Below are positions 1 to 64,000 of a stretch of 64,000 nt of DNA, one piece after another. The DNA comes from a virus. The position numbers were made by a program, and so were the translations under genes. Location of the stretch: positions 1 to 64,000 of IMG/VR virus record IMGVR_UViG_3300049827_000271, one strand, 5' to 3'. Below the pieces are notes generated by a model, which saw nothing but the letters and a program-made list of their open reading frames with translations, ran no database searches and was not told the origin of the DNA. Positions within the stretch are counted from its first letter, which is position 1; the number at the start of each line of letters is the position of its first letter.

Positions 1-90
1 GCCGCCGCCTCCGCCGCCTCCGCCTACGCCGACGCGGGAAAGAAAAACTCAGACCGAATCCGCTCGGTCATCCCAAACCCATTCCGATGA
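1..90 (+). CDS. C-terminal end of an unidentified protein (partial)
   Basis: Frame 1 is open from the window edge and stops at the TGA at 88-90, which overlaps the ATG of the next gene (ATGA). Only about 29 residues are present: an Ala/Ser-rich stretch (AAASAASAYADAG) followed by a basic tail ending NPFR. The overlap with the next start is the same arrangement used throughout this operon, which supports a real gene end. No function can be given. Confidence 0.55.
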   Translation, partial: AAASAASAYADAGKKNSDRIRSVIPNPFR

Positions 91-635
91 ACGCAAACAT
101 TTATGCCTGCCCCCTGTGCGGCGGCGGACTTCGCATTAAAATGCTGGACAACCTCATCTCCGTGGACTGCCGCCAAGCCTTGGGCTTCGGCTGTTGCACT
201 GCGGTCACGGCGACAGGCAACATGGACGCTCCTGTCCGCAACGTGCTGGAAGACTTCCAGCTTCTCAACGCCCCGCTGCCGCTGCCGGCGGCGAAGATCG
301 TTCCGCCCACCGCCTTCGAGCGATGGCTGGAAACCCCGCCCGCCATCAGCCTGATGTCCGGCGCGCTCATCCGCTTCAATGGGGATGAGGACATGATGGA
401 ATCCGTGTTGAAGACCGCCTTTGATGCAGGACAAGCAGCATCCCGTCCGCCAACACCAGAACCAAGAACAGGGCCGGAGCCGCGCATCTCCCCGCCCAAG
501 TTCAGGACGGGCGAATATGTGAGACTCAATCCGTGCGTGTCCATGAAGATCACGGAGGTATTGCCGGACACCAACGGCTCCCACATGTATCGGCTCGACA
601 ACGGCTCCCTCTGGAGCGAGCGGCTGCTCAGTTAG
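87..635 (+). CDS. Hypothetical protein with N-terminal zinc-ribbon-like CxxC
   Basis: 182 residues. The N-terminus carries CPLCGGGL (residues 8-15), half of a possible zinc knuckle, with Cys29 and Cys36-37 as further potential ligands. The middle is predicted helical and residues about 120-140 are Pro-rich. The last 45 residues (RTGEYVRLNP...ITEVLPDTNGSHMYRLDNG...WSERLL) look like a small beta-barrel of the kind found in many short phage proteins that bind nucleic acid or protein; that is inference. The start overlaps the upstream stop. The gene ends inside a short palindrome (631-643), followed by a strongly structured leader. Function unknown. Confidence 0.75.
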   Translation: MNANIYACPLCGGGLRIKMLDNLISVDCRQALGFGCCTAVTATGNMDAPVRNVLEDFQLLNAPLPLPAAKIVPPTAFERWLETPPAISLMSGALIRFNGDEDMMESVLKTAFDAGQAASRPPTPEPRTGPEPRISPPKFRTGEYVRLNPCVSMKITEVLPDTNGSHMYRLDNGSLWSERLLS

Positions 636-643
636 ATTCTAAC
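631..643. repeat. Palindrome family B, copy 1 (GTTAGA-T-TCTAAC)
   Basis: Perfect inverted repeat with 6-bp arms around a single central base. It spans the TAG stop codon (633-635) of the preceding gene. A second copy with 7-bp arms occurs at 3064-3078. The single-base centre resembles palindrome family A. Possibly a protein-binding site; function unknown. Confidence 0.5.
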
Positions 644-655
644 CGGCCAGACCAC

Positions 656-698
656 CTGCTCCCCTGGAAATCTCACGGTGAGATTTTCGGGGGAGCAG
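656..698 (+). promoter_or_regulatory. Long hairpin containing palindrome family A, copy 1
   Basis: The core 668-686 is the 19-bp palindrome AAATCTCACGGTGAGATTT. At this copy alone the flanks also pair (656-667 with 687-698, two G-U pairs), so the RNA can form a stem of about 20 bp with a tiny loop. It lies between the stop at 635 and the start at 754, followed by two further hairpins. There is no U-tract directly after it, so a simple rho-independent terminator is not supported. An operator at the DNA level or an RNA-processing/stability element are both possible. Confidence 0.6.
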
Positions 699-700
699 CC

Positions 701-735
701 GTCTGTCCAGAAGACAGACCCCGGCGCAAGCGGGG
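701..735 (+). promoter_or_regulatory. Two tandem hairpins in the leader of the 754 gene
   Basis: First stem: 701-707 pairs with 713-719 (7 bp, 5-nt loop). Second stem: CCCC at 719-722 pairs with GGGG at 732-735, with an inner GC/GC helix closed by a GCAA (GNRA) tetraloop at 726-729. With the 656-698 hairpin they make three stem-loops in 80 nt, about 20 nt before the ATG at 754. The gap between the genes (636-753) is otherwise empty. Role unknown; could be a structured 5' UTR or a processing site. Confidence 0.5.
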
Positions 736-753
736 TAAACACAAAAGCACAAA

Positions 754-1719
754 ATGAAAGTCAAATTCAAATTCCTCACCGGCGATCTCAACTGGCTCCA
801 ATACGGGGCCAAGTGGGTGTCACAAAAACTCAACAACGGGGACTTCGATTACTTCTTGGTGATCGACTTCCGAAACATGGACGAAGACATGGGGCGGCAC
901 AACAGGGGCCATCCCAAGTATTGGGCCGGACTCTCCGCCGTCTCCCCGCAACAGGCTGGGGAGAAAAATATCCAAGCGGCCTTTGATTGCCGCGGGATTA
1001 CAAAAGTGAAAATGTTTGATGTCTCTGAACTCAATCAGGTGGATTGCCTGCACGATTACAGCGGGTTCGTCGGTCTGTGGAACGGCAAATGCAACAACGC
1101 CCGCGCCCTGCTCCGGCAGGCCCGGCGCGAGGCGCAAGTCTGCGAGGGGCTGTTCGGATTCTACATGGACCGTCCGGTCAACCAGATCGGAACCACAGGA
1201 TGGGAAGCCATCAAAGGCGACTTGAATTCGGCCACGGCCCCGCACCATCGCCAGCGGGAGCGTCACGGGAAACATTATGGCCAAAATGCACGGGATCAAA
1301 CCCGTCACCGCGGAGGCAGCCAAGTGAAGAAGCCCGCATTGCAATCACTAGATTCGTTCACTCGCGCCTACATTACGGCGATGGCCTGGACGGAACAGCC
1401 GGAAGCCAAGGCGCGGCCCGGCGAGTTCTCGCTGGACGACCACTACTACAGCCGCATGGACGGGCTGTTAATCGCCCGGTGCGTCCAGGATTGCGCCGAA
1501 TTCATGGCGGAACACGGCGCGCTCGTAGAAGAAGGCGGCACCAAAATTGACCACCCCTACGAGCGGGCGGGCCATGATTTCTGGCTCACCCGCAACCGCC
1601 ACGGCTCTGGATTCTGGGATGGCGACTGGCCGGAACCGTGGGCCGCCCAATTAACCAAGGCCGCCCACGCCTTTGGGCAGGCGGAACCGTGCTGGTACAA
1701 GGGAAGACTGTATCTGTAA
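754..1719 (+). CDS. Hypothetical protein; apparent fusion of two genes by a +1 frameshift
   Basis: The uninterrupted frame encodes 321 residues starting MKVKFKFLTGDLNW after an A-rich leader. It looks like two proteins. Up to about residue 163 the sequence is well formed, then it becomes His/Arg-rich nonsense until residue 190. In frame 2 the same stretch (about 1236-1327) gives a natural C-terminus (TIASGSVTGNIMAKMHGIK...EAAK) with TGA at 1325-1327, which forms a GTGA overlap with a start at 1324. Removing one C from the GGCCCCGC run near 1235-1242 would restore a protein of about 190 residues ending at 1327. The fusion may therefore be a base-call error, a real mutation or programmed shifting. 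No family is recognised for the N-terminal half. Confidence 0.55.
   Translation: MKVKFKFLTGDLNWLQYGAKWVSQKLNNGDFDYFLVIDFRNMDEDMGRHNRGHPKYWAGLSAVSPQQAGEKNIQAAFDCRGITKVKMFDVSELNQVDCLHDYSGFVGLWNGKCNNARALLRQARREAQVCEGLFGFYMDRPVNQIGTTGWEAIKGDLNSATAPHHRQRERHGKHYGQNARDQTRHRGGSQVKKPALQSLDSFTRAYITAMAWTEQPEAKARPGEFSLDDHYYSRMDGLLIARCVQDCAEFMAEHGALVEEGGTKIDHPYERAGHDFWLTRNRHGSGFWDGDWPEPWAAQLTKAAHAFGQAEPCWYKGRLYL
1324..1719 (+). CDS. Hypothetical phage protein, likely its own gene (GTG start)
   Basis: In the same frame as the 754 ORF, but a GTG at 1324 overlaps a TGA at 1325-1327 in frame 2, the coupling pattern used by the neighbours. Product about 131 residues, with N-terminal AYITAMAWTE and a C-terminal block HDFWLTRNRHGSGFWDGDW. 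From memory, short phage proteins of unknown function with this HDFWLTRNGHGAGFWD-like block are widespread. It ends one base before palindrome A copy 2. Function unknown. Confidence 0.5.
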   Translation: MKKPALQSLDSFTRAYITAMAWTEQPEAKARPGEFSLDDHYYSRMDGLLIARCVQDCAEFMAEHGALVEEGGTKIDHPYERAGHDFWLTRNRHGSGFWDGDWPEPWAAQLTKAAHAFGQAEPCWYKGRLYL

Positions 1720-1720
1720 C

Positions 1721-1739
1721 AAATCTCACCGTGAGATTT
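1721..1739. repeat. Palindrome family A, copy 2
   Basis: Perfect 19-bp palindrome with 9-bp arms AAATCTCAC/GTGAGATTT around a central C. It begins two bases after the TAA at 1717-1719 and ends 30 bases before the ATG at 1770. The flanks do not pair. Identical arms occur at 668, 2330 and 4476. Confidence 0.75.
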
Positions 1740-1769
1740 CCTCACGGCACAACACGAAAGGAAACACAA

Positions 1770-2063
1770 ATGAAAGTAAGCATGATCGGCAACAGCGTTA
1801 TCATCTCCCGCTCCCGCGCGGGCGAGCGGTACGCCAACGAGTCGGCCTTATTCTACGCGCTCAAACTGGCGCTCCAAAAGAAGGGCAAGGACTGCATCAA
1901 AAAACGCCCGGACAAAGACGGGCACCTGACATCCGCCCCCTACTACATTCGGGCGCGCGACCGCTCGTGGTGCATCCACGACCCCGGCTATCAAATCCGG
2001 GACGCCGCCCAGCGGTTCAACCGGGACGGAGAACTGTATTTACGCCGGGAGGGAACAGCATGA
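1770..2063 (+). CDS. Hypothetical protein
   Basis: 97 residues, MKVSMIGNSVIISRSRAGE at the start. Short, basic (KKGKDCIKKRPDKDG), ending in DAAQRFNRDGELYLRREGTA. The start is the ATG after AAAGGAAACACAA, a weak Shine-Dalgarno-like purine run. The stop TGA at 2061-2063 overlaps the next ATG at 2060. The conserved-looking RDRSWCIHDPGYQIRDA segment suggests a folded small domain, but no family is recognised. Confidence 0.7.
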   Translation: MKVSMIGNSVIISRSRAGERYANESALFYALKLALQKKGKDCIKKRPDKDGHLTSAPYYIRARDRSWCIHDPGYQIRDAAQRFNRDGELYLRREGTA

Positions 2064-2581
2064 GCGCGCCTTCCAAGTGCGGATACACCGCCGGCCAGCA
2101 TGTAGTCCTGAAAGTGGACGTGCTGGACGAGCGGGGGGAAGTGGTGAAAGCCGGCACGCTCTTGCGCTTGGCGGCCTTTGCGCCAAAAGTGCGCAAGACA
2201 CCGCCATGCAGTATCGGCGCCCCGCACTATCTCTACACCGACGGGCGCGACTACTTCTACAACGCCGTACGCGCCGACCAACTGGGCGACACGGGACGGC
2301 GGATCAGGGAGAACTTCTGCACGATCAAGAAATCTCACGGTGAGATTTTTCAGCACCGATACATCATTTCCGAATACCGGAAAGGCCGGAAGGAAACATG
2401 GTACGTATGCGCCCGGTCCGGCTACATGCGGCGCTCCGATGGGACAATGGCGCGTGACGGAGAGTTCCCTGGCGGCCCAGAGTGGACAACGCGGCGCGAG
2501 CACGCGCTGGAATTTGACAGCCACCGGGCCGCCGCTCGCGTGCGCTCCCGGTGCCCAAGCGCAACCGTCACACCAATCTAA
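2060..2581 (+). CDS. Hypothetical two-part protein with palindrome A in its coding sequence
   Basis: 173 residues. Residues 1-90 (SKCGYTAGQHVVLKVDVLD...) resemble a complete small phage protein ending around RRIRENFCTIKK. Palindrome A copy 3 (2330-2348) then encodes KSHGEI in frame, and residues 97-173 look like a second small protein (RKGRKETWYVCARSGYMRRS...). Elsewhere this palindrome sits just after a stop codon, so here it may have joined two once-separate genes. Alternatively the second half starts at a non-ATG codon. Start chosen by ATGA overlap with the previous gene. Confidence 0.6.
   Translation: MSAPSKCGYTAGQHVVLKVDVLDERGEVVKAGTLLRLAAFAPKVRKTPPCSIGAPHYLYTDGRDYFYNAVRADQLGDTGRRIRENFCTIKKSHGEIFQHRYIISEYRKGRKETWYVCARSGYMRRSDGTMARDGEFPGGPEWTTRREHALEFDSHRAAARVRSRCPSATVTPI
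2330..2348. repeat. Palindrome family A, copy 3 (inside a reading frame)
   Basis: Same 19-bp palindrome with central G. Its first base is the first base of a codon, and it is translated in the 2060-2581 frame. The flanks do not pair. It is the only copy of family A lying inside an open frame. Confidence 0.75.
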
Positions 2582-2606
2582 CCACCAACAAAAACACAAA
2601 ACGAAA

Positions 2607-3395
2607 ATGAAAAAGACAACCTACGCCGGCCTCGACTACAGCGGCCCCGGCGCTACATGCAACCGCGATTCCAAAACGGGAATCCGCTACGGGGTCATCC
2701 CGTCTCGCGCTGTCGGCCAGTCATGGTATGACAGCAGCGAGCCGGACTACGGCGAGCCGCACTGCCCGCAGTGCGGCAACAAGGTGGAGTCCAACAACTA
2801 CGCCGATGCGGAGAAGCGTGAAGACTACACCACACTTCACCACGGAGAGAAGTATGCGTGCGATGAGTGCAAATTGCTCTTCGACGGGCAGAACGCCTTC
2901 CCGGAAGAGCCGTGCGGGCATGTCTTGGACGACGGGGAATACAAATGCAACGAAGACAGCAGCGGGGACATCTGGGTCTTTAAGTCCACGTATTTCACCT
3001 ACGCCCAGTTCTGCTCCCCGTGCGCTCCTGGCGCGTGTTACCTAAGCAATCCACTGGAGGACAGGTTAGAATCTAACCGGGCCTACTGTCTGGGGCATGA
3101 TTTTTTTGAATCGCATCGCGCTCCCTACCCGGTGTTCAGCGTGAAGACCGCGCGCGAGATCATCGCTGTGGAAAAGAAAGTCCCGTGTCCAAGCTGTCAA
3201 GGCACGGGGCGCGACCGGATTGTGCGCATTGCCCGAGCGCGTGGATGTACGGAAGACTCGCTCTACCAGTCCATTCAGGACGGCCATGAACCTAGCATTG
3301 TGGATTGCCGGCCCGCCGAGGTGGACTGCGCGTGCTTCTACTGCGATGGCATCGGGCATGTTGTGGAATGGGCAGAAGAGGAGGTGCCAGCGTGA
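2607..3395 (+). CDS. Zinc-finger protein with DnaJ-like CxxCxGxG pair
   Basis: 262 residues. It contains several Cys pairs: CPQCGNK near residues 53-59, CDEC near 85-88, CPSCQGTGRD near 194-203 and CFYCDGIGH near 243-251. The last two are the CxxCxGxG zinc-binding motif of the DnaJ central domain and resemble motifs in uncharacterised phage proteins. One or two structural zinc sites are likely. It has no J-domain, so it is not DnaJ. The A-rich leader (ACAAAACGAAA) lacks a strong ribosome site. Palindrome B copy 2 lies inside the gene. Confidence 0.75.
   Translation: MKKTTYAGLDYSGPGATCNRDSKTGIRYGVIPSRAVGQSWYDSSEPDYGEPHCPQCGNKVESNNYADAEKREDYTTLHHGEKYACDECKLLFDGQNAFPEEPCGHVLDDGEYKCNEDSSGDIWVFKSTYFTYAQFCSPCAPGACYLSNPLEDRLESNRAYCLGHDFFESHRAPYPVFSVKTAREIIAVEKKVPCPSCQGTGRDRIVRIARARGCTEDSLYQSIQDGHEPSIVDCRPAEVDCACFYCDGIGHVVEWAEEEVPA
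3064..3078. repeat. Palindrome family B, copy 2 (GGTTAGA-A-TCTAACC)
   Basis: Perfect inverted repeat with 7-bp arms and a one-base centre, inside the 2607-3395 gene where it encodes LESN. Matches the copy at 631-643 except for the centre base and outer pair. Confidence 0.5.
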
Positions 3396-3577
3396 AAACC
3401 TACAACGTCACCATCCGGGCCATTGTCACCAAGACGGAGACAGTGCGCGCCCGCAACGAACAGGAGGCCGTGGAAAAAGCGCACGCCCAATTCAGCGTGC
3501 TCTGTACCGGGGACGAAGACTACCAAGAAGAGGTTAAAGATGTGGAGCAACTCAAAGAGAAAGGAAAAACGAAATGA
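3392..3577 (+). CDS. Small hypothetical protein (GTG start)
   Basis: 61 residues, VKTYNVTIRAIVTKTETVRA, beta-rich N-terminus then EEVKDVEQLKEKGKTK. The start GTG at 3392 overlaps the preceding TGA and has a good ribosome site (GAGGAGG at about 3379). A helix of the NEQEAVEKAHAQF type after a beta-hairpin is common in small phage proteins of unknown role. Its stop overlaps the next ATG. Confidence 0.7.
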   Translation: MKTYNVTIRAIVTKTETVRARNEQEAVEKAHAQFSVLCTGDEDYQEEVKDVEQLKEKGKTK

Positions 3578-3822
3578 AAACACAGACATTCACCAGACAA
3601 CTTAAAACCCTGCGTGTCTCAGGCCGCACATGGAACGGCCAGAAGACCAAGCACAACTACAACCTGCATGTCATCGGTCGCCCCGACCTGGAGGGCGTGG
3701 AGCCAAAGAACATGGCGCACGCCAAACTTATTGCCGGTGACTTTGCCGAACTTGACCGGGCCACGCTCATCATCACGGACATCACGGAAAACCGCACGGT
3801 CACGCGAAGGAGGATTCAATGA
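3574..3822 (+). CDS. Small hypothetical protein
   Basis: 82 residues. ATGA overlap with the previous stop (3574-3577), and its own TGA overlaps the next ATG at 3819. Beta-rich (YNLHVIGRPDLEG, ATLIITDITENR) with a basic end (TRRRIQ). No family recognised. Confidence 0.7.
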   Translation: MKTQTFTRQLKTLRVSGRTWNGQKTKHNYNLHVIGRPDLEGVEPKNMAHAKLIAGDFAELDRATLIITDITENRTVTRRRIQ

Positions 3823-4169
3823 GCGACCCCTTCCTGAAAACCGCAGTCGGAGACTTGCTTCGAGCCATTCAAGCCCAAGCCCAGACAGGCAGCGAGGTCA
3901 TCCACCCGGAAGAAGCGGAGTTCCGATGGGCCATGCGCCGGGTCAATCACGCGCTCCAGCAGCGGGCGACCAAGCCGAAGAAGGCACGCCAAGGAAAGCG
4001 TATCTATTACGTGGACATCCCCCGCCCTCACTCGACTGGAGAGGATGATGCGTGGACGAACGTGGCCACCACAGGCTCCAAGGCTAAGGCGCAGGAGTAT
4101 CTGCTAAAACGCTGGGGCATCAAGGCCAGAGACTCCGCCCTCTTCATCACGGAGGGGGACGTGATATGA
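3819..4169 (+). CDS. Small hypothetical protein
   Basis: 116 residues. N-terminal helical segment (FLKTAVGDLLRAIQAQAQ), a Lys/Arg-rich centre (RATKPKKARQGKRIYYVDI), then KAKAQEYLLKRWGIK. Overlaps the genes on both sides by 4 bp. The basic centre could bind nucleic acid, but that is inference from charge alone. Confidence 0.7.
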   Translation: MSDPFLKTAVGDLLRAIQAQAQTGSEVIHPEEAEFRWAMRRVNHALQQRATKPKKARQGKRIYYVDIPRPHSTGEDDAWTNVATTGSKAKAQEYLLKRWGIKARDSALFITEGDVI

Positions 4170-4474
4170 AACGCAAAACACAGTTCACCGACGCAGAGCG
4201 TGAGGAGGCGTATCAGTCCATGAAGTCCGATTTGGAATCGGGCGATTGCGTGTTCCTGCAAAGCGACGGGTTCCGTGAGACAATCCGTTTCTGCGGGAAG
4301 CTACTTGGCAGCGTTGGAGATGGCCAGGACTTCCCGGACGAGCGGGCCGCGCTCAAGGCGGCATGTCAGCAGATGGAGCGGCAGGGATACTGGCCTAACA
4401 TCTACTCCGTCAACGACCACGGCAACGTCTCCCTCCTGGACCGAAAGGGTCGGGAGATCATGTCATGGGTATGA
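4166..4474 (+). CDS. Small hypothetical protein
   Basis: 102 residues. Starts MKRKTQFTDAEREEAYQSMK and ends with a short segment (WPNIYSVNDHGNVSLLD) typical of compact phage proteins. The preceding stop overlaps its ATG. It stops at TGA 4472-4474, two bases before palindrome A copy 4. Function unknown. Confidence 0.7.
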   Translation: MKRKTQFTDAEREEAYQSMKSDLESGDCVFLQSDGFRETIRFCGKLLGSVGDGQDFPDERAALKAACQQMERQGYWPNIYSVNDHGNVSLLDRKGREIMSWV

Positions 4475-4475
4475 A

Positions 4476-4494
4476 AAATCTCACGGTGAGATTT
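4476..4494. repeat. Palindrome family A, copy 4
   Basis: Same 19-bp palindrome with central G, starting two bases after a TGA stop and ending 14 bases before the ATG at 4509, with the ribosome site GGAAG at 4501 between. As at copy 2 it fills most of the short gap between two co-directional genes. Confidence 0.75.
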
Positions 4495-4508
4495 CTGAAA
4501 GGAAGACT

Positions 4509-4961
4509 ATGAGTTGGTCCTGGTCACATACGGGCGAGGCGTGTGACAACGCTCGCCGGAATCTAGGGAACATGCGGGCGCTGGTGCTCGCAGAAATACT
4601 AGCCGAGTGGCACGCCTACGATGGAAATCCATACACAGGTTCAAGCTCGTCCTCCAATCTGGACACGGAGAAATACGAGCATGAACTGGCTCGGCTGCAC
4701 GCGGAGATCAAAGCAGGCCGGCTTCCCAAAGACGCGATGGCCGACGCCATCTGGGAAAAGGCGGTGGAGTTGGCCACCTGCACCAACGGCGGATGGAAAG
4801 CGTGGTGCTGCCCGTTCGGCTGCGCGCCGCACATGGCCAGCTTCTCCACATGGAAGGAGCAGATGGATCAGGCGAAGAAGCGCAAGGCGGAGCAGCGACG
4901 GTTGAACTTCTCGCAACGAAGACTCAACCGGGATACAGACTATTACGTACTTCCGCTATGA
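4509..4961 (+). CDS. Hypothetical protein
   Basis: 150 residues. MSWSWSHTGEACDNARRNL start, helical middle, Cys-containing segment (ELATCTNGGWKAWCCPFGC) that could hold a metal, and a Lys/Arg-rich C-terminal third. The start is chosen from the ribosome site GAAAGGAAG just upstream. Its TGA overlaps the next ATG. No known family. Confidence 0.65.
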   Translation: MSWSWSHTGEACDNARRNLGNMRALVLAEILAEWHAYDGNPYTGSSSSSNLDTEKYEHELARLHAEIKAGRLPKDAMADAIWEKAVELATCTNGGWKAWCCPFGCAPHMASFSTWKEQMDQAKKRKAEQRRLNFSQRRLNRDTDYYVLPL

Positions 4962-5149
4962 CATACTACATCGCAAGATACGATACTCCATACGGGCCGG
5001 GGCTGCACAGCACCAGCAACACGCTGAAGCGCGCCTGTAAAATTGCCCGCGCGTGGATGCGGAAACCCGGACACCGCCGAGTGTTTGTCTCCGACAAGAA
5101 CCGCGTAGCCAAGTTGGTCTTGGGCTACACCGTTATCCAATGCGTCTGA
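4958..5149 (+). CDS. Small basic hypothetical protein
   Basis: 63 residues, MTYYIARYDTPYGPG. Basic (RACKIARAWMRKPGHRR) with a beta-strand end (VAKLVLGYTVIQCV). ATGA overlap with the upstream gene and a 10-bp overlap with the downstream one. Function unknown. Confidence 0.6.
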   Translation: MTYYIARYDTPYGPGLHSTSNTLKRACKIARAWMRKPGHRRVFVSDKNRVAKLVLGYTVIQCV

Positions 5150-5328
5150 AACAACTCACCGTCCTCGACTTGGGAGCCGAGACGTTTAACCCAACCATCA
5201 CCCAGCCGGAACCGATCAGACCCGGCGTGGACGACAGCATGATCGCCGAAGAGACTCCGGCGTTCGAGAGTCTCACCATTCCCGCCTGCCGGCAGGCGGA
5301 GATGGAGTTTAACCCAGCCGGAAAGTAG
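5140..5328 (+). CDS. Small hypothetical protein
   Basis: 62 residues starting MRLKQLTVLDLGAETFNP. It contains two similar phrases, ETFNPTITQPE and EMEFNPAGK, hinting at a short internal repeat or linear motif. Its 3' part carries an 18-bp perfect palindrome (5282-5299) that encodes PACRQAE. Start chosen from the first ATG that slightly overlaps the preceding gene. Low-complexity and short, so less certain than its neighbours. Confidence 0.5.
   Translation: MRLKQLTVLDLGAETFNPTITQPEPIRPGVDDSMIAEETPAFESLTIPACRQAEMEFNPAGK
5282..5299. repeat. 18-bp perfect GC palindrome in a coding region
   Basis: CCGCCTGCC followed directly by GGCAGGCGG, a perfect even-centred palindrome. Only copy seen in the window. 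Its translated form (PACRQAE) has the look of REP-like palindromes that invade genes in some uncultivated bacteria; that comparison is from memory. Confidence 0.45.
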
Positions 5329-5344
5329 AAGCACAAAGAAAACT

Positions 5345-6118
5345 ATGACAATCAGCAAAACGGTTCGTATCGGCAGCATGAAAGACACGGGCAACATCTT
5401 CTGCAAAATCCAATTCGACGACGGGAAGCTCTCCATAACTGGAGTGGAGGGGCCTCGGTCTGATGGAAGCTGCCGCGGTAGTTGCGGGCAGATTGACCAA
5501 GGCTACAAGCATCGGTTCTCCGAGCAGGACGATGACCGCTACTCCACACTCAAGCAGCCCAAGGACATTTCCTTCGCGCCCGGATGGGATGCAGAAAAGT
5601 GGCTGGACTTCTTGGACATCTGGCATCACTGGCACCTGAACGACCTGCGCCCAAACTGCAAGCATCAGGTCGGGGACGAGTGGAATAACAAGCGCAAGTT
5701 GACCCTCTACTATTTCCGTCTCAGCCCGTCCACGGAAGAAATAATAGAGTCCGCCGCGGCTGGAGCGATGGCCGCCATTAAATCGGGACAGACCTACACG
5801 CCTACGCCCGACCAAGTGCAGGCACTGAACTTGGAAGACCGTGTGACATGGCATGAGCCGACGCTGCCCGACAGATTGGCGAAGTTCTACATCCCGAACG
5901 GCCCCATCTACGACAAGGACACGCACAACAAGGCCAGCGAAGTGAAGACTGCTGGCTGGGTGTATCCGAAGGAGCACCCGCAAGGAATCCTGACCAAGCC
6001 ATGCCCGGTGTGCGGATTCAAGTATGGCAATGCGTGGCTCTTTGAGCCAGTGCATGACCATGTGACCGCGTTTCTGAACAGCCTGCCGGATACGGACGTT
6101 CAGCCAGCTTGGGTGTAA
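5345..6118 (+). CDS. Conserved phage hypothetical protein with zinc-binding C-terminus
   Basis: 257 residues. Contains IWHHWHLNDLRPNCKHQ (about residues 92-108), a signature I recall from many uncharacterised phage proteins (usually WHLNDMRAGCEHQ), and a C-terminal CPVCGFKYGNAWLFE (about 220-234) that often follows it. The Cys/His pairs could bind zinc. Start is the ATG after AAAGAAAACT. Function unknown, but the family assignment is fairly secure. Confidence 0.75.
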   Translation: MTISKTVRIGSMKDTGNIFCKIQFDDGKLSITGVEGPRSDGSCRGSCGQIDQGYKHRFSEQDDDRYSTLKQPKDISFAPGWDAEKWLDFLDIWHHWHLNDLRPNCKHQVGDEWNNKRKLTLYYFRLSPSTEEIIESAAAGAMAAIKSGQTYTPTPDQVQALNLEDRVTWHEPTLPDRLAKFYIPNGPIYDKDTHNKASEVKTAGWVYPKEHPQGILTKPCPVCGFKYGNAWLFEPVHDHVTAFLNSLPDTDVQPAWV

Positions 6119-6122
6119 GCGT

Positions 6123-6338
6123 ATGAAACTACAAGGCAACCGGGTCATCTGGACAACGCAACCCGAAGTGCGCGCGGACTTCTGGGAGAACCATCCGCAA
6201 TTCGCCAGCGAGTTTCGGAAGAGCAAGCGGCAGGATCAGTATCGAACTGACATTCGTGTCGCGTTCGTTGAGCACGTCGAACATCTGCACCGAGAGGGAG
6301 CGATTGGTGACAAGCTGGCATTCAAGGTAACACTGTGA
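6123..6338 (+). CDS. Small hypothetical phage protein
   Basis: 71 residues, MKLQGNRVIWTTQPEVRADFW. The C-terminal VEHLHREGAIGDKLAFKVTL resembles a conserved end of small phage proteins that commonly follow the WHLND family, as here. Starts 5 bases after the previous stop. Role unknown. Confidence 0.65.
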   Translation: MKLQGNRVIWTTQPEVRADFWENHPQFASEFRKSKRQDQYRTDIRVAFVEHVEHLHREGAIGDKLAFKVTL

Positions 6339-6362
6339 ACAACAACGAAAGGACAAGACGAA

Positions 6363-7511
6363 ATGAAAAAATATCTGACCGACAAAGAAATCGCCCACGT
6401 CTGGGCGAGCGGTTCGCAAACGGAAGGCCGGACCAAGCCTTCGGGCGGGAGCAGTTATGGGTCATGGAATAGCACCACGTACGGCGGAAGTCGGCAGTCC
6501 TTCATGGGAAGCAGCTTCTACAGCTACTCCACGGCCATTGGCTATAGGTTCAAGACCAAGGCTGGAAAGCCCGTCTTCCTCTTGGATAGCGCCGACTACA
6601 GCCGCGCCACCCGCACACACCAGCTTAGCCTATGGACGGCCATGCGACACTGGGACCGGCGCAAGAAAGAGTGGGTTCCGGACCATATCAACTTCACTGT
6701 GGACACAGGCGGGCGCGGGCTGGGCATGTTCTGCGACGCGCCGCGAGAGGTGATTGACTGGTATGTAAACCAAGCGCATGACCGAATTGCAATGGCCGGG
6801 AAACAACATATCCGGTTCCGGGATGACCTGTACGTAAAGGCTGATCATTTGATTAGCGAGGCCCGCCGGTTCGCCCGACTAATGGGTTTGAAATCCGGAA
6901 AGATGCCACACGTCTCCCGCGCTGAACGCAGGGCCGCCAAGCTGGCGGGTGACAAGTGGAAGGCCGGAGTGGAGGAGCGCCGGGACAGGGCGCGAGAGGC
7001 AAAACGCAAGCAGCGGGATGAGCGCATTCAGTTTGAGAAAGAGGAGTCGGTGAGGCGGGCCAACGATCTGTTGGCCGGGGTGAGGCATACGGATTACGGA
7101 CGGAACGAAGACTACTTCGGATACCAAGACTGCGACCTGGATCACGTCCCGGAACTCAAGGACAAGATTCAGGAATGGCGCATGGAGCGGGACAGTCAGA
7201 ACATCCAAGCATGGATGTCTGGCGTCGATGTCTCTCCCAAAGAAACATGGCCGGTCATGCTGCGTCGGGACGGTGATGAGATTGAAACCAGTCGGGGCGC
7301 GCGGTTTTCCGTGGTAGATGGCGAACGGGCGTTCCGATTCGTCCAGCTTGTGGTCAAGCGTGGAAAGGATTGGCGCAGCAATGGGGAGAAGTTCAGTGTG
7401 GGATGTTACACGTTGGACAGTGTGACCGCGGCAGGCGACTCGGTGGCAGGATGCCACCGAATTCGCTACCAAGAAATCTGCCGGTTCGCACAGCAGATGG
7501 GATGGATGTAA
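6363..7511 (+). CDS. Hypothetical protein with Ser/Gly/Tyr-rich head and charged coiled-coil
   Basis: 382 residues. The N-terminal 60 residues are rich in Ser, Gly and Tyr (SSYGSWNSTTYGG). Residues about 180-240 form a highly charged helix (ERRDRAREAKRKQRDERIQF) consistent with a coiled coil. The C-terminal 120 residues appear globular. Start is the ATG after GAAAGGACAAGACGAA. No domain recognised, and it is one of the longest genes in the left block. Confidence 0.7.
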   Translation: MKKYLTDKEIAHVWASGSQTEGRTKPSGGSSYGSWNSTTYGGSRQSFMGSSFYSYSTAIGYRFKTKAGKPVFLLDSADYSRATRTHQLSLWTAMRHWDRRKKEWVPDHINFTVDTGGRGLGMFCDAPREVIDWYVNQAHDRIAMAGKQHIRFRDDLYVKADHLISEARRFARLMGLKSGKMPHVSRAERRAAKLAGDKWKAGVEERRDRAREAKRKQRDERIQFEKEESVRRANDLLAGVRHTDYGRNEDYFGYQDCDLDHVPELKDKIQEWRMERDSQNIQAWMSGVDVSPKETWPVMLRRDGDEIETSRGARFSVVDGERAFRFVQLVVKRGKDWRSNGEKFSVGCYTLDSVTAAGDSVAGCHRIRYQEICRFAQQMGWM

Positions 7512-7526
7512 CACTGGAATCAATAT

Positions 7527-8456
7527 ATGAAAGAAAAAATAGTAACTACACAACTTGAACTTGAATACGCTTGCATAGGGGGATTCGTCGCCGTAGTCAA
7601 GGTCGGATCATTCACGGCTTACGGCTCCTCGCAAGTCAGGGCTTACGGCTCCTCGCAAGTCACGGCTTGCGGCTCCTCGCAAGTCACGGCTTACGACTCC
7701 TCGCAAGTCACGGCTTGCGACTCCTCGCAAGTCAGGGCTTGCGACTCCTCGCAAGTCATGGCTTACAACTCCTCGCAAGTCACGGCTTGCAACTCCTCGC
7801 AAGTCAGGGCTTACGGCTCCTCGCAAGTCAGGGCTTACGGCTCCTCGCAAGTCACGGCTTGCGACTCCTCGCAAGTCAGGGCTTACAACTCCTCGCAAGT
7901 CAGGGCTTACAACTCCTCGCAAGTCAGGGCTTACGGCTCCTCGCAAGTCACGGCTTGCGGCTCCTCGCAAGTCAGGGCTTACGACTCCTCGCAAGTCAGG
8001 GCTTCAAAGTGGGTGGCCGTCTCGAAACACGGAAACTCCTGCAAGGTTGTCGGGGGCCATGTCATCAAGATCATCAATCCGGTAACGCTTGCGCAGTGGA
8101 TCGCGTTCCACGGGGTTAAGGTAAAGAACGGGGTCGCCATCGTGTTCAAAGGAGTGTCCTCTGAGTTCAAATCGAACTTCAACCAACTCGATTACACGCC
8201 GGGCACAACTCCAAAGGCTCCAGACTGGGACAATGGAAAGGCTGAATGCGGTGGGGGGTTGCACTTCAGCCCTTACCCTATCGCCACGCTCAAGACTAAT
8301 TTTAATGCCAAGAAATTCGTGGCCTGTCCAGTGCGAGTAAAAGATATGCGCCGGCCAAAAGCAGACGACGAATACCCGGAAAAGATTAAGGCGTCTGGTT
8401 GCTGCGCCCCTGTGTGGGAGTGCGACATCAATGGTAATCCTATCAAAAAATCCTGA
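7527..8456 (+). CDS. Octapeptide beta-helix-like repeat protein with DUF7666-like C-terminus
   Basis: 309 residues. Residues 31-158 are 16 exact tandem octapeptides of consensus A(Y/C)(G/D/N)SSQV(R/T/M), the spacing expected of a regular solenoid or beta-helix. The C-terminal part has CGGGLHFSPYP, FVACPVRVKD and GCCAPVWECD, which I associate with an uncharacterised family (DUF7666-type) found with such repeats in phages and bacteria. Probably cytoplasmic, as no signal peptide is seen. Only three codon positions vary between repeats, all amino-acid-changing. Function unknown; surface display, adhesion or a scaffold are guesses. Confidence 0.8.
   Translation: MKEKIVTTQLELEYACIGGFVAVVKVGSFTAYGSSQVRAYGSSQVTACGSSQVTAYDSSQVTACDSSQVRACDSSQVMAYNSSQVTACNSSQVRAYGSSQVRAYGSSQVTACDSSQVRAYNSSQVRAYNSSQVRAYGSSQVTACGSSQVRAYDSSQVRASKWVAVSKHGNSCKVVGGHVIKIINPVTLAQWIAFHGVKVKNGVAIVFKGVSSEFKSNFNQLDYTPGTTPKAPDWDNGKAECGGGLHFSPYPIATLKTNFNAKKFVACPVRVKDMRRPKADDEYPEKIKASGCCAPVWECDINGNPIKKS
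7617..8000 (+). repeat. 16 tandem 24-bp repeats
   Basis: Units of 24 bp (GCTTACGGCTCCTCGCAAGT plus four bases) run without interruption from 7617 to 8000. Variation is confined to TAC/TGC, GGC/GAC/AAC and AGG/ACG/ATG codons; the other bases look identical in all units. All three plus-strand frames and one minus frame stay open across the array, which produces false ORFs. Confidence 0.9.
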
Positions 8457-8461
8457 ACTAT

Positions 8462-9064
8462 ATGACCAAAGCACAATACAACCAGCTACCCGAAGTCTCG
8501 GAAATACTGGGAAACGGAAACACCATCCACTACCGCGAGTTCAACGGCACGTTCTACCATGCCGGGATCACGCTGGGTCCGAAGTGGCCAACCAATCCGG
8601 GGCAGCGGGAGAATGACGCTACCCCCTATGAAGTGGCGATGACACTCGACATGCTACACCGCACGCGGCAGAGATGCCGGCTGTTCTTGGGTGACACGGG
8701 AACTGGACGCTCGTGGATGGAAGAGCACGGCGTAACGGGGACCATCGGACGCAGTATGGGGCCGATTAAAGTGCCGCTACTCATTTCGTCCAGCAGATCA
8801 CACGGCGGGCCAGCCATCCTGGATAACTGCATTATCCGAATTGACGTGCAGATCAAGCCGGGGCTGGTCCGAACCCTGTATCAGCATCCCCAGTTCCACG
8901 TCCCAGAGATGGAGCTGAAGGAGTTCAGCAAGGCCGTATTCCCGTGCGAGGTGTGGATAGGGGGAAGCTGTTGCGCCCGCTTCAAAACCAAGGAGAAGGC
9001 GAAGCGGTGGATGCAGTTCATGCGCGGGGAAAGGATGGCGCGAGAGAGGTATTACGCTTTATGA
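8462..9064 (+). CDS. Conserved hypothetical phage protein
   Basis: 200 residues. It contains WMEEHGVTGTIGRSMGPIKVPLLI and GGPAILDNCIIRI in order, blocks that recall phage proteins of unknown function. It starts 6 bases after the preceding stop, and its TGA overlaps the methyltransferase-like gene at 9061. The Arg/Lys-rich C-terminus (KEKAKRWMQFMRGERMARER) may contact nucleic acid. Function unknown. Confidence 0.7.
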   Translation: MTKAQYNQLPEVSEILGNGNTIHYREFNGTFYHAGITLGPKWPTNPGQRENDATPYEVAMTLDMLHRTRQRCRLFLGDTGTGRSWMEEHGVTGTIGRSMGPIKVPLLISSSRSHGGPAILDNCIIRIDVQIKPGLVRTLYQHPQFHVPEMELKEFSKAVFPCEVWIGGSCCARFKTKEKAKRWMQFMRGERMARERYYAL

Positions 9065-9732
9065 TACGTGTCATCGTCGCGTGCGAACGCAGCGGGGTCG
9101 TGCGTGAAGCGTTCAACGCCTACAGCGGAGTGGAAGCCATCTCCTGTGACTTGGAAGGGCCAGAGGATGGAAGGGTGGATTTTCATTATCAGGGAGACAT
9201 CTTGCGCTTGCTTTACAAGATGCGAAATCCATTCCATTACGACCTTCTCATCGCCCACCCTCCATGCACCCACCTTTGTTCATCAGGTTTACACTGGACG
9301 ACCCGCGGGAAACGCGATCCGAACATGACACGCCAAGCGATAGAATTCGCGGAGCGATTGTGGGAGGCTCCATGCCGTTACATCTGTATTGAAAATCCAG
9401 TCGGGTGCCTGAGCACGCGGAGTTGTCTTGGCAAGTTTCGTCAGAAGATTCAGCCTTACGAATACGGTGAGGACGCCAGCAAAGGCACCTGCCTGTGGCT
9501 GAAGAATCTTCCCACACTGTTCCCCTCCAAGCACATACTGCCCCGTCAGGTGGAGTGGCCGGTTGGATCAGGGAAGATCGTCCGGCGCTGGTCCAATCAG
9601 ACGGACAGCGGCCAAAACAAATTGCCACCCTCGCCCCGCCGGGCGATGGATAGGGCACGAACATATCCGGGCATCGCCGCCGCGATGGCGAGTCAGTGGA
9701 TACCATATATCATCGCGATGGAAAATTCATAA
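9061..9732 (+). CDS. Putative DNA (cytosine-5) methyltransferase-like protein
   Basis: 223 residues, shorter than a full C5-MTase but like the minimal phage forms. Motifs: N-terminal VIVACERSGVVREAF (residues 4-18, SAM-site-like), AHPPCTHLC (65-73) with candidate catalytic Cys69, and ENPVG (111-115) in the place of the ENV motif. The later YEYGEDASKGTCLWLKNLP block is typical of this phage family in my recollection. Likely methylates DNA to evade restriction, though these short proteins are rarely tested and some may be inactive. ATGA overlap with the upstream gene. Confidence 0.7.
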   Translation: MIRVIVACERSGVVREAFNAYSGVEAISCDLEGPEDGRVDFHYQGDILRLLYKMRNPFHYDLLIAHPPCTHLCSSGLHWTTRGKRDPNMTRQAIEFAERLWEAPCRYICIENPVGCLSTRSCLGKFRQKIQPYEYGEDASKGTCLWLKNLPTLFPSKHILPRQVEWPVGSGKIVRRWSNQTDSGQNKLPPSPRRAMDRARTYPGIAAAMASQWIPYIIAMENS

Positions 9733-9733
9733 C

Positions 9734-9919
9734 ATGACCACAAAACAAAAACGAGAATACCGGATGGACAACCTGATCCGGGCCGGGCGATACGCCTTGG
9801 TCCGCATGAAGGGCGGGCACCGGGATACGCAAACCTTATCCGCCCTGGCCAAGAAGGCTCAGGCGCTGGAGCAGTCGGAGCGAATCCGACGGATCACACT
9901 GAAAGGGCCAACCACATGA
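9734..9919 (+). CDS. Small basic hypothetical protein
   Basis: 61 residues, MTTKQKREYRMDNLIRAGRY; strongly basic and helical, ending IRRITLKGPTT. Starts right after the methyltransferase-like gene and overlaps the next ATG by 4 bp. Charge suggests nucleic-acid contact, nothing more. Confidence 0.6.
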   Translation: MTTKQKREYRMDNLIRAGRYALVRMKGGHRDTQTLSALAKKAQALEQSERIRRITLKGPTT

Positions 9920-10092
9920 GCAAGAAGAAGAGCAGATACAAGGACTACATCGTAACCGAGACGTGCCGATACCGGATACGCGCCCGATCCGAAGATGAGG
10001 CGGAGCGGAAGTTCTTGGAGCGCGAGAACCCGGCGACCGATGGGTTTATCGGCATCCTGGAACGGACCATCCATCGGGAGGATGAGGAATGA
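9916..10092 (+). CDS. Very small hypothetical protein
   Basis: 58 residues, MSKKKSRYKDYIVTETCRYR, then ARSEDEAERKFLEREN and GFIGILERTIHREDEE. The pattern beta-strand, R(A/S)EDEAE helix, beta-strand is the same as in the 3392-3577 product. ATGA overlaps on both sides support it despite its size. Confidence 0.6.
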   Translation: MSKKKSRYKDYIVTETCRYRIRARSEDEAERKFLERENPATDGFIGILERTIHREDEE

Positions 10093-10346
10093 GCGCCACC
10101 AACCGACTAATCATCGACGCCCAAGTGCTGGCCACCAAACTGGCGGACGCACAGGGGCGGCTGCGCAAAGACCACGCCATCATCTTGGCCGGCGCGCTCC
10201 GTGAGGCGGAAAAGGCCGGACTCATGGAGGGTGTCAACCAGCACGAGCGGTTCGTCAACGATGTGCTGGGCGAGGCAATGCAACAATACCAAGACGATCC
10301 AGCGGGGCTTGTCACATGGCTCCGCGAGTTCGTCGGAAAGGATTAG
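10089..10346 (+). CDS. Small helical hypothetical protein
   Basis: 85 residues, MSATNRLIIDAQVLATKLAD. Mostly helical, ending LVTWLREFVGKD. Overlaps the previous stop by 4 bp; 14 bases separate it from the next ATG, with AGAAAGGAAA as ribosome site. No family recognised. Confidence 0.65.
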   Translation: MSATNRLIIDAQVLATKLADAQGRLRKDHAIILAGALREAEKAGLMEGVNQHERFVNDVLGEAMQQYQDDPAGLVTWLREFVGKD

Positions 10347-10360
10347 AAAGGAAAACTACC

Positions 10361-10675
10361 ATGAGATCAATACACGTCAGCAAACTTCAACAACGCGCAG
10401 TCGCACCGGAATTAACAGTGGACCCGAAAGGCCGCATTTACAGCGGCGACATCTGCGTGGCCCACACCGATCCGGCAGCCGTGCTGGACCGGGAGGATTT
10501 AATGGCCACCGCCAGACTGCTGGCCCACGCCTACAACCAGTTCGGTGGAATGCTCCAACTGCTGGAGGACATGGTTCCGCTGGTGAACTGGTTCCACGAG
10601 CGGGAGGGCTGCCCGATTACCAAGCGGGAATTGGAGGCCACGATCAGGCGGGCGCGAATGGTTAAAGTCCAATAA
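10361..10675 (+). CDS. Small hypothetical protein
   Basis: 104 residues, MRSIHVSKLQQRAVAPELTV. Helical C-terminal half (EDLMATARLLAHAYNQFGG, then KRELEATIRRARMVKVQ). Last gene before the 180-base structured gap. Start set by the AAGGAAAACTACC leader. Function unknown. Confidence 0.65.
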   Translation: MRSIHVSKLQQRAVAPELTVDPKGRIYSGDICVAHTDPAAVLDREDLMATARLLAHAYNQFGGMLQLLEDMVPLVNWFHEREGCPITKRELEATIRRARMVKVQ

Positions 10676-10689
10676 CCGACAATAACTTT

Positions 10690-10803
10690 TACCCGCGCCG
10701 AGGGTGCGCCCTAACCGTAAGGCTGGGCGGGGTCCATTTTCCAGGCGGTCAACGGTTGGCCGTCCAGGATTTTCTACCCGTGTATTCCCGAACGGCGCGG
10801 GTA
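10690..10803 (+). ncRNA. Candidate structured RNA or riboswitch-like leader
   Basis: A 10-bp closing stem (10690-10699 with 10794-10803, TACCCGCGCC/GGCGCGGGTA) encloses two internal stems. P2: 10707-10711 with 10725-10729, plus an inner CC/GG closed by a GUAA (GNRA) tetraloop at 10717-10720. P3: 10746-10753 with 10755-10762, one G-U pair. No open frame crosses it cleanly. The closed multi-branch layout, the GNRA loop and the position 53 bases before a start codon fit a cis-regulatory RNA or a small phage RNA. I do not recognise the class. Confidence 0.5.
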
Positions 10804-10816
10804 TCTCTTTAACGCT

Positions 10817-10911
10817 CCGCATGAGAAATGCGGCACGAAAACCTGAAACAATAATATGCTAAGTAAACAATCCAAAACCAATAGGCCAACCGCATTTCGC
10901 TACATGCGGTT
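10817..10911 (+). promoter_or_regulatory. Competing CCGCAT/ATGCGG hairpins over a gene start
   Basis: Hairpin 1: 10817-10822 with 10828-10833 (CCGCAT/ATGCGG, 5-nt loop). Hairpin 2, inside the next gene: 10888-10895 with 10904-10911 (AACCGCAT/ATGCGGTT). The strand at 10828-10833 could also pair with 10890-10895, which would enclose the ATG at 10856 in a loop. This is the geometry of an attenuator or translational switch below the folded element at 10690-10803. A 13-codon ORF (10821-10862) overlaps the ATG. Regulation is inferred. Confidence 0.4.
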
Positions 10912-11212
10912 GTTAGGGCGACTCGTCAAACTATCTGAAGTCTTGAGACAGTGGGATTATGGATGGTCTGTGCATCTTAGAATAGACAAGGATGGTCCAA
11001 AAATCCATCTGTGCGATTCCGACGACGACTATGAAGGCAACGCCATGCGGCAGATACTTGAAGGCATCCAAAAGGAATGGCGCGACACCTACAGGAATCT
11101 GCCAAAACCAAGAGAGGTGAACGACTACGACCGATATGACCTCTGCGAACAACGGAAAAACATCAAGGCGACTCTCGGCGAAGTAAAGCGCCGCCTCGCA
11201 AAGTTGCGCTAA
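10856..11212 (+). CDS. Hypothetical protein
   Basis: 118 residues. N-terminal helical basic part (RYMRLLGRLVKLSEVLRQW), a central strand (WSVHLRIDKDGPKIHL) and a charged C-terminal helix (KNIKATLGEVKRRLAKLR). No Shine-Dalgarno site is visible, and the leader is structured (see 10690-10911). Unknown function. Confidence 0.6.
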   Translation: MLSKQSKTNRPTAFRYMRLLGRLVKLSEVLRQWDYGWSVHLRIDKDGPKIHLCDSDDDYEGNAMRQILEGIQKEWRDTYRNLPKPREVNDYDRYDLCEQRKNIKATLGEVKRRLAKLR

Positions 11213-11219
11213 CAAAACT

Positions 11220-11582
11220 ATGAACGATAAGAAACCAACGCCTGCCGCGGGCGAATCGCGGCCCACGCATGAACTCGTCGATGCATCCATTGCATATCTG
11301 AGCTCTGGCGGAAACAAAGTTGAGCAGCTTTTGAGGCTGGTAGAACTGAGCGGCGGCGACAATAGGATTGATTACGGAGCGGAATCTGGACGAATTCTCA
11401 TCCGAGAACTCCATGCGCTCCGCCGGCAGCACGCTGAGTTGCTAGCGGTAGCGGAACGCGCGTGCGCTTTATGTGACAGCACACGCAATCGCGGACTGCT
11501 AGACCTAAATACGGTCGATCTGTCCAATCTATACGCCTCCGCATACCTGGCGGTTTCCGTAGTGAAAGGAGGCAAGTCGTGA
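11220..11582 (+). CDS. Hypothetical protein
   Basis: 120 residues, MNDKKPTPAAGESRPTHELV. Helical, with two Cys (ACALCDSTRN) that may bind metal. Ends SAYLAVSVVKGGKS, with its TGA overlapping the ATG/GTG of the next gene. Function unknown. Confidence 0.6.
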   Translation: MNDKKPTPAAGESRPTHELVDASIAYLSSGGNKVEQLLRLVELSGGDNRIDYGAESGRILIRELHALRRQHAELLAVAERACALCDSTRNRGLLDLNTVDLSNLYASAYLAVSVVKGGKS

Positions 11583-11881
11583 AAACGCGCGAGCTTGATC
11601 GGATGCACGCAGTCCACCGCGAGTCGCAAGCGATAGGTGAGTTTTTGGATTGGCTGCACAGCGAAAAACATGTGGAATTCCACATCGCGCACCAGCACTC
11701 CGATGCTTGTGGGTTTATTCGGCACAGCGGTCGAGGGGAGATATGCGGTATGCGTGAAGATGACACCGTTCCGTTTACCTACAACACCGAGAAACTTCTG
11801 GCCGAGTTCTTTAGCATTGACCTGTCCACAATAGAGCAGGAGCGGAAAGCTCTGCTCGCAAAGATACGGGGTGAAGCATGA
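11579..11881 (+). CDS. Conserved small phage protein
   Basis: 100 residues. GEFLDWLHSEKHVEFH near the start and LLAEFFSIDLSTIEQERKALL near the end match a pattern I recall from many phage proteins of unknown function (EFLDWL...LLAEFFGID). Start at 11579 (GTG overlapping the preceding TGA). Its stop overlaps the integrase ATG, so the two are probably translationally coupled. Confidence 0.65.
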   Translation: MKTRELDRMHAVHRESQAIGEFLDWLHSEKHVEFHIAHQHSDACGFIRHSGRGEICGMREDDTVPFTYNTEKLLAEFFSIDLSTIEQERKALLAKIRGEA

Positions 11882-13044
11882 TCGAAATCACCAAACAAGA
11901 TGTCCACTTCCGGCGCGATCCGACTACTCGAAAGTGGAAGGCGGGTGTGTACTCCTACGCCGAGAAGAAACTGGTCTGGCAGGACACGGCGACCAGCAAC
12001 TACACGCTGGCCCAGAAGTACGCAGCCGACCACAACCTGCGCGACCTCAACCGGAAGGAGCGGCAGCTTGAATCCGCCGACCTGATCGCCAAACGGTTAG
12101 GCTGCGAGGACAAGGAGACGAGCCTGCGCCTGCTCTGTGCCAAGTGGTACGAGTGGCTCAAGACCGGGCGGGCCACCAGCGGCGGACTGTCCCAGACCCG
12201 GAACATGGTCCGACAATGGCTGCGCTACTGCGGGATTGAGGACGCCGAATCATCGGCCATCAACCCGGAGTGCATCCACCAGTTCGTCAACGATGACAGC
12301 CGGGTCCGGGCGGCCACGCGCTCCGCCCGTTACTTCTCCATCCGCAACTTCTGCGACTGGATGCACAAGCGCGGGTTTCTCCAGCGCGATTTCACGGATG
12401 AGATCAGGGTGGACATGTCCAGGATGGACCAAGACCAACTCATGCCGGTCGAGCCTCGTGTGGCCACCGAGGACGACCTGAAGAAGCTGCTCGCCTTCGC
12501 CGACAAGTCCGGCCACGGCTGGCCCAAGTTCTTCGCCGTGGCCGCCCACATCGCGTGGCATACCGGGCTGCGCTATGGGGACATCGCCACCTTGGAGTGG
12601 AGCAACATCAACTTCGAGCGCGGGCTGATCCGGCGTGTGACCAGGAAGCGCAGCAAGTATGTTGAGGTTGAGGCTCCGCCGGAGGTCATGCAACTACTGG
12701 TGCAACTGCGCGCGGACAGCAAAGAAGAGCGGTTTGTTTTCCCAACCCAAGCCACGAGTTACCGCAACCCCGACACATCGCGGGCATGGTCGTCCCGGTT
12801 CGCTTACGTCTCGCAGACATCAGGGGTGGGGCACTTGGGCTTCCATGCCTTTCGCCGGGCTTACTGCCAGCGCAGATACGGCCAGTTGTCCGAGCCGAAG
12901 CCGGAAGGATTGTTCAACCGAGAAGCCCTGGCCAAGATTGCCAAGGAGGTTGGCCACTCCAGCATCAACCAGACGCTGGGGTACATGCCACAACTGACAC
13001 GCGCCGCACCGCCCGGCGCAGAGTCGGGGTGGGGGAAAACTTGA
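11878..13044 (+). CDS. int: Tyrosine recombinase / phage integrase
   Basis: 388 residues, the usual integrase size. Catalyses site-specific insertion and excision of phage DNA through a covalent 3'-phosphotyrosine. Residues 1-60 look like an arm-binding domain; 75-180 the SAM-like core-binding domain (ARHFSIRNF-type helix with WMHKRGFL). The catalytic domain has Arg232 (HTGLRYGD), a beta-hairpin Lys near 258-260 (RKRSKY), His323 and Arg326 (GFHAFRRAY), His360 (VGHSS) and Tyr369 (LGYM), so all key residues are present. No tRNA or attP core was identified. Convergent with and overlapping the HU-like gene by 80 bp. Confidence 0.93.
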   Translation: MIEITKQDVHFRRDPTTRKWKAGVYSYAEKKLVWQDTATSNYTLAQKYAADHNLRDLNRKERQLESADLIAKRLGCEDKETSLRLLCAKWYEWLKTGRATSGGLSQTRNMVRQWLRYCGIEDAESSAINPECIHQFVNDDSRVRAATRSARYFSIRNFCDWMHKRGFLQRDFTDEIRVDMSRMDQDQLMPVEPRVATEDDLKKLLAFADKSGHGWPKFFAVAAHIAWHTGLRYGDIATLEWSNINFERGLIRRVTRKRSKYVEVEAPPEVMQLLVQLRADSKEERFVFPTQATSYRNPDTSRAWSSRFAYVSQTSGVGHLGFHAFRRAYCQRRYGQLSEPKPEGLFNREALAKIAKEVGHSSINQTLGYMPQLTRAAPPGAESGWGKT

Positions 13045-13291
13045 TCCGGGTATGGGGAGGGACGAACAAGGAGACATCCGGTTCCGGCTCTCCAATCCTC
13101 CGGTTCGCCGGACACTTGCACCCCTTGAACTGGGTCAGGCTGAAGACCCCCAAGTGACGTAGGTAAACACGCTCTCCCCGGCGGAGGGATTCGGCGACCA
13201 AATGGATTACATCGCGTATGACCTGCCGGCTGTGCTCCTCGGTAAAACCGTGGCGTCTGCGCAGTTCGGCCTGTAACTTCTCAATGTTCAT
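12965..13291 (-). CDS. HU/IHF-like DNA-binding protein
   Basis: 108 residues on the minus strand, 9 bases downstream of the giant gene. The N-terminal part has the HU/IHF pattern: MNIEKLQAELRRRHGFT, EEHSRQVIRDVIHLVAESL, then GERVYLRHLGVFSL, which corresponds to the G-x-x-V-x-x-x-x-G-x-F core. The arm region is degenerate (KFSPTPTLRRAV). Would bend DNA, for example in integration or packaging; its position against the integrase suggests a role like IHF/HU in intasome formation, but it is transcribed with the virion operon. The C-terminal 80 bases overlap the 3' end of the integrase gene on the other strand. Confidence 0.75.
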   Translation of the reverse strand: MNIEKLQAELRRRHGFTEEHSRQVIRDVIHLVAESLRRGERVYLRHLGVFSLTQFKGCKCPANRRIGEPEPDVSLFVPPHTRIKFSPTPTLRRAVRRVSVVACTPASG

Positions 13292-13300
13292 CGGCGCATC

Positions 13301-16300
13301 TTAGCGCACTCCCGGAAGTCTGGCAACCGCACTCCGGCTCCTCCTCGCGGGGAGCCGGATTTTTTGCGTACCCGTCCGGCGTAATTTCGGCATTCTCACC
13401 GAGCGCACATGGGCCGCAGCCGCCGGACGGCGCGTGGGAATTCTGACCGACGACCGGCGTGAGGCGGGCATGGACATAGATGGCGTTGCGGAACGTCCAA
13501 CGCCAGCCCTTGGCGCCGGCACGGAGACGCGGCCCACCGATGGGGCGCGCACGCCAAAGCTTGGACCAGCCGACGATCCGGCGCTGAGCGAAGGCAGGCG
13601 CACTCCGCCAGCGTGCGGGCGCGGCAGTCCGCGGGCGCCGCCAAACGACATGCCTCCGCCCGTACCGCCCATGCGTCCCAGTCCGGTCGAAGTTTTTTCC
13701 TCCGACGGTTCCATGCTTGGAATAGAGGCTGATCCACCTCCCCCGCCTCCGGCAGAGCCGCGTTCCTGCCTGACAAATTCACGCGCTTGATGCCCGGTGG
13801 ACTCGGCATAGGTGTTAAACGCCTCCTCCGCCTTCATCACCTCCGCGCGCTGGTCCGAGGACATCCGGCCCAAGATCGTCCCCCGCTCCTCCAAGGTGGG
13901 CGCTCTGCCCAGCACGGCCTGCCACGGATTACGTGACATAACCGAGGTGTCGAATGATTTTGCGGCGGCGTCATACTCGATGTTCCGCTTCTCCATGATC
14001 TTCTTGATCCCCCGTTCGCGCGCGTCCAGCATCCCCGTGGTATTCCCCAGCATCATCCAGTTCACCGCGTCCTGCGCCTCTGCCGATGTGATGGACGGAC
14101 GGTAAGTTCCTCCGACTTGGGTGCGCTTGTCGATGTCCTGGCTGAATCTGTCGATGTTGGCTCGGGCATTCGAGTTCTCCACCATTCCTGCCTGTAGATC
14201 AGTGTGATTCAGGATCAGCTTGCTGTTCGGAACCCAACGTGATACCAGCCTGGCCATCTCCTGTGAGATGTCTCCGCCTTGGTAAAGCGTGCGCCATGCG
14301 CGCGGGATGTCATTGGCCATCTCCACCGCGAACAGGTTGATCCCGGTTCCGCCAAGGCCGCGGGACGGCTTGCTCACATCGAGTGCGCTGTTCAGGATTC
14401 CGGACGACAATGGCAGGACGCTGCCGGCCATCAACATCATATACTTGAAGGCGTCCTCTGGATTCTCCGCATCCCACGCGCGGGGCGTCCGGTTGCGCGA
14501 ACCATAGACATACTCCGACAACCACGCGGCCATTGGCACAATCGCCAGACCGCCCAGCACGGAGGCGGTCAGCAGGTAGTCCGCAAACTTGGCCCCCGCT
14601 TTGATTCCTGCCGCGCCGCGATTGCCTTTCGTGAAGATAGCGGACGTGCGCAGAATGTCCTCGTTCTGCCACAGCACCCAGTTCATCAGCGTCAGCGTGG
14701 ACCGGCCCAAGCGGTTGCGCTGCGATAGGGTGGGGCGGTTGCTGAATCCGGATTTGCTCCGGGCTTGGGCCAGATCAAAGATGTATCGGTTCTCCTCCTC
14801 CTTGGTGAACAGGTTCTCCAATCCCGGATCGGCGGCGCGTTTGGAGCGCGCGTAGTAATCAAGGAAAGCGCGGTCGATGTTGATGTCACACCCCTGCATT
14901 CGCTTGCGGAATTGCAGTGCCTCATCCGGCTTGGCCCCGCGGCCCAACAATTCCGCCGGGGTCAGCACGGTTGTCTGCGGGTCCATTGGCAAACCCAGCG
15001 CCTCGCGGGCAGCCAGAACCTCGCGGGCGCGCATGGTCATGTCTTTGATGCGTCCATGCGCCTCCGAAACCGTGGCCAGCATGAGCAGGTTTTCCGAGTG
15101 CTTCATGCTCGTCAGTCCAACCCCTTGCAGGACATGCCAAGCTCCACGACCAACAGCAGTTGATGCCCTCCACAACCCTTTTGCAGATGCCAGGCGCAGG
15201 CTTGGATCAGCCTGCTGGTCCAAGATTCCTCCGCTGGCGAACCATGTGTCGATGTCGTTGCGCAGAAGTTCGCGCATGGTCCACTGGCTGGAGATGCCAA
15301 GCTCCTTGGCTCTACGCCATTCCAAGGCGGCCCGCGTGGCGGCACTGACAGACTTTCCGGTCATGGACGAAAGTTCATTCGCATTGGCCTCAATCGCCCG
15401 CTCAAAGTCGGGACCGAACTGCTTGCGCAGCGCGTCGTCACTCTTGATCACGGCGAGCAGCCCGCGCACCAACCGGCCTCCATGCTTGGTAAACTCCGCC
15501 GTGGCATACGCGGCCTTGCTCAACCCCCATACGCCAAACATCCACTTGCGGTGTTCGCCCATTGCCACTCCCTGCCGGTAGATGTCGATGGCTGGGGCCA
15601 GGATATTCACCACTTGCGGTTTGATTGCGGCCAGGACCGCGGAGGCCGCCCTTCTGACCGCCCCGCCGAACGTTCGGGCCAACCTCGGCTCTAGCGGAGA
15701 TTCCATCGACACGTAATCGCGGAGCGATTTCAGGTCCGAGTCGATCATCCGTTTGATCATCACGGCGTCCGCGTAATTCAGAAGACTCTCTCCATTCACC
15801 TGCTCTTCCCGCGTCTGCGCATTGGCCTTTTCCAAGCCCTTCGGAGATTGCGTCTCGTACCGGACATCCCAATCACCGATCTGCCTGCCCAAGCTGTCTC
15901 GCAGGTCGATCAGTGAATTTGCGTAGTTGACCAGATAGGTCTTGGTAATCCCCCAATCCAGCGCGTGGACAGAATTCTCGCTCGCCAGCGCATACTCATA
16001 GAAGTCGGGAGGCAGCGTGCCGGATTCGCGCGGTCTGGTCATAAACGAGCCTGCGCCCATGACCTCTGTGATCGGCCTCTCCCCCGGCTTGACCGATGGT
16101 GATTCCAGTGGAAGCTCCCCCCTGGCCCCACGCAATAACTCATGCTCCAATCGTGATTTTACCTCATCGCGGGTCATCCAGTCCTTAGGGTCCGGGCGCG
16201 TCCGCACCTCGTCCACAATGGCGTCCAGGAGTCCGACGTAATTGGATGGCTCCGGCCTGCCGGCGTCGAATTGCCGGGCCAGGCTCAGGTATTCCATCAC

Positions 16301-19300
16301 CAGCGGGGAACGCATGGCCATCCGGTAATGCTCGTGCTTGAACCCCCAGAGATGCGATAGCACACGATCCAGATGCTTCTCGATCACGGGCGCAAGCTGG
16401 CCATTTTTGGCGGCGAGCGTTTGCAGGCTGAGCGCGTAATCGTTGGCTTCCGGGTTGATCCGTCTGGGCAACATGCCGCTCGTCAATTCCAGCGCCGGAC
16501 GTTGCACGGTAATGCCGCCAATCTTCTCGGTGATCAATACTTCCGGGCGTCCGAACTTTTTCAGTTCCCGGCCCACCCCGGCCTTGGCCTTGTACAAGGC
16601 AAGCTCGGCCTGGACGGCGGCCATGTCCTCCGGAAGCACGGTGATACCTCGGTGGGCTTTTCCAACCGTGAGCGGCTGCCCGTGCGGATATGCCATGCTG
16701 TGGAGGATGGCGTTGCCAATCTGGTCCTCCCATTCCTGCGGGGAACGGAAGCCGTGGGCGCGCATGGCCTTGATCGTGGCTTTACGATTGCGCGTGGTCA
16801 CATTGCGCGACCCCGCCTTGCCACTGACGGCAGCGGTTTGTAATTGCTCAATAACCAAGTCCACGTCCCTGGCCGCGTTTGCCGCTTTCAACCCAAGCAT
16901 GTTCCGCCCCAGCCACGGCGCGATCTCGCGCGTTTGTCCAAAGAGTTCCACCAAGTATCCTGGCAGCCATTTGGCAATACGCGAGCTTCCCTGTTCCGTC
17001 GCCAAAGCTTGGTGGGTCAGCCGCTCTTCCAATTCCTGCGCCCTCTCCCGGTAAAACGAGGCCCGCATAGGATCGCTCTCCGGGTTGTCCGCGTACTCAC
17101 GAAACCAGCGGGCGGCCTTGCGCGCGTTGTCCAAGTCCGCCTTCATCCCGGACTTGTCCCATCCCCCCGGCAGTGAAACGGTATCCTGCTGGCCCTTGGG
17201 CTGGTTTGGATTCTCCAAGATGCGGACACCTTCCAAGGTGTAGTCGGCTCCGCCCAGATTGGAGGTAATGCGACCTTTGTTAAATTCAGGATCGCTCTGC
17301 ATCTGCCAAAACCCGAGCTCGGACTGGGCGCGCTGGTAGTTGCGCCAGAATTCCGTGCCCGGACTGAGCATGTTCGTCTTCAGAAAAGCCGCCGCGTCCT
17401 CATGGGCCTTCAGCTTGTCTTGCAGCCTGACCGTTTCCTTGCTGGGAGCGCCCGCGCGAATCTGCTGCATCTGCTGCCAGAACGGCTGACTCTGGGACAG
17501 GATGTATTTGACTCCAGCCGCAACATCGGTCCCCGTCTTGAATTTGTTGGCCAGCGCCCAAGCATCCCATCGGTTCACCAAGTCCGCCGTGGTGGACGGC
17601 CAGGTGGAGGCGTTCAATGTGTCAATGAATGCTCCGACCGTTTCCATGACCGTGTGTGATTTTGTCATGCCGTTCAGAATATCCAGCATGTGCTGCGCTT
17701 GGATGGATGCCGGAGTCGGGCTGTTGGCGGCGGCGTTGACTACGTGTTGCAGGGCGGCCCTCTCTGAATCGCGCACATTGCGCACCCATGATCCGCCGTC
17801 CTTCGCGCGGTCGCTGGCGATGCTGTCACGAACCTTGCGAGTGTAATAGTCGATCTTGTCCGGGAGCTTGATCTGAGCAAAGTCCACCGCCAGCGCGGCG
17901 TTGGTCAGGAAGCTCTTCATTGACACGTTAAACACGTTTGGATTATCCGCCCCAAGAGCCGCGTTGCGCGCCTTTTCCACAATGTCCACGCCATGTGGGA
18001 GCGGCCTGCCGCCTGAGTTCAGGTAGGCGTTGTCAATCTCGCTTCGAGCCAGCGCGTGCGTTTCATGCAGGTACTTCATTCCGCGCAGGATGGACTTTAC
18101 AGGGTCCGGCAATGCGTCGTAGAGCGGCTTGAGATACGCCATTGGCTCAATGGACAGCCAGGTGTCAACGCGCGACTCATACTTCTCGTTCTCGGTCCTG
18201 AACGGATCGGTCATGGATTGCTGCTTCCACTGTCCGGGCGTGCGCGCCGCCTGTCGTGTAATCACATCGCCCGCCTGTTCCGGTCTGGTGTCTTGCACAC
18301 GCAACTCCGCCAGCTTCTCAGAGACAGCGCGGGCCGCCGCCCGTTCCGCCTTGCCCCGTGTCATCTGCTGGCCGGAGAACATGTCCATGACCCGGCTTAC
18401 CAGCTTGCCAAACCAACTGCGCCCCTTCCATGCCTGGACCAGCGTGTCCACCCCGCGTGTGTCCAACTCCGCGCGATCCCCTGTCGTGTATCCTCTCTCG
18501 GCCATGTCCGCCTTGATCTGGTCGATCTCTTCTGGCTTCAGCGTCTTCAACTCTTCGGCCAAACCCCCAAACTCCGTCACCGCATGGGCCGCCTCATGCT
18601 CCAGCGCGCGTGCCACGCTCTCCGCATCCGGCAGGTTCTTGGCGTTCAGCCTGACCTCCAGCACCTTTCCCGTCTTCGCGTCGATGTCCACCTGCGCGGA
18701 CCACGGCTCGTCGCTCTCTACGATCTTGATCAGTTCGGGAGATTTTCCACCGAAGACCTTGGCAGCCTCGGAGGCCACAAGATCAATCCCCATGCCTCGG
18801 CCAATATCAGCGTCGGGAGCGATGGAATGACGAGTCACCAGACCGCCCGGCTTCATGCCAAGCCGTTCCGCCGTCTGCCGCACAGTGGCCGGCATGGTTC
18901 CCACCACCTTCTCTCCATTGGGACCAACCCAAGTCTTGCCGAAAGGAATCTGCTCCGGGAGCGGGGGTGCCTGCGAGGCGAGCCATCGCTCGTACGCTGA
19001 TACCGCTTTCTGCTGTGGCTTCGTTTCCGCCGTCACGGGAACGGACGGCTCCGATTCTTTTCCAGCCAGTGCCAACTCCAAATTCCGCTTGGCCCGATTG
19101 AACGCGATCAAGCTGTCGCCCGTGCGCGTCTCCTTCCACACCCGCTGCGTGCTCTCTACATCGTTACGGAGCTTGCTAAGTCGCTGCTGTTCGGTTGGGA
19201 CGTGACGAGCGCGTTCATTGGCTGTTTCAATTCTGATGAACGCTCCAGTGGGGCGGCTTGTTTGGATTTCAACTCCCGGTCGGACTGCTCCGCCAGCAGG

Positions 19301-22300
19301 GAGTCCGCCAAGAGCCTTCTCGATACGCTCGAACTCATTGTATTTTTCGAGGATGGTTTGGGCAAAGTATTCTTTCTTGCCTTTGGTAGAGTGATAGGTT
19401 TCATAAATATCGTCAGCCACAGATAGCACTACTCGCTCGGCCTCTGCATTGGTGCTTGCGCCTTCTTCTTGCAGTTTCAGGTTGACCAGATTTTTGACGG
19501 CGAAGATGAGGCGCTTAATCTCGCTTGGATCGGTCAACCCTCCAATCTGTTTTGGAAGCTGCTTGCGCTCAACCAAGCCATTCCGTTCGGACGCGAACAC
19601 GCGGTCGAACTCCTCTCGGCTATTTCCAGCCGAAGGGCCGTAAGCCTTCATCAGCAGGTCAACCTCTTCCGGCATGGCCGGGCGAGCTTTTGTTCTTCTG
19701 AATCCGTCGCCAACATCGTAAGCCGGATCATCCAAGACTGTCTCAACGTCAGCGATCTCACCTTCAGCCGAAGCATCCGTAGGCTGCTCAATAGCGCGCG
19801 TCACCCTCGGCTGTTCCACCGCCTGCCCTTGCGCCTGCAACTCCTCGCGCTTGGCGTCGATCTTCTTGGCGAACTCCATGAACGCCGCCTCACTCTCAAA
19901 CTTCTGGAGGAAACCGCGGCGCGGCTCGTCCAGGAGCATGGCGGCCATGAGCGTGTAGCGGTGCTTGCCGTTTTCCGGTCCTCCCTTGACCACGCGCTCG
20001 TCATTGACAAACAGGTCGCGCCACTTGGAACTGTCCCTTGGGCTGCGCTCGCGCTCCGCCTCATTCTCAGTCGTGGTCTTCTTCCACTTGGCCGGGTCCA
20101 CGATCATCACGTCCGTTGCCTTCGGGTAGGCTCCAGCGACATAAACCGCTCCAGTCTGATTGTCCTTGAACACGGCGGTCATCCGTGTGGTCTTCGCGCT
20201 GACGCCGCTCGTGCGGGCCATCCCGCCGAAAATCTTCGGCAGGTTAGGCGCGTCATCCTGGAGGTTGACACTGCGGAAGACCGGAACGTTACTGGCCCGC
20301 GCCACCGCATCCATGATAGGCTGCGCCTGCTGGATCGTCTCATCCATCATCTGCTGGACGTGTTCTACGACTTCCTCCGCCTCCAAGTGATGCTTGTCCA
20401 CGTACGCATCCAGCGCCGCTTGGTCTTCTTTGGACAGCTTGCCGCGCTCGCTCGCGCGCAACAGCCCCTCCATGCGCGAGGCTTCCATGAACTGGTTGCC
20501 AAGCCGGTGCAGCCGTTCGTCGTTGGTGACATCCAGACCTGATTCGTCCGGCTGGCCCCGCTTGCTGAGTTTGCGATGTTTTTTCCAGATCAGGTCGTGC
20601 AAGACCTGCGTGAAATTCTCACGACTCAACCGGACGGACTGACCGTTCTCATCTAGCGATCCTCGATACCACCCCAGATCGTTGACATCCAATTCTCCGG
20701 TGTCATTGCGGAACCGGCGGGCGTAGATCGGTTTGACGATGTGGTTGAACAACTCCGTCTGAAGCTTGCGGATGGACCATGCGCGCTCGGAGTAGGCTTC
20801 ACGGTCTTTCCGGGTGTTCCGCTCGTCCTGCTTGGCGGCCTCGCGCGTGCGCTGGTCGCGTGCGAACCGCTCGGCAAATGCGAGGGACGGAGCAATTCTT
20901 TCGCGGGCCGCTGCGCGCTCCTCCTTGGTCATCTTCTTGGAGAACTCGACTTCGGGATGGACCAGCTTGTGGAGTTCCAAGCTGTCTTGGTAAATCTCTT
21001 TCTGCCGGTTTAGCAAATCGGTATCCCGTTTCACACGCTGTTCCAGCACGGAGCGCAGAACAGTGCGGGACTTGAGTTTCTGATTTTCCTCGCGCGCCAG
21101 TTCAAGCAGCTTTTCCTGCATCTCATGGAACGTGCTGGCGCTGTCCTTGGTTTCCACCGGGATTTCATCGCCGTTCTTTTTGGCTTCGTCGATCCTGGCT
21201 TTCTGCGTCAAGCGGGATTCTCCAAACGCGGCGGAAGCCCGCTTGATTTGTTCCACTTGCAGGCGCAGGCCCGCGCTTGTTCCGCGCGTCTTCTCGTCCA
21301 ACTCCTTTTCCAGTTTGGACAGCTTTTGGGCCAGCGACTTCTCCTGTTTCGCATTCTCAGGATTGGTATTCTCGATCTCGGCAATCCGCTCTTGCAGTGC
21401 CGCCACTTCTTTGTCCAACTTCGCTGAAGAGCCTTCGGTCTGAATCTTTATCTTGGCTGCCGGCTCCGCGTGGATGACCCTTGAATCCTCTCCCTTGGCC
21501 GCCATGTCATCCAAGAGCGACTTGTTGGAAGCAATCGCCTGTTCTTGGGCTTGGATTCCAAGCCCAATGCTTTCATGCCTAAAGCGTTCCAGTGGATCAG
21601 AGAGATCGAGCGCACCGCGCAGCATCAATTCCTGAGCCCGCGCAGTGGCGAATGTCTGCGGCTGAACGACGGCAAGCCGCGCCTCATCTTCTGGCGTTCG
21701 GTTCTTCTTATTGAATAGAAACTCAAATTCCCGCTCCACCGGAAGAGATGCCAGTAACTCCTGTATGCGCGCCCGGTCTTCGGGTGTCGGTTTTTTCTTG
21801 CGTGCCAATGTCCGCAACTCCTCAAGGTTCTCCTGCTCTCGCGTCTTCGGCTCCCAGTTTGTGGCCGCTAAATCTTTCAACTTCTCCCGATAGCCATGAC
21901 CAAGCGCATCGCCAGCCACGTTGGCCTTCTGTGATTTTTCCGCCAACTGCTTACTGTCCAGTCCGGTGACGATCTCCGCAACCTTCTGCACAAACGCATC
22001 ACGCGCGGTCAGCCAGTGGATCGGAATGTCCTTCTCCTTCAGATAAGTCGTGAACTGCTTGGGCTTGACCAAGTGCAGGTCGCGCTTGCGCGAGGACAGG
22101 AAATCATGGGCGGCATCGAACACGCTCCGCTGGTAGTCCGGCTCCGGCGGCGGGGCAGGAACGGTCTTGACCCCAGGCGGAGGCAGGTCTGGGCTGGGAG
22201 ATTCCTCCGCCTCTTCTACAGGCTTTGACTCCTCGGGTTTGGCGGCAGGCTCTGGCGTTATCGCGGCTTCAGTTTTTGGCGCCTCCACGGTGGGTGGCGC

Positions 22301-24190
22301 AGGCTTTTCTTCCTTCAGGCTGGAAACGGCAGGAGTTTCAGCCAATGCTGGCGCGGGCGCGGATGGGGCAGTCGGTACTTCAGGCTGTGTTTTCGGTGCG
22401 GTTGGAATTGAAATCCTAGCCTCCACCTTGGGCTGTGCTTCAAGTAGCGCGCTCGTTGTTGTCCCTGGGGAGGCTTGGGAAATTGGATACTTTACGCTCG
22501 TGGGAGCGGACGCAGATTCCTTCGAGATCAAAATCTTCTGCTCTGCCGTACGAAGTGCTGGCGGAGTTGATAGCGCTTCATGCAGAGCAGGATCGGCAAT
22601 GCGTGGACGGCCAACTCTTGACACCTGGATAATCAACGGAGCCGATAGCGTGGCGACCGCCGGAGCTGGTTGCGCCAGCTTGATGTCATCAGGTGGTTGC
22701 AGGACATCGGCTCCAAATGTGTAGAGTCCATCTTGCGTCTTGTTCAGAAGCCCTGAATCAACCAGTTGTTGCAGGCTGTCTTTCGGTTTGAATCCGATGA
22801 TCTTTCGCACCGCCTCATCAGTGAACCATCCATCCGGAACAGACCCGGACTCCAGGATGCGCTGCCTAATCTCTGCCGCGGCATCCAGCGTGCTCAGAAC
22901 TTCTTGGCCGGTATCCGCACGGGTTTTCGCTTCCCGACTCGCTGCGGAAGCTTCAGTCCCTTGCTCGACTGGTCCCACTCCTGGACGTTCACTCCCTGCT
23001 TCTGGAGCTTGCTCTGGTTGGTGTGAAAGTATCCCCTCTGTGCTGCGCTGACGTAAGGCATCTGGCTGCTCTCTTTCTGTTTGAAGTTGCTGCTCAAAAT
23101 TACCTAGCGCCCGAGAGCGCTTGGCGTAATCATCTACCTCGGATCGCAATTGCGCGATCACGTTTGGATCATACCTCCGCGGTGTGGTTGGAATCCTTGT
23201 TCCGCGTATGGCGTGCAGCGGCAAGGAGACTGCGTGCGGCCCGGCAAATAACGTGGACAACCCCAACATGCTCTCCGGAACACCTTCTCCAACAGGCTGT
23301 CCCTCAACGATATTTCCCGATCCTGTAGATGCAGCCCCAAGGATAGCCCCCTCCGCCGCCTTTGTTCCGGCCTCTGCAAGATCGCGCGTCAAATTAACAG
23401 AGCGTCTCGATGCAGCCGCTTCCACGCCTCTCTCCAACAAGCTCTTCGATGCGGAGTCCACCGCCTTTCCAACAAGCCTGTCTGCGTACTTCTTCATCAC
23501 CGGAGGAAGCAGCGCCCAAACTGCGGCCTGCGTCATTCCTCCCGCGATGGCCTTGGCGATGACCTTGGAAGCCGCGGCCTCATCGGATAACCCGGACTCG
23601 CGAAGGGCGTCGAACTCTTCTTGGAAATCATGCGCGCCCACCGTTTGTGCGGCGATGGTAGCCGGAGCCGCCGGACCTGACATTACAATCGGGGCCAAGC
23701 CAAATATGCCCTTCAAAGCCTGCCCAACTACAGGTTCACCTTCCCGCTCTGATGCCCATTCTTCGGCACGCTCGCCTTCTTTTGCGGCTATTCTTCCAGC
23801 CTGATACAGCGGGTTCTTCTCCAGTGCGGCAGGTAACTGCTCTGGGTGCATTAGATATTTTGCAGTCTTGTCCCACCGACCTGTCAGGTATGGAAAGTAT
23901 CCGCCTTCCTCAAGAACGGCAGCGCCTTTAGCCAAGGCGCCAATACCCCTTGCGGTTGCGCCAGCAATATCAGCAACCGCGCCCTTGAATGAAGGCAATA
24001 GCTCCTCGCCCTTTGATTCTGGGAATTGTTGCTCCGCCCATAGCTCAGCCCTTCGCCTCGCCGGCTCGAATGACCTGTCAAGCTCGGCGTCCGCAATCTC
24101 AACCGGAGAAGTGTCTTCCCATTTTGGAACTGGCGCCTGACCTTGATCTACCGGAAGCGTGTCCTCCCATGCTGGGGCATTAGTCGGCAT
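13301..24190 (-). CDS. Giant virion-associated protein (3,629 residues) with HExxH zincin-like motif
   Basis: One of the longest phage ORFs; likely ejected with DNA, as such giant proteins sit at the end of short-tailed phage virion operons. Visible layout: N-terminus with two WEDT motifs (8-30); hydrophobic stretch about 155-235; Pro/Ala/Glu-rich linker about 560-680; coiled coil about 910-970; a ParB-like GKHRYTLMAAML near 1405; HEAAH at about 1865-1869 within ARALEHEAAHAVTEFGG, a zinc-metallopeptidase signature; hydrophobic IKPQVVNILAPAIDIYRQ near 2855; strong membrane-like stretch about 3200-3230 (YLLTASVLGGLAIVPMAAW); Gly/Ser then Arg-rich basic tail about 3470-3629. No T7-like RNA polymerase motifs were seen, so it is not an obvious N4-type virion polymerase. 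Overlaps the upstream gene by 11 bp. Confidence 0.85.
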   Translation of the reverse strand: MPTNAPAWEDTLPVDQGQAPVPKWEDTSPVEIADAELDRSFEPARRRAELWAEQQFPESKGEELLPSFKGAVADIAGATARGIGALAKGAAVLEEGGYFPYLTGRWDKTAKYLMHPEQLPAALEKNPLYQAGRIAAKEGERAEEWASEREGEPVVGQALKGIFGLAPIVMSGPAAPATIAAQTVGAHDFQEEFDALRESGLSDEAAASKVIAKAIAGGMTQAAVWALLPPVMKKYADRLVGKAVDSASKSLLERGVEAAASRRSVNLTRDLAEAGTKAAEGAILGAASTGSGNIVEGQPVGEGVPESMLGLSTLFAGPHAVSLPLHAIRGTRIPTTPRRYDPNVIAQLRSEVDDYAKRSRALGNFEQQLQTEREQPDALRQRSTEGILSHQPEQAPEAGSERPGVGPVEQGTEASAASREAKTRADTGQEVLSTLDAAAEIRQRILESGSVPDGWFTDEAVRKIIGFKPKDSLQQLVDSGLLNKTQDGLYTFGADVLQPPDDIKLAQPAPAVATLSAPLIIQVSRVGRPRIADPALHEALSTPPALRTAEQKILISKESASAPTSVKYPISQASPGTTTSALLEAQPKVEARISIPTAPKTQPEVPTAPSAPAPALAETPAVSSLKEEKPAPPTVEAPKTEAAITPEPAAKPEESKPVEEAEESPSPDLPPPGVKTVPAPPPEPDYQRSVFDAAHDFLSSRKRDLHLVKPKQFTTYLKEKDIPIHWLTARDAFVQKVAEIVTGLDSKQLAEKSQKANVAGDALGHGYREKLKDLAATNWEPKTREQENLEELRTLARKKKPTPEDRARIQELLASLPVEREFEFLFNKKNRTPEDEARLAVVQPQTFATARAQELMLRGALDLSDPLERFRHESIGLGIQAQEQAIASNKSLLDDMAAKGEDSRVIHAEPAAKIKIQTEGSSAKLDKEVAALQERIAEIENTNPENAKQEKSLAQKLSKLEKELDEKTRGTSAGLRLQVEQIKRASAAFGESRLTQKARIDEAKKNGDEIPVETKDSASTFHEMQEKLLELAREENQKLKSRTVLRSVLEQRVKRDTDLLNRQKEIYQDSLELHKLVHPEVEFSKKMTKEERAAARERIAPSLAFAERFARDQRTREAAKQDERNTRKDREAYSERAWSIRKLQTELFNHIVKPIYARRFRNDTGELDVNDLGWYRGSLDENGQSVRLSRENFTQVLHDLIWKKHRKLSKRGQPDESGLDVTNDERLHRLGNQFMEASRMEGLLRASERGKLSKEDQAALDAYVDKHHLEAEEVVEHVQQMMDETIQQAQPIMDAVARASNVPVFRSVNLQDDAPNLPKIFGGMARTSGVSAKTTRMTAVFKDNQTGAVYVAGAYPKATDVMIVDPAKWKKTTTENEAERERSPRDSSKWRDLFVNDERVVKGGPENGKHRYTLMAAMLLDEPRRGFLQKFESEAAFMEFAKKIDAKREELQAQGQAVEQPRVTRAIEQPTDASAEGEIADVETVLDDPAYDVGDGFRRTKARPAMPEEVDLLMKAYGPSAGNSREEFDRVFASERNGLVERKQLPKQIGGLTDPSEIKRLIFAVKNLVNLKLQEEGASTNAEAERVVLSVADDIYETYHSTKGKKEYFAQTILEKYNEFERIEKALGGLPAGGAVRPGVEIQTSRPTGAFIRIETANERARHVPTEQQRLSKLRNDVESTQRVWKETRTGDSLIAFNRAKRNLELALAGKESEPSVPVTAETKPQQKAVSAYERWLASQAPPLPEQIPFGKTWVGPNGEKVVGTMPATVRQTAERLGMKPGGLVTRHSIAPDADIGRGMGIDLVASEAAKVFGGKSPELIKIVESDEPWSAQVDIDAKTGKVLEVRLNAKNLPDAESVARALEHEAAHAVTEFGGLAEELKTLKPEEIDQIKADMAERGYTTGDRAELDTRGVDTLVQAWKGRSWFGKLVSRVMDMFSGQQMTRGKAERAAARAVSEKLAELRVQDTRPEQAGDVITRQAARTPGQWKQQSMTDPFRTENEKYESRVDTWLSIEPMAYLKPLYDALPDPVKSILRGMKYLHETHALARSEIDNAYLNSGGRPLPHGVDIVEKARNAALGADNPNVFNVSMKSFLTNAALAVDFAQIKLPDKIDYYTRKVRDSIASDRAKDGGSWVRNVRDSERAALQHVVNAAANSPTPASIQAQHMLDILNGMTKSHTVMETVGAFIDTLNASTWPSTTADLVNRWDAWALANKFKTGTDVAAGVKYILSQSQPFWQQMQQIRAGAPSKETVRLQDKLKAHEDAAAFLKTNMLSPGTEFWRNYQRAQSELGFWQMQSDPEFNKGRITSNLGGADYTLEGVRILENPNQPKGQQDTVSLPGGWDKSGMKADLDNARKAARWFREYADNPESDPMRASFYRERAQELEERLTHQALATEQGSSRIAKWLPGYLVELFGQTREIAPWLGRNMLGLKAANAARDVDLVIEQLQTAAVSGKAGSRNVTTRNRKATIKAMRAHGFRSPQEWEDQIGNAILHSMAYPHGQPLTVGKAHRGITVLPEDMAAVQAELALYKAKAGVGRELKKFGRPEVLITEKIGGITVQRPALELTSGMLPRRINPEANDYALSLQTLAAKNGQLAPVIEKHLDRVLSHLWGFKHEHYRMAMRSPLVMEYLSLARQFDAGRPEPSNYVGLLDAIVDEVRTRPDPKDWMTRDEVKSRLEHELLRGARGELPLESPSVKPGERPITEVMGAGSFMTRPRESGTLPPDFYEYALASENSVHALDWGITKTYLVNYANSLIDLRDSLGRQIGDWDVRYETQSPKGLEKANAQTREEQVNGESLLNYADAVMIKRMIDSDLKSLRDYVSMESPLEPRLARTFGGAVRRAASAVLAAIKPQVVNILAPAIDIYRQGVAMGEHRKWMFGVWGLSKAAYATAEFTKHGGRLVRGLLAVIKSDDALRKQFGPDFERAIEANANELSSMTGKSVSAATRAALEWRRAKELGISSQWTMRELLRNDIDTWFASGGILDQQADPSLRLASAKGLWRASTAVGRGAWHVLQGVGLTSMKHSENLLMLATVSEAHGRIKDMTMRAREVLAAREALGLPMDPQTTVLTPAELLGRGAKPDEALQFRKRMQGCDINIDRAFLDYYARSKRAADPGLENLFTKEEENRYIFDLAQARSKSGFSNRPTLSQRNRLGRSTLTLMNWVLWQNEDILRTSAIFTKGNRGAAGIKAGAKFADYLLTASVLGGLAIVPMAAWLSEYVYGSRNRTPRAWDAENPEDAFKYMMLMAGSVLPLSSGILNSALDVSKPSRGLGGTGINLFAVEMANDIPRAWRTLYQGGDISQEMARLVSRWVPNSKLILNHTDLQAGMVENSNARANIDRFSQDIDKRTQVGGTYRPSITSAEAQDAVNWMMLGNTTGMLDARERGIKKIMEKRNIEYDAAAKSFDTSVMSRNPWQAVLGRAPTLEERGTILGRMSSDQRAEVMKAEEAFNTYAESTGHQAREFVRQERGSAGGGGGGSASIPSMEPSEEKTSTGLGRMGGTGGGMSFGGARGLPRPHAGGVRLPSLSAGSSAGPSFGVRAPSVGRVSVPAPRAGVGRSATPSMSMPASRRSSVRIPTRRPAAAAHVRSVRMPKLRRTGTQKIRLPARRSRSAVARLPGVR
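13333..13365 (+). terminator. Rho-independent terminator for the integrase transcript
   Basis: Stem 13333-13341 (TCCGGCTCC) with 13351-13359 (GGAGCCGGA), 9-nt loop, followed by six T at 13360-13365. Active on the plus strand, so it would stop transcripts leaving the integrase (end 13044). It lies within the last codons of the giant gene on the opposite strand, where it encodes part of the Arg-rich tail. Confidence 0.75.
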
Positions 24191-25256
24191 AACGAATGAA
24201 CTGTTTTGTTACCGAATCGAACATGGCAGTCCTTCCATCCTTCAATAATCTTGGAACTTCAGTGGAAGCTGACGGAGTAACTTCGTTTTCTTTAGAAACA
24301 TCCTCAGCCGCAGGGTGCAGCATGTTACTACCTTCATCTGGCCTGAAGTAAGAGCCTCTCGCTTTCGGCGCAGAATAGACCGGAACGAACTGAGCCTTAT
24401 TACCTTGGAAAACAATTCGACGCTGCATGTCCTTGTCTCCTTGCGCGAACTTCATTGCCGCCATTCTGTTCTCAAGGGCTGTCGCATATCTGGGAGTTAG
24501 ATACTTGTGGAGTTCTTCAACGCTGCCAGTTGGGTACGATCCTCCTGGAGCCAATGATTTCAGCACCCCTTCTTCTCTGAGTCTTTTCTCGTACCGGTTG
24601 AAGTAATCACCTCTTCCCTCTGTAAAAGGAAACCAGGGAGCATTGTAAAAATGAGGAGTCTCCGACTCAGTTGGTTTGATTGTATCCGCAGTGAGCTTGG
24701 ACCCAAGGTTTATTTCATCCGCAATACCAGCCGCTCGTGCATCCAGATTCCTCTCCCGCTCCACTTGCGGCTTTGAGGTGAGCACGGCAATCTTCGCCTC
24801 TTGCGGCGACAGTCCAAGAGCAAGCAGTTCCTGCTCGTCTGGATACCATCCTCCAGCAGCAATCGCCTTCTGCACAGAAGCGATGTCAGCCATTCCAGCC
24901 CGCTTCTCCTGAATCTTTCGCGCCGCCTCCTGTCCGGCCAGCACGCCTGCCCAGTACTTGGACTGTTCTTCCGCCTGCTTCTTGTGTGTTTCCGCCTGAT
25001 CCAACAGATAGCTGTGCTGCCAGTCCTCTGACTCACGCCGCTCCTGCTCCGCGCGCAGGCGCTCCGCCCGCTGCCATGCGCTTTCGTCGAGCGCGCGGGC
25101 GTTGGCAAAGTATTGCTGCGCCTGCTGGTTGGCGATCTGCTGGGCGGCCATGTCGTTTTGGACGGCCCGCGATTCTGCGGCCACCATCCGGTTGACGTTA
25201 GCCTCGTTGACGGAGTTGGTTAGTTGGGCGAGTTGTCCGTAGTCGGCGGCGATCAT
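24180..25256 (-). CDS. Internal virion-like coiled-coil protein
   Basis: 358 residues. The N-terminal 120 residues are Ala/Gln/Glu-rich helix (NRMVAAESRAVQNDMAAQQ, AERLRAEQERRESEDWQ) and likely coiled coil; the rest is mixed. Immediately upstream of, and overlapping, the giant gene by 11 bp. This resembles the internal core proteins of podoviruses, which form a scaffold inside the head and are ejected. The assignment rests on composition and position only. Confidence 0.65.
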   Translation of the reverse strand: MIAADYGQLAQLTNSVNEANVNRMVAAESRAVQNDMAAQQIANQQAQQYFANARALDESAWQRAERLRAEQERRESEDWQHSYLLDQAETHKKQAEEQSKYWAGVLAGQEAARKIQEKRAGMADIASVQKAIAAGGWYPDEQELLALGLSPQEAKIAVLTSKPQVERERNLDARAAGIADEINLGSKLTADTIKPTESETPHFYNAPWFPFTEGRGDYFNRYEKRLREEGVLKSLAPGGSYPTGSVEELHKYLTPRYATALENRMAAMKFAQGDKDMQRRIVFQGNKAQFVPVYSAPKARGSYFRPDEGSNMLHPAAEDVSKENEVTPSASTEVPRLLKDGRTAMFDSVTKQFIRYAD

Positions 25257-25282
25257 AATGCTGTCTGTCAGTTACCCAAATT

Positions 25283-26899
25283 CTAGTTATACTCGTCATC
25301 GTCCCTAGAGGCGTTGGGATTGTAACCTCCAAGGTCAACCCATTCTCCGTATCCCCTGTCGTAGATAGCGTTTGGAAATCGAGGTGAAGTTGAAAAGCCT
25401 GGATGACCCGGAATCTCCGATCCTTCTGTCAGCTTGTAATCCCAAGGCGCTTCAAAGTAAGGCTCTCCAGGAACTTTCTTGCGCCTGTCATCTCCACCGC
25501 GATTACCCCGATCATCTCGGTTTCCGGGATTGTCTGGATCAGAATACGGGTTCTGATACGGGTTCTGCGGGTATCCTTCAGGCTGCCGCGGGTCGTATGG
25601 AGCGCGGGCCGGGCCGGAATAGTACGGCCTGCTCACCGGGCCGGGTCCATTGATCCCAGTGAAGTAGCTGCTGTTCATCAGATTCGCCTGCCCCTGCATG
25701 GCCGCGATCTCTGCCTGCGTCAAACCTTGTCGCGCCTGGATCGGCTGCAACCCCAAGCTGGAGGCGTATCCGTAGGCGTTGGGCATGGTCATCACATTGC
25801 CCGACTGCATCCCGCGCAGCCATTGCTCATTCTGATTCCCGACGCCAAGCGCCGTCCCCTCGATTCCCATGCGGGCCTGGCCGAGCATGGCCGCGTTCTG
25901 GTTGCCGAGGTTGTAGAACTGGTTGGCCGTCCCAGCCCGCTGGCCGGCGATGGTTCCCGCTTGTCCGATCCGGCGCTCTCCCAGTTGCTGGCCGGCGCCA
26001 AGGCGAAGCCCGTTGATGGTGCCAACATCTTCGTGGCCCATGAGGCCAACCCGTTCGCCAAGCTGCGCCCCAAGCTGCTGGGCCATACCCAGAGCGCGGC
26101 GACCACCATAGCCTGGACTGACCATTCCGCCCGCGTTCAGGGCGGAGATCATCTGGTTGGTGGTCAGTCCGGCGTTGCGCTGGCCGGCCTTCTCGTAGTC
26201 ACGGCGCGATTGTCCAAGCTCAACCTCGTATGTCCCGATGTTGCCGAGCGTGCGCGCGTAATCCTCATCCGTCAGCCCGGACCACTTGCCCTCCAAACCG
26301 CTCGTGATGGAATCCAGTTCTCCACGCTGTCCTGTCCGGTTGGCCTCCAGCGTGTCGCCCATCGTGTCGATGATCCGCCCGCTGTTTGTCCTGAAGTTTC
26401 CAAGGTTGGATGCCAAGTTGCGTTGGGCTGTCCCATTGTAAAGCTCGTCAATGGCCCTCCCGCTCCTCTCCAAGCTAGTGTCAATGTTGCCTCGGTTCTT
26501 CTTGAAGTTCTGGTAGTAGGTAGCGAAGTCGGTGGTGTTGTCCGTTTGAGTTCCGGGAATCCTGTTCGCAAAATTCTGCACCGTGTTGGACCAGCCGGTT
26601 CCGAACTTCGGGGTCAGCAACGACTGGCTTGGATTGATCGTCCCAGGCACGGATGAGGAGGTTCCAAGTGTGGACCCAAAACCGGACGACCCGCCAAAGC
26701 GCAGGCCATTCGACAGATTTTTCATCTGATTATCCCAGTTGGTGGCATTAACCAGATTGCTCCAATTGCTGGCGTACGCCGGCTGGTTCCCTCGATCTGG
26801 GTTTTGCTCGGTGGTCGGCCCCGTCCCCTTGTACCGCATGGTCGTGTATGGGTTCTTGTATTGACGGTAGAGCGCGTTGTCGTCTGCCATAAAAGTCAT
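25283..26899 (-). CDS. Gly/Gln/Asn-rich internal virion or tail protein
   Basis: 538 residues. Very rich in Gly, Asn, Gln and Ala with repeated phrases such as NQNAAMLGQARMG and AGQRAGTANQFYNLGNQ in the centre, then a Pro/Tyr/Asp-rich segment (residues about 425-475) and an acidic tail ending DDDEYN. Low-complexity helical proteins of this type are frequent next to giant ejected proteins. Start at 26899 overlaps the stop of the upstream gene; an ATG three codons later is an alternative start. Confidence 0.6.
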   Translation of the reverse strand: MTFMADDNALYRQYKNPYTTMRYKGTGPTTEQNPDRGNQPAYASNWSNLVNATNWDNQMKNLSNGLRFGGSSGFGSTLGTSSSVPGTINPSQSLLTPKFGTGWSNTVQNFANRIPGTQTDNTTDFATYYQNFKKNRGNIDTSLERSGRAIDELYNGTAQRNLASNLGNFRTNSGRIIDTMGDTLEANRTGQRGELDSITSGLEGKWSGLTDEDYARTLGNIGTYEVELGQSRRDYEKAGQRNAGLTTNQMISALNAGGMVSPGYGGRRALGMAQQLGAQLGERVGLMGHEDVGTINGLRLGAGQQLGERRIGQAGTIAGQRAGTANQFYNLGNQNAAMLGQARMGIEGTALGVGNQNEQWLRGMQSGNVMTMPNAYGYASSLGLQPIQARQGLTQAEIAAMQGQANLMNSSYFTGINGPGPVSRPYYSGPARAPYDPRQPEGYPQNPYQNPYSDPDNPGNRDDRGNRGGDDRRKKVPGEPYFEAPWDYKLTEGSEIPGHPGFSTSPRFPNAIYDRGYGEWVDLGGYNPNASRDDDEYN

Positions 26900-27144
26900 C
26901 CTTCCAATTTGATCACCCGTTTCTCCAGTTCGATGATCCGCTTTTCAATCGCGGAAAAGCGCTGGTCCAGCACGGATTGCGACTGGGTGATCCACCGCTC
27001 CTCCATGCGCGTGTTGGCCTCGTGACACACGGCCAGTTCAGGGTCGAACTGGGAAAGCTTCTTGGGAACAGGGGCCAGCACTCGCTTCGGCAGCGGGATG
27101 CTGCCGGTCCTCCCGGCGGTCGTCGTTAAAGTGTTGGCGGCCAT
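26896..27144 (-). CDS. Small coiled-coil protein
   Basis: 82 residues. N-terminal flexible part (RTGSIPLPKRVLAPVPKK), then a heptad-patterned helix (RFSAIEKRIIELEKRVIKL) that should form a coiled coil. ATGA overlap with the next gene. May be a small virion linker or tail component; inferred only from size, coil and place. Confidence 0.6.
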   Translation of the reverse strand: MAANTLTTTAGRTGSIPLPKRVLAPVPKKLSQFDPELAVCHEANTRMEERWITQSQSVLDQRFSAIEKRIIELEKRVIKLEG

Positions 27145-27159
27145 TTTTCATCAAAGCCA

Positions 27160-29277
27160 TCACTGCCTGCGAGCCAGCAGCGTTGCTCCAGACACCATAC
27201 ACGATCCACCGAGGGCTGGCAACAAATTGGATTTCAGGTCCGACTGGTTGGAGAGCCTTCCGATCACCAGTTCAAAGTAGAGGTAGCGGCCCGAGGCGTA
27301 GAGTTCCCACTGGGTCGCGCTGATATTTGGACTCAGGTTGCGCGCCATGTACTCGGCCCCGCGCATGAGTTGCGGGCACTTCAGGTACTTGCGCTGCTCC
27401 CTCTGCCAGACGACCGCGCAGGCATCGGCCTCCAGCGGATTGACCGGAACGCCGTGTCCACCGATCTGCATGGCCGGGTCAACCGGGGAGTATGACTGTC
27501 CCACCCGCAGGCTGACCACGCACGGATCAATCTGGGCCTCCGGTAGCTGGTCCAGGATAAATCCGTGCAAGATGGTCTGCGTGTCCGCAAACGAGATCGG
27601 GCCGCTGGCCATGATCGAGTAGTAGCCGCGTGATTCAAAGTGGCCTACGAACGCGGTATAGTTTCCATCGCCATCCAGATCATCCGCCGTCCGCTCGGTT
27701 AGGAAGTTGGTGCAGGAATCGTACGCATACACGTCGTCAATCTGCTTCAGGCACCAGTCTTCGGCATGTGCGAAAATGAACAACTGCTTCTCGTTGCACG
27801 ACCCGCACAGGTCGTCCGTCCGCAGGTTCATCCGGGAGGCGGCTGATCCAATGTCCGGCTCCACCTGAGTCCAGTCCTCCGTCTCCAAGCCATCAATGGT
27901 CACTGTGTCTGCCGTCAGGAACACGGAGGGCGGATTGTCCGTGCATCCGCCACACCGGAAGAGCGCCTCCTTCTGCATGGACTCCTTCAAATCGTTGGTG
28001 GAGCAAATGCAGTTTCCCAGCAGCCAGTCGCGGAAGGTGGAGCGCGGGTCGCGCCGAAAAATCCCGTAACAGGATGCGGCGAAGTCACGCTCGTACACGT
28101 TCCGGTGAACCATGTCGAAGACCAATGTGCGGCTCGGCTGGCTGTGGCCAATCTCCGTCCATGACAGATAGATTTCCTTCGTCTCCGGGTGGTAGCCGGC
28201 GACGTGCGGCTCGCACTGCTCGGTGTCAATGCTGTCGAAGATCATCTTGCTCGCCAGGTGCATCCACTCCTCGCGCCGTGGGATCATGTCGTAAAACGGA
28301 TTCAGCGAGTAGATGCCATCGCGGGAGGCCCACACCAATTCCTCACCCGTGGATACCAAGGTGTTTGGATAGGCCAGGCAGCGGTCCCCCTTCGTCGATT
28401 CATAGACGATGGCGAACTCGATGGGCTGGTCCGCGTTCCCGGTCGCAGTCCCCCTCCAGATGCGCTGGTTGGTATAGACCACGAGCGCCTCACCAAAGGT
28501 GATCAGGCGGATGACCCGCTCGTAACTGTTGAGCATTTGTTCATCGGCCAGTGACGCCCCGGTCGTCGAGTCGATCTGGGCCGGGTCAAACTGGGTGGGC
28601 GCAAACCTGCCGCTCCAAACGATGGCGTTCTGCGTGTAAGCCCCTCCAATCGTGATCCCGCCCAATATGATGATGTCCTTGAACGCGCAGATGGTCTGGG
28701 CTTTCTCCAAGTCGATGGCATCCAAGTCCGGGATGGGCTTGAGCGCAATCCCGGTCGCTGGATCAATCGGGTCGTCCAACGTGTAGGACATGGGTTTGTC
28801 CACCCCGTTGGTGAAGACGATGGTGTCCAGCACTTGGGCGCACTGCCAGCGCACATCCAATCCAAATGCGTCCGTGACACCCATGCCATCGGCGAGCACG
28901 CGCCAAGCCCCGGTGGACTCATTGAGTTGGTAGATGCGCGACTTGGTGCCGACAATCAGGTAACGGCTTCCGCTTGTGCTCACCGCCTCGTAGATCAGGG
29001 TTATCGGTTCCCGAACACTCCCCGCCTGGCACAGCGGAAGAAGCTGATCATGCAGGTCTTGGTCATTGTAGTCCGCGTCGGCCCCGCCTTGGCAGTCGTA
29101 GCCGTATTCTCCGTAGAGCAGCCGGCGGTATCCGCGTGCCCGGCGCAGCTTGTTCGTATCCGGTGTCCAGAAGTTCAGGCGGCGGCGCCAAGAGCCAAAG
29201 GCCAGCAGGTCCGGTGGGGTCCGGACATCCAGCGGCCCGGTCCAAGGCTTGAGCGGAATGGGTTTGCGCAGGCTCAT
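27160..29277 (-). CDS. Putative tail nozzle / propeller-like protein
   Basis: 705 residues. Central region shows repeating beta patterns such as YLIVGTKSRIYQLNES, VLDTIVFTNGVDKPM, ALVVYTNQRIWRG and ELVWASRDGIYSLN, consistent with a beta-propeller, as in the nozzle (T7 gp12-like) or tail-hub stabilising proteins of podoviruses. Residues 400-500 contain several Cys pairs (CGGCTDN, CGSCNEK) that may bind metal. No signal peptide. It lies between fibronectin-like proteins and the internal virion proteins. Function is inferred from fold pattern and position. Confidence 0.6.
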   Translation of the reverse strand: MSLRKPIPLKPWTGPLDVRTPPDLLAFGSWRRRLNFWTPDTNKLRRARGYRRLLYGEYGYDCQGGADADYNDQDLHDQLLPLCQAGSVREPITLIYEAVSTSGSRYLIVGTKSRIYQLNESTGAWRVLADGMGVTDAFGLDVRWQCAQVLDTIVFTNGVDKPMSYTLDDPIDPATGIALKPIPDLDAIDLEKAQTICAFKDIIILGGITIGGAYTQNAIVWSGRFAPTQFDPAQIDSTTGASLADEQMLNSYERVIRLITFGEALVVYTNQRIWRGTATGNADQPIEFAIVYESTKGDRCLAYPNTLVSTGEELVWASRDGIYSLNPFYDMIPRREEWMHLASKMIFDSIDTEQCEPHVAGYHPETKEIYLSWTEIGHSQPSRTLVFDMVHRNVYERDFAASCYGIFRRDPRSTFRDWLLGNCICSTNDLKESMQKEALFRCGGCTDNPPSVFLTADTVTIDGLETEDWTQVEPDIGSAASRMNLRTDDLCGSCNEKQLFIFAHAEDWCLKQIDDVYAYDSCTNFLTERTADDLDGDGNYTAFVGHFESRGYYSIMASGPISFADTQTILHGFILDQLPEAQIDPCVVSLRVGQSYSPVDPAMQIGGHGVPVNPLEADACAVVWQREQRKYLKCPQLMRGAEYMARNLSPNISATQWELYASGRYLYFELVIGRLSNQSDLKSNLLPALGGSCMVSGATLLARRQ

Positions 29278-29280
29278 AGG

Positions 29281-31197
29281 CTATCGGGTGGTGCATTGAT
29301 GGAACTTGGCGACCGTAATCGGCCCTTCGGTCCCGTCCGGGGCCACGGTGGACACACCCACATTCCAATCACGGCAGCCGTGACAGCCGACACCGCAGTC
29401 CGCCTCGGTATGCAGGTTTTCGTACCACGTCGAATCCAAGGCATAGGATACGGTCCCTCCAGCCAAAGATGGGGCGGCAATTTCATCAACCCTGTTATTC
29501 GACGGATTGCTGTCCTTGTACCCGCGGTAGATGCGGTAGCGCAGCGCGTAATCCACATGCGGCCAACTGACGGTCGCCGCGTTGTTGTCCACGGTCAGAA
29601 CTGGAGCGGAGGCGGGAGACGGATACGGAGCTATCACTGGGAATCCAGGCGATCTTCCGAAATTATCGCTCAGTCTGATTTCTGTTCCATCAGCGAAGAA
29701 CCCTACAATCTTCAACGATATATTCTGCGCTAATCCAATAGTAAACGAGTTAGGCTGACCGGGTATCGCAAATGCGTTGATCATGTTTGATGGAAGTTTA
29801 ACACCCATTATTCCAGATATGCCTAATTCACATGGATTATTCGAGCTCGGACTGTAACCATTGTGAACCGCGTCACTGGTATCAGCCAAAACTTGCGTGG
29901 TGCCATCCATCTTTCTCCAGAGTAACTGGTAGTAACTGCATCCAACGCAATACGGACATCCAGTTCCATTGTAGAACAGCAAGCTGGCAAGCTCGTGCAT
30001 TGGCATTATGTAGCCAAATCCTGTAATACGCATAGTGACTGATCCGCCATCTCCGGCACCCACTTCGTAATCTCCAGGTCGCATAATCAGCCCAGCCCAA
30101 GTCTGATGGACGTGACAACCGCTGGCTGTAGTGAACTCTATGCCAGTGAGAGCCAGCGCATCAATACGATGCGTAGTGCTCCAAGATGGCATTGCATAGT
30201 GCTCTCTCCTTTGATAGCGTATTGTCTTTACATTGACTATACCGTCGATCTCTTGCAATGTGAGAGGGAAGTATTGCCCTTCGTATCCGTACCCGTGAAT
30301 GTTCCAGTGGTTTGGGCAACCTGCGGCGTTATCTTGCGTGCATGTATCTCCAAGCACGTTTATGCGCGGGTATAATGGATGATCGTCCATCTCTCCTGGA
30401 TATGTCACGTTATCTTCACTTGCTCCAACAGATATAGGATGCGGCTCGTTACTGCCGCACCCCCAAAACGTCTGCGCGTTGTGCTTTACTGAGATTTTTG
30501 CCCCAGCGGGCAATCCTGATATTTCCCATTCAACACATTGATCAGGAGGGTTCTCGGTATCTGGGAACAGGATATTGAACTGCTTCACAATTCGGTATGA
30601 GACGTGAATCTCAAACATCTCACACAATGCCGGAATGCCATGCACAATGATCGGGTTGGAATCGGTGCAATTCACCTTGGATACAAACGCCTTGTAGTAA
30701 TAGGTGGTCCCATTAGTCAGTCCGGTGTCCGTAAACGAGAAAGACGTTCCAGCCACTGCCCCAGTATGCACAGTCGTCCACGGGCCTGTCTCAGACGACC
30801 CTCGCTGGATGGTGAACGCGTAGCCGGAGTTCAGTTGGGCCGCTGTGAACTGCACGGTCAGCGACGCATTTCCTACCGTGACACTTCCAATGAGCGTGAT
30901 CGTAGGGCAGAGCGTGTACACGCAAGGAAGCGGGCCGCCATAGTTGTCGGCAGTCGGGTCTTGGCATGTTGTTCCACCTCCACCGCCTCCGCCGTGATAC
31001 GTGCAGTCCAAGTGTGTCAAATCCTCCAAGAATGTCGTGGACGGCTTTCCGTCCTCATTCATCCAGTACTCCATGAGCTTGGCCTGCGCTTGCAAAAAAC
31101 CGCGCATGGACGGGATGGCCCGCGCGCACAACGAGGCCGGCAGGGAGAACTTGGACTTCCTGAATACGACGGGTAGGGCGGCGGGATCGAGTGGCAT
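29281..31197 (-). CDS. Fibronectin-III-like tail fibre protein
   Basis: 638 residues. Residues 1-65 are a structural adaptor (SMRGFLQAQAKLMEYWMN), followed by a Gly7 hinge, the cassette TCQDPTADNYGGPLPCVY (about 76-93), and at least two FN3-like domains: one about 95-190 (GTTYYYKAFVSKVNC) and one near the C-terminus (ALRYRIYRGYKDSNPSN). The middle (about 200-480) is Cys- and His-rich and its DNA is visibly AT-richer than the rest. Such proteins usually bind host surface structures. Shares its adaptor-plus-hinge plan with 35548-38217 and FN3 domains with 31200-32483. Confidence 0.65.
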   Translation of the reverse strand: MPLDPAALPVVFRKSKFSLPASLCARAIPSMRGFLQAQAKLMEYWMNEDGKPSTTFLEDLTHLDCTYHGGGGGGGTTCQDPTADNYGGPLPCVYTLCPTITLIGSVTVGNASLTVQFTAAQLNSGYAFTIQRGSSETGPWTTVHTGAVAGTSFSFTDTGLTNGTTYYYKAFVSKVNCTDSNPIIVHGIPALCEMFEIHVSYRIVKQFNILFPDTENPPDQCVEWEISGLPAGAKISVKHNAQTFWGCGSNEPHPISVGASEDNVTYPGEMDDHPLYPRINVLGDTCTQDNAAGCPNHWNIHGYGYEGQYFPLTLQEIDGIVNVKTIRYQRREHYAMPSWSTTHRIDALALTGIEFTTASGCHVHQTWAGLIMRPGDYEVGAGDGGSVTMRITGFGYIMPMHELASLLFYNGTGCPYCVGCSYYQLLWRKMDGTTQVLADTSDAVHNGYSPSSNNPCELGISGIMGVKLPSNMINAFAIPGQPNSFTIGLAQNISLKIVGFFADGTEIRLSDNFGRSPGFPVIAPYPSPASAPVLTVDNNAATVSWPHVDYALRYRIYRGYKDSNPSNNRVDEIAAPSLAGGTVSYALDSTWYENLHTEADCGVGCHGCRDWNVGVSTVAPDGTEGPITVAKFHQCTTR

Positions 31198-31199
31198 GG

Positions 31200-32483
31200 T
31201 TAGACTCCTCTTCCTGAAAAATACAACTCAGGTGTTTGGGCGGATTCAATCCCGTACTGGTCCACGCTGGACACGGCGTAATACCGCTCAAAGACCCCGG
31301 CTGGAATTGCATAGTCGGTTCCAGACGGACCTGCGTTGTTGACCGCTGCTTGCAGTGCTTGGGCATGAGCATAGGCCCGGTTGTAAACCCGGTAGAAGAC
31401 CGCATTGGCCACGTAGGTAATGCGCAGCGTGCGTCCCGTGATGGAGATGGACGGCGCTACAATCGGCGGGGTCATCACACGCACGGCCCCGGAACGAAGC
31501 CACGGTGCCACTTCTGCGTCGCATCCCGGTTTCACAATCTTGATGTTGTAGTAGTAAGTATCTCCCGGATTTAGTCCGGTATCAATCCACGAGTAATCAG
31601 AGGGTCCGGCGTCCGGCAGGATGAATGACCCCGGATCATTCTGTGCGGTGGACCTCAAGATTGTCACCGCGTATCCCACGAACGGGACACCATTGATCTT
31701 CAACGACACCTTTCCGACTTCCGTGCTGGAGGCGGTCAGGCTGATCCCCTCGTAGGTGCATGTCACAACCGCTGTGGGTGTGGTCGGATGCTCGGTGATC
31801 ATGTCATACGTCTGGCATGGAGTTCCATTTATAGTCTGTGTTACGGAGCATTTGAAGAAGTACTCCTGCCCGTTTGTTAAGCCTGTTGCTAGATAGCTGA
31901 TACTGCTTCCCTGGGTGGTCCCGGATGTGATCTCACTCCAGTTCACAGCGTCTTCCGATTTGTAGATGGTATAAGCAAACCCGTTGAGCATGTTGTGTGA
32001 ATTAAACGTCATGCCAATGGCGGTATCCTGGGCGCTTGTAACCCATGTGTACAGTGTCAGGTCCGCGCAATTCCCGCCAAGCGTCGGCGGCTTGAAGCAA
32101 GGCAGTCCGCAGAACAGCGCTTTCATATTGTCCGAGAAGTCCCCGTTGTCTTTGAACTGCCACTCCACCTCTCCGGTAACGAAATTGATGTGCGGGATGA
32201 CCCCGCCGATCTTGGCGCAGGGGGTCTTCGGGTTGGTGGGTAGCGCGCCCTGCACCGTCGCCGTCAGGTTGCTGTTCGCCAGCGTTGAAGCATTGACCAC
32301 CGTGGCTTGGCAGATGTCTGAAGCCCAGGCATTGCTGATCTGTCCGGCGGTCTTGAACGCATACTTGTGCCAGCGCCAGTACAGGAACTGGGCGCGGAAG
32401 AACTTGATGATCACCGTCCACAGCCGGTCATTAGCCGAGGGGACGAGCGCGGTGAATTGGGATGGGCGGACTGGGGCTGGCAT
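31200..32483 (-). CDS. Fibronectin-III-like virion protein
   Basis: 427 residues. N-terminal 140 residues form a structural head (VIIKFFRAQFLYWRWHKYAF); then repeated beta-sandwich modules with YTIYKSEDAVNWSEI, GLTNGQEYFFKCSVT, GLNPGDTYYYNIKIVK and FYRVYNRAYAHA, typical FN3 strand patterns. Probably a tail fibre or tail-hub decoration binding the host surface. It begins two bases after the methyltransferase-like gene ends on the minus strand. Confidence 0.65.
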   Translation of the reverse strand: MPAPVRPSQFTALVPSANDRLWTVIIKFFRAQFLYWRWHKYAFKTAGQISNAWASDICQATVVNASTLANSNLTATVQGALPTNPKTPCAKIGGVIPHINFVTGEVEWQFKDNGDFSDNMKALFCGLPCFKPPTLGGNCADLTLYTWVTSAQDTAIGMTFNSHNMLNGFAYTIYKSEDAVNWSEITSGTTQGSSISYLATGLTNGQEYFFKCSVTQTINGTPCQTYDMITEHPTTPTAVVTCTYEGISLTASSTEVGKVSLKINGVPFVGYAVTILRSTAQNDPGSFILPDAGPSDYSWIDTGLNPGDTYYYNIKIVKPGCDAEVAPWLRSGAVRVMTPPIVAPSISITGRTLRITYVANAVFYRVYNRAYAHAQALQAAVNNAGPSGTDYAIPAGVFERYYAVSSVDQYGIESAQTPELYFSGRGV

Positions 32484-32484
32484 A

Positions 32485-32970
32485 TCAGTGTTCCATCGCT
32501 GTCGGGCGCAACTGCATCAAGACCATGCCCCTCCCATCCAGGCGACGCTGAACAGTGGTCCATCCCATGCGCTCCATGATCTCCACAATGAATTTCTCGT
32601 CCGACCTTCCGGTATCGTGCAGGGCAATCAGCCGGCATCGGTCGGCGCAGAAGAGCGCGGACGACAATCTGGCCAGCGGCCTGGCCGCCCCGGCGGGACC
32701 GTCCACAAATCCGAGGTCGTACTTTGGAAGCAGGTCTGGAATGTTCGCGCATCTGCCCGTGAACGGATGGTAGATGCACTTATTGGCCGAGGCCCCGTCC
32801 CCCAAATGCTGCTCGTTATCCTCCACGGAATCCACATGGCCGCAGACAGATGTGAAGACCTCTGTGGAATAGCCTGGGCCGAATTCCAGAACGGTCTTCA
32901 CATGATAGTGCGCGCACCACTTCCGGAGTAGTTGCTCGTCAAAATCGTCGATGGAGGATGTGGTTCTCAT
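32485..32970 (-). CDS. SAM-dependent methyltransferase-like protein
   Basis: 161 residues. VKTVLEFGPGYSTEVF (about 23-38) is a SAM-binding motif I with the E-x-G-x-G signature, and VDSVEDNEQHL (46-56) fits motif II with the acidic ribose ligand. YDLGFVDGPAGA (83-94) fits motif IV. Substrate unknown; its place after two glycosyltransferase genes with ATGA overlaps suggests sugar O-methylation or a related polymer modification. Start at 32970 is set by overlap with the preceding stop; an upstream ATG would add 16 residues. Confidence 0.65.
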   Translation of the reverse strand: MRTTSSIDDFDEQLLRKWCAHYHVKTVLEFGPGYSTEVFTSVCGHVDSVEDNEQHLGDGASANKCIYHPFTGRCANIPDLLPKYDLGFVDGPAGAARPLARLSSALFCADRCRLIALHDTGRSDEKFIVEIMERMGWTTVQRRLDGRGMVLMQLRPTAMEH

Positions 32971-33665
32971 GTCAGATCGTAGAATGGACCATCGGGCATA
33001 TCCTCGAATGATGCCCAAGCTGGAGTGTATTGCAGTTCAAAGTTTTGTTCGATCCTGACACAATTTACACCCATGACCGCGCCGATATTTTGCGAGCGAG
33101 ATAGCGCCGGATGAATCTCCACCATCTTGTGCTGCGCGCGGCATTCGTTCAGTCTGTAGGCGTGAACCGTCGGATCGGTTGACCACATCGGACGCGCAAG
33201 CTCAAATCGGCTCTTCCATATCCCAACGCCCCAGCAGGTGTACCATTCTCTTCGACACAGCCCGAAGAGCGAACGCGGCGTGCTCATCCTGCGGTTGTGC
33301 GCGGCGATGGAGAAGACGGACATATCTTCCGCGTATCTGTGACGGCAGTGCTCCATCATTTTGAGCATGTCAATCGCTGGAACCGTGTCGTCCTCAAGGT
33401 GGATGATGAAATCAGATTGCTCAAACCCAGCATCCCAAGCCTGCAATGTATTTGCAGAAATCCCAATCCGTTCCCGGTTGATCTTGACAACCATTTGCTT
33501 GGCGGCGCCGAACTCGGAATAAATCTTCTCTGTCTCTGCGCACCCAGGCTCAACAAAGGCTAACACCGTGTAGTCGGAAATTCCGCGACATTTCGCCAGC
33601 GCATCCAAGACGACCTTGGAATAGAACGGCCTGTTCCATGCGACCATTGTGATCACCCTGTTCAC
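32967..33665 (-). CDS. Glycosyltransferase family 2-like protein
   Basis: 232 residues from a GTG at 33665 that overlaps the stop of the preceding gene. GT-A-like pattern: VITMVAWNRPFYSKVVLDAL at the N-terminus, a middle INRERIGISANTLQAWDAGF and FIIHLEDDTVPA, where EDD stands in the place of the DxD metal/nucleotide-sugar motif. CWGVGIWKSR matches the acceptor region. Likely transfers a sugar to a cell-envelope or virion glycan. Part of the four-gene coupled set 32485-38217. Confidence 0.65.
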   Translation of the reverse strand: MNRVITMVAWNRPFYSKVVLDALAKCRGISDYTVLAFVEPGCAETEKIYSEFGAAKQMVVKINRERIGISANTLQAWDAGFEQSDFIIHLEDDTVPAIDMLKMMEHCRHRYAEDMSVFSIAAHNRRMSTPRSLFGLCRREWYTCWGVGIWKSRFELARPMWSTDPTVHAYRLNECRAQHKMVEIHPALSRSQNIGAVMGVNCVRIEQNFELQYTPAWASFEDMPDGPFYDLT

Positions 33666-35551
33666 GCGATGGCCTCCTTCACAAATTCCAGAACCTTTTC
33701 CGAATCCTCTGGGTCGTGGACGTGCAGCGCGTTTGGCCTCGGGTAGAAGCAGTGCGTCCTGCGCCACCCCTCGACAACCGTTGGGTGCATGAGTCCGTGC
33801 GCTATCGAGAGCGGGAATGACTCATTGCCAATGAACAATTTCGATCCACGAATCAGTTCAGCCAAGTCGAGGAAATTGTCCACCGCGCAATAATCCACAT
33901 ATCCGTACTGGGATTTGAATGCTGCGTGCTCTTCCGGAAGCCCGACAAACACCATATCGCATCCAAAGCGTGACACGAGCGAGCGCCAATCCAATTTCGG
34001 TGGGGTGTCGGTATAGCGGAGCGTTCGGTTGATCACGATGGGCAATGGATACGGCTTGGCTTTCGTTACCCTCAGCCACGGATTGACGTTCAAATCCTTT
34101 GGAACGTCTCCACCGAAGTACTCCCAGTAATACTCCGATAGATTATGAGGAGGCCACCTGTGGCCGCGCCGGTCCCTGATCTGGTGAAGCCAGTCCCACG
34201 CATGATCGTTAAAGATGTGGCGAAAGCGGTTGAGGTTAAACGCTTCATCGGGCGCCCTGTCTGCGTACTCGCATCCCGTGATATACGGCTGATCGCGCAG
34301 TAGTGGAATCAGCATCTCGGCCCGCTGGCGCGTCATCCTTTCGCGGACCACCGAGTTCGAGTGGGCCCCATTGCCGAAATCCGGCGATAGAACAAGCCCG
34401 CCTCCGCCTCGCGCGCGAATAAACGGAAGAGAGTAAATAATATCTCCAAGATCGCCGCTGTGCAGGAATGTGATCTCTTTCGGATGTGACGCAATGATCT
34501 CGACCTGATCAGCAGTCTTTCCGATGGCTCCGAATTCCTCCAGCACCTCTATTAGCTTGCGACCGTGGTTCTCCCATGTCAGATGCTTGACCGACTCCGA
34601 TGCCAACAGACCGAGCTTGGCCGCTTCAGGTCTGTCCTCATACACGGATCGCATCGCCTGCACGATGGATTCCGAATTCGGACACGCCCAATGCCCAAGC
34701 CCTCGGTAGTTTGCATCCGACTTTACCAGCTTAAAGTCGATCTGGTATCCTGCTCCAGAATTGAAAAATTCAGAGACGCCTCCAAAATTCACACTGATAA
34801 CCGGCCTTCCAACCGCCATCGCCTGGTGTTGCATCAGCCCCCATCCCTCAGACATTGAGGCGCTCGCAAAGCAGGTTAATCCAGAATACCAATCGGCCAT
34901 AGCGTCATCGCTTAGATACGACTGGATAACCTTGATCCTTGGATCGGAGAAGCGATCCACACGGCAATCAGGAAAGCACTTCACCCGCAGTTCCACGTCC
35001 GTCTCGCGCGGGAACGCGCGCTGAAAACAGGAGACAACCTCATTGATCCCCTTGCGAGGACCACCGTGAGAAATCCGTCCAGCAGTTCCAAACACACATT
35101 TTCCATCCATCTGCATTGGCTGAAAGTGATACTTCGATTTATCTACGCCCAATGGAACAATCCTGATCGGAGCCGTGACCCCGCAGGCTGAGAAACAACT
35201 GGCGTTCCACGCGCACGGCACGATAACAACCTCGGCTTTGTTCAACATCTGCACCGCTCCAGGCGGAAGCTGTGTGGACTCCCACATGGTAAAGTACGCA
35301 GTCTTCTTTCCTGGAGTCGGACAAAACAGCGGAGGATGAAGGAGCAATTCCCACTCCTCCGGCTGTGGTCCAGTCACAAACTTAGCCGCGATGTCAGCAG
35401 GAATTTTTGACCCAAACGGTTCCGACTTTGAGACAGGCCGAACGGACACAAAAACACCGGCTAGTCTCTGGAGGTCGCGTATGATCTGGATCGCAAGCTG
35501 CCCGTAGCCGGTGAAGGAGTTTATGGCCCCGATGAAGGTGATGCGTTTCAT
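33662..35551 (-). CDS. Two-domain glycosyltransferase (GT4-like plus GT9-like)
   Basis: 629 residues. N-terminal GT-B domain (1 to about 350): INSFTGYGQLAIQIIRDL, VIVPCAWNASCF, PLGVDKSKYHF and FASASMSEGWGLMQHQAMA, the GT4 site in which the second Glu of EX7E is Gln. C-terminal domain (about 365-629): FLHSGDLGDIIYSLPF near its start and LFIGNESFPLSIAHGL, the pattern of heptosyltransferase-type GT9 enzymes. Cytoplasmic. A dual enzyme of this kind probably adds two sugars to a surface polymer. Whether it glycosylates the virion or the host envelope cannot be told. Confidence 0.75.
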   Translation of the reverse strand: MKRITFIGAINSFTGYGQLAIQIIRDLQRLAGVFVSVRPVSKSEPFGSKIPADIAAKFVTGPQPEEWELLLHPPLFCPTPGKKTAYFTMWESTQLPPGAVQMLNKAEVVIVPCAWNASCFSACGVTAPIRIVPLGVDKSKYHFQPMQMDGKCVFGTAGRISHGGPRKGINEVVSCFQRAFPRETDVELRVKCFPDCRVDRFSDPRIKVIQSYLSDDAMADWYSGLTCFASASMSEGWGLMQHQAMAVGRPVISVNFGGVSEFFNSGAGYQIDFKLVKSDANYRGLGHWACPNSESIVQAMRSVYEDRPEAAKLGLLASESVKHLTWENHGRKLIEVLEEFGAIGKTADQVEIIASHPKEITFLHSGDLGDIIYSLPFIRARGGGGLVLSPDFGNGAHSNSVVRERMTRQRAEMLIPLLRDQPYITGCEYADRAPDEAFNLNRFRHIFNDHAWDWLHQIRDRRGHRWPPHNLSEYYWEYFGGDVPKDLNVNPWLRVTKAKPYPLPIVINRTLRYTDTPPKLDWRSLVSRFGCDMVFVGLPEEHAAFKSQYGYVDYCAVDNFLDLAELIRGSKLFIGNESFPLSIAHGLMHPTVVEGWRRTHCFYPRPNALHVHDPEDSEKVLEFVKEAIA

Positions 35552-38217
35552 CTCTGGATCATGTTCGAGTACTCCGACTCTACGCCATTGGAATCAACGC
35601 TGGTCGCCACGAACTGCATGGGTAGGAGCGGGATGGCCGCTGCGCTGACCGTCTGGCCGTTCGGGTCATCGGTCTGCGCGATGTCCGTCACGTAGAGCGT
35701 CCAGGAGTAGCCTTGGCTTCGTCTCCAATACAGGTTGTAGTGGTGAATGTTGTTCACCCGAGAGATATGAATGAGCGTCCGGTCGTTGGTGACGCTCTCC
35801 CTTGAAATCGACGGTGGCAATGCTGGGCCGTTTCCGCCTCCGCCAACCACCACAACTCCGCCCCCTTCGATGTCCTGAATGATCGGCGACGGATCAGGGC
35901 GCTGCTCTGGTGGAGGCGTGTTCAGGCATCCATCTCCGTAGCAGTTGTAGTTGTACGGATCATAGCTATATCCATCAAGCCCAGCCTCCATCGGCGGGCC
36001 TTTAGAGATGAGTTGAATTCCGGAGATGCCACAAAACTTTCCGTTCGTCGGTGTCCACCCTTCTTGTGGAATATCCATCAGGGCGATGAACAGTTTTCCA
36101 GTGTATTGCTCTCCGGAAGGTCGCACGCGAATGTTCGGGAAGAAGAGAACGCTGTAATCACGGAGATAAACCTGATACTGATCCCAGTGTTGGATGAATC
36201 CGTATTCCTCAGTGAGCACTGCGACATCCAAATTGTACCCCCACACGTAAACGTCGTAGAGTCCTTCCGGGAGCGGACCTAGCTCCAAGTTCGGCCAGTC
36301 CAGTGGCCCGCCTATTCCTCCCGCGCGCAATCCGTAGATAGCTTGCTTGCAAAGCGTGTCCTCTCCCGCCCTTGTTCCGGATGGCTCGACGGACTCAAAG
36401 CTTCCAGCCTCCGTCTTTATGGAGGCTCCGGAAACCGTATTTCCAGCCACGTCTATGAGCGGCTGGCCGGTTTCAAGCATGGCGGTTTCAAAGTGATTCC
36501 ATTGGTCGCCCGCTTTTCCGCGCACATACCCAAGACCGAAGATGTAGGCTACTCCGGTCTGTGGGAAGTGCGAAATGTCGTTATGGAACTGGATGGATAT
36601 GTTCTTGGTGTCCGCCGGAGGCGGTGGCGGATTGCACACTGAATAATGATAGACGTTGTTCTCGTTGTCGAAGTCATCCGCAAATAGAACCGTTTCCGAA
36701 AGGTCATTGTTCACACGCACCAGTTTCACATCATCCAGCAGATTTCCGTAAGAAACATCTTGGGATGACCCGGTGATTTCCGGACGTGTAAACTGCTCGA
36801 TCCTGATCGGATACTGTCCTCCATCTCCCGTGACGGTCAGTGAGTATTCTGTGAATGACTGGCGAGCGTTGTCCAATTCCACAACGCGCGATGTGAGTTC
36901 GTATTCCGCGCCAAGCCCAAATTTGACAGAGAATCCAGTGCGTTCCGTGCGCTGATTTCCGGAGAGCTTGCAGGATAGCTTATAGGTCTTTCCAGACTCC
37001 AAGGTGAATGAGTCACGGCTGACAATCCGCCCCGCCCAAGGAGCACTGGAGCCAACCAGGTCCAAGTAAAGTCCATGTCCAGGAATCAGATCGAATGTGG
37101 TCCACCCGAGACTGCCCTTGCCAATCAGGTCCACCTTGCCCGTGATATACCAGTTGCTCAACGATTCGATATTGAGCGCGCCATGACTCTCGTACACGTC
37201 TCCGTCTGGCAGGCAGTTGCCAGCGCAGAAGTAACCCTTCAAACCTTGCAGCCACACCTCTACTAGCGCCCCGGTGTCTGGGTAGGCCGACAGCAGGTAT
37301 CCGCCTTCAGAGAATGACAGGAGGGTGGTATAGGCAAGACCGTAAGAACGGATGGCTACGACGATTACCATTACGTTCTTTCCTGCGAGCGCGGCACGAA
37401 GGCTGTCTATAGTCTGGGCGGACAGGCTGGTATCCAAGCCATCGGTCATCAAGATCAGGACATTGATGTCGGCATTTCCTAGTTGCGAAACCGCTGCCGT
37501 TACACCGGCAGCCAAGTTCGTCTTCAACTCGGTGACGAATACACCGGAAAGCTGCGCTTCGATAAACGTCTGCTCTCCCGAAAGATCGCAAACGACCGAG
37601 GCTGTTTCATTGAAGGACGTGATGCCAACCCTATCTCCCTTCCGGTAGTTGACCTTGCCCACGAAGTCCGCGGCCAGCGACTTGGCGTAGATGAACTTGG
37701 ATGACCAGCCTTGGCCAAACGATTGCAGCATCGACTTGGAAGTGTCGATGGCGATCATTATGTCCACCTTCTTGCCCGCGCATTCGTCCGCGTTGGCCAT
37801 CACTTCAAGCTGGGCGTAGCCGATCAGGTTCTGCCAAGCTGCGCTTACTGTAGCTATACCCGGAGATGTTCCGGTGCAGTTTCCGGAAGACGCGCCAATG
37901 ACTCCGATCTGCTGCGAGAGCGCCCAGTGGACGCCAGCAGTAAGAACCGACTCGCTCTGTCCTGTGTGGAGAATCGCGTTGTACTGGACGTTACCAAGAA
38001 TTGGTATCAGCGCAGATGGCGGTCGGACCTCCAGTGTTTGCACGGGAGGCGGAGGATAAACGCACGGCAACTGCCCTCCGAAATTGAGAGCCGCCGGGTC
38101 TTGGCATGTGTTCGGCGGAGGGGGCGTGATTGTTCCACCGCCTCCAGCACCAGAGCCGATGGATGACTTCTGCGGCGAGATCGAGCAGCGGCGCGTATTC
38201 TCTTGGTCCCAGTTCAT
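35548..38217 (-). CDS. Large virion surface protein with von Willebrand A domain
   Basis: 889 residues. After a Gly hinge and the cassette TCQDPAALNFGGQLPCVY (37-54) come a bacterial Ig-like domain (about 60-145) and a VWA domain (about 150-330) with a complete MIDAS metal site: Asp158, Ser160 and Ser162 (DTSKS), Thr233 (LKTNLAAG) and Asp259 (LMTDGLD). Then beta-rich carbohydrate-module-like regions (about 340-510 and 540-740), a Pro/Gly hinge, and a C-terminal FN3-like domain (about 790-889). VWA domains mediate metal-dependent adhesion. Likely a fibre or head/tail appendage. The start overlaps the end of the phosphoesterase gene. Confidence 0.75.
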   Translation of the reverse strand: MNWDQENTRRCSISPQKSSIGSGAGGGGTITPPPPNTCQDPAALNFGGQLPCVYPPPPVQTLEVRPPSALIPILGNVQYNAILHTGQSESVLTAGVHWALSQQIGVIGASSGNCTGTSPGIATVSAAWQNLIGYAQLEVMANADECAGKKVDIMIAIDTSKSMLQSFGQGWSSKFIYAKSLAADFVGKVNYRKGDRVGITSFNETASVVCDLSGEQTFIEAQLSGVFVTELKTNLAAGVTAAVSQLGNADINVLILMTDGLDTSLSAQTIDSLRAALAGKNVMVIVVAIRSYGLAYTTLLSFSEGGYLLSAYPDTGALVEVWLQGLKGYFCAGNCLPDGDVYESHGALNIESLSNWYITGKVDLIGKGSLGWTTFDLIPGHGLYLDLVGSSAPWAGRIVSRDSFTLESGKTYKLSCKLSGNQRTERTGFSVKFGLGAEYELTSRVVELDNARQSFTEYSLTVTGDGGQYPIRIEQFTRPEITGSSQDVSYGNLLDDVKLVRVNNDLSETVLFADDFDNENNVYHYSVCNPPPPPADTKNISIQFHNDISHFPQTGVAYIFGLGYVRGKAGDQWNHFETAMLETGQPLIDVAGNTVSGASIKTEAGSFESVEPSGTRAGEDTLCKQAIYGLRAGGIGGPLDWPNLELGPLPEGLYDVYVWGYNLDVAVLTEEYGFIQHWDQYQVYLRDYSVLFFPNIRVRPSGEQYTGKLFIALMDIPQEGWTPTNGKFCGISGIQLISKGPPMEAGLDGYSYDPYNYNCYGDGCLNTPPPEQRPDPSPIIQDIEGGGVVVVGGGGNGPALPPSISRESVTNDRTLIHISRVNNIHHYNLYWRRSQGYSWTLYVTDIAQTDDPNGQTVSAAAIPLLPMQFVATSVDSNGVESEYSNMIQR

Positions 38218-39800
38218 TTGCTCAGGAGTAGGGTGTCAATCACAGCACCGTCCACTGTCACCGCCTCAAGCTTCAGACGGTCGCTCTCCACGTATCCGCG
38301 AACAAGCCCGTGCGTGCTGTTAAACTTCGCCTTTGTGCCAGAGTGGTTTAAGGCAAGCGTGGTAAGCACGGCCCCGCTCCAGCCTCCAACAATGTGAGGA
38401 AGCCCTCCAACCTCGAACCGCTCATAGGCATGAGTGTGTCCGGATAACACCAAGTCTGCACCCCACGTCTTAAATGGCCACGAGCGCATCCATGTCTGGT
38501 TGAAATTTCCTGAGTGGTTTGTGTATGGCGGAACATGACTGACCACGATCTTCCACTTGGCTTGACTGGTTTGCAGTTGCGGCCTCAACCACCCGGCTTG
38601 CTCTGAATCGTATGTCCAGCCATCCGGCTCGTTTGTCCAAGTGCTGAGGAAGAACCAGTGAATGTCCCCGATCACCACGTCGTAGTAGTGTCGTCCGGCG
38701 GTCACGGGGAAGAACCGATTGAACCCGGCGTACAGATCGCCGTCGTACGTGTCGTGGTTTCCGATGGCCGGCCAAAATCGGTTGGTGGCCGCCGTGGGCG
38801 TGCGCAAGTAGTCGTAGAATGTGTCCACGTCGAACACATCCCGATAGATCGGCATGTAGCTGTGGCGGACATCCCCTCCGTGGACGACGTAGCGAGGATT
38901 GAACGACGCAGCCAGTTTCATCACGTCCGCAGACCAAGTGGTGCCAGCCTCTGTTGGTCCTGTGTCGCTGACGAAAACGAAATCCGCATCCGGGGACACT
39001 GCGGCATCCGCGTCGTAGCACGGGCTTCCCGTGGAACAACTCTGGCATGAGGCAGGACCGACGTTGACAATCCGGCGCTCCACCAAGTCCGCTTCCTCCT
39101 CGATCATCCCGTCGATGATCAGGTTCTGGCGGTGCTCCTGCCACTTGTTCTCGTGCAACACCAGTTCGTTCGAGTCCGGCTCGAAATGCCGGATGTGCTC
39201 GGTCTTCACATACTCCAAGACCGCTTGGGACAACTCAGGGTCTTCCCAGATCAGGTCGCTGTCAGACCACGCCCGCTTGTACCCGGACCACTCCACGAGC
39301 AGCCGCTCGTTCGAGTTCAGCCTTGGCGCCACGTAGAGCCGCTCATTGTGCAGGGAGAACTTTCCGAATATAGCCCGATGCTGGGTCAGTTTGTTGAACC
39401 GTGAGTCCGACTTGACCAGGCCAATCGGCATGTCCGGCTCGCGCATAGGAAGCTCCCAGCGCTCAAAGAACCGGCGGGAAAACTCACGCAACTCATGGAG
39501 GTCGCGATGGAACTCGTAGTTTACCTCGCAACAGTTGTCCGCCAAGGAGACGATGCGGGAGATGCGTCCGCGCGGCGGATTAAGGATGACGGTCATGCCG
39601 CTGGCGCACTCGAAATAGCAATCGCAGAATGGGATGATGTCCCTGTGCTTCTCGGCCATCTTGGGGACGACCCGCTGAAGCTCAATCAGCGCCCCGACAA
39701 AGAAAAGGTCGTGAGCGCTGATCTGATTCTCGGCCTCGCCGTAGGGAAACAGGATAGCCCGAATCTGGGTGGTGAATTGCGAGTATGGGATCATTGTCAA
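38214..39800 (-). CDS. Structural protein fused to a calcineurin-like phosphoesterase
   Basis: 528 residues. Residues 1 to about 270 resemble an adaptor/stopper-type virion domain (helical, ILFPYGEAENQ, FYERxx-like FFERWELPMREP). Residues about 270-528 are a metallophosphoesterase with all motifs: Asp279 (FVSDTG), GGD 308-310, GNHD 347-350, SH 421-422 and GHTHAYER 454-461, as in purple-acid-phosphatase-type enzymes. A Cys-rich hinge (CQSCSTGSPC) links them. As a virion enzyme it might remove phosphate from envelope polymers or nucleotides. No signal peptide, consistent with assembly into the particle. Confidence 0.8.
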   Translation of the reverse strand: MTMIPYSQFTTQIRAILFPYGEAENQISAHDLFFVGALIELQRVVPKMAEKHRDIIPFCDCYFECASGMTVILNPPRGRISRIVSLADNCCEVNYEFHRDLHELREFSRRFFERWELPMREPDMPIGLVKSDSRFNKLTQHRAIFGKFSLHNERLYVAPRLNSNERLLVEWSGYKRAWSDSDLIWEDPELSQAVLEYVKTEHIRHFEPDSNELVLHENKWQEHRQNLIIDGMIEEEADLVERRIVNVGPASCQSCSTGSPCYDADAAVSPDADFVFVSDTGPTEAGTTWSADVMKLAASFNPRYVVHGGDVRHSYMPIYRDVFDVDTFYDYLRTPTAATNRFWPAIGNHDTYDGDLYAGFNRFFPVTAGRHYYDVVIGDIHWFFLSTWTNEPDGWTYDSEQAGWLRPQLQTSQAKWKIVVSHVPPYTNHSGNFNQTWMRSWPFKTWGADLVLSGHTHAYERFEVGGLPHIVGGWSGAVLTTLALNHSGTKAKFNSTHGLVRGYVESDRLKLEAVTVDGAVIDTLLLSK

Positions 39801-39827
39801 TCCTCGCCCACCGCAAGGGCGAGCGCG

Positions 39828-40325
39828 TTACTCGGGCGGCTTCCCCTTGCGCGGGGTCGGCACGGGCTGTCCGGATGGATTGACCGGCTCACGCCGGGAG
39901 CCGGCCAAAGCCTTGGCAACGAGCACAGCGGGAGCCTCCGCAGGAGGAGCAGCCGACGCGGCCTGATCCGCGGCAGGCTGGGCATTGGATGCCGTTCCGA
40001 GAGGATTGGCCGACTCCGGCTTGTAGAGGCGCAGGTTGTTGGTGGACGGCCCGGAGTTCGGCTTCCACCCAAGGGAGGCCAGTTTTTTTTTGAGATCGGC
40101 GAACGTGGTAGCGTCGATGGATACCACGCCTCCAATGTGGCGCTGGGCCGCCAACTCAAGTTCGGAGATTTGCTTGGCGAGACGCTGGCCATCCGGCGTG
40201 TCTTGCGCGGCCACCGTCTCATCCAAGGCGATGAGCCGGATGTGCTGTCCGATGACGTTGTAAACCGGCTTGGAGCCGTCGCTGAAGAAGAACTCAGCCC
40301 TACCTTCGTGCTTGAAGTATTTCAT
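39828..40325 (-). CDS. Small virion-operon protein, function unknown
   Basis: 165 residues. Residues 1-100 look folded (MKYFKHEGRAEFFFSDGSKP, helix ISELELAAQRHIGG, then ATTFADLKKKLASLGWKP); the rest is an Ala/Pro-rich tail. Position between the capsid region and the phosphoesterase-fused protein suggests a head-tail joining or decoration role, but no family is recognised. Confidence 0.6.
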   Translation of the reverse strand: MKYFKHEGRAEFFFSDGSKPVYNVIGQHIRLIALDETVAAQDTPDGQRLAKQISELELAAQRHIGGVVSIDATTFADLKKKLASLGWKPNSGPSTNNLRLYKPESANPLGTASNAQPAADQAASAAPPAEAPAVLVAKALAGSRREPVNPSGQPVPTPRKGKPPE

Positions 40326-40346
40326 GGTCGGTCTTTCGTCACTGGG

Positions 40347-40874
40347 TTATTTTCTCCACTGCGCATACCACAACCAGTAGCTGGTGTTTGTGGTCCGCGC
40401 AACCGTGTTGGTGACGAAGTGCCCGACGTAAACCTTGTTGGTTCCAGCGTTGGTAGCCCCCAAGTAAAGCAGGTACTGGGCGTTTCCGAGGTGGCTGACC
40501 GCGACATTCGTTCTGAATAGCGAGTAATTGCTGGCCGGAACACTGTAAACATAGATCGAGTTGTTCGTGCATCCAATAATACCGTCGTAGCTTGGTTGAA
40601 AGATGTGGATGACGGAATTCGCGCTGTTGCTGAACGACTTCTGACCGACGATGATGTCGATCCCGGTGGTGTTCTGCAACAGTTCGATCTTGGCCGCGGT
40701 CGGCATGTTGGAGGCAACACCGATGTTGATCTCGGTAGGTCCATTCGTGATTTGAACTTGCAGGAACGTGGTGTTCGCTGTTGCCTTCGGCGTCCAAGTA
40801 TCAGCCGACAGGGCGGTCAAGCAAAGAGATACAGCGATCCCGATGACGGAGGCGATTTTAGTGAAGATCTTCAT
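40347..40874 (-). CDS. Exported Asn/Thr-rich protein directly after the capsid gene
   Basis: 175 residues. The N-terminus is a Sec signal peptide: MKIFTK, hydrophobic ASVIGIAVSLCLTAL, likely cleavage after LSA. The mature part is beta-rich with many Asn/Thr (NTVARTTNTSYWLWYAQWRK end) and resembles a small beta-sandwich. By position it could be a head decoration protein, yet the signal peptide points to secretion. ATG chosen at the signal peptide start; no strong Shine-Dalgarno site. A 12-bp hairpin (40920-40948) separates it from the capsid gene. Confidence 0.65.
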   Translation of the reverse strand: MKIFTKIASVIGIAVSLCLTALSADTWTPKATANTTFLQVQITNGPTEINIGVASNMPTAAKIELLQNTTGIDIIVGQKSFSNSANSVIHIFQPSYDGIIGCTNNSIYVYSVPASNYSLFRTNVAVSHLGNAQYLLYLGATNAGTNKVYVGHFVTNTVARTTNTSYWLWYAQWRK

Positions 40875-40919
40875 TTGATTCTGCGTTTCGATTTTGTTCG
40901 GTTTTCGTTTCTTTCGAGA

Positions 40920-40948
40920 ACGCGGGCGGCGGTCTGCGCCGCCCGCGT
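40920..40948 (-). promoter_or_regulatory. Strong hairpin after the capsid gene
   Basis: Perfect 12-bp stem (40920-40931 with 40937-40948, ACGCGGGCGGCG/CGCCGCCCGCGT), 5-nt loop, between the capsid stop (40964) and the next start (40874). No U-run follows on the minus strand, so it is more likely a transcript-stabilising or processing hairpin, or a weak terminator. Confidence 0.5.
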
Positions 40949-40963
40949 CACACCACACTACAC

Positions 40964-42736
40964 TCAAGGGATGACACTGCAAGCTTTCGTGTAATCCACC
41001 GATCCACGCGAGATCGGTTCGATTTCCTGGCCCAGACCCTGGAAGATCAGGCCAGCCTGTGGGGCATTGCACACAGCGGTCCACCCAATGTTAATCAGTT
41101 CGATCCAGCGTTTGCGTCCGCTGATCTGGCACTGGAATTGCGGGTTGACCTGCGCCAGCTTCTCAATGTCGCCAACCATGCGGCTGACCTTCTTCGTGTT
41201 GATGATCCCCATCCGGTTGTACTTCCAGGGGAGAATCCAGAGTTGGCGGCCCGCCGTTTCGATCCCGGCGGAAGTGCGCCGCATGAGAATGTCGTCAAAC
41301 GCATCATGAAAGACGACGCGCAGGGTGACGCCCGGCGGGTACTGGAGCGGGTAGTCCTTGAAGAACACGTTCGGCATGGACGTGTCCTGCTTCGGGCTCA
41401 GGTCCATGAGGGACATGAGCGTGCCGCGCGTCTGGTCCTTCAGCATGTCAATCATGGCCGCGTTCCACGTTGGATACATGGCCTTCGGCATGAGCACCTC
41501 CACCGTGTTCCACGAGGGCATCCCGATGTCCCGGCGATAGCGGGTCAGCATGTAGAGCACGTCGATAAACGCCGCCATGTTGAATTTCTGGCCGGCGATG
41601 TCGATGACGCGACCGCGCGCGTAGTGCTGCCAGTAGATTCCGACCGCATTGGCCTTGCGGCTGACGTACTCAGTCGCTCCGGCGGTGACACTGGAGCCAA
41701 TCACGCCCGACGGATACTTGAACTCAGTCTTCGGGAGATCGCGGTAGAGGCTCAACGTCTGGTTGGAGTCGTAGGGCTGTCCAAAGAAGAACTGCTCGGC
41801 CAGGCGCATCTTGAAGTCCTCCGCGGCCTGCACGCGATAGCGGGCTTCCGGGAGATCGTAGAACTCTTTGTAGAGCGGGTTTCCATCGAGCAATCGGGCT
41901 TGCCAGAGACGGTAGGACTCGCTCACATTGAATGCGTCTTGCGAGAACTGAATCCAGAACGGATCAAGCTGGTTCGAGAGCAGTCCGGGCGGCTGGTAGC
42001 AATAAGGCTCGAACTCGCTGACGTTGTTGACCCCGCGAGTGAGTTCTCCAATGACGGGCGGAGTGAGATTCGGATTGGTCGCCCCCCAGTCGAAGGTGCC
42101 AGCCGGACTCGCGCCCATCGCCGGCTTCAGAACGAGCGTGCCCGCGCTGTACTTGATGACCTGCCATTGCGTGGGGCTGACGATACCGCCATCCGTGACT
42201 GTGACCGCTTGGACGAACATGGGGTTGGACGAGTCGATCAACCACCACGCCTCGTCATTCGGAACTCCTCCAGGACTGGAGATCGTGACCAGCCAGTAGC
42301 CGCCGGCTCCATCGGGTGTTCCGTCCACCAAGCAGCGCCGGCCGCCCGTGATGTTCCACGACTGGTTGTTGATCGGCTCTTCGCGCCGCGCCCAGATGTA
42401 GGGCTTGACCTCGTACTCGCCGCTCATGTTTTCCGGGGCAGAGAGCTTGGCGCTCATGTCGATGGCGTTGTCGGCCAGCAAATCGAAGAGGCCGTATCGC
42501 TTGATCCCCAATGCGTTGATGGTCAGGCGCCACATGAACAGGTCTTTCATGTTCCGCCAGTTGTAGTCGGGGTTGCCGGAGGTGAAGATGTTGGTCAACT
42601 CGTCCGGTTTCGGGTATTCCAAATTGGTCTGCGACATCAGGCCGCTGACATCCACAGAACTGCGGATGGCCGGCGCGCACTGGGCGAAGAACGTGGTGGG
42701 CGAAAATGATGCGACTTTATTTTCTGCGGATGGCAT
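40964..42736 (-). CDS. Major capsid protein (candidate)
   Basis: 590 residues, in the canonical place after portal and scaffold. Rich in beta-strand and Trp/Tyr without low complexity; the C-terminal half contains repeated strand blocks (MPSWNTVEVLMPKAMYP, VTLRVVFHDAFDDILMRR, RQLWILPWKYNRM) as expected of an HK97-type fold with insertions. Longer than typical (300-450), possibly because of an inserted domain around residues 100-250 (YWLVTISSPGG, SAGTLVLKPAMG). A terminator at 42800-42832 lies upstream, so it should have its own promoter, which I could not locate. Confidence 0.7.
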   Translation of the reverse strand: MPSAENKVASFSPTTFFAQCAPAIRSSVDVSGLMSQTNLEYPKPDELTNIFTSGNPDYNWRNMKDLFMWRLTINALGIKRYGLFDLLADNAIDMSAKLSAPENMSGEYEVKPYIWARREEPINNQSWNITGGRRCLVDGTPDGAGGYWLVTISSPGGVPNDEAWWLIDSSNPMFVQAVTVTDGGIVSPTQWQVIKYSAGTLVLKPAMGASPAGTFDWGATNPNLTPPVIGELTRGVNNVSEFEPYCYQPPGLLSNQLDPFWIQFSQDAFNVSESYRLWQARLLDGNPLYKEFYDLPEARYRVQAAEDFKMRLAEQFFFGQPYDSNQTLSLYRDLPKTEFKYPSGVIGSSVTAGATEYVSRKANAVGIYWQHYARGRVIDIAGQKFNMAAFIDVLYMLTRYRRDIGMPSWNTVEVLMPKAMYPTWNAAMIDMLKDQTRGTLMSLMDLSPKQDTSMPNVFFKDYPLQYPPGVTLRVVFHDAFDDILMRRTSAGIETAGRQLWILPWKYNRMGIINTKKVSRMVGDIEKLAQVNPQFQCQISGRKRWIELINIGWTAVCNAPQAGLIFQGLGQEIEPISRGSVDYTKACSVIP

Positions 42737-42799
42737 AGCGTATTTCAGTTTGACTGTTTCATCGAGTTTATCGAATGCACAGTACGTTAATCCGTACGC

Positions 42800-42832
42800 A
42801 AAAGGGCCGTCGCCTTTTTATGCGACGGCCCT
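42800..42832 (-). terminator. Rho-independent terminator between scaffold and capsid genes
   Basis: On the minus strand an 11-bp perfect stem (AGGGCCGTCGC/GCGACGGCCCT, 42803-42832) with an 8-nt loop is followed by TTTT. It lies about 50 bases after the scaffold-like stop (42886) and about 65 bases before the capsid start (42736). Probably dampens or separates transcription so that capsid is controlled apart from scaffold. The 42737-42885 gap also holds a short CAGGC/GCCTG hairpin (42844-42856); no clear promoter boxes. Confidence 0.75.
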
Positions 42833-42885
42833 ACCAACCGCAGGCTTTGCCTGACACGCTCGCCCGCGCGGTTAGAGTTCTCCGC

Positions 42886-44349
42886 TCAACCATCCCCGTA
42901 AAACGCTCTGGCAAACACATTCATGGCCGAAGCCTCCTTGGCCGGAGCCGGACTTCCCGGCATAACCGCGGCCCCCGTGGAAGGTGAGGATGGCTTAGAG
43001 TCCGCAGCGGGAGCCGCAGCTTGAACCGGAGCCGCAGCCGTCGGCTTTCCTGGGGTGATCCCATGCTTGGCTAAGATTCGTTCTGCCTGCTTTCGAGCTT
43101 GTTCAGCGGCCTTGGCCGCATCACGGCTGATGATATTGGCCGCAGCGTGCTGCACGTATTCGGGGGTCAACGTCCAGTGCTTGGCCTTCTCGGCTCTTGA
43201 CAGCCGGTTGAATTGCGGAAGCGGAACAAACTCTCGCCCCTTGTCGTCCACCCTCAGTTCAGGGGTGGAAGCAATGTCCTGATCCAATGATTTGCAGAAT
43301 GTCTCCACTTCTTTCAGCGCCTCTTCCGACATGTCTGCGCCGGAAAAGGCCATGCGCGTGCTCTTCGTGAAGTTACTGACCCGTCGCACCGCATCCACCA
43401 AAATATCTCCGTCATCCGGGCGGGCTTCCAGATATTGCTCAACCCGTTTCTTGTCCAGTTCCCCGTCAGAATCCAAGATGGCCGCCGCATCCTTGCTACC
43501 AAGTAGATCAGCCGCCACCTCGACAACCTGCACGGCATCTCGTTTGGCCAGCGGAGCGGCCTCCATCGTGGCCAGCCGTCGCTCCAGCGCGAGGTTGCGC
43601 TCGATCTGTTCATCCAGCCTCCGCTGGATAGGAACTGTCTCCCGTTTGAGCTTGGCGACTTCCAAATCTTCATCCGTGAACTCAACGCCCAACGCCTTCC
43701 ACAACCCAGACGCCTCCTCGCCCTCCGGATCAAGTGACTTCTGCTTGATTGTCTCGATCACACGCTTCACCCCGTCCGCTGTTCCCTTCGGGTACTTGCG
43801 CGGGTTTGTAATCTCCAGTACTTGCGCCAGTTCAACCTGCTCGTTTTCCTCCGGAAGAAGCTCCACTTGGATACGTTGTGGTTGCTGCTTGGCGACCGCA
43901 GTGGCCACGGCAGAGGCGGCGGCGGAGGCGGCCACTTCGGCGATCTCCCGCTTATCCTCCGGGGCCATCCCTTCATAGCCCTTCGGGGTCTTCAGCTTCT
44001 TGAAGGCTGGCTTGACCGGCTCTTCCGGCTTCTTCTCCTCCGGCTTCTTCTCCTCCGGCTTCTTCTCCTCCGGCTTCTTCTCCTCCGGCTTCTTCTCCTC
44101 CGGCTTCTTCTCCTCCGGCTTCTTCTCCTCCGGCTTCTTCTCCTCCGGCTTCTTCTCTTCCGGCTTCACTGGCTCTGGAGCCGCGGCGCCCAAGAACGAT
44201 CCAGATAGTCCCGAATCAACTGGGACAGGTGTTTCAGTTCCGCCAGCAGGTGTAGTTTCCGGCGCAGTCGCAGACGGCTTGACCTCCGCTGGCGCTCCGC
44301 CATCGGCAGGCTTTGGGTCAAGGAGCAATTTGAGTGTGTGCATGTTCAT
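42886..44349 (-). CDS. Scaffold-like protein with EEKKP repeats
   Basis: 487 residues, Ala/Pro/Glu/Lys-rich, low complexity in the first 160. Nine tandem EEKKP pentapeptides (about residues 64-108). The middle is charged helix and the C-terminal 90 residues are Ala-rich with a C-terminal VFARAFYGDG. Position between portal and capsid and the helical, charged composition are typical of podovirus scaffolding proteins, which guide head assembly and leave or are cleaved. No protease motif seen. Confidence 0.7.
   Translation of the reverse strand: MNMHTLKLLLDPKPADGGAPAEVKPSATAPETTPAGGTETPVPVDSGLSGSFLGAAAPEPVKPEEKKPEEKKPEEKKPEEKKPEEKKPEEKKPEEKKPEEKKPEEKKPEEPVKPAFKKLKTPKGYEGMAPEDKREIAEVAASAAASAVATAVAKQQPQRIQVELLPEENEQVELAQVLEITNPRKYPKGTADGVKRVIETIKQKSLDPEGEEASGLWKALGVEFTDEDLEVAKLKRETVPIQRRLDEQIERNLALERRLATMEAAPLAKRDAVQVVEVAADLLGSKDAAAILDSDGELDKKRVEQYLEARPDDGDILVDAVRRVSNFTKSTRMAFSGADMSEEALKEVETFCKSLDQDIASTPELRVDDKGREFVPLPQFNRLSRAEKAKHWTLTPEYVQHAAANIISRDAAKAAEQARKQAERILAKHGITPGKPTAAAPVQAAAPAADSKPSSPSTGAAVMPGSPAPAKEASAMNVFARAFYGDG
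44026..44160 (-). repeat. Nine tandem 15-bp repeats (EEKKP)
   Basis: Plus-strand unit CGGCTTCTTCTCCTC repeated nine times without gaps; the last unit has one synonymous change (TCTTC). Prone to slippage, so copy number may vary between relatives. Produces false Leu/Arg-rich ORFs on the other strand. Confidence 0.9.
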
Positions 44350-44630
44350 TGTTGTTCGATTTTGATTTTGTTGTGGTGTGTCTTGGCCCTGAACTCTTTG
44401 AACAAGGCCAGAAATCGTGACAGTTCCAGCGCCCGCTTGTAATCTTCGCTTGACCCCAAAGTCAATTCGTTTTCCGTCATTCCCTCCAGCGCCCCTTGCG
44501 AGAATTGAATCCTAAGATGGTCTATCTCCGCACGCACTGTCTCCAAGAACTGATCCGCGTCACTCGATCTTAGCCAAGAGATAATCCGGCTGCTCCGCGC
44601 GTCCTCCAGGGGTTCTAGTCTTGATGTCAT
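44346..44630 (-). CDS. Small protein between portal and scaffold genes
   Basis: 94 residues; helical (IISWLRSSDADQFLETVRAE, ALELSRFLALFKEFRAK) with a basic C-terminus. ATGA overlap with the portal gene and overlap with the scaffold gene, so it belongs to the head operon. Unknown; may be a head-completion helper. Confidence 0.6.
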   Translation of the reverse strand: MTSRLEPLEDARSSRIISWLRSSDADQFLETVRAEIDHLRIQFSQGALEGMTENELTLGSSEDYKRALELSRFLALFKEFRAKTHHNKIKIEQQ

Positions 44631-47305
44631 TGCGGAGGCATTTGTTCCATAGGCGATGGCGCAGGTGACGGCATGGAGGGCGGCTGGGCCAGCGTTGCGA
44701 TCACCTGCTCCAATTGTCCGATATGCGTGGCCAGCGTCTGCTCGTCCTGCTTGGTTTGGATAAGCGCGTTGGTCACTTGTGTAAGCCGAGCTTGAATCTT
44801 CTGCAAGGCCGGCCCAATCTCTCCGTTGACCGCCTGCATGGACTCCTGCACCGCAACTTGCACGGCTTGAGCCATCATCTGCTGAAGCTGGTCAGATTGC
44901 GGTGGCGGTGCGCCCTGTCCATCTTGTGTCTTGGGAGCTTGCTCTTTGGCATTGGCCTGCTGTTGAAACGCGGCTTCACGCATTTTCGACGGGACAAGCC
45001 CAGCCTGCGCCTCGATCTGTGCTTGAACATCCGGCGGCGCCGTGTCGTAGCGGATTGTCTCGAAGATTTTGAGCGGAGGACGTATCGCCCCTGTCGGCTC
45101 TTCCGGCGGACGCGGGGGCAGGAACTTGTAATCCTTCGGCGCCCCAAGTAGCGGGGCCGCGCGATTGATCAATTCGATCAACTGCTCGCGCGCTCCGGGG
45201 CTTCCGTCATTTATGAACGGGACCGCCAATTGCATGAGTTGGATCATCACGTTCGCCAATTGCTGGCTGACCATACGATTGGCCAGCGTCCGCTCGGACA
45301 CAAAATCATCCACGTCCAGAAGTTCCTTCTTACCCTTGACGCTGTGCCGCTTTCCACCGGCGGGCATGGTCGATCCTTTTCCAACATCGAATCCCAAATC
45401 ATTCAGAACCTTCAGCGCATCCTCGTCGGCGTCCACCACATGGGTAGTGAACTCCGAGTCTCCAAACGCCGCCCAGTAGCGGATGACCCGGCGCTTCAGC
45501 GTGTCCAAAAAGTCGTCGAAAAATCCTCCCGTGTAGGTCAGCCTGGTTGTGCTCTGCTGACCTACTGCTGTCGTCTCAGCGGCGGTTGTAACGCGCGGTG
45601 CGTTGACCCCGAACTCATTGGCGCTCATTCCGAGCACGCGCTCCATCAGGCTCAGGTACGTGTTGAGGGCAACGATAAGCGAAGTGGTGTCTTGGTATCC
45701 GAATGTGATCGGATGGAATATCCGTTGAGGGTCTATTCCGGCCTGTTTGAATTTTCTGGCGCTGAACGGAACCCAGAGCACATGGTTGTACTCGTGAGCC
45801 TCCGCCTTGATATTTTTGATCGCATCCGTGACCCCCTCGGAATCCTTGTCGTACCAAACGATCTTCACCAAGTTCTGCTTCACTGTAAGCCGGTGCTGGC
45901 TCACCAGGTTCTGCACGAAATCCTGGTGGGGCATGGCCAGCAACGCCAAGGACGCTTGTGTGCTGCGGCTCTCGTCCGTGTCCCATCCACAGAACATCAC
46001 CGGACAGTCCGGTAGAGGCTCGGCGAAGGTGATCGCCGAGTCGGAGGCAATGACCAAACGGAACCAGAGCGGACAGTCGTAGTCGCCAAGTTCGTAACGG
46101 CTCGGCACAACCTTGACCGCCATGTCCGCCAAGAACAGTGCGTTATCACGCTGATTGCTCGTGTAAAGCGTGCTCTGAAAAGCCCGGTCCCCGTTTGCCT
46201 CCGCATTATACCAAGCCTCCAACTGGTGTGGCACATTGGCCGTGCATGGATACACCTCTTGGAAGTAATTCCAAGAGACAGTCGGATGAAACCAGCAGGT
46301 TCCGTAGCTGATCCTGTCCTTATTCCAGTACTTCGGATCATCCAGGACCGCTCCGTAACGGTCCACATACCAGTGGGCCGCCCAAGTGCAGCCCGTATCC
46401 GTGTTGAAACTGGAAATCGGGTGAACCAAGTCCCAGCCCATGCGCGACGGGTGTGGGATGAAAAATCGCAACCCCTCCTTCTTCGTCCGCTTCTTTCCGT
46501 CTTCCATGTCCTGCTCGTGGTGCCACGCCTCGCGGATGAATACGAGTTGATTGTTGTACATCGCAGCTTGCAGCAGGGCAGTGCGCGCCGAGGACTTTAA
46601 TCCGTATTGCTGGACCATCCGCTCCAGTAGATTGGTGAGAATCTGGCACTTCAAGTGTGACTCCTCGGTCCAGATCAGCGGATCGCATGGCAGCCAAGGA
46701 ACACGGTCGCGCTCGACAAACAGCTTGGCCACACGAGCGTCCACAATCGCTTTCACCAACGGGATGCGAACCTTCCAGAACGTCTCGTTCTTACGCACCC
46801 GTTGCATCTGCGCGGAGTTGGCTCCAGACGGACTGGTGGGCGTGCTGGGAATCTCGAAGAAATCAGACTCGTTCAATTGCCAGTTCTTAATCCCCTCCAG
46901 CAGCTTGGCCTCATCGTTCAACGAGCCGAACGAGAGTTTGTTCAGCAAGGTCGGAGTGATCGACGAGGTGGCGTCGTACATCACGCTGTCAATGGCCGCG
47001 TAGGTTCGGAATTCCCGCAGGTTGCGCAGTCGAGTTTCCCGCAGGCGCGCGGCCACCATGTCCACAAATGTCTTCTGCGGCCCAGTCAGCTTGCTGACAT
47101 CCTGATCGAAGATTTTTTGAAGGGTCTTGCTGCTGATCCCAATCCGCTTCTCGAATTCGTTGGTCAGCAGCGGCTCCTCTGGCTTGGCTGTCGGAACCTC
47201 GGGCAGCACGGCGGTCGCGGCAGCCGACATGTTGCGTGACTCCGTGGTAACGTGCGAGCCAAGCACGTTGGTATCAATGGCCGCGGCGCTGGCGATGGGC
47301 TTCAC
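44627..47305 (-). CDS. Portal protein (podovirus-type, candidate)
   Basis: 892 residues. Large, mostly helical protein with strand blocks RVRKNETFWKVRIPLVKAIV, LPDCPVMFCGWDTDES, NLVSQHRLTVKQNLVKIVW and HPITFGYQDTTSLIVALNTY; the C-terminal 170 residues are Gln-rich helix (QLQQMMAQAVQVAVQESMQ) that would form the long crown/barrel. It forms the dodecameric DNA gate at one vertex and binds terminase. Size and position (first large gene of the head operon) fit. Read from a GTG at 47305 overlapping the previous TGA; an ATG 25 codons later is an alternative. Confidence 0.75.
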   Translation of the reverse strand: MKPIASAAAIDTNVLGSHVTTESRNMSAAATAVLPEVPTAKPEEPLLTNEFEKRIGISSKTLQKIFDQDVSKLTGPQKTFVDMVAARLRETRLRNLREFRTYAAIDSVMYDATSSITPTLLNKLSFGSLNDEAKLLEGIKNWQLNESDFFEIPSTPTSPSGANSAQMQRVRKNETFWKVRIPLVKAIVDARVAKLFVERDRVPWLPCDPLIWTEESHLKCQILTNLLERMVQQYGLKSSARTALLQAAMYNNQLVFIREAWHHEQDMEDGKKRTKKEGLRFFIPHPSRMGWDLVHPISSFNTDTGCTWAAHWYVDRYGAVLDDPKYWNKDRISYGTCWFHPTVSWNYFQEVYPCTANVPHQLEAWYNAEANGDRAFQSTLYTSNQRDNALFLADMAVKVVPSRYELGDYDCPLWFRLVIASDSAITFAEPLPDCPVMFCGWDTDESRSTQASLALLAMPHQDFVQNLVSQHRLTVKQNLVKIVWYDKDSEGVTDAIKNIKAEAHEYNHVLWVPFSARKFKQAGIDPQRIFHPITFGYQDTTSLIVALNTYLSLMERVLGMSANEFGVNAPRVTTAAETTAVGQQSTTRLTYTGGFFDDFLDTLKRRVIRYWAAFGDSEFTTHVVDADEDALKVLNDLGFDVGKGSTMPAGGKRHSVKGKKELLDVDDFVSERTLANRMVSQQLANVMIQLMQLAVPFINDGSPGAREQLIELINRAAPLLGAPKDYKFLPPRPPEEPTGAIRPPLKIFETIRYDTAPPDVQAQIEAQAGLVPSKMREAAFQQQANAKEQAPKTQDGQGAPPPQSDQLQQMMAQAVQVAVQESMQAVNGEIGPALQKIQARLTQVTNALIQTKQDEQTLATHIGQLEQVIATLAQPPSMPSPAPSPMEQMPPQ

Positions 47306-47721
47306 TTCGATCCTTTCGGTGGGTTTCTGCCGATGCGCGAGGCCAGCCCGATCCTGTCCGGACGGCGGCGCATGGGCATCGCTTCCTGCTCTTCTGCTGT
47401 CTCCTCTGCGTCTTCTCCGCCCGTGTCTTCAGAATCATCTTCTCCTTGATCCTCGGATTCACATGGGGCGATGGACAGAAGATCGCACCGCACACCCTTG
47501 TCGTATTTCTCGGCGCTGAGTGCGGTGATCTTCATCCTGAACGTGCCTTCGATGATCTGCCCCAACTTCAGGGAGCAACATTCTCCAAGCTTTTCGACAA
47601 GATCATCGCGGAAGGACACGCTGGGATAAGTCTTTCCAGGACTTGATTGTTGAGGCGTTGCCGGAGAAGTGAGGCTGTCCTTCGATGGGGAAACCCCCAA
47701 GTCGATCTCGTTGTCGTTCAT
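47302..47721 (-). CDS. Small acidic-tailed protein leading the virion operon
   Basis: 139 residues starting MNDNEIDLGVSPSKDS, then strand-rich YPSVSFRDDLVEKLGECC and QIIEGTFRMKITAL, followed by an acidic run (EDQGEDDSEDTGGEDAEE) and a basic tail. Start is set by the first ATG after the gap that faces the terminase gene; a longer reading would run into the divergent gene. Unknown, possibly a small packaging or scaffold accessory. Confidence 0.6.
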   Translation of the reverse strand: MNDNEIDLGVSPSKDSLTSPATPQQSSPGKTYPSVSFRDDLVEKLGECCSLKLGQIIEGTFRMKITALSAEKYDKGVRCDLLSIAPCESEDQGEDDSEDTGGEDAEETAEEQEAMPMRRRPDRIGLASRIGRNPPKGSK

Positions 47722-47789
47722 ATTTGCAAGCTGTTGAAGTTTCGTTACAGTAAGTAGAACTTTCGGACAAACTCGCCGATTGTCAAGAC
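47722..47789. promoter_or_regulatory. Divergent intergenic region between virion operon and terminase
   Basis: 68 bases separate divergent starts, so promoters for the virion operon and terminase should lie here or in the gene edges. I see no convincing paired -35/-10 set; TTGAAG at 47733 is a poor candidate. The region is AT-richer than its surroundings. Confidence 0.35.
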
Positions 47790-49346
47790 ATGCCATTCGA
47801 CAAACAGGGCCGGCACTATCTGCCGGTATTTGAAAAACAACTGCGACTGATCAATTCCAGGAAGCGGTTTCGACTGGCCAGCGGCCCGCGACTGTGCGGC
47901 AAAACCCTCGGCTGCTGCCATGCGGTGTTGCAACATTGCCGTTCGGTCAAGAACGCACGGTTCTGCATCTTGGGAAATACAGCCAGCCAGAATGCGGACG
48001 GCGGAGCATGGATGGACCTGACAGGCCCAGACGGGGTGATTGAGCAATGGGTTAATGATGGGCTGCTCAAGTGGAAGACCAAGCCGTGCATCAAGTCCGA
48101 CACCAAGAAGTGGCACTGCGAGGTTGAGGGCCCAAATGGAGTGGCCGACATTATTCTCGACAGTCTTCCGGTGGAGCGGGAAGTAAAATCAAGATTCTTC
48201 GGACGCAAGTACACTGGAATCTGGGTCACGCAGATGGATCAAGTATTTACCACACGCGCTCCGTTCGACGTAATAACTGAGTGCCTGCGCGCCGGGCCGG
48301 AGGTGCGTGAGGACCAGTTTCTTTTCCTGGCCGACGTTAATCCTCCAGATGACGGAGTTGATTCATGGTTCTACAAGCTGTGGTTCGACTTTCCAGACTC
48401 TGAAATTCCAAAGGACATCCCTGAGATTCAACGCAAGGCAATGGAGGAATTGAAGACAAATTTGGAGGTCGTCACCTTCAGTATCGACGACAACATTTTC
48501 GTCACCGACGCGCGCAAGCGGGTGCTCTACAGCAATCTCTGCCACGACCAGAACCTGCTCGACCGATTTTACTACGGCAAGTACGTGAGGGCGAGCGCCA
48601 CCGGATTCTTCAAGGAGGTGTGGGTGCCAGCGGTTCACCGGGTTGGCGAAATCGCGGTCACAAAATCACTGGACGAGCGGATGCTCCCAGAAAAGAACTG
48701 CCATCTCCTGATCACCGGAAATGACATTGGGAGCGTCAACCCGGCCATTGTCTTCATCGAGCCGTGGGACATCGGGATCGACGGCGACCAGAAGTGGGCG
48801 TTCAAGGTCTTGGATGAACTGATCATCCAGAAAACACAAACACCGCTATCCGACTTGGTTGAGATGATGATGGACAAGATGGACGCCTTGGAAGAACTGG
48901 TGAGAAAAATGAACAAGGCGGACAAGCTGGAGGGTGCTCCGAAAATCATGTGGCGCCATTTCTCGGATACAAGTTCATTCGACAGGTACGACAACATTGC
49001 CGATACCTTCGAGTGGCGGGAAATTTACCGACTGAGTGAAGGGAGAATTGAGTTCGAGGCGGTGGACAAGTCACATGGGCAGATCAACCGGCATGTCACA
49101 ATGATCAAACGACTACTCTTCCAGAATCGGCTGTTCACCGATGCTCACTGTGAATATGTATTGCGCATGTTCGGCAATCTTGCGCCCAATAAACACGGAA
49201 GGATGACCAATACTGACCCGGACAAGCACGCCTTCGACGCTCTGCGTTACGCCATCGCCGGCTTATGCTATGAGGAGCTTCAGCTTGGAGACATACCAAC
49301 AGTTGGACCCATCACTCAACCGACCGTGCTGACAACATCTCTTTGA
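47790..49346 (+). CDS. terL: Terminase large subunit
   Basis: 518 residues. ATPase: deviant Walker A SGPRLCGKT (31-39), Walker B region GIWVTQMDQ (143-151) with Asp150 but Gln instead of the usual catalytic Glu, and coupling motif FLADVNPPDDG (179-189). RNase-H-like nuclease: Asp312 (GNDIG), Asp393 (FSDTSS) and Asp483 (HAFDALRYAIAGL). Cuts and pumps DNA into the head through the portal. It is transcribed away from the head genes, an unusual arrangement. The last 35 bases overlap the convergent gene at 49312. No small terminase is recognised nearby. Confidence 0.88.
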   Translation: MPFDKQGRHYLPVFEKQLRLINSRKRFRLASGPRLCGKTLGCCHAVLQHCRSVKNARFCILGNTASQNADGGAWMDLTGPDGVIEQWVNDGLLKWKTKPCIKSDTKKWHCEVEGPNGVADIILDSLPVEREVKSRFFGRKYTGIWVTQMDQVFTTRAPFDVITECLRAGPEVREDQFLFLADVNPPDDGVDSWFYKLWFDFPDSEIPKDIPEIQRKAMEELKTNLEVVTFSIDDNIFVTDARKRVLYSNLCHDQNLLDRFYYGKYVRASATGFFKEVWVPAVHRVGEIAVTKSLDERMLPEKNCHLLITGNDIGSVNPAIVFIEPWDIGIDGDQKWAFKVLDELIIQKTQTPLSDLVEMMMDKMDALEELVRKMNKADKLEGAPKIMWRHFSDTSSFDRYDNIADTFEWREIYRLSEGRIEFEAVDKSHGQINRHVTMIKRLLFQNRLFTDAHCEYVLRMFGNLAPNKHGRMTNTDPDKHAFDALRYAIAGLCYEELQLGDIPTVGPITQPTVLTTSL

Positions 49347-50016
49347 GACGCGAAAACGCCCGATCCACAGGGGTTTCCGCCGGATGCCGTGCCAACTTTG
49401 GTTTGAGTTTCCGATTCGGATTGGCATTCGGGTGAATTCCATAGGCGAAGTTCGGATTATGCCCGGCGTTGGCGATGTAATTACGCAACTCCTTCGTGGT
49501 GTATTTCGTGTAATGGGCGCGTACGGTTTCCAGAAGCTCAGGCGCGTGTCGGTGCCTCTTGGACAGCTTGGAGTTGCTCAGGCGCCAGTCAATAGCGAGC
49601 CATGAGCATTCCGGAAGGATCATGTCGTCCTTGGTCCTCTGCTTTCCAAGGAGCCACGCCTCCTCGTCACGCCGGACCTTCCCCCATGTCATCCACCGGA
49701 ACTCGTCAGTGATGTCCTTTGATTCCGTGTCGATGCACCAAATAATCCACAGCACGCGCTTCTCCACCTCTGAAGCCTCCACTCTTCCAGAGGATATGAA
49801 ATTCAACCTTCCGCACGGGATTCCAGTCATGGAGGCCAGCCTTGACCGCGGCCATCGGTGCATCTGGCACAGCCCGCCAATCAACGCCTGCACCTCCTCC
49901 AGACCCAGCGAATAACGCCTGGCATTCTCCGAGTAGCACTGAGGCTTCAACTCCTCTCCGAGCCTGTCCCAGTAATCTCCAGCACTAGGGGTGCTGGCTT
50001 GCTCATTTTTTGTCAT
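49312..50016 (-). CDS. Putative HTH DNA-binding protein
   Basis: 234 residues on the minus strand. ARRYSLGLEEVQALIGGL followed by SRLASMTGIPCGRLNFISSG has the spacing of a helix-turn-helix with a recognition helix (small residue then Gly turn). The C-terminal half is basic (KLSKRHRHA, NPNRKLKPKLARH). Starts 19 bases from the divergent gene at 50036. May be a regulator of the flanking genes; a small-terminase role is an alternative. Convergent overlap with terminase. Confidence 0.45.
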   Translation of the reverse strand: MTKNEQASTPSAGDYWDRLGEELKPQCYSENARRYSLGLEEVQALIGGLCQMHRWPRSRLASMTGIPCGRLNFISSGRVEASEVEKRVLWIIWCIDTESKDITDEFRWMTWGKVRRDEEAWLLGKQRTKDDMILPECSWLAIDWRLSNSKLSKRHRHAPELLETVRAHYTKYTTKELRNYIANAGHNPNFAYGIHPNANPNRKLKPKLARHPAETPVDRAFSRLKEMLSARSVE

Positions 50017-50035
50017 GGGATATGATTGTGACACG

Positions 50036-50419
50036 ATGCAATCGAATTTCAAGTTCGCCTTGGCCTTGCTTGTTGGCGCGGTGTTCGGGATCATGCGCGA
50101 TGGATTTTGGAAGCGGGTTTCCGGATTCTTCTGGACCATTCGCCACCGGGACGACCGGGTTGTTCCGGAAGCGGTGGCCAGAGAGCGGATGGATTGGTGC
50201 CAAACCAGATGCCCGCTCTTCTACGAAAGGCTTGGAACCTGCGGCTCTCCGCTCAGCGCAGAGTATCAGGAGAAAGGGTGCTACTGCTTCATGGAGCGCA
50301 AGGTGACAATGGCGTGCAACTGCTGGCTGTATGACAAGGCTTCTGGCAAAACCTTGATCGGATGGCCGCACCGGCTAAACTCGTTTCCGTATGAGCAACT
50401 CAGTCCTTCCAATCAATAG
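50036..50419 (+). CDS. Membrane-anchored Cys-rich small phage protein
   Basis: 127 residues. N-terminal hydrophobic segment FALALLVGAVFGIM (about 6-19) followed by basic residues. Then a Cys-rich domain: CQTRCPLF, GTCGSP, GCYCFME and MACNCWLYD, at least eight Cys in the pattern of a small zinc or disulfide fold that I recall from other phages. Probably an inner-membrane protein of unknown role. The ATG at 50036 is preferred, as upstream candidates lie in the antisense gene. Confidence 0.65.
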   Translation: MQSNFKFALALLVGAVFGIMRDGFWKRVSGFFWTIRHRDDRVVPEAVARERMDWCQTRCPLFYERLGTCGSPLSAEYQEKGCYCFMERKVTMACNCWLYDKASGKTLIGWPHRLNSFPYEQLSPSNQ

Positions 50420-50903
50420 CGAGCGAGCCTCCGATGTGGAGGCCAGGGCTTCCGATGTTGACCCGCTGATTATCGAGTCGGCGCTGAAGAAATCCAATCT
50501 CCGACTGACCGTGGCAGAAATTGAGGCTCGAAGCCTAGCCGGGGACTTCCGCACAACCAAGGCACGCGGAATCATCTCCTACAACATGGCGCGGTTTGCC
50601 GACAATCTGGAGATGCTGCTGGATGGGCACATGCAGGATTTCGGAGAAGCGGACACTCCAAAAGAACGCCGCCAGGCCAGCGGAGCGGCACTTGGCTGCA
50701 TGGAAATGGCGTGCAACATGGCGGCCATAGATTTGAAATTAGCCGAGATCGGAGGACATTCCAGGTCCAAAATGGGGGAAAACCCGCGTGTGCCCGATGC
50801 GGATTCTCCGATGGCCTGTATGCAGGCGAATGTGAACGTGAATGTTCGCACCGACCGAGAAACCAGTGTTACGGTCACAGCAGACGACCAGAAAGGTCAA
50901 TGA
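50391..50903 (+). CDS. Hypothetical protein
   Basis: 170 residues. N-terminal helix-rich region (LRLTVAEIEARSLAGDFRTT) and MACNMAAIDLKLAEIGGHS in the centre; flexible C-terminal tail (VNVNVRTDRETSVTVTADD). Overlaps both neighbours. A small-terminase or head-accessory role would fit the position but no motif supports it. Confidence 0.6.
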   Translation: MSNSVLPINSERASDVEARASDVDPLIIESALKKSNLRLTVAEIEARSLAGDFRTTKARGIISYNMARFADNLEMLLDGHMQDFGEADTPKERRQASGAALGCMEMACNMAAIDLKLAEIGGHSRSKMGENPRVPDADSPMACMQANVNVNVRTDRETSVTVTADDQKGQ

Positions 50904-51508
50904 TTATGACGTACACTGAATTGCTGACCAACAGCTACAAGCCTGCCACGGCGCTGGCCCCGCAGACCAGCCCGGCCTACGAATCCAAACGCCTGTTCAC
51001 AAACACGGCAGGGCGATGCTTGGGAACGCTGTCTGTTTTTAACAAGGGTTCTGATGCTTATGTATTTGTGTTCGACAGTTCCGTGGCGGCGGTCCCTGGA
51101 TCGGACAACACAACCATTGACTTAGGCATCCTGTACACCGACTCCACTCACGCAAGCTGGGCGACTGGAACTCCATGTCGCCAAGACAGCGATCCAACCG
51201 TTTACTACATGGCGGCAGACGCCGATGAAGAGTCTCTTCAGCAGTCTTTCACCTTGCACGAGACTTGGATCGACGCGATGAATGGAGTCAATCCAATCAT
51301 TCCCGATTGCACTACCATCCATGTCTTGGACTGGCCGGCAGCACTCACCTTGGACGTAGCACAAAACGCTACCAAAGGATACTCAGACGAAAACATGGAG
51401 TTCGAGCACGGCATCTACGTCCTGTCCTCCACCGATCCATCCACCTATGCCGCGGGCGGAAACGATTTCAAGTTCACCCTGACCCCAACATTTCCATTCC
51501 AGCATTGA
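50900..51508 (+). CDS. Putative virion decoration or fibre protein
   Basis: 202 residues. MIMTYTELLTNSYKPATALA, then beta-rich YVFVFDSSVAAVPG and YGLSSTDP-type segments. No signal peptide, unlike the two genes after it. Aromatic and beta-rich composition fits a head decoration or fibre protein. ATGA overlap with the previous gene; a second ATG two codons later is possible. Confidence 0.55.
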   Translation: MIMTYTELLTNSYKPATALAPQTSPAYESKRLFTNTAGRCLGTLSVFNKGSDAYVFVFDSSVAAVPGSDNTTIDLGILYTDSTHASWATGTPCRQDSDPTVYYMAADADEESLQQSFTLHETWIDAMNGVNPIIPDCTTIHVLDWPAALTLDVAQNATKGYSDENMEFEHGIYVLSSTDPSTYAAGGNDFKFTLTPTFPFQH

Positions 51509-51509
51509 T

Positions 51510-53261
51510 ATGAACACAGTCAGATTATTGCTCCTCTCACTGATCCTCACGCTTGCTATTCCGGCGCGTTCAGCCGATCCAGTCTATGGAGGAGGCTCTG
51601 TTTCCGCCTCAGCGTGGATGCGCAGCGTGCTCAAGGCAACCAATGCGCTGGATTTCTCGAACCGGCTGGCCATGCCGATCATATCGGTGGTGCAGTCCAA
51701 CATCAACGTGGCGGTATCAAACTGGTATGCGGTGAACGTGGCCACCTCCGGCAACCTGATCAACCGAGTAATAGGAGACGGACTCCAACAGTGGAATGAT
51801 GGTGTGACCACCAATCTGTTTGAAGGTTTGGCCCTGTGGAATCAGGCAGAGCCTGGGGTGTTCTTCGCTTGTGGATTTTACAACTACTACAACTATTTGG
51901 GAGACGAAATTTTTCCCGACGGCCACATCAACACATGCTCTTGGCAAGGGGTTGACTACAATACAGGCTTCAGAAATTGGAGGACCGGGACTCCAGTTTG
52001 GTCTTACGCCCCGACCAACGATGTCGATACGCGACCGTGGGAGTTGCGCGGGAATCATCCATACTATTTGATCATGCCGGAATACCTGACCGGCCCCAGC
52101 ACAGATGGGGATGGATTCTATGTGGCTTCCAACTACCTCAATGCCATCAGCGATATTCGGATTTCGTTTCGGAGCACCAACGGCCAGCCGTCTCCGTGGA
52201 GCTATACCAATACGGGATTCAGTTTTAACTCCTCCAAGCCTTTCCTGTTGGTGGCACATCCTGGACTTGTCTTTCCATCAAACAATTTCAAGATGACGTT
52301 GAATTCGCTAGATATTACCAACTTGATCTTCGCCAACAACACTATGCTGACGAATTTCGTTAATGGTGCTGTGGGAAGCCTTAATCGGCATTTCTATTTT
52401 GCTAATGTAACTAACGATTTCAACACTGGCAATGTGTTGACCAATTCTAGTGGGCTGACAAATTTGATTATGATTGATTTTCCGGTAGCAACAGCAGCCA
52501 CCAATTCATTTTCCGTCAATAATCTAGCCAATTCCTATTTCATCACACGCATTTCTACAAACACCATCTCCAGAATCGAGTCTGGTCCGATTGAGCTTGA
52601 GACATACATGTTCATTACTGGATCAGGCAGCCCCAGTGTCACAGCGCATCCAGAGATTTACTTGTGGTTTACAAATAACACCATCAATGAGATTGCTTCG
52701 TCAGGTGATGCTGTTTACAACAATAGCACATTGTCGAGGGTTGTTTTATCAATGAGTGTGGCTAACTCTACCAACTGTTTGCCAGGAACTCGTCTAGTTC
52801 TTAGATGGAAAATCACTTCGGAGACAGGAGCTCCAACGTGGAACTTTGTGATTGGTGGTGATTATGATTCACACCTATCCGTGAATGTTGGTGGTTCTTC
52901 TATTACTGCTCCATCAACAGTTCTTCAGACCAACTCGCTTTATAGCTCTACTGTTATTGTACCTTGTGACAAAGATGTTTTCATGGATGTGACAAATGCA
53001 GTGGGTGGAAATGTTGCTTTGGTGTTGACGAATTGTGTGGTTGGTCGAAGCGGTTCTGCATCATTCATGTCTGATGGTTCTGCTCGCACCATCGCCGTGC
53101 TGAATCCGGCGGCTACTCTGACTGTGCTTTCCACAAATTCAGCCTTGGTTGGAACAAACCTGATCACGACGGACAGCAAAAATTCCCTTCTATGTTGGCG
53201 TGTTTGTCGTGGTATTGGTGGATCGACTAATGTTCTATATTGGGGAATATCACAACCATGA
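51510..53261 (+). CDS. Exported Asn/Ser/Thr-rich surface protein
   Basis: 583 residues. Clear Sec signal peptide: MNTVRLLLLSLILTLAIPARSA with cleavage after ARSA. The mature part is beta-rich with many Asn, Thr and Ser (TNTISRIESGPIEL, TNCLPGTRLVLRWK), low in charge, like a long adhesive or fibre-type protein. The 3' half of the gene (about 52300-53240) is visibly AT-richer than the phage average. Could be a host-derived surface protein or a phage fibre; the signal peptide favours export from the infected cell. Translationally coupled to the next gene. Confidence 0.65.
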   Translation: MNTVRLLLLSLILTLAIPARSADPVYGGGSVSASAWMRSVLKATNALDFSNRLAMPIISVVQSNINVAVSNWYAVNVATSGNLINRVIGDGLQQWNDGVTTNLFEGLALWNQAEPGVFFACGFYNYYNYLGDEIFPDGHINTCSWQGVDYNTGFRNWRTGTPVWSYAPTNDVDTRPWELRGNHPYYLIMPEYLTGPSTDGDGFYVASNYLNAISDIRISFRSTNGQPSPWSYTNTGFSFNSSKPFLLVAHPGLVFPSNNFKMTLNSLDITNLIFANNTMLTNFVNGAVGSLNRHFYFANVTNDFNTGNVLTNSSGLTNLIMIDFPVATAATNSFSVNNLANSYFITRISTNTISRIESGPIELETYMFITGSGSPSVTAHPEIYLWFTNNTINEIASSGDAVYNNSTLSRVVLSMSVANSTNCLPGTRLVLRWKITSETGAPTWNFVIGGDYDSHLSVNVGGSSITAPSTVLQTNSLYSSTVIVPCDKDVFMDVTNAVGGNVALVLTNCVVGRSGSASFMSDGSARTIAVLNPAATLTVLSTNSALVGTNLITTDSKNSLLCWRVCRGIGGSTNVLYWGISQP

Positions 53262-53983
53262 AGACCGTATTTACATTGCTTCTATCCGTTCTGTCCGCTT
53301 GGTCGCAGGCGGATTACACCACGCTGCTGGCGCTAGACTCGCCGCCCGCCGCCCCTACGACGCTGTGGACGGGATTGACTCACTATTGGAGCATGGATGA
53401 GGCATCAGGTAACAGCCGGATTGACTCGGTTGGCACCGATCATTTATCAGAAACTCCATTCGCGGTCGAGTCCGCTCCGGGGTTGATCGGGAACTGCGCA
53501 ACCAATGTGTCGGCGGGGAATTACCTCGCCGGCGCCGCCCTGGATCAAACGACCACCTGGACCGTCCACTGCTGGATATGGCCCTTCGACTACGACCTCA
53601 GTTATTTCATCATAAACCCAGACGACTACACCAGTTGGGCCATTCGCCAGGACCAGAATGATTCGACCACGCTGGAAACGTTCGCCTGGGATGGAACCTC
53701 GTTCAACCAGCATTTCACGTCCTCCGCAGCCACCAACCAATGGCACCGTTTGGCCTATGGCTTCAACTCCTCGGCCAATGAAGTCTGGTTCAAGTTCAAC
53801 AACGAAACAACCGTGACCAACTCCACCGCCGGGCCTATCATGGCCGGCGTCAGCACTACGCTGGCCATGCTGACCGGCACGGGCGCGCTCGATGAAGTGG
53901 GCTATTGGACCCGCGTTCTAAGCGAAGACGATTTAAGCGCCCTTTGGAATGGTGGCGCGGGGACCAGTTACCTTTCGCATTAA
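53258..53983 (+). CDS. Exported LamG/concanavalin-like domain protein
   Basis: 241 residues from the ATG at 53258, which overlaps the stop of the previous gene. Signal peptide MKTVFTLLLSVLSAWSQA. The mature protein has the concanavalin/LamG layout: LTHYWSMDEASGN, NYLAGAALDQTTTWTVHCWIWP, then NQWHRLAYGFNSSANEVWF and GALDEVGYWTRVLSEDDL, a hallmark end of this fold. Probably binds carbohydrate on the cell surface. It forms a unit with the preceding exported protein. Confidence 0.75.
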   Translation: MKTVFTLLLSVLSAWSQADYTTLLALDSPPAAPTTLWTGLTHYWSMDEASGNSRIDSVGTDHLSETPFAVESAPGLIGNCATNVSAGNYLAGAALDQTTTWTVHCWIWPFDYDLSYFIINPDDYTSWAIRQDQNDSTTLETFAWDGTSFNQHFTSSAATNQWHRLAYGFNSSANEVWFKFNNETTVTNSTAGPIMAGVSTTLAMLTGTGALDEVGYWTRVLSEDDLSALWNGGAGTSYLSH

Positions 53984-53995
53984 CCACACAAAAAA

Positions 53996-54220
53996 ATGAA
54001 ATTAACATCAGTCATCATTCAGCCGATCAGCCCGGACACACATTGCATCAAGCTCGACCCGTCGATGGCTCGTCCGGATTCCGAAGTGAGCGCGGCCTAT
54101 CTCAACCCACCCAACGAAGACGAGTGTGAGCCGCTATCCGTCGCATTCAATACCGACTTGAATTCGTGGGTTGTTTACGGTCAGGACAATCTGCCGGTCC
54201 TAATCACCGTGCAACAATAA
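53996..54220 (+). CDS. Small hypothetical protein
   Basis: 74 residues, MKLTSVIIQPISPDTHCIKL. Ends LNSWVVYGQDNLPVLITVQQ. A-rich leader (CACACAAAAAA) rather than a Shine-Dalgarno site. The 54221-54286 gap after it has AAGGAAATGA-type ribosome features for the next gene but no other visible element. Function unknown. Confidence 0.6.
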   Translation: MKLTSVIIQPISPDTHCIKLDPSMARPDSEVSAAYLNPPNEDECEPLSVAFNTDLNSWVVYGQDNLPVLITVQQ

Positions 54221-54286
54221 CAGTGGATCGACGGTTTGGCGTTATCTTGTGTGGGATGGGTGGATTTGTAATGTGGAAGGAAATGA

Positions 54287-54610
54287 ATGATGAGTGCTGA
54301 AAGAGCGACGAAGATTATGCCTTGGCTGTCCAACGCAGTGAGCGTGCTGTGCTTGGCAATGTTGACGTGGATAGCGGCAGAGTTCTACACGATGCCAAAA
54401 CGTGTGTTGATCTTGGAAACGAAACAAGTGTCAATGGCTGAGTGGGCGCGGGAGAACAATGAGATTCTGCGTGCAAACGCGGACAGGATTCAGAACATTC
54501 AGCTTCTCTTGGCCAAGATGCCGGGCGAATATCCACCTGCCGAATTCCGCCGCAGCTTCGACGATCTCAAGCATCGCGTTGAGGAGCTTGAAAAACGTGC
54601 TCGGTTATGA
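54287..54610 (+). CDS. Membrane-anchored coiled-coil protein (spanin-like candidate)
   Basis: 107 residues. N-terminal transmembrane segment (MPWLSNAVSVLCLAMLTWIA) followed by a helical periplasmic-type region (KQVSMAEWARENNEILRANA, RRSFDDLKHRVEELEKRAR) with coiled-coil heptads. This is the layout of an inner-membrane spanin. The next gene has two TM segments and the one after is a lipoprotein, so a lysis cassette is plausible. GGAAGG lies seven bases before the ATG. Confidence 0.5.
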   Translation: MMSAERATKIMPWLSNAVSVLCLAMLTWIAAEFYTMPKRVLILETKQVSMAEWARENNEILRANADRIQNIQLLLAKMPGEYPPAEFRRSFDDLKHRVEELEKRARL

Positions 54611-54849
54611 AGAACCTGTTTCACGCCATGTGGCTGATCTCATTCCTGGTCAACGCCACATCCAGCGCGATCATTATGGCGCTGGCCAACATCCAATGGG
54701 AAAACCTGGACCGGCAGGCCAAGTTCTTGGTTGTGCTGGTCACGCTCCAATCGCTGAGCAATGTCCTGATGGCTTTTCTGTACCGGGCGGTCAACAGAAA
54801 AGAAGGGGAATCATTCGAGGAACCGCCATCAACAAAAACAACACCATGA
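54607..54849 (+). CDS. Two-transmembrane holin-like protein
   Basis: 80 residues. TM1 WLISFLVNATSSAIIMALA, short loop, TM2 FLVVLVTLQSLSNVLMAFLY, then a charged tail (NRKEGESFEEPPSTKTT). Size, two TM helices and charged tail are like class II holins, which form holes for lysis, but no endolysin is recognised in the window. Overlaps both neighbours by 4 bp. Confidence 0.5.
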   Translation: MKNLFHAMWLISFLVNATSSAIIMALANIQWENLDRQAKFLVVLVTLQSLSNVLMAFLYRAVNRKEGESFEEPPSTKTTP

Positions 54850-55475
54850 AAAAACACGTCAAACGCCTGATACTCTCACTCATCTTCACTGCGCTCGCCG
54901 CCCTAGCCGGATCAGGCTGCGTTACCATGCCGGGCGGGCAGAGGTCCGTTTCACCCGAAGTGCTGGCCTCCACTGAATCAGTCGTCTGTGCGGGCGTGGC
55001 CGCGGATGTAATGCTCCGCCCGCAGGATGCAGCAATCTTTCACGCGGCCAAGGATGCCGTCGATTCCGTGTTGGCCACCAACGGCGTGCGCGTTGGCGCA
55101 ATTTCCAATTTGCTGCGCGACATCCCCGGCGGAAACCAGATGCCGTGGCTTGCGCCGGCCATCATTCTGTTCGACTACTGGGTGGATTACGGATTGAAAC
55201 AGGACGACACCGGGAGCGCCCGCGCGATTTTGGATTCGATACGCAATGGTCTGGCCTGCGCGGTAGCAACCGCTCCTCCTCAAACAGTGGTTGCACCCGA
55301 GACAAAAGGCAGAGTCGAACTCTTCAAGGACATCTCCAATCGCTGGCGATGGCGCCGTATCGCGGCTAACGGACAGATCGTATCCATCTGGGGAGAGTCC
55401 TCGCGTTGGAAGTGGAATTGCAAGCGGAGCGCCACCAAGCAAAATCCAGGACTGCCCGTTCTTACCTACCGCTGA
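54846..55475 (+). CDS. Lipoprotein with C-terminal YegP/DUF1508-like domain
   Basis: 209 residues. Lipoprotein signal: MKKHVKRLILSLIFTALAAL with lipobox LAGSGC (Cys near residue 26). Middle part Ala-rich helical (FHAAKDAVDSVLATNGV). The C-terminal end RVELFKDISNRWRWRRIAAN, NGQIVSIWGE and SSRWKWNCKRSATK fits the DUF1508/YegP repeat, a small beta-alpha fold. Anchored in a membrane facing the periplasm, possibly a lysis accessory (outer-spanin-like) or superinfection factor. ATGA overlap with the holin-like gene. Confidence 0.6.
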   Translation: MKKHVKRLILSLIFTALAALAGSGCVTMPGGQRSVSPEVLASTESVVCAGVAADVMLRPQDAAIFHAAKDAVDSVLATNGVRVGAISNLLRDIPGGNQMPWLAPAIILFDYWVDYGLKQDDTGSARAILDSIRNGLACAVATAPPQTVVAPETKGRVELFKDISNRWRWRRIAANGQIVSIWGESSRWKWNCKRSATKQNPGLPVLTYR

Positions 55476-55477
55476 CC

Positions 55478-55652
55478 ATGTGCATCGTCATCTACACCGG
55501 GGGCAGGATGCGCGGCTACTGGAGGGCTGGACTCAAACCATCCGCCAGCACCATCCGCGCAATGGCCCCCCGACTACGCGACCGCCTACGAGATTGTGGA
55601 CCTAGAGGACTCGCGGCGTGAGCGCGTAATTGCCAAGCGCAGGCGGCTGTAA
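55478..55652 (+). pseudogene. Small gene with apparent +1 frameshift
   Basis: In frame from the ATG at 55478 it reads MCIVIYTGGRMRGYWRAGLK then drifts into Arg-rich nonsense and ends at 55621. Deleting one C from the six-C run at 55566-55571 gives a natural C-terminus, DYATAYEIVDLEDSRRERVI ending in RRRL with TAA at 55650-55652. As at 754-1719 the break is in a C run, so sequencing or assembly error is possible. Confidence 0.5.
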
Positions 55653-55689
55653 TCAAGATTTCCCATCTGCATTCGATGTCTGATTTCAT

Positions 55690-55735
55690 GATATTAGTAT
55701 TAGTTATACTGATACTATGTATAACTCTGGATACA
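55690..55735. promoter_or_regulatory. AT-rich operator/promoter candidate for the recombination operon
   Basis: In the gap 55653-55798: inverted repeat AGTTATAC (55702-55709)/GTATAACT (55719-55726) around a 9-base centre, nested with TAGTAT/ATACTA (55695-55700 and 55712-55717). TATACT within the repeat is a good -10 candidate. This is the only clearly AT-rich region of its size on the right side and lies 70 bases before the first gene of the replication operon, so it may be an operator/promoter. A second possible -10, ATTATA, lies at 55784-55790. Confidence 0.5.
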
Positions 55736-55798
55736 AACTGCGGGCGCCTGCAAAATTTTTGTTGCACTCTGCTACGCGCATAGCATTATAGCACCACG

Positions 55799-55960
55799 AT
55801 GTCTGAAATAGATCGAGTTCAATTCAACCGGCGCATCCAGCGCCAGACGGCCCGAGACGTGGCGTTGCGCGCGTTTCTACGCAATGAGACGCAGGACGCC
55901 TTCGCTGAGCGCGCCCTGAAAAAAGAGCTGAAGCGCACCACCAACGGACGAAAAGCATGA
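55799..55960 (+). CDS. Very small hypothetical protein
   Basis: 53 residues, MSEIDRVQFNRRIQRQTARD, basic and helical, ending TNGRKA. First gene downstream of the candidate operator; its TGA overlaps the next ATG. Unknown function; too short for homology by eye. Confidence 0.5.
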   Translation: MSEIDRVQFNRRIQRQTARDVALRAFLRNETQDAFAERALKKELKRTTNGRKA

Positions 55961-56124
55961 GTAGAATCTACACCGCTGTTTTCGCCGGCATGGCTTCGAT
56001 CTGTATGATTGTCTCCATCTGCGATCTGGCCCAACTGAAAAAGGCATCACCCATTTCTTGCGCGCTCGTGGCGGTCGCTGCCGCTGTGTGCGCAAGGCTG
56101 TTCCAAACACCACACGACAAATAA
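55957..56124 (+). CDS. Very small membrane protein
   Basis: 55 residues, MSRIYTAVFAGMASICMIVS. Two hydrophobic stretches (about 6-22 and 32-48, CALVAVAAAVCA), likely membrane-embedded. ATGA overlap with the previous gene and three bases before the RecT gene. No function known. Confidence 0.5.
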   Translation: MSRIYTAVFAGMASICMIVSICDLAQLKKASPISCALVAVAAAVCARLFQTPHDK

Positions 56125-56127
56125 ACA

Positions 56128-57513
56128 ATGAATCCAACCTCGACATCTCTTGTCCGTGGAGGCTCCCAGATGGGGGTCGCCGGACTGCGCGCCACACTCA
56201 ACGATCCCAACGTGCAAAATCGCATGAGGGAAGTGCTGCGCGATAAAGCGCCCGCCTTCTGCTCGTCGCTGATCACGATCTCCAACGACTACAAGTTCCA
56301 GAATGTGGAGCCGCACTCCATCCTGGGATCGGCCATGATCGCGGCCACGCTGGACCTCCCTATCGAGAAATCGCTCGGCTTTGCCCACATCGTTCCCTAC
56401 GGGAGCAAGGCCCAATTCCAGATCGGGGCCAAAGGGCTGGTGCAACTGGCCCTCCGTTCCGGCCAGTACAAGAAGATGAACGCTTTTTGCGTCAATCGCG
56501 ACGCCTTTGGCGGATACGACGAAGTGGGCGACCCCGTCATCCTCTGGGACAAGCTGGATGAAACCGAGGAAATCGTGGGCTATGCGTTTGCCTGGACGCT
56601 TGTGACCGGATTCACCAAGATCGTCTATTGGACGAAGGAAAAGGTGGAGCAGCACGCGGCCAAGTATTCCCAAGCCTACCGCTACGGAAAACAGAATCCG
56701 TCCAAGGCCGACTCCCCGTGGTTCACCGCCTTTGACCAGATGGCGCTCAAGACGGTCATCAAATCCGGGATCACCCATTGGGGGATCATGTCCGTCCAGT
56801 TGCAGACCGCGGTTCGCATGGACAACGCGGCGGTCGCCGACATTGATGCCCCTCCTGAGTATATCGACAACACAAATGGGGTCCATCAGATCAAACAGGC
56901 GACCGTTGATTCAGCCGTGCTCAACCCTGCTGGGAACCCGGAAGATGATCAAGTTCCAATGGTGGAAGTGGCGGTCAGCCCGGAAGTCGGATATGCGCCT
57001 GCCGCACCTCCGCCTAGCACGCCTCCTCCGCCTCCAGTTGCACCGCAACCAAAAGTGGTGCCCATGCCTGCTACCAAACCGCAACCAGCACCCGTCACTC
57101 CCACGCCCGTTCCCGTGGCGTCCCCGCCTCTCGCTCGTCCAATGGGCCGTCCTGCCAATCGCAAGCCAGAGCCTGCGCCCACGCCTGCGGTGGCAGCGCC
57201 TGCACCCGCCCCTGAAGCGCCTTCGGAACATGAACAGGCTGCGCCATCCCAGCCTGTCTCATCCACTCCAACGCCGCCAGAAGAGCCAGCCTCGTCCCCG
57301 CAAGAAGAGTTGGCCGCCGTCTTTGAGAGGTGTGACTTCGACGACTACAAGGGCTACTTCCAGACCACTGATTTCGCTGTCTTCAACCAGATCAAAGAGG
57401 CCAAGACATGGACTGAACTCCCCACAGAACATTGCAAAGACGTGCTCTCGCGTCCACCTATCAAGGGGAAGACGCTGGTGATGAAGATTATGTCGGTCAT
57501 CTCTCCTGCCTGA
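56128..57513 (+). CDS. recT: RecT-family single-strand annealing protein with C-terminal extension
   Basis: 461 residues versus about 270-300 usual. Residues 1 to about 270 have the RecT pattern: LRDKAPAFCSSLITISNDYK, SAMIAATLDLPIEKSLGFAH, GAKGLVQLALRSGQYK, FAWTLVTGFTKIVYWTKEK and the C-terminal KTVIKSGITHWGIMSVQLQ. A Pro/Ala-rich linker (about 285-385) then leads to a small C-terminal domain (EELAAVFERCDFDDYKGYFQ). RecT anneals complementary strands during phage recombination and works with the nuclease at 57709. The extension may bind SSB or the nuclease; that is inference. Confidence 0.85.
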   Translation: MNPTSTSLVRGGSQMGVAGLRATLNDPNVQNRMREVLRDKAPAFCSSLITISNDYKFQNVEPHSILGSAMIAATLDLPIEKSLGFAHIVPYGSKAQFQIGAKGLVQLALRSGQYKKMNAFCVNRDAFGGYDEVGDPVILWDKLDETEEIVGYAFAWTLVTGFTKIVYWTKEKVEQHAAKYSQAYRYGKQNPSKADSPWFTAFDQMALKTVIKSGITHWGIMSVQLQTAVRMDNAAVADIDAPPEYIDNTNGVHQIKQATVDSAVLNPAGNPEDDQVPMVEVAVSPEVGYAPAAPPPSTPPPPPVAPQPKVVPMPATKPQPAPVTPTPVPVASPPLARPMGRPANRKPEPAPTPAVAAPAPAPEAPSEHEQAAPSQPVSSTPTPPEEPASSPQEELAAVFERCDFDDYKGYFQTTDFAVFNQIKEAKTWTELPTEHCKDVLSRPPIKGKTLVMKIMSVISPA

Positions 57514-57514
57514 T

Positions 57515-57709
57515 ATGCGCGTCATCATTCTATATGGTTCCGAGAAGAAGCTGACCGGCTCCCATAAACGGGTTACATCCAAGAAGCATCCGGCCTACTA
57601 TGTGCGCGCGGAGTTTGCTCCAAAAACATGCACTCAAGATGTGCTCGCGCTAGATCGTGCAAAGGCGCTTCCGGGAGAAGTATTGCTGAACACGGAGGAG
57701 ATCGCATAA
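57515..57709 (+). CDS. Small hypothetical protein between RecT and nuclease
   Basis: 64 residues, MRVIILYGSEKKLTGSHKRV, basic and strand-rich. Lies between the RecT and nuclease genes (starting 2 bases after RecT; ends at 57709, overlapping the nuclease ATG by one base). Possibly a recombination accessory; no family recognised. Confidence 0.6.
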   Translation: MRVIILYGSEKKLTGSHKRVTSKKHPAYYVRAEFAPKTCTQDVLALDRAKALPGEVLLNTEEIA

Positions 57710-58641
57710 TGGACTTCGACACCAGCAATCTGAATCAATACGTAGGTGCCCACGCGGGCTGGCCATTCGCGGACTACGCCAAGTTTCCGGCGGTAAACGC
57801 CAGCCTGCTAAAGCGGCTGGCCGATACCAACCCGTTGAAAACCCAGCACTCGCTGACCGAACCGGAAGAGGAAGAAGTGCCCGAATACTTCATCATCGGC
57901 ACCTGCGTTCACCAGCTTGTGCTGGAACCGGATCGTCCATTGCCAGCAATGGCCGTTCCACCCAAGCAATATCCAGCCCCAGCCGATTGCTCGTTGGTCA
58001 AACAAAAGAAGGTCGCCGCCGGGGACATGATCGACTGGTCTGGAAACGCGACCTATTGCAAACAATGGATTGCCGAGCAAAAGGCTGCGGGCAAGCTTGT
58101 GTTGAGCGAGCGCGCGTACGAGGCCATGCACGGGATGGCCCGCGCGATAGCCCGGCACAAGACGGCCCGGCGCTTCTTCGAGATGCGGGACGGCAGAAGC
58201 GAACTCACGCTCGTCTGGCAGGACAGGCAGACCGGGCTGTATTGCAAGGCCCGCGCTGACTGGGTTCCGCCCGCGCCGTCCACAGACCTTCCGGACATCA
58301 AAACCTCGCGGGATGCCAACCCGAAATTCTGGTCCAAAACCGCATTTGACCTCTTCTACCACATCCAGGCCGCGCACTATCTAATCGGCTGGAATACGCT
58401 GAACGGACCAACGGATACCCGGTCGCAATGGCCCATCATCTGCGTAGAGAGCGAAGCCCCCTACGACGTAGTGGTGTTTCACCCGGAACCAGAGTGGATA
58501 AATGACGGGGCAGAAATGCGCCGCCGCCTTCTGGAGTTGTGGGCCGACTGCATCATGCACAACACCTTCCCAGGTTACGCAGAAGACCCAATGCCGCTAG
58601 TCCTCCCAGATTGGCGCAAGCGCGAGAAAGGAATGCTGTGA
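57709..58641 (+). CDS. PD-(D/E)XK exonuclease (RecE-like)
   Basis: 310 residues. Motifs: His68 in GTCVHQLVLEP, Glu165 (SELTLVW), Asp184 (CKARADWV), Asp196-x-Lys198 (DIKTS) and YHIQAAHYLIGW (217-228), the Q-motif. This is the RecE/RecB-type 5'-3' exonuclease fold (PDDEXK_1 / phage exonuclease VIII). It would degrade one strand at DNA ends to expose single strands for RecT. Follows RecT by 195 bases and its stop overlaps the next start. Confidence 0.85.
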   Translation: MDFDTSNLNQYVGAHAGWPFADYAKFPAVNASLLKRLADTNPLKTQHSLTEPEEEEVPEYFIIGTCVHQLVLEPDRPLPAMAVPPKQYPAPADCSLVKQKKVAAGDMIDWSGNATYCKQWIAEQKAAGKLVLSERAYEAMHGMARAIARHKTARRFFEMRDGRSELTLVWQDRQTGLYCKARADWVPPAPSTDLPDIKTSRDANPKFWSKTAFDLFYHIQAAHYLIGWNTLNGPTDTRSQWPIICVESEAPYDVVVFHPEPEWINDGAEMRRRLLELWADCIMHNTFPGYAEDPMPLVLPDWRKREKGML

Positions 58642-59219
58642 ACTACTCACTCATCTTCGACACGGAGACGACGGGCAAGCTCGACTTCAAACTCCCGCCC
58701 GATCACATTACGCAACCAAGGGTTGTCCAACTGGCCGCCATGCTACTGGATGAAAAATGGATGGAGGTCCAAGCCATGAACTTCATCATCAAGCCCGGCG
58801 CGTTCACCATCCCGGACGAGGCGGCGGAGATTCACGGGATCGACACCGATACCGCCAGCCGGATTGGGGTCAACCTCTATCACGCGCTGGGCGCCTTTGT
58901 AAAGCTGGCGTCTGTCGCCAGCGAGAAAGTGGCGTTCAACATCGAATTCGATGTGGCACTCATCACCGGAGAGCTTTCCCGCACGGGCTACAGCAACTTC
59001 GCGGGACTGCTCCAGAAGGGTCAGTTCTGCGTGATGAAGGCGATGACCCCCATCTGCAAACTGCCCGGACAACACAATGACTACAAGTGGCCAAAGCTCC
59101 AAGAGGCGCACAAACACGCATTTGGCGCTGAATTCGACGGGGCGCACGATGCAATGGCGGACGTGCGGGCCACCGCCGCGCTCTACCGCTGGCTGAAAGA
59201 GGGAGGGGCCAAGGCGTGA
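58638..59219 (+). CDS. DnaQ-like 3'-5' exonuclease
   Basis: 193 residues from a GTG at 58638 overlapping the previous TGA. DEDDh exonuclease motifs: Asp8 and Glu10 (FDTETTG), HGID then FNIEFDVALI (second Asp) and AHDAMADVRATAALYRWL (His and Asp of Exo III). Equivalent to the proofreading subunit of DNA polymerase III, here as a small stand-alone protein, perhaps in replication fidelity or host DNA degradation. Confidence 0.85.
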   Translation: MNYSLIFDTETTGKLDFKLPPDHITQPRVVQLAAMLLDEKWMEVQAMNFIIKPGAFTIPDEAAEIHGIDTDTASRIGVNLYHALGAFVKLASVASEKVAFNIEFDVALITGELSRTGYSNFAGLLQKGQFCVMKAMTPICKLPGQHNDYKWPKLQEAHKHAFGAEFDGAHDAMADVRATAALYRWLKEGGAKA

Positions 59220-59551
59220 ATTCAACCCTGATTATCAAACCGGAGTTAGGGCATATACTTCTGGAACCGGAAGATCATCTGGCCGGAGGCACATACCGAA
59301 GGACGGAAGACCACGGAGCGACATGGAAAAATGTCCGCGTGACACCAAGCCATAGATGGTTTGAGAAATCCGTGGGCCGAATTTGCGCTGGACGGCCAGG
59401 ACGGGCTTTGGCCGTGCTGCCGGATATATTCACCACAATCAAACAGAAGGCTCACCATATCCGCGGTCGAAAAAAGATTCACCTGCTAAGCCTGGGGAGC
59501 CTATGCTACCCAACCCCAAAAGAACTAGCTTCCATTTTCAAAAGAAAATGA
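59216..59551 (+). CDS. Hypothetical protein
   Basis: 111 residues from a GTG at 59216 that overlaps the DnaQ-like stop. NSTLIIKPELGHILLEPED, then basic (RWFEKSVGRICAGRPGR) and a basic C-terminus (IKQKAHHIRGRKKIHL). No known family. Small basic proteins in this place may bind DNA; unproven. Confidence 0.6.
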   Translation: MNSTLIIKPELGHILLEPEDHLAGGTYRRTEDHGATWKNVRVTPSHRWFEKSVGRICAGRPGRALAVLPDIFTTIKQKAHHIRGRKKIHLLSLGSLCYPTPKELASIFKRK

Positions 59552-60189
59552 TCACCACATCCGACAAACTGAAATCCATCCAGAGCGAAACCTTCACCCA
59601 TTGCGCGAAGGTGATGGAGGCCAAGAACCACGACTATTGCGCCGGGTCCGCTGATGCGCTGGCCAACTTTCGCATGGCCACTGCCATCGGATTAACCCCG
59701 ATCCAAGGAGTGCTCCTGCGGGTCATGGACAAAATTCAGCGCATCCGCACCTTCGACAATTCCTGCACGCTCAAGGTGCCGGAGTCGGCGTGCGATGCGT
59801 GCGATGACATCGTGAACTATGCGGTGCTGATCAAGGCGCTGTTGCTGGAAAAAACCCAACAGGAAGCCATGCAGTCCAAGATCGAGAACCGCGAGATTGA
59901 ATCGACCGGAGGCGTGTTCTTGGATGGTTTGGCCAAAGCGATTGGCAAACCGAAAGCAACATCGGAAGTTTCAACTGAAGGCTTGGGCTGCGAGGGGTTA
60001 AAAGATTGGGCCGGCACTCATCACTCGAACGAAAAGGCCATCCACGCGCGCGTGCTCGCCGTTGACACCGATGTCGTGACGGAAGCGGAGATCAAGGAAA
60101 TGATCGACCGATCTCAGCCGGTCATTATACGATACAGCGGGCAAAGATTCAGAGTTTTAGGCAATGACGCACAAGACCTGATCACATGA
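59548..60189 (+). CDS. DUF1599/Nmad1-like protein
   Basis: 213 residues. Residues 1-105 match the DUF1599 (nucleotide-modification-associated) pattern: TFTHCAKVMEAKNHDYC, NFRMATAIGLTPIQGVLLRVMDKIQRIRTF and ESACDACDDIVNYAVLIKAL, all conserved-looking. The remaining 100 residues include a small strand domain (SQPVIIRYSGQRFRVLGN). Such proteins are often beside nucleotide or base-modification genes. Here MazG-like and methyltransferase-like genes occur in the same genome. Overlaps both neighbours by 4 bp. Confidence 0.75.
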   Translation: MITTSDKLKSIQSETFTHCAKVMEAKNHDYCAGSADALANFRMATAIGLTPIQGVLLRVMDKIQRIRTFDNSCTLKVPESACDACDDIVNYAVLIKALLLEKTQQEAMQSKIENREIESTGGVFLDGLAKAIGKPKATSEVSTEGLGCEGLKDWAGTHHSNEKAIHARVLAVDTDVVTEAEIKEMIDRSQPVIIRYSGQRFRVLGNDAQDLIT

Positions 60190-60611
60190 CTCCTCCATTC
60201 ACCACCTCCGACTACATAGCTATGAAAGAGCGCACGGACAGGGCCAGGCTCAAAGGCGGAACACTGTCTCCGATGACCGCGCCGCGTCACGGTATCGACG
60301 ATCTTCCGCCAAATCCGTCACCCAAGGCGCTGCTGGAGCGGCATCTCCACGAGGACATCATCAGACACTGCAACCAACAGTGGCCGAGATGGAAATACAT
60401 TCACGCCAGGATGGACCAGAAATCCACCATCCAAGAGGGGGCGCAGGACTTCACGATCTTCATGCCCGGAAACCGGACCTTGTGCGTGGAGTGCAAGCGG
60501 CCCGGTGAGAAGCCCACCGCCGAACAGCGGGCTTGGGCCAAGGAGATGGAGATGCTGGGGCACACCGTACACGTCATTACAACAATGGAACAGTTCAAGG
60601 CGCTGCTGTGA
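60186..60611 (+). CDS. VRR-NUC endonuclease
   Basis: 141 residues. Contains the VRR-NUC PD-(D/E)XK core: Glu in ERHLHEDIIRHC, GAQDFTIFMPG (Asp), LCVECKRPGEKPTAEQRAW (Glu-x-Lys) and a C-terminal HTVHVITTMEQF. Small stand-alone VRR-NUC proteins are frequent in phages and may resolve structured DNA in recombination or packaging. Coupled to the previous gene by an ATGA overlap. Confidence 0.85.
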   Translation: MTPPFTTSDYIAMKERTDRARLKGGTLSPMTAPRHGIDDLPPNPSPKALLERHLHEDIIRHCNQQWPRWKYIHARMDQKSTIQEGAQDFTIFMPGNRTLCVECKRPGEKPTAEQRAWAKEMEMLGHTVHVITTMEQFKALL

Positions 60612-60640
60612 TCTCAACCCAGAAAAACTTTTTCCGAACC

Positions 60641-60661
60641 CGCGGCCTGCGCTGGGCCGCG
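60641..60661 (+). promoter_or_regulatory. GC-rich hairpin before the MazG-like gene
   Basis: Stem CGCGGCC (60641-60647) with GGCCGCG (60655-60661), 7-nt loop, preceded by TTTTT and AAAAA. Lies 19 bases before the ATG at 60680. No U-run after it in either direction, so a terminator is unlikely; may affect translation of the next gene or favour the upstream GTG at 60608. Confidence 0.4.
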
Positions 60662-60679
60662 CGACAGTCCAGAACACCT

Positions 60680-61090
60680 ATGAACACACCACCAAACACT
60701 ACACCAACCATCGAACAAGAACATCACCTGCTGGTAAAACGGCTGGCCAAACCGGGACCGGAGATCGCGCAGGATTTTCTGCGTGATCCAGGCAAGGCCC
60801 ATCTCATGCACATGATCGTCGGGATCATGGGAGAGGCCGGGGAATTGCTGGACACAGTAAAGAAGCACTGCATCTACAACAAGCCGCTCGATGTCACCAA
60901 CATCGAAGAAGAATTGGGCGATCTCGAATTCTACACGCGCGGCCTGCGAGATGCGCTGGGGATCGAACGAGACTATACGCTTCGGATGAATATAGCCAAG
61001 CTCAACACGCGCTACCCGGAGGGCTACACAGATCGGGCCGCGCAGAAGCGAGCGGACAAGGAATTTGAAAAGGAGGCGTCCAATGGCTGA
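60680..61090 (+). CDS. MazG-like nucleotide pyrophosphohydrolase
   Basis: 136 residues from ATG 60680 (a GTG at 60608 in frame is an alternative). Helical bundle with the MazG motif: LMHMIVGIMGEAGELLDTVK (E-x2-E) and NIEEELGDLEFYTRGLRDAL (E-E-L-x-D). All-alpha NTP pyrophosphatases of this type hydrolyse nucleotide triphosphates, and phage forms may alter host ppGpp or clean up modified nucleotides. Good ribosome-site GGAGG follows at its end for the next gene. Confidence 0.82.
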   Translation: MNTPPNTTPTIEQEHHLLVKRLAKPGPEIAQDFLRDPGKAHLMHMIVGIMGEAGELLDTVKKHCIYNKPLDVTNIEEELGDLEFYTRGLRDALGIERDYTLRMNIAKLNTRYPEGYTDRAAQKRADKEFEKEASNG

Positions 61091-61751
61091 CCAGAAACGC
61101 AACCGCACCGTATTCGGACGCATGGAAATCGACTACCCTGCCGGGGCGGTCAGTGTGATCGGGCAGCAATGCGATGGCATCCATGTTCACACCAAGAAGT
61201 GTCAGGACGAAAGGGTTATACCTTTCGACGCCCTGATTGACAGCGATCCGGGCCGCCGCCGGTTCTCGGCGTTGGGCGCGGAGTGGGACTCCAAATTCAC
61301 CACCTCCGGATTTCTGCTCAAGAAAGCGTGGCAGCCGTGGGATCGCGCCAAACTCATCACTTGGCAGATGCTAGCCGAGGCCGCGGTAGGCCAGTTCCAT
61401 CTGGATTTTGGAGCAGAGCGCGCCACGGTCACTGCTGTAAGCCCTCCGGAGCCGAGCGTAGAACTTTATCCATTATCAGGCCAAAATCCGCAAGCTCCCT
61501 ACGGAAAGATTGAGATTGGAACCTCAGAGCAGATTCCCAACCCAAGACTTCGTGACGGCTGGAGCCTGTGGATTGAAAACAGAACTTGGTGTGTTGCGCC
61601 AAAAATTGATCCTGAGCATTTCGGAAAACACGCATACATGGATGATATGGGAGATTGTCCATGTGGGTGCATAATGAACCAGACCTCCTCAAGCGGCCCG
61701 GTCGATCCGTTCGGCCCGTGCCCGCTCAACCCGCTGGAGGTGACTCCATGA
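61083..61751 (+). CDS. Hypothetical protein
   Basis: 222 residues, MADQKRNRTVFGRMEIDYPA. N-terminal strand-rich domain, middle EWDSKFTTSGFLLKKAWQPW, and a Cys-rich end (DCPCGCIMNQTSSS, FGPCPL). Overlaps the MazG-like gene and uses GGAGG at about 61072. Unknown; the Cys pair may bind metal. Confidence 0.6.
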   Translation: MADQKRNRTVFGRMEIDYPAGAVSVIGQQCDGIHVHTKKCQDERVIPFDALIDSDPGRRRFSALGAEWDSKFTTSGFLLKKAWQPWDRAKLITWQMLAEAAVGQFHLDFGAERATVTAVSPPEPSVELYPLSGQNPQAPYGKIEIGTSEQIPNPRLRDGWSLWIENRTWCVAPKIDPEHFGKHAYMDDMGDCPCGCIMNQTSSSGPVDPFGPCPLNPLEVTP

Positions 61752-62011
61752 GTTGGCTGAAAGACGATCCGCGCCCGCTCCTATATGCGGTGGATGGAGA
61801 CGGGCAGAAACTGATGCACCATAAGAAACCCCGCTATTTCAGGTTGACCGGAAACCAGTCTAGCACCGGAGGCGGAACACCTGAGAATTGTCCAGTGGAA
61901 GTGGAGTATGTGGATGGAAGCAATGGGTGGATTCACCCATCATCTATTCGAGTGCTCGTTGAAGCGACCCGCGTAGGCTCGCCTGCACCGACGGTTAGGA
62001 CTACGGTATGA
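61748..62011 (+). CDS. Small hypothetical protein
   Basis: 87 residues, MSWLKDDPRPLLYAVDGDGQ. Strand-rich (HKKPRYFRLTGNQSS, VEVEYVDGSNGWIHPSSI). ATGA overlaps with both neighbours. No family recognised. Confidence 0.6.
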   Translation: MSWLKDDPRPLLYAVDGDGQKLMHHKKPRYFRLTGNQSSTGGGTPENCPVEVEYVDGSNGWIHPSSIRVLVEATRVGSPAPTVRTTV

Positions 62012-62229
62012 AATCAAAAATAACACAAAAAGACGGACTGAAACTCTCAACGGCTCTCGACGCGCTCGCGCTCGCGCTGGCCGGTCACAAGCACAAATGG
62101 ACTGCAAAACAACGGTCTGCTTACGAGCGTGCCGTGTCGGTGCTCGGCAAAACCTTCGCAGGTGAAGTGCCGCCGCCACGGCGGCGCAATACTCAGGAAC
62201 ACCGGAGACTTTATTCCGAACGACCATGA
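62008..62229 (+). CDS. Small basic hypothetical protein
   Basis: 73 residues, MKSKITQKDGLKLSTALDAL; helical with KQRSAYERAVSVLGKTF and a Pro/Arg tail. Overlaps both neighbours. Function unknown. Confidence 0.55.
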   Translation: MKSKITQKDGLKLSTALDALALALAGHKHKWTAKQRSAYERAVSVLGKTFAGEVPPPRRRNTQEHRRLYSERP

Positions 62230-62441
62230 CAACCGAATCACCGAAACCGTCCGACGAAGCCAAAGCGGGGGCACTACTGCCTCCAGCGATGGGTTCAACC
62301 AACTACAACTCACGCCAAGAGACAAACGAACACATCCTGCGCGTGCGCGAACTCGGTTGGTCGGCCGCCCAAGCTCAGCGACGGCAGCCGACAGCGCCGC
62401 CGCGAGCGCAAAAGAAAGGAAAAAATCACGATGATCTCTGA
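62226..62441 (+). CDS. Small hypothetical protein
   Basis: 71 residues, MTTESPKPSDEAKAGALLPP. Flexible, ending PRAQKKGKNHDDL. Weak coding character (Pro/Ala/Arg-rich), so uncertain, but it is coupled to its neighbours by overlaps. Confidence 0.45.
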   Translation: MTTESPKPSDEAKAGALLPPAMGSTNYNSRQETNEHILRVRELGWSAAQAQRRQPTAPPRAQKKGKNHDDL

Positions 62442-62712
62442 ACGTAAAGCGTGGCTGCCGTTCGCTGAAGTGCATAGTTCGGCGACCTGCTGCCTGTGCA
62501 ACTGGACAAACGTAAACCTCTTAAACCTAGGAGAACCCGGAGCACCGCGATGGACGTGCCACGGCTGCTGCAAGCGAATGCTCGATACACTGGAGAAACT
62601 CCGAGAAGGAGACTTCGCTGGCACGCCAATCAATCGCGGCAGTTCTGCGATGCTGCTCATAGATGAAACGCTGTCGTCTAACAAAGAACAGGCCGCACTG
62701 CGTACACCATGA
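62431..62712 (+). CDS. Small protein with CxxC pairs
   Basis: 93 residues, MISERKAWLPFAEVHSSATC. CCLCNW (near 20-25) and CHGCC (near 43-47) give two CxxC units, a likely zinc site. Possibly a small zinc-binding regulatory protein. ATG overlaps the previous gene's end. Confidence 0.55.
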   Translation: MISERKAWLPFAEVHSSATCCLCNWTNVNLLNLGEPGAPRWTCHGCCKRMLDTLEKLREGDFAGTPINRGSSAMLLIDETLSSNKEQAALRTP

Positions 62713-62939
62713 ACAGGACACTTGGACAGATTCGCCGGAAAAGATTCTCCCTAATGCGGGCCGCCAAGGAGCGGAAACGTCTGGCCAGCCAGCCTACGGA
62801 ACGGGAGCCTAGAATAGAAAAGTTTCATCGGATGGAAGTGACAGTAAAAGACCGTCTCACAGGAGAATCCGGTTCCGCGGAGATCAAGAGTGCCCGCCAT
62901 GCGGCCAGACTGTTTCAGTGCTTTTTCGGGAGCATTTAG
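62709..62939 (+). CDS. Small basic hypothetical protein
   Basis: 76 residues, MNRTLGQIRRKRFSLMRAAK; strongly basic first half, then a strand (EVTVKDRLTGESGSAEIKS). ATGA overlap upstream. Unknown function. Confidence 0.55.
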   Translation: MNRTLGQIRRKRFSLMRAAKERKRLASQPTEREPRIEKFHRMEVTVKDRLTGESGSAEIKSARHAARLFQCFFGSI

Positions 62940-62952
62940 CGCAATATCCATC

Positions 62953-63180
62953 ATGCCCGTCAACACACTGAAATCCATCTCTAAATGGCAGGCGGACTAC
63001 CGCCGCTACCTGTCAGACGTGCGACGCCAGCAACCGGCGCCGATCATGCCCGCCGAACCCGCGCTGGAAACCCCAATGGAGCGCGCCGTGCTCGCGGAGG
63101 CCAAGCGACAGGAAGACTTGGCGCACGCCAGGGCGCTGGATCGACAGCAGGCAAACCCGTACTGGAAGAAACCGAGTTGA
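62953..63180 (+). CDS. Small helical hypothetical protein
   Basis: 75 residues, MPVNTLKSISKWQADYRRYL. Basic and helical with RQEDLAHARALDRQQANPYW. Starts 13 bases after the previous stop. Followed at once by the triple hairpin at 63185. Unknown. Confidence 0.55.
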   Translation: MPVNTLKSISKWQADYRRYLSDVRRQQPAPIMPAEPALETPMERAVLAEAKRQEDLAHARALDRQQANPYWKKPS

Positions 63181-63184
63181 CATT

Positions 63185-63254
63185 TTTTCCGGCCAGCCGA
63201 TGTTGGCCGGAAATCTCCCGCGAGCGGCGCGGGACTGCGGCCCGTGACGGGGCC
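63185..63254 (+). promoter_or_regulatory. Three tandem hairpins in the leader of the SSB region
   Basis: Stem 1: 63186-63195 with 63204-63213 (TTTCCGGCCA/TGGCCGGAAA). Stem 2: CCCGCG 63217-63222 with CGCGGG 63228-63233. Stem 3: GGCCC 63239-63243 with GGGCC 63250-63254. They start right after the stop at 63180 and end 18 bases before the ATG at 63273. The layout matches the leader before 754: three short stem-loops in 70-80 bases. No terminator U-run follows. Confidence 0.5.
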
Positions 63255-63272
63255 GGTAAAACCGTGGTAAGC

Positions 63273-63410
63273 ATGAACATTGATCCATCCAGTCTGCCCG
63301 TGGCGATCCCGCCCATCTTCGGCCCCGCCGGAGAGCCACGGCCCGTCACCGTCGCGGGCAGACTGGGTGGATTTTCTATCACAAACTACACTTATGGCAT
63401 CATTCAATAA
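63273..63410 (+). CDS. Small hypothetical protein overlapping SSB start
   Basis: 45 residues, MNIDPSSLPVAIPPIFGPAG, strand-rich with Pro. Its 3' end overlaps the SSB ATG at 63394 by 17 bases. May be a small leader gene or a chance ORF; only the overlap pattern and position support it. Confidence 0.4.
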   Translation: MNIDPSSLPVAIPPIFGPAGEPRPVTVAGRLGGFSITNYTYGIIQ

Positions 63411-63831
63411 AGTAATTTTAGCCGGAAATCTGTGCCGCGACCCGGAGGTCCGCTACACTCCCAAGGGAACGGCGGTCTGCAAATTCTCCATCGCGGTCAA
63501 CCGCAAGTGGAAGAACGAGGCTGGAGAACAGAAGGAGGACGTGACCTTTGTGGACATCGACTCGTTTGGTAAGCAGGCGGAAACCGTGGCGCAATGGTTC
63601 AAGAAGGGGAATCCAATTCTGGTGGAGGGCCGGCTCAAGCTGGATCAGTGGGAGGACAAGAATACAAAGGAAAAGCGGAGCAAGCTTGGTGTGGTGTTGG
63701 AAGGGTTTTCGTTCTTGGGCGGAAAGTCAGATGCGGCCCCCAAGGAATCACAAGCCTCCAATCCGGAGGCAAGCGCTGGACAGGCGGCGTCTCCGCCTCC
63801 AGCCGGAGATGATTCGGACATTCCGTTTTGA
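63394..63831 (+). CDS. ssb: Single-stranded DNA-binding protein
   Basis: 145 residues. OB fold: FNKVILAGNLCRDPEVRYTP, AVCKFSIAVNRKW, KEDVTFVDIDSFGKQAETVA and GNPILVEGRLKLDQWED. The disordered tail ends in the acidic tip DDSDIPF, which recruits partner proteins. Coats single strands at forks and recombination ends, working with RecT and the nuclease. Start is the ATG at 63394; a longer reading would need weak upstream starts. Confidence 0.92.
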   Translation: MASFNKVILAGNLCRDPEVRYTPKGTAVCKFSIAVNRKWKNEAGEQKEDVTFVDIDSFGKQAETVAQWFKKGNPILVEGRLKLDQWEDKNTKEKRSKLGVVLEGFSFLGGKSDAAPKESQASNPEASAGQAASPPPAGDDSDIPF

Positions 63832-63843
63832 CCCGCTTCCGGT

Positions 63844-64000
63844 ATGACTGACATTATCTCCAGCTTCCGCCAAGCACTCCATGCCTCTGGCTTGGAGTAT
63901 GACGGCCCGATCCACGCGGACGGGACCATTCACCGATTCTCCAATAACGGCGACGAAGAGCGGAATAGCTGGTATCTACTGCATCCAGACGGAATTCCAT
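63844..64000 (+). CDS. N-terminus of a phage primase/helicase-like protein (partial)
   Basis: Starts MTDIISSFRQALHASGLEYD and runs off the window. GPIHADGTIHRFSNNGDEE and SWYLLHPDGIP match the beginning of phage/plasmid primase-type proteins (N-terminal ADG..HRF..GD..WY..H.DG), usually followed by TOPRIM or helicase domains. Only 52 residues are visible, so assignment is tentative. 12 bases after SSB stop. Confidence 0.5.
   Translation, partial: MTDIISSFRQALHASGLEYDGPIHADGTIHRFSNNGDEERNSWYLLHPDGIP

Follow-up and report, generated by a model that had tools for sequence, protein, structure and literature searches.

Enzymes carried by phage virions usually reside on tail fibres, spikes or lysins, and it is unusual for one to form part of the neck adaptor. 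Among the closest described systems, the adaptor of phage SU10 is a dodecamer located between the portal and the nozzle, where it docks the long tail fibres, and the embracing loops at its C-terminus extend into the portal (PMC9509320). Hydrolytic activity has been reported for the adaptors (tail tubular protein A, TTPA) of KP32 and KP34, where it is ascribed to the adaptor itself rather than to an added domain; the activity of KP32 TTPA acts on polysaccharide (PMC5440376, PMC5741709). A purple acid phosphatase (PAP)-like gene is present in the Microbacterium phage Rowlf, a siphovirus, as gp26, for which the available part of the source describes neither a fusion to an adaptor nor a function (PMC12352085). 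A conserved mycobacteriophage phosphoesterase has been reported to evade host immunity (PMC12287305). The PAP fold also serves as an anchor in the invasion machinery of Plasmodium, in the form of GAP50 (PMC8949495). No description of an adaptor-phosphoesterase fusion was found in the open-licence literature.

The protein considered here is encoded in a window of 64,000 nucleotides that is part of a 74,403-base IMG/VR virus record (IMGVR_UViG_3300049827_000271), whose terminase, RecT, exonuclease, and integrase genes point to a tailed, probably temperate phage. The original prediction, made from the sequence alone, of a phage structural protein joined to a metallophosphoesterase named an open reading frame at 38214..39800, which is borne out and runs on the minus strand, a detail that the prediction omitted. 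The same frame yields 528 aa from a TTG at 39800 and 526 aa from an ATG at 39794; the latter is the likely start, because a GAGGA Shine-Dalgarno-like stretch lies ~6 nt upstream of it and the equivalent residue is the start in relatives. The gene ends in an ATGA overlap, its stop codon sharing bases with the start of the next gene, and a protein with a von Willebrand factor A (VWA) domain follows the adaptor both here and in many relatives. As judged from sequence, the fusion itself is well supported.

Table 1. Features of the fusion gene and its neighbourhood. Positions are those of the window; residues of the fusion protein are counted from TTG 39800.
Feature	Position	Strand	Basis
Virion structural protein, probable tail nozzle by place	27160..29277	-	phrog_3287, E 3.3e-22
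Next gene, 889 aa, von Willebrand factor A domain	35548..38217	-	Pfam; ATGA overlap with the fusion gene
CDS, head-tail adaptor + PAP-type metallophosphoesterase fusion	38214..39794	-	ORF list, Pfam, start analysis
PAP-type metallophosphoesterase domain, residues 270-528	38217..38993	-	Pfam PF00149, E 1.8e-13; PDB phmmer and Foldseek to PAPs
Motif V, GHTHAYER (H455, H457)	38418..38441	-	Motif alignment
Motif IV, SH (H422)	38535..38540	-	Motif alignment
Motif III, GNHD (N348, H349)	38751..38762	-	Motif alignment
Motif II, GGDVRH region (D310); PAP tyrosine position is His313	38862..38882	-	Motif alignment
Motif I, FVSDTG (D279); DxG as in PAPs, not DxH	38958..38975	-	Motif alignment
Flexible Cys-containing linker, residues 241-269	38994..39080	-	pLDDT <50 over 241-268; cysteines not conserved
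N-terminal adaptor-like domain, residues 3-240	39081..39794	-	Confident AF2 model; Foldseek to 7z47 A/B and 7wmp_m; standalone homologues L011, L012, L028, L030
Small protein (165 aa) immediately preceding the adaptor gene	39828..40325	-	Similar-sized protein here in other loci
Probable major capsid protein	40964..42736	-	Conservation and place; homologues in 72 loci
Probable scaffold, PEEKK repeats	42886..44349	-	By place
Probable portal	44627..47305	-	Place and size; homologues in 63 loci; SU10-like gene order
Terminase large subunit	47790..49346	+	phrog_2, E 3.9e-15

The C-terminal half is a PAP-like metallophosphoesterase. Its Pfam Metallophos match covers residues 274-459 and lies above the family cut-off, and the best PDB fold match of this half is the purple acid phosphatase 1qfc (Foldseek, E 2.7e-14). 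All five motifs quoted in the original prediction (SDTG, GGDVRH, GNHD, SH, and GHTHAYER) are present, and the phosphoesterase that it proposed is confirmed as a PAP-type fold with a complete ligand set: the metal ligands and the catalytic histidine (D, D, N, H, H, H plus the histidine of GNH) are retained at seven of seven positions. The domain resembles the rat, pig, and kidney bean PAPs, which are its best fold matches, in the DxG, GD, GNHD, H, GHxH, and GHxHxYER signatures. It differs from them in several respects: it belongs to a fused phage protein known here from sequence and model, its identity to PAPs is ~15-20%, and the tyrosine of GDxxY, which defines strict PAPs and is found in most intact relatives, is replaced by His313. 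On account of this substitution, the domain is classed as PAP-like rather than strict PAP.

The relatives found come from uncultured viruses. Scans of IMG/VR returned two full-length relatives at ~30% identity at first, and broader alignments raised the number of loci to 9, then 25, then 57, representing ~50 different proteins. A search of 50,697 phage records yielded no full-length relative, nor any tblastn match to the window's capsid, portal-like, and nozzle-like proteins, and a single scan of bacterial and archaeal genomes detected no relative. One further candidate, A0A6J5NEL2 from an uncultured Caudovirales phage, aligns structurally over nearly all 528 residues (E 1.2e-13), at 14% identity and with a global TM-score of just 0.39; named "uncharacterized" in UniProt, it may represent the same architecture, unannotated.

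The catalytic site is unevenly retained across the family. With the window as reference, the 29 full-length fused members comprise (i) 16 with seven of seven catalytic residues, (ii) five with three or four, and (iii) eight with none, so that by residues catalysis has been lost in 13 of 29. The 15 relatives that share the complete set with the window are only 28-35% identical to it at other positions of the domain, and the hypergeometric probability of such sharing is 1.6e-4 to 8e-4 per comparison; by this measure, conservation of the seven residues exceeds chance. The eight relatives that lack all seven are equally similar to the window elsewhere (29-36% identity), all three groups standing at ~30% identity to it outside the site, and these dead members still keep the fold residues WPF..WGAD, YER, and GG. 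On a tree from which the catalytic columns were excluded, the intact or lost state requires five changes, at least four of them forced by well-supported branches; several rows, including the window, have long branches that leave their exact placement unsure. Several independent losses are likely, as it is implausible that a complete metal site was regained.

The same variability extends to the presence of the domain itself. At the C-terminus of the adaptor, members carry an intact phosphoesterase, a decayed one, nothing, DUF5977 repeats (L060, L061, L065, L067, L074, L075, and L077), or CHB_HEX_C_1/Fn3_assoc domains (L062, L068, and L071), with the last two types occupying the same place. Four adaptor-only forms and seven members, all of them catalytically dead, fall in one clade of the N-domain tree (support 100/98), which is consistent with decay followed by deletion of the phosphoesterase, although the root of the tree was not inferred. 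Dead relatives and adaptors devoid of phosphoesterase together indicate that catalysis is not required in the adaptor family, and its loss in 13 of 29 members means that enzyme activity cannot be a universal role.

These observations lend some weight to a reading in which the phosphoesterase is already passive in this phage as well, a binding or structural collar in which the catalytic residues are merely still present. Eight relatives keep the fold residues without any of the seven catalytic residues, five others have partial sites, and there is precedent for a PAP fold as an anchor in GAP50 (PMC8949495), a structure of this type (3tgh) being among the Foldseek matches. GAP50 parallels the decayed relatives, but it is eukaryotic, membrane-associated, and unrelated to phage. 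The alternative C-terminal domains point in the same direction, because neither DUF5977 nor CHB_HEX is annotated as an enzyme, and either could serve in adhesion. Against a passive domain in this phage stands the retention of all seven catalytic residues at ~30% identity, which neutral drift would not preserve. We therefore regard a passive collar here as unlikely, though it is the strongest of the competing explanations, and favour a site that is probably catalytic in this lineage.

The N-terminal half, described in the original prediction as virion-like, can be narrowed to a probable head-tail adaptor. An AF2 model of the fusion protein based on an alignment of 39 sequences reaches a mean pLDDT of 83.6; an earlier model from three sequences (pLDDT 35.5) was discarded. 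Foldseek searches with the fusion model match chains A and B of the SU10 tail structure 7z47 (E 1.3e-5 and 1.5e-5, prob 1.00), the first of which is labelled "Adaptor protein" in the PDB sequence table, as well as the KHP30 tail chain 7wmp_m (E ~1e-5, prob 1.00). Matches in BFVD include the ECBP2 homologue of SU10 gp11 and a "putative tail tubular protein" of crAss-like type. The assignment to the adaptor fold follows from the Foldseek score and not from a tight superposition: the adaptors give low TM-scores (0.36-0.37 by target), and the Foldseek output does not show which query segment was aligned. Standalone forms of the domain, 262-307 aa in length, occur in four loci, which marks it as a separable unit.

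Gene order agrees with that of SU10 (terminase-portal-scaffold-MCP-adaptor). The adaptor gene has its place directly after the capsid gene: in 57 of 60 loci, it is preceded on the same strand by a homologue of the probable major capsid protein, which itself has no family match. A nozzle-like protein follows it in 27 loci. Fold and synteny thus make a head-tail adaptor of the SU10 gp11/T7 gp11 type the most likely identity of the N-terminal half. It shares with SU10 gp11, and with T7 gp11 and the KP32 TTPA (gp31), the predicted fold, the gene place after the capsid, the size of the standalone forms, and a presumed role between portal and nozzle. Unlike SU10 gp11, which has no enzyme domain, the fusion carries one, and the two proteins have no significant sequence similarity.

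This last difference leaves room for the domain to be another virion component, such as a different neck protein or a fibre-anchoring protein. Neither PHROGs nor PDB sequences nor cultured phages provided a sequence family match for it; a single-sequence scan gave no matches, and a single-sequence comparison with SU10 gp11 was not significant. Profile comparison with SU10-type adaptors by hhalign is weak (P 0.0097, probability 4%) and collinear over the C-terminal third, while the phosphoesterase domain, used as a control, gives P 0.25. The low TM-scores fit the same doubt. Foldseek matches to solved tail structures from two distinct phages, the SU10 adaptor among them, the shared gene order, and the adaptor-like size of the standalone forms nevertheless argue for an adaptor, and we consider a different component improbable.

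Between the two halves, the original prediction placed a Cys-rich hinge. A linker with three cysteines is indeed found, but the special meaning attached to it is rejected, because the segment is predicted to be disordered and its cysteines vary among relatives. The standalone L011 and decayed fusions, L002 and L022 among them, share the linker motif R-x-R..E..DD, consistent with an enzyme domain added beyond the adaptor's own C-terminus.

The explanation that we prefer, and hold to be moderately probable as a whole, is that a neck-adaptor protein displays a PAP-type phosphoesterase that is catalytic in this phage and has been degraded or lost in sister lineages. Adaptor subunits, twelve by analogy with SU10, would lie between portal and tail nozzle in a short-tailed phage, and a phosphoesterase borne on each C-terminus through the flexible linker would surround the neck, outside the capsid, with ~12 such domains. 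Where exactly the extra domain sits is uncertain, since the C-terminus of the SU10 adaptor, as an embracing loop, contacts the portal. The site could then hydrolyse phosphate esters of the host envelope or of the surrounding matrix during adsorption; such a role in entry, with phosphorylated polymers as substrate, is plausible. In sister lineages, the domain without metal ligands would persist as a binding or structural collar, or be deleted. Work of the domain inside the infected cell, for example in counter-defence by cleavage of nucleotide alarm signals or host phosphoesters, with the fusion incidental, has a precedent in the mycobacteriophage phosphoesterase (PMC12287305) and an echo in the phosphodiesterases GpdQ and Rv0805 that Foldseek also lists, but it is very improbable: the domain is joined to a structural protein that becomes part of the neck, the adaptor is not known to be injected, and the fusion is kept in many divergent lineages.

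The known kind to which the protein would belong is the head-tail adaptor; what is unusual, on the evidence of the sequences, is the enzyme domain together with a natural series of its loss. More tentatively, the adaptor may be a display scaffold with interchangeable C-terminal domains, one of which would form a ring of working dimetal phosphoesterases directed, during adsorption, at phosphorylated polymers of the host surface, with an active-dead-deleted series running through a large uncultured phage group. The family includes members whose site is intact, members whose site is destroyed, members with different C-terminal domains, and members that lack any extra domain, and such a series makes both the role of a virion phosphoesterase and the turnover from enzyme to structural domain directly testable. 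It also provides an annotated structural module for phages to which the searched records include no cultured relative.

The terminase large subunit gene (47790-49346) lies on the strand opposite the block encoding the probable portal, the probable major capsid protein, and the adaptor, a head-tail adaptor-like domain fused to a metallophosphoesterase. This opposed arrangement recurs in nearly all related loci in which a terminase is seen, with locus L013 as the exception. Several loci also encode relatives of the 629 aa glycosyltransferase-domain protein, with ~54% identity across 350 aa. In one relative, L011, two genes are situated between the capsid and adaptor genes (2374-4793 of that locus), and by eye their products look like a putative methyltransferase and a putative glycosyltransferase.

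Other features of the window
Feature	Position	Strand	Remarks
Tandem repeat, 24-base unit, 16 copies	7612-8004		within gene for 309 aa protein
3629 aa ORF	13301-24190	-	
629 aa protein, group 1 glycosyltransferase domain	33662-35551	-	within structural gene block
889 aa VWA-domain protein	35548-38217	-	start overlaps adaptor stop as ATGA
Tandem repeat, 15-base unit, ~10 copies	44020-44167		within scaffold-like protein gene (42886-44349)

Both tandem repeats are coding: the 24-base unit encodes 8-residue, SSQVRAYG-like repeats in a protein that matches the Pfam ALTTAQ repeat and, weakly, DUF7666, while the 15-base unit encodes the PEEKK repeats of the scaffold-like protein. Pfam and PHROG searches of the 3629 aa ORF returned no match.

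Relatives of the VWA-domain protein come after the adaptor in other loci as well. Its VWA domain, inspected by eye, carries DTSKS, an intact DxSxS site, and the protein is possibly an adhesion protein.
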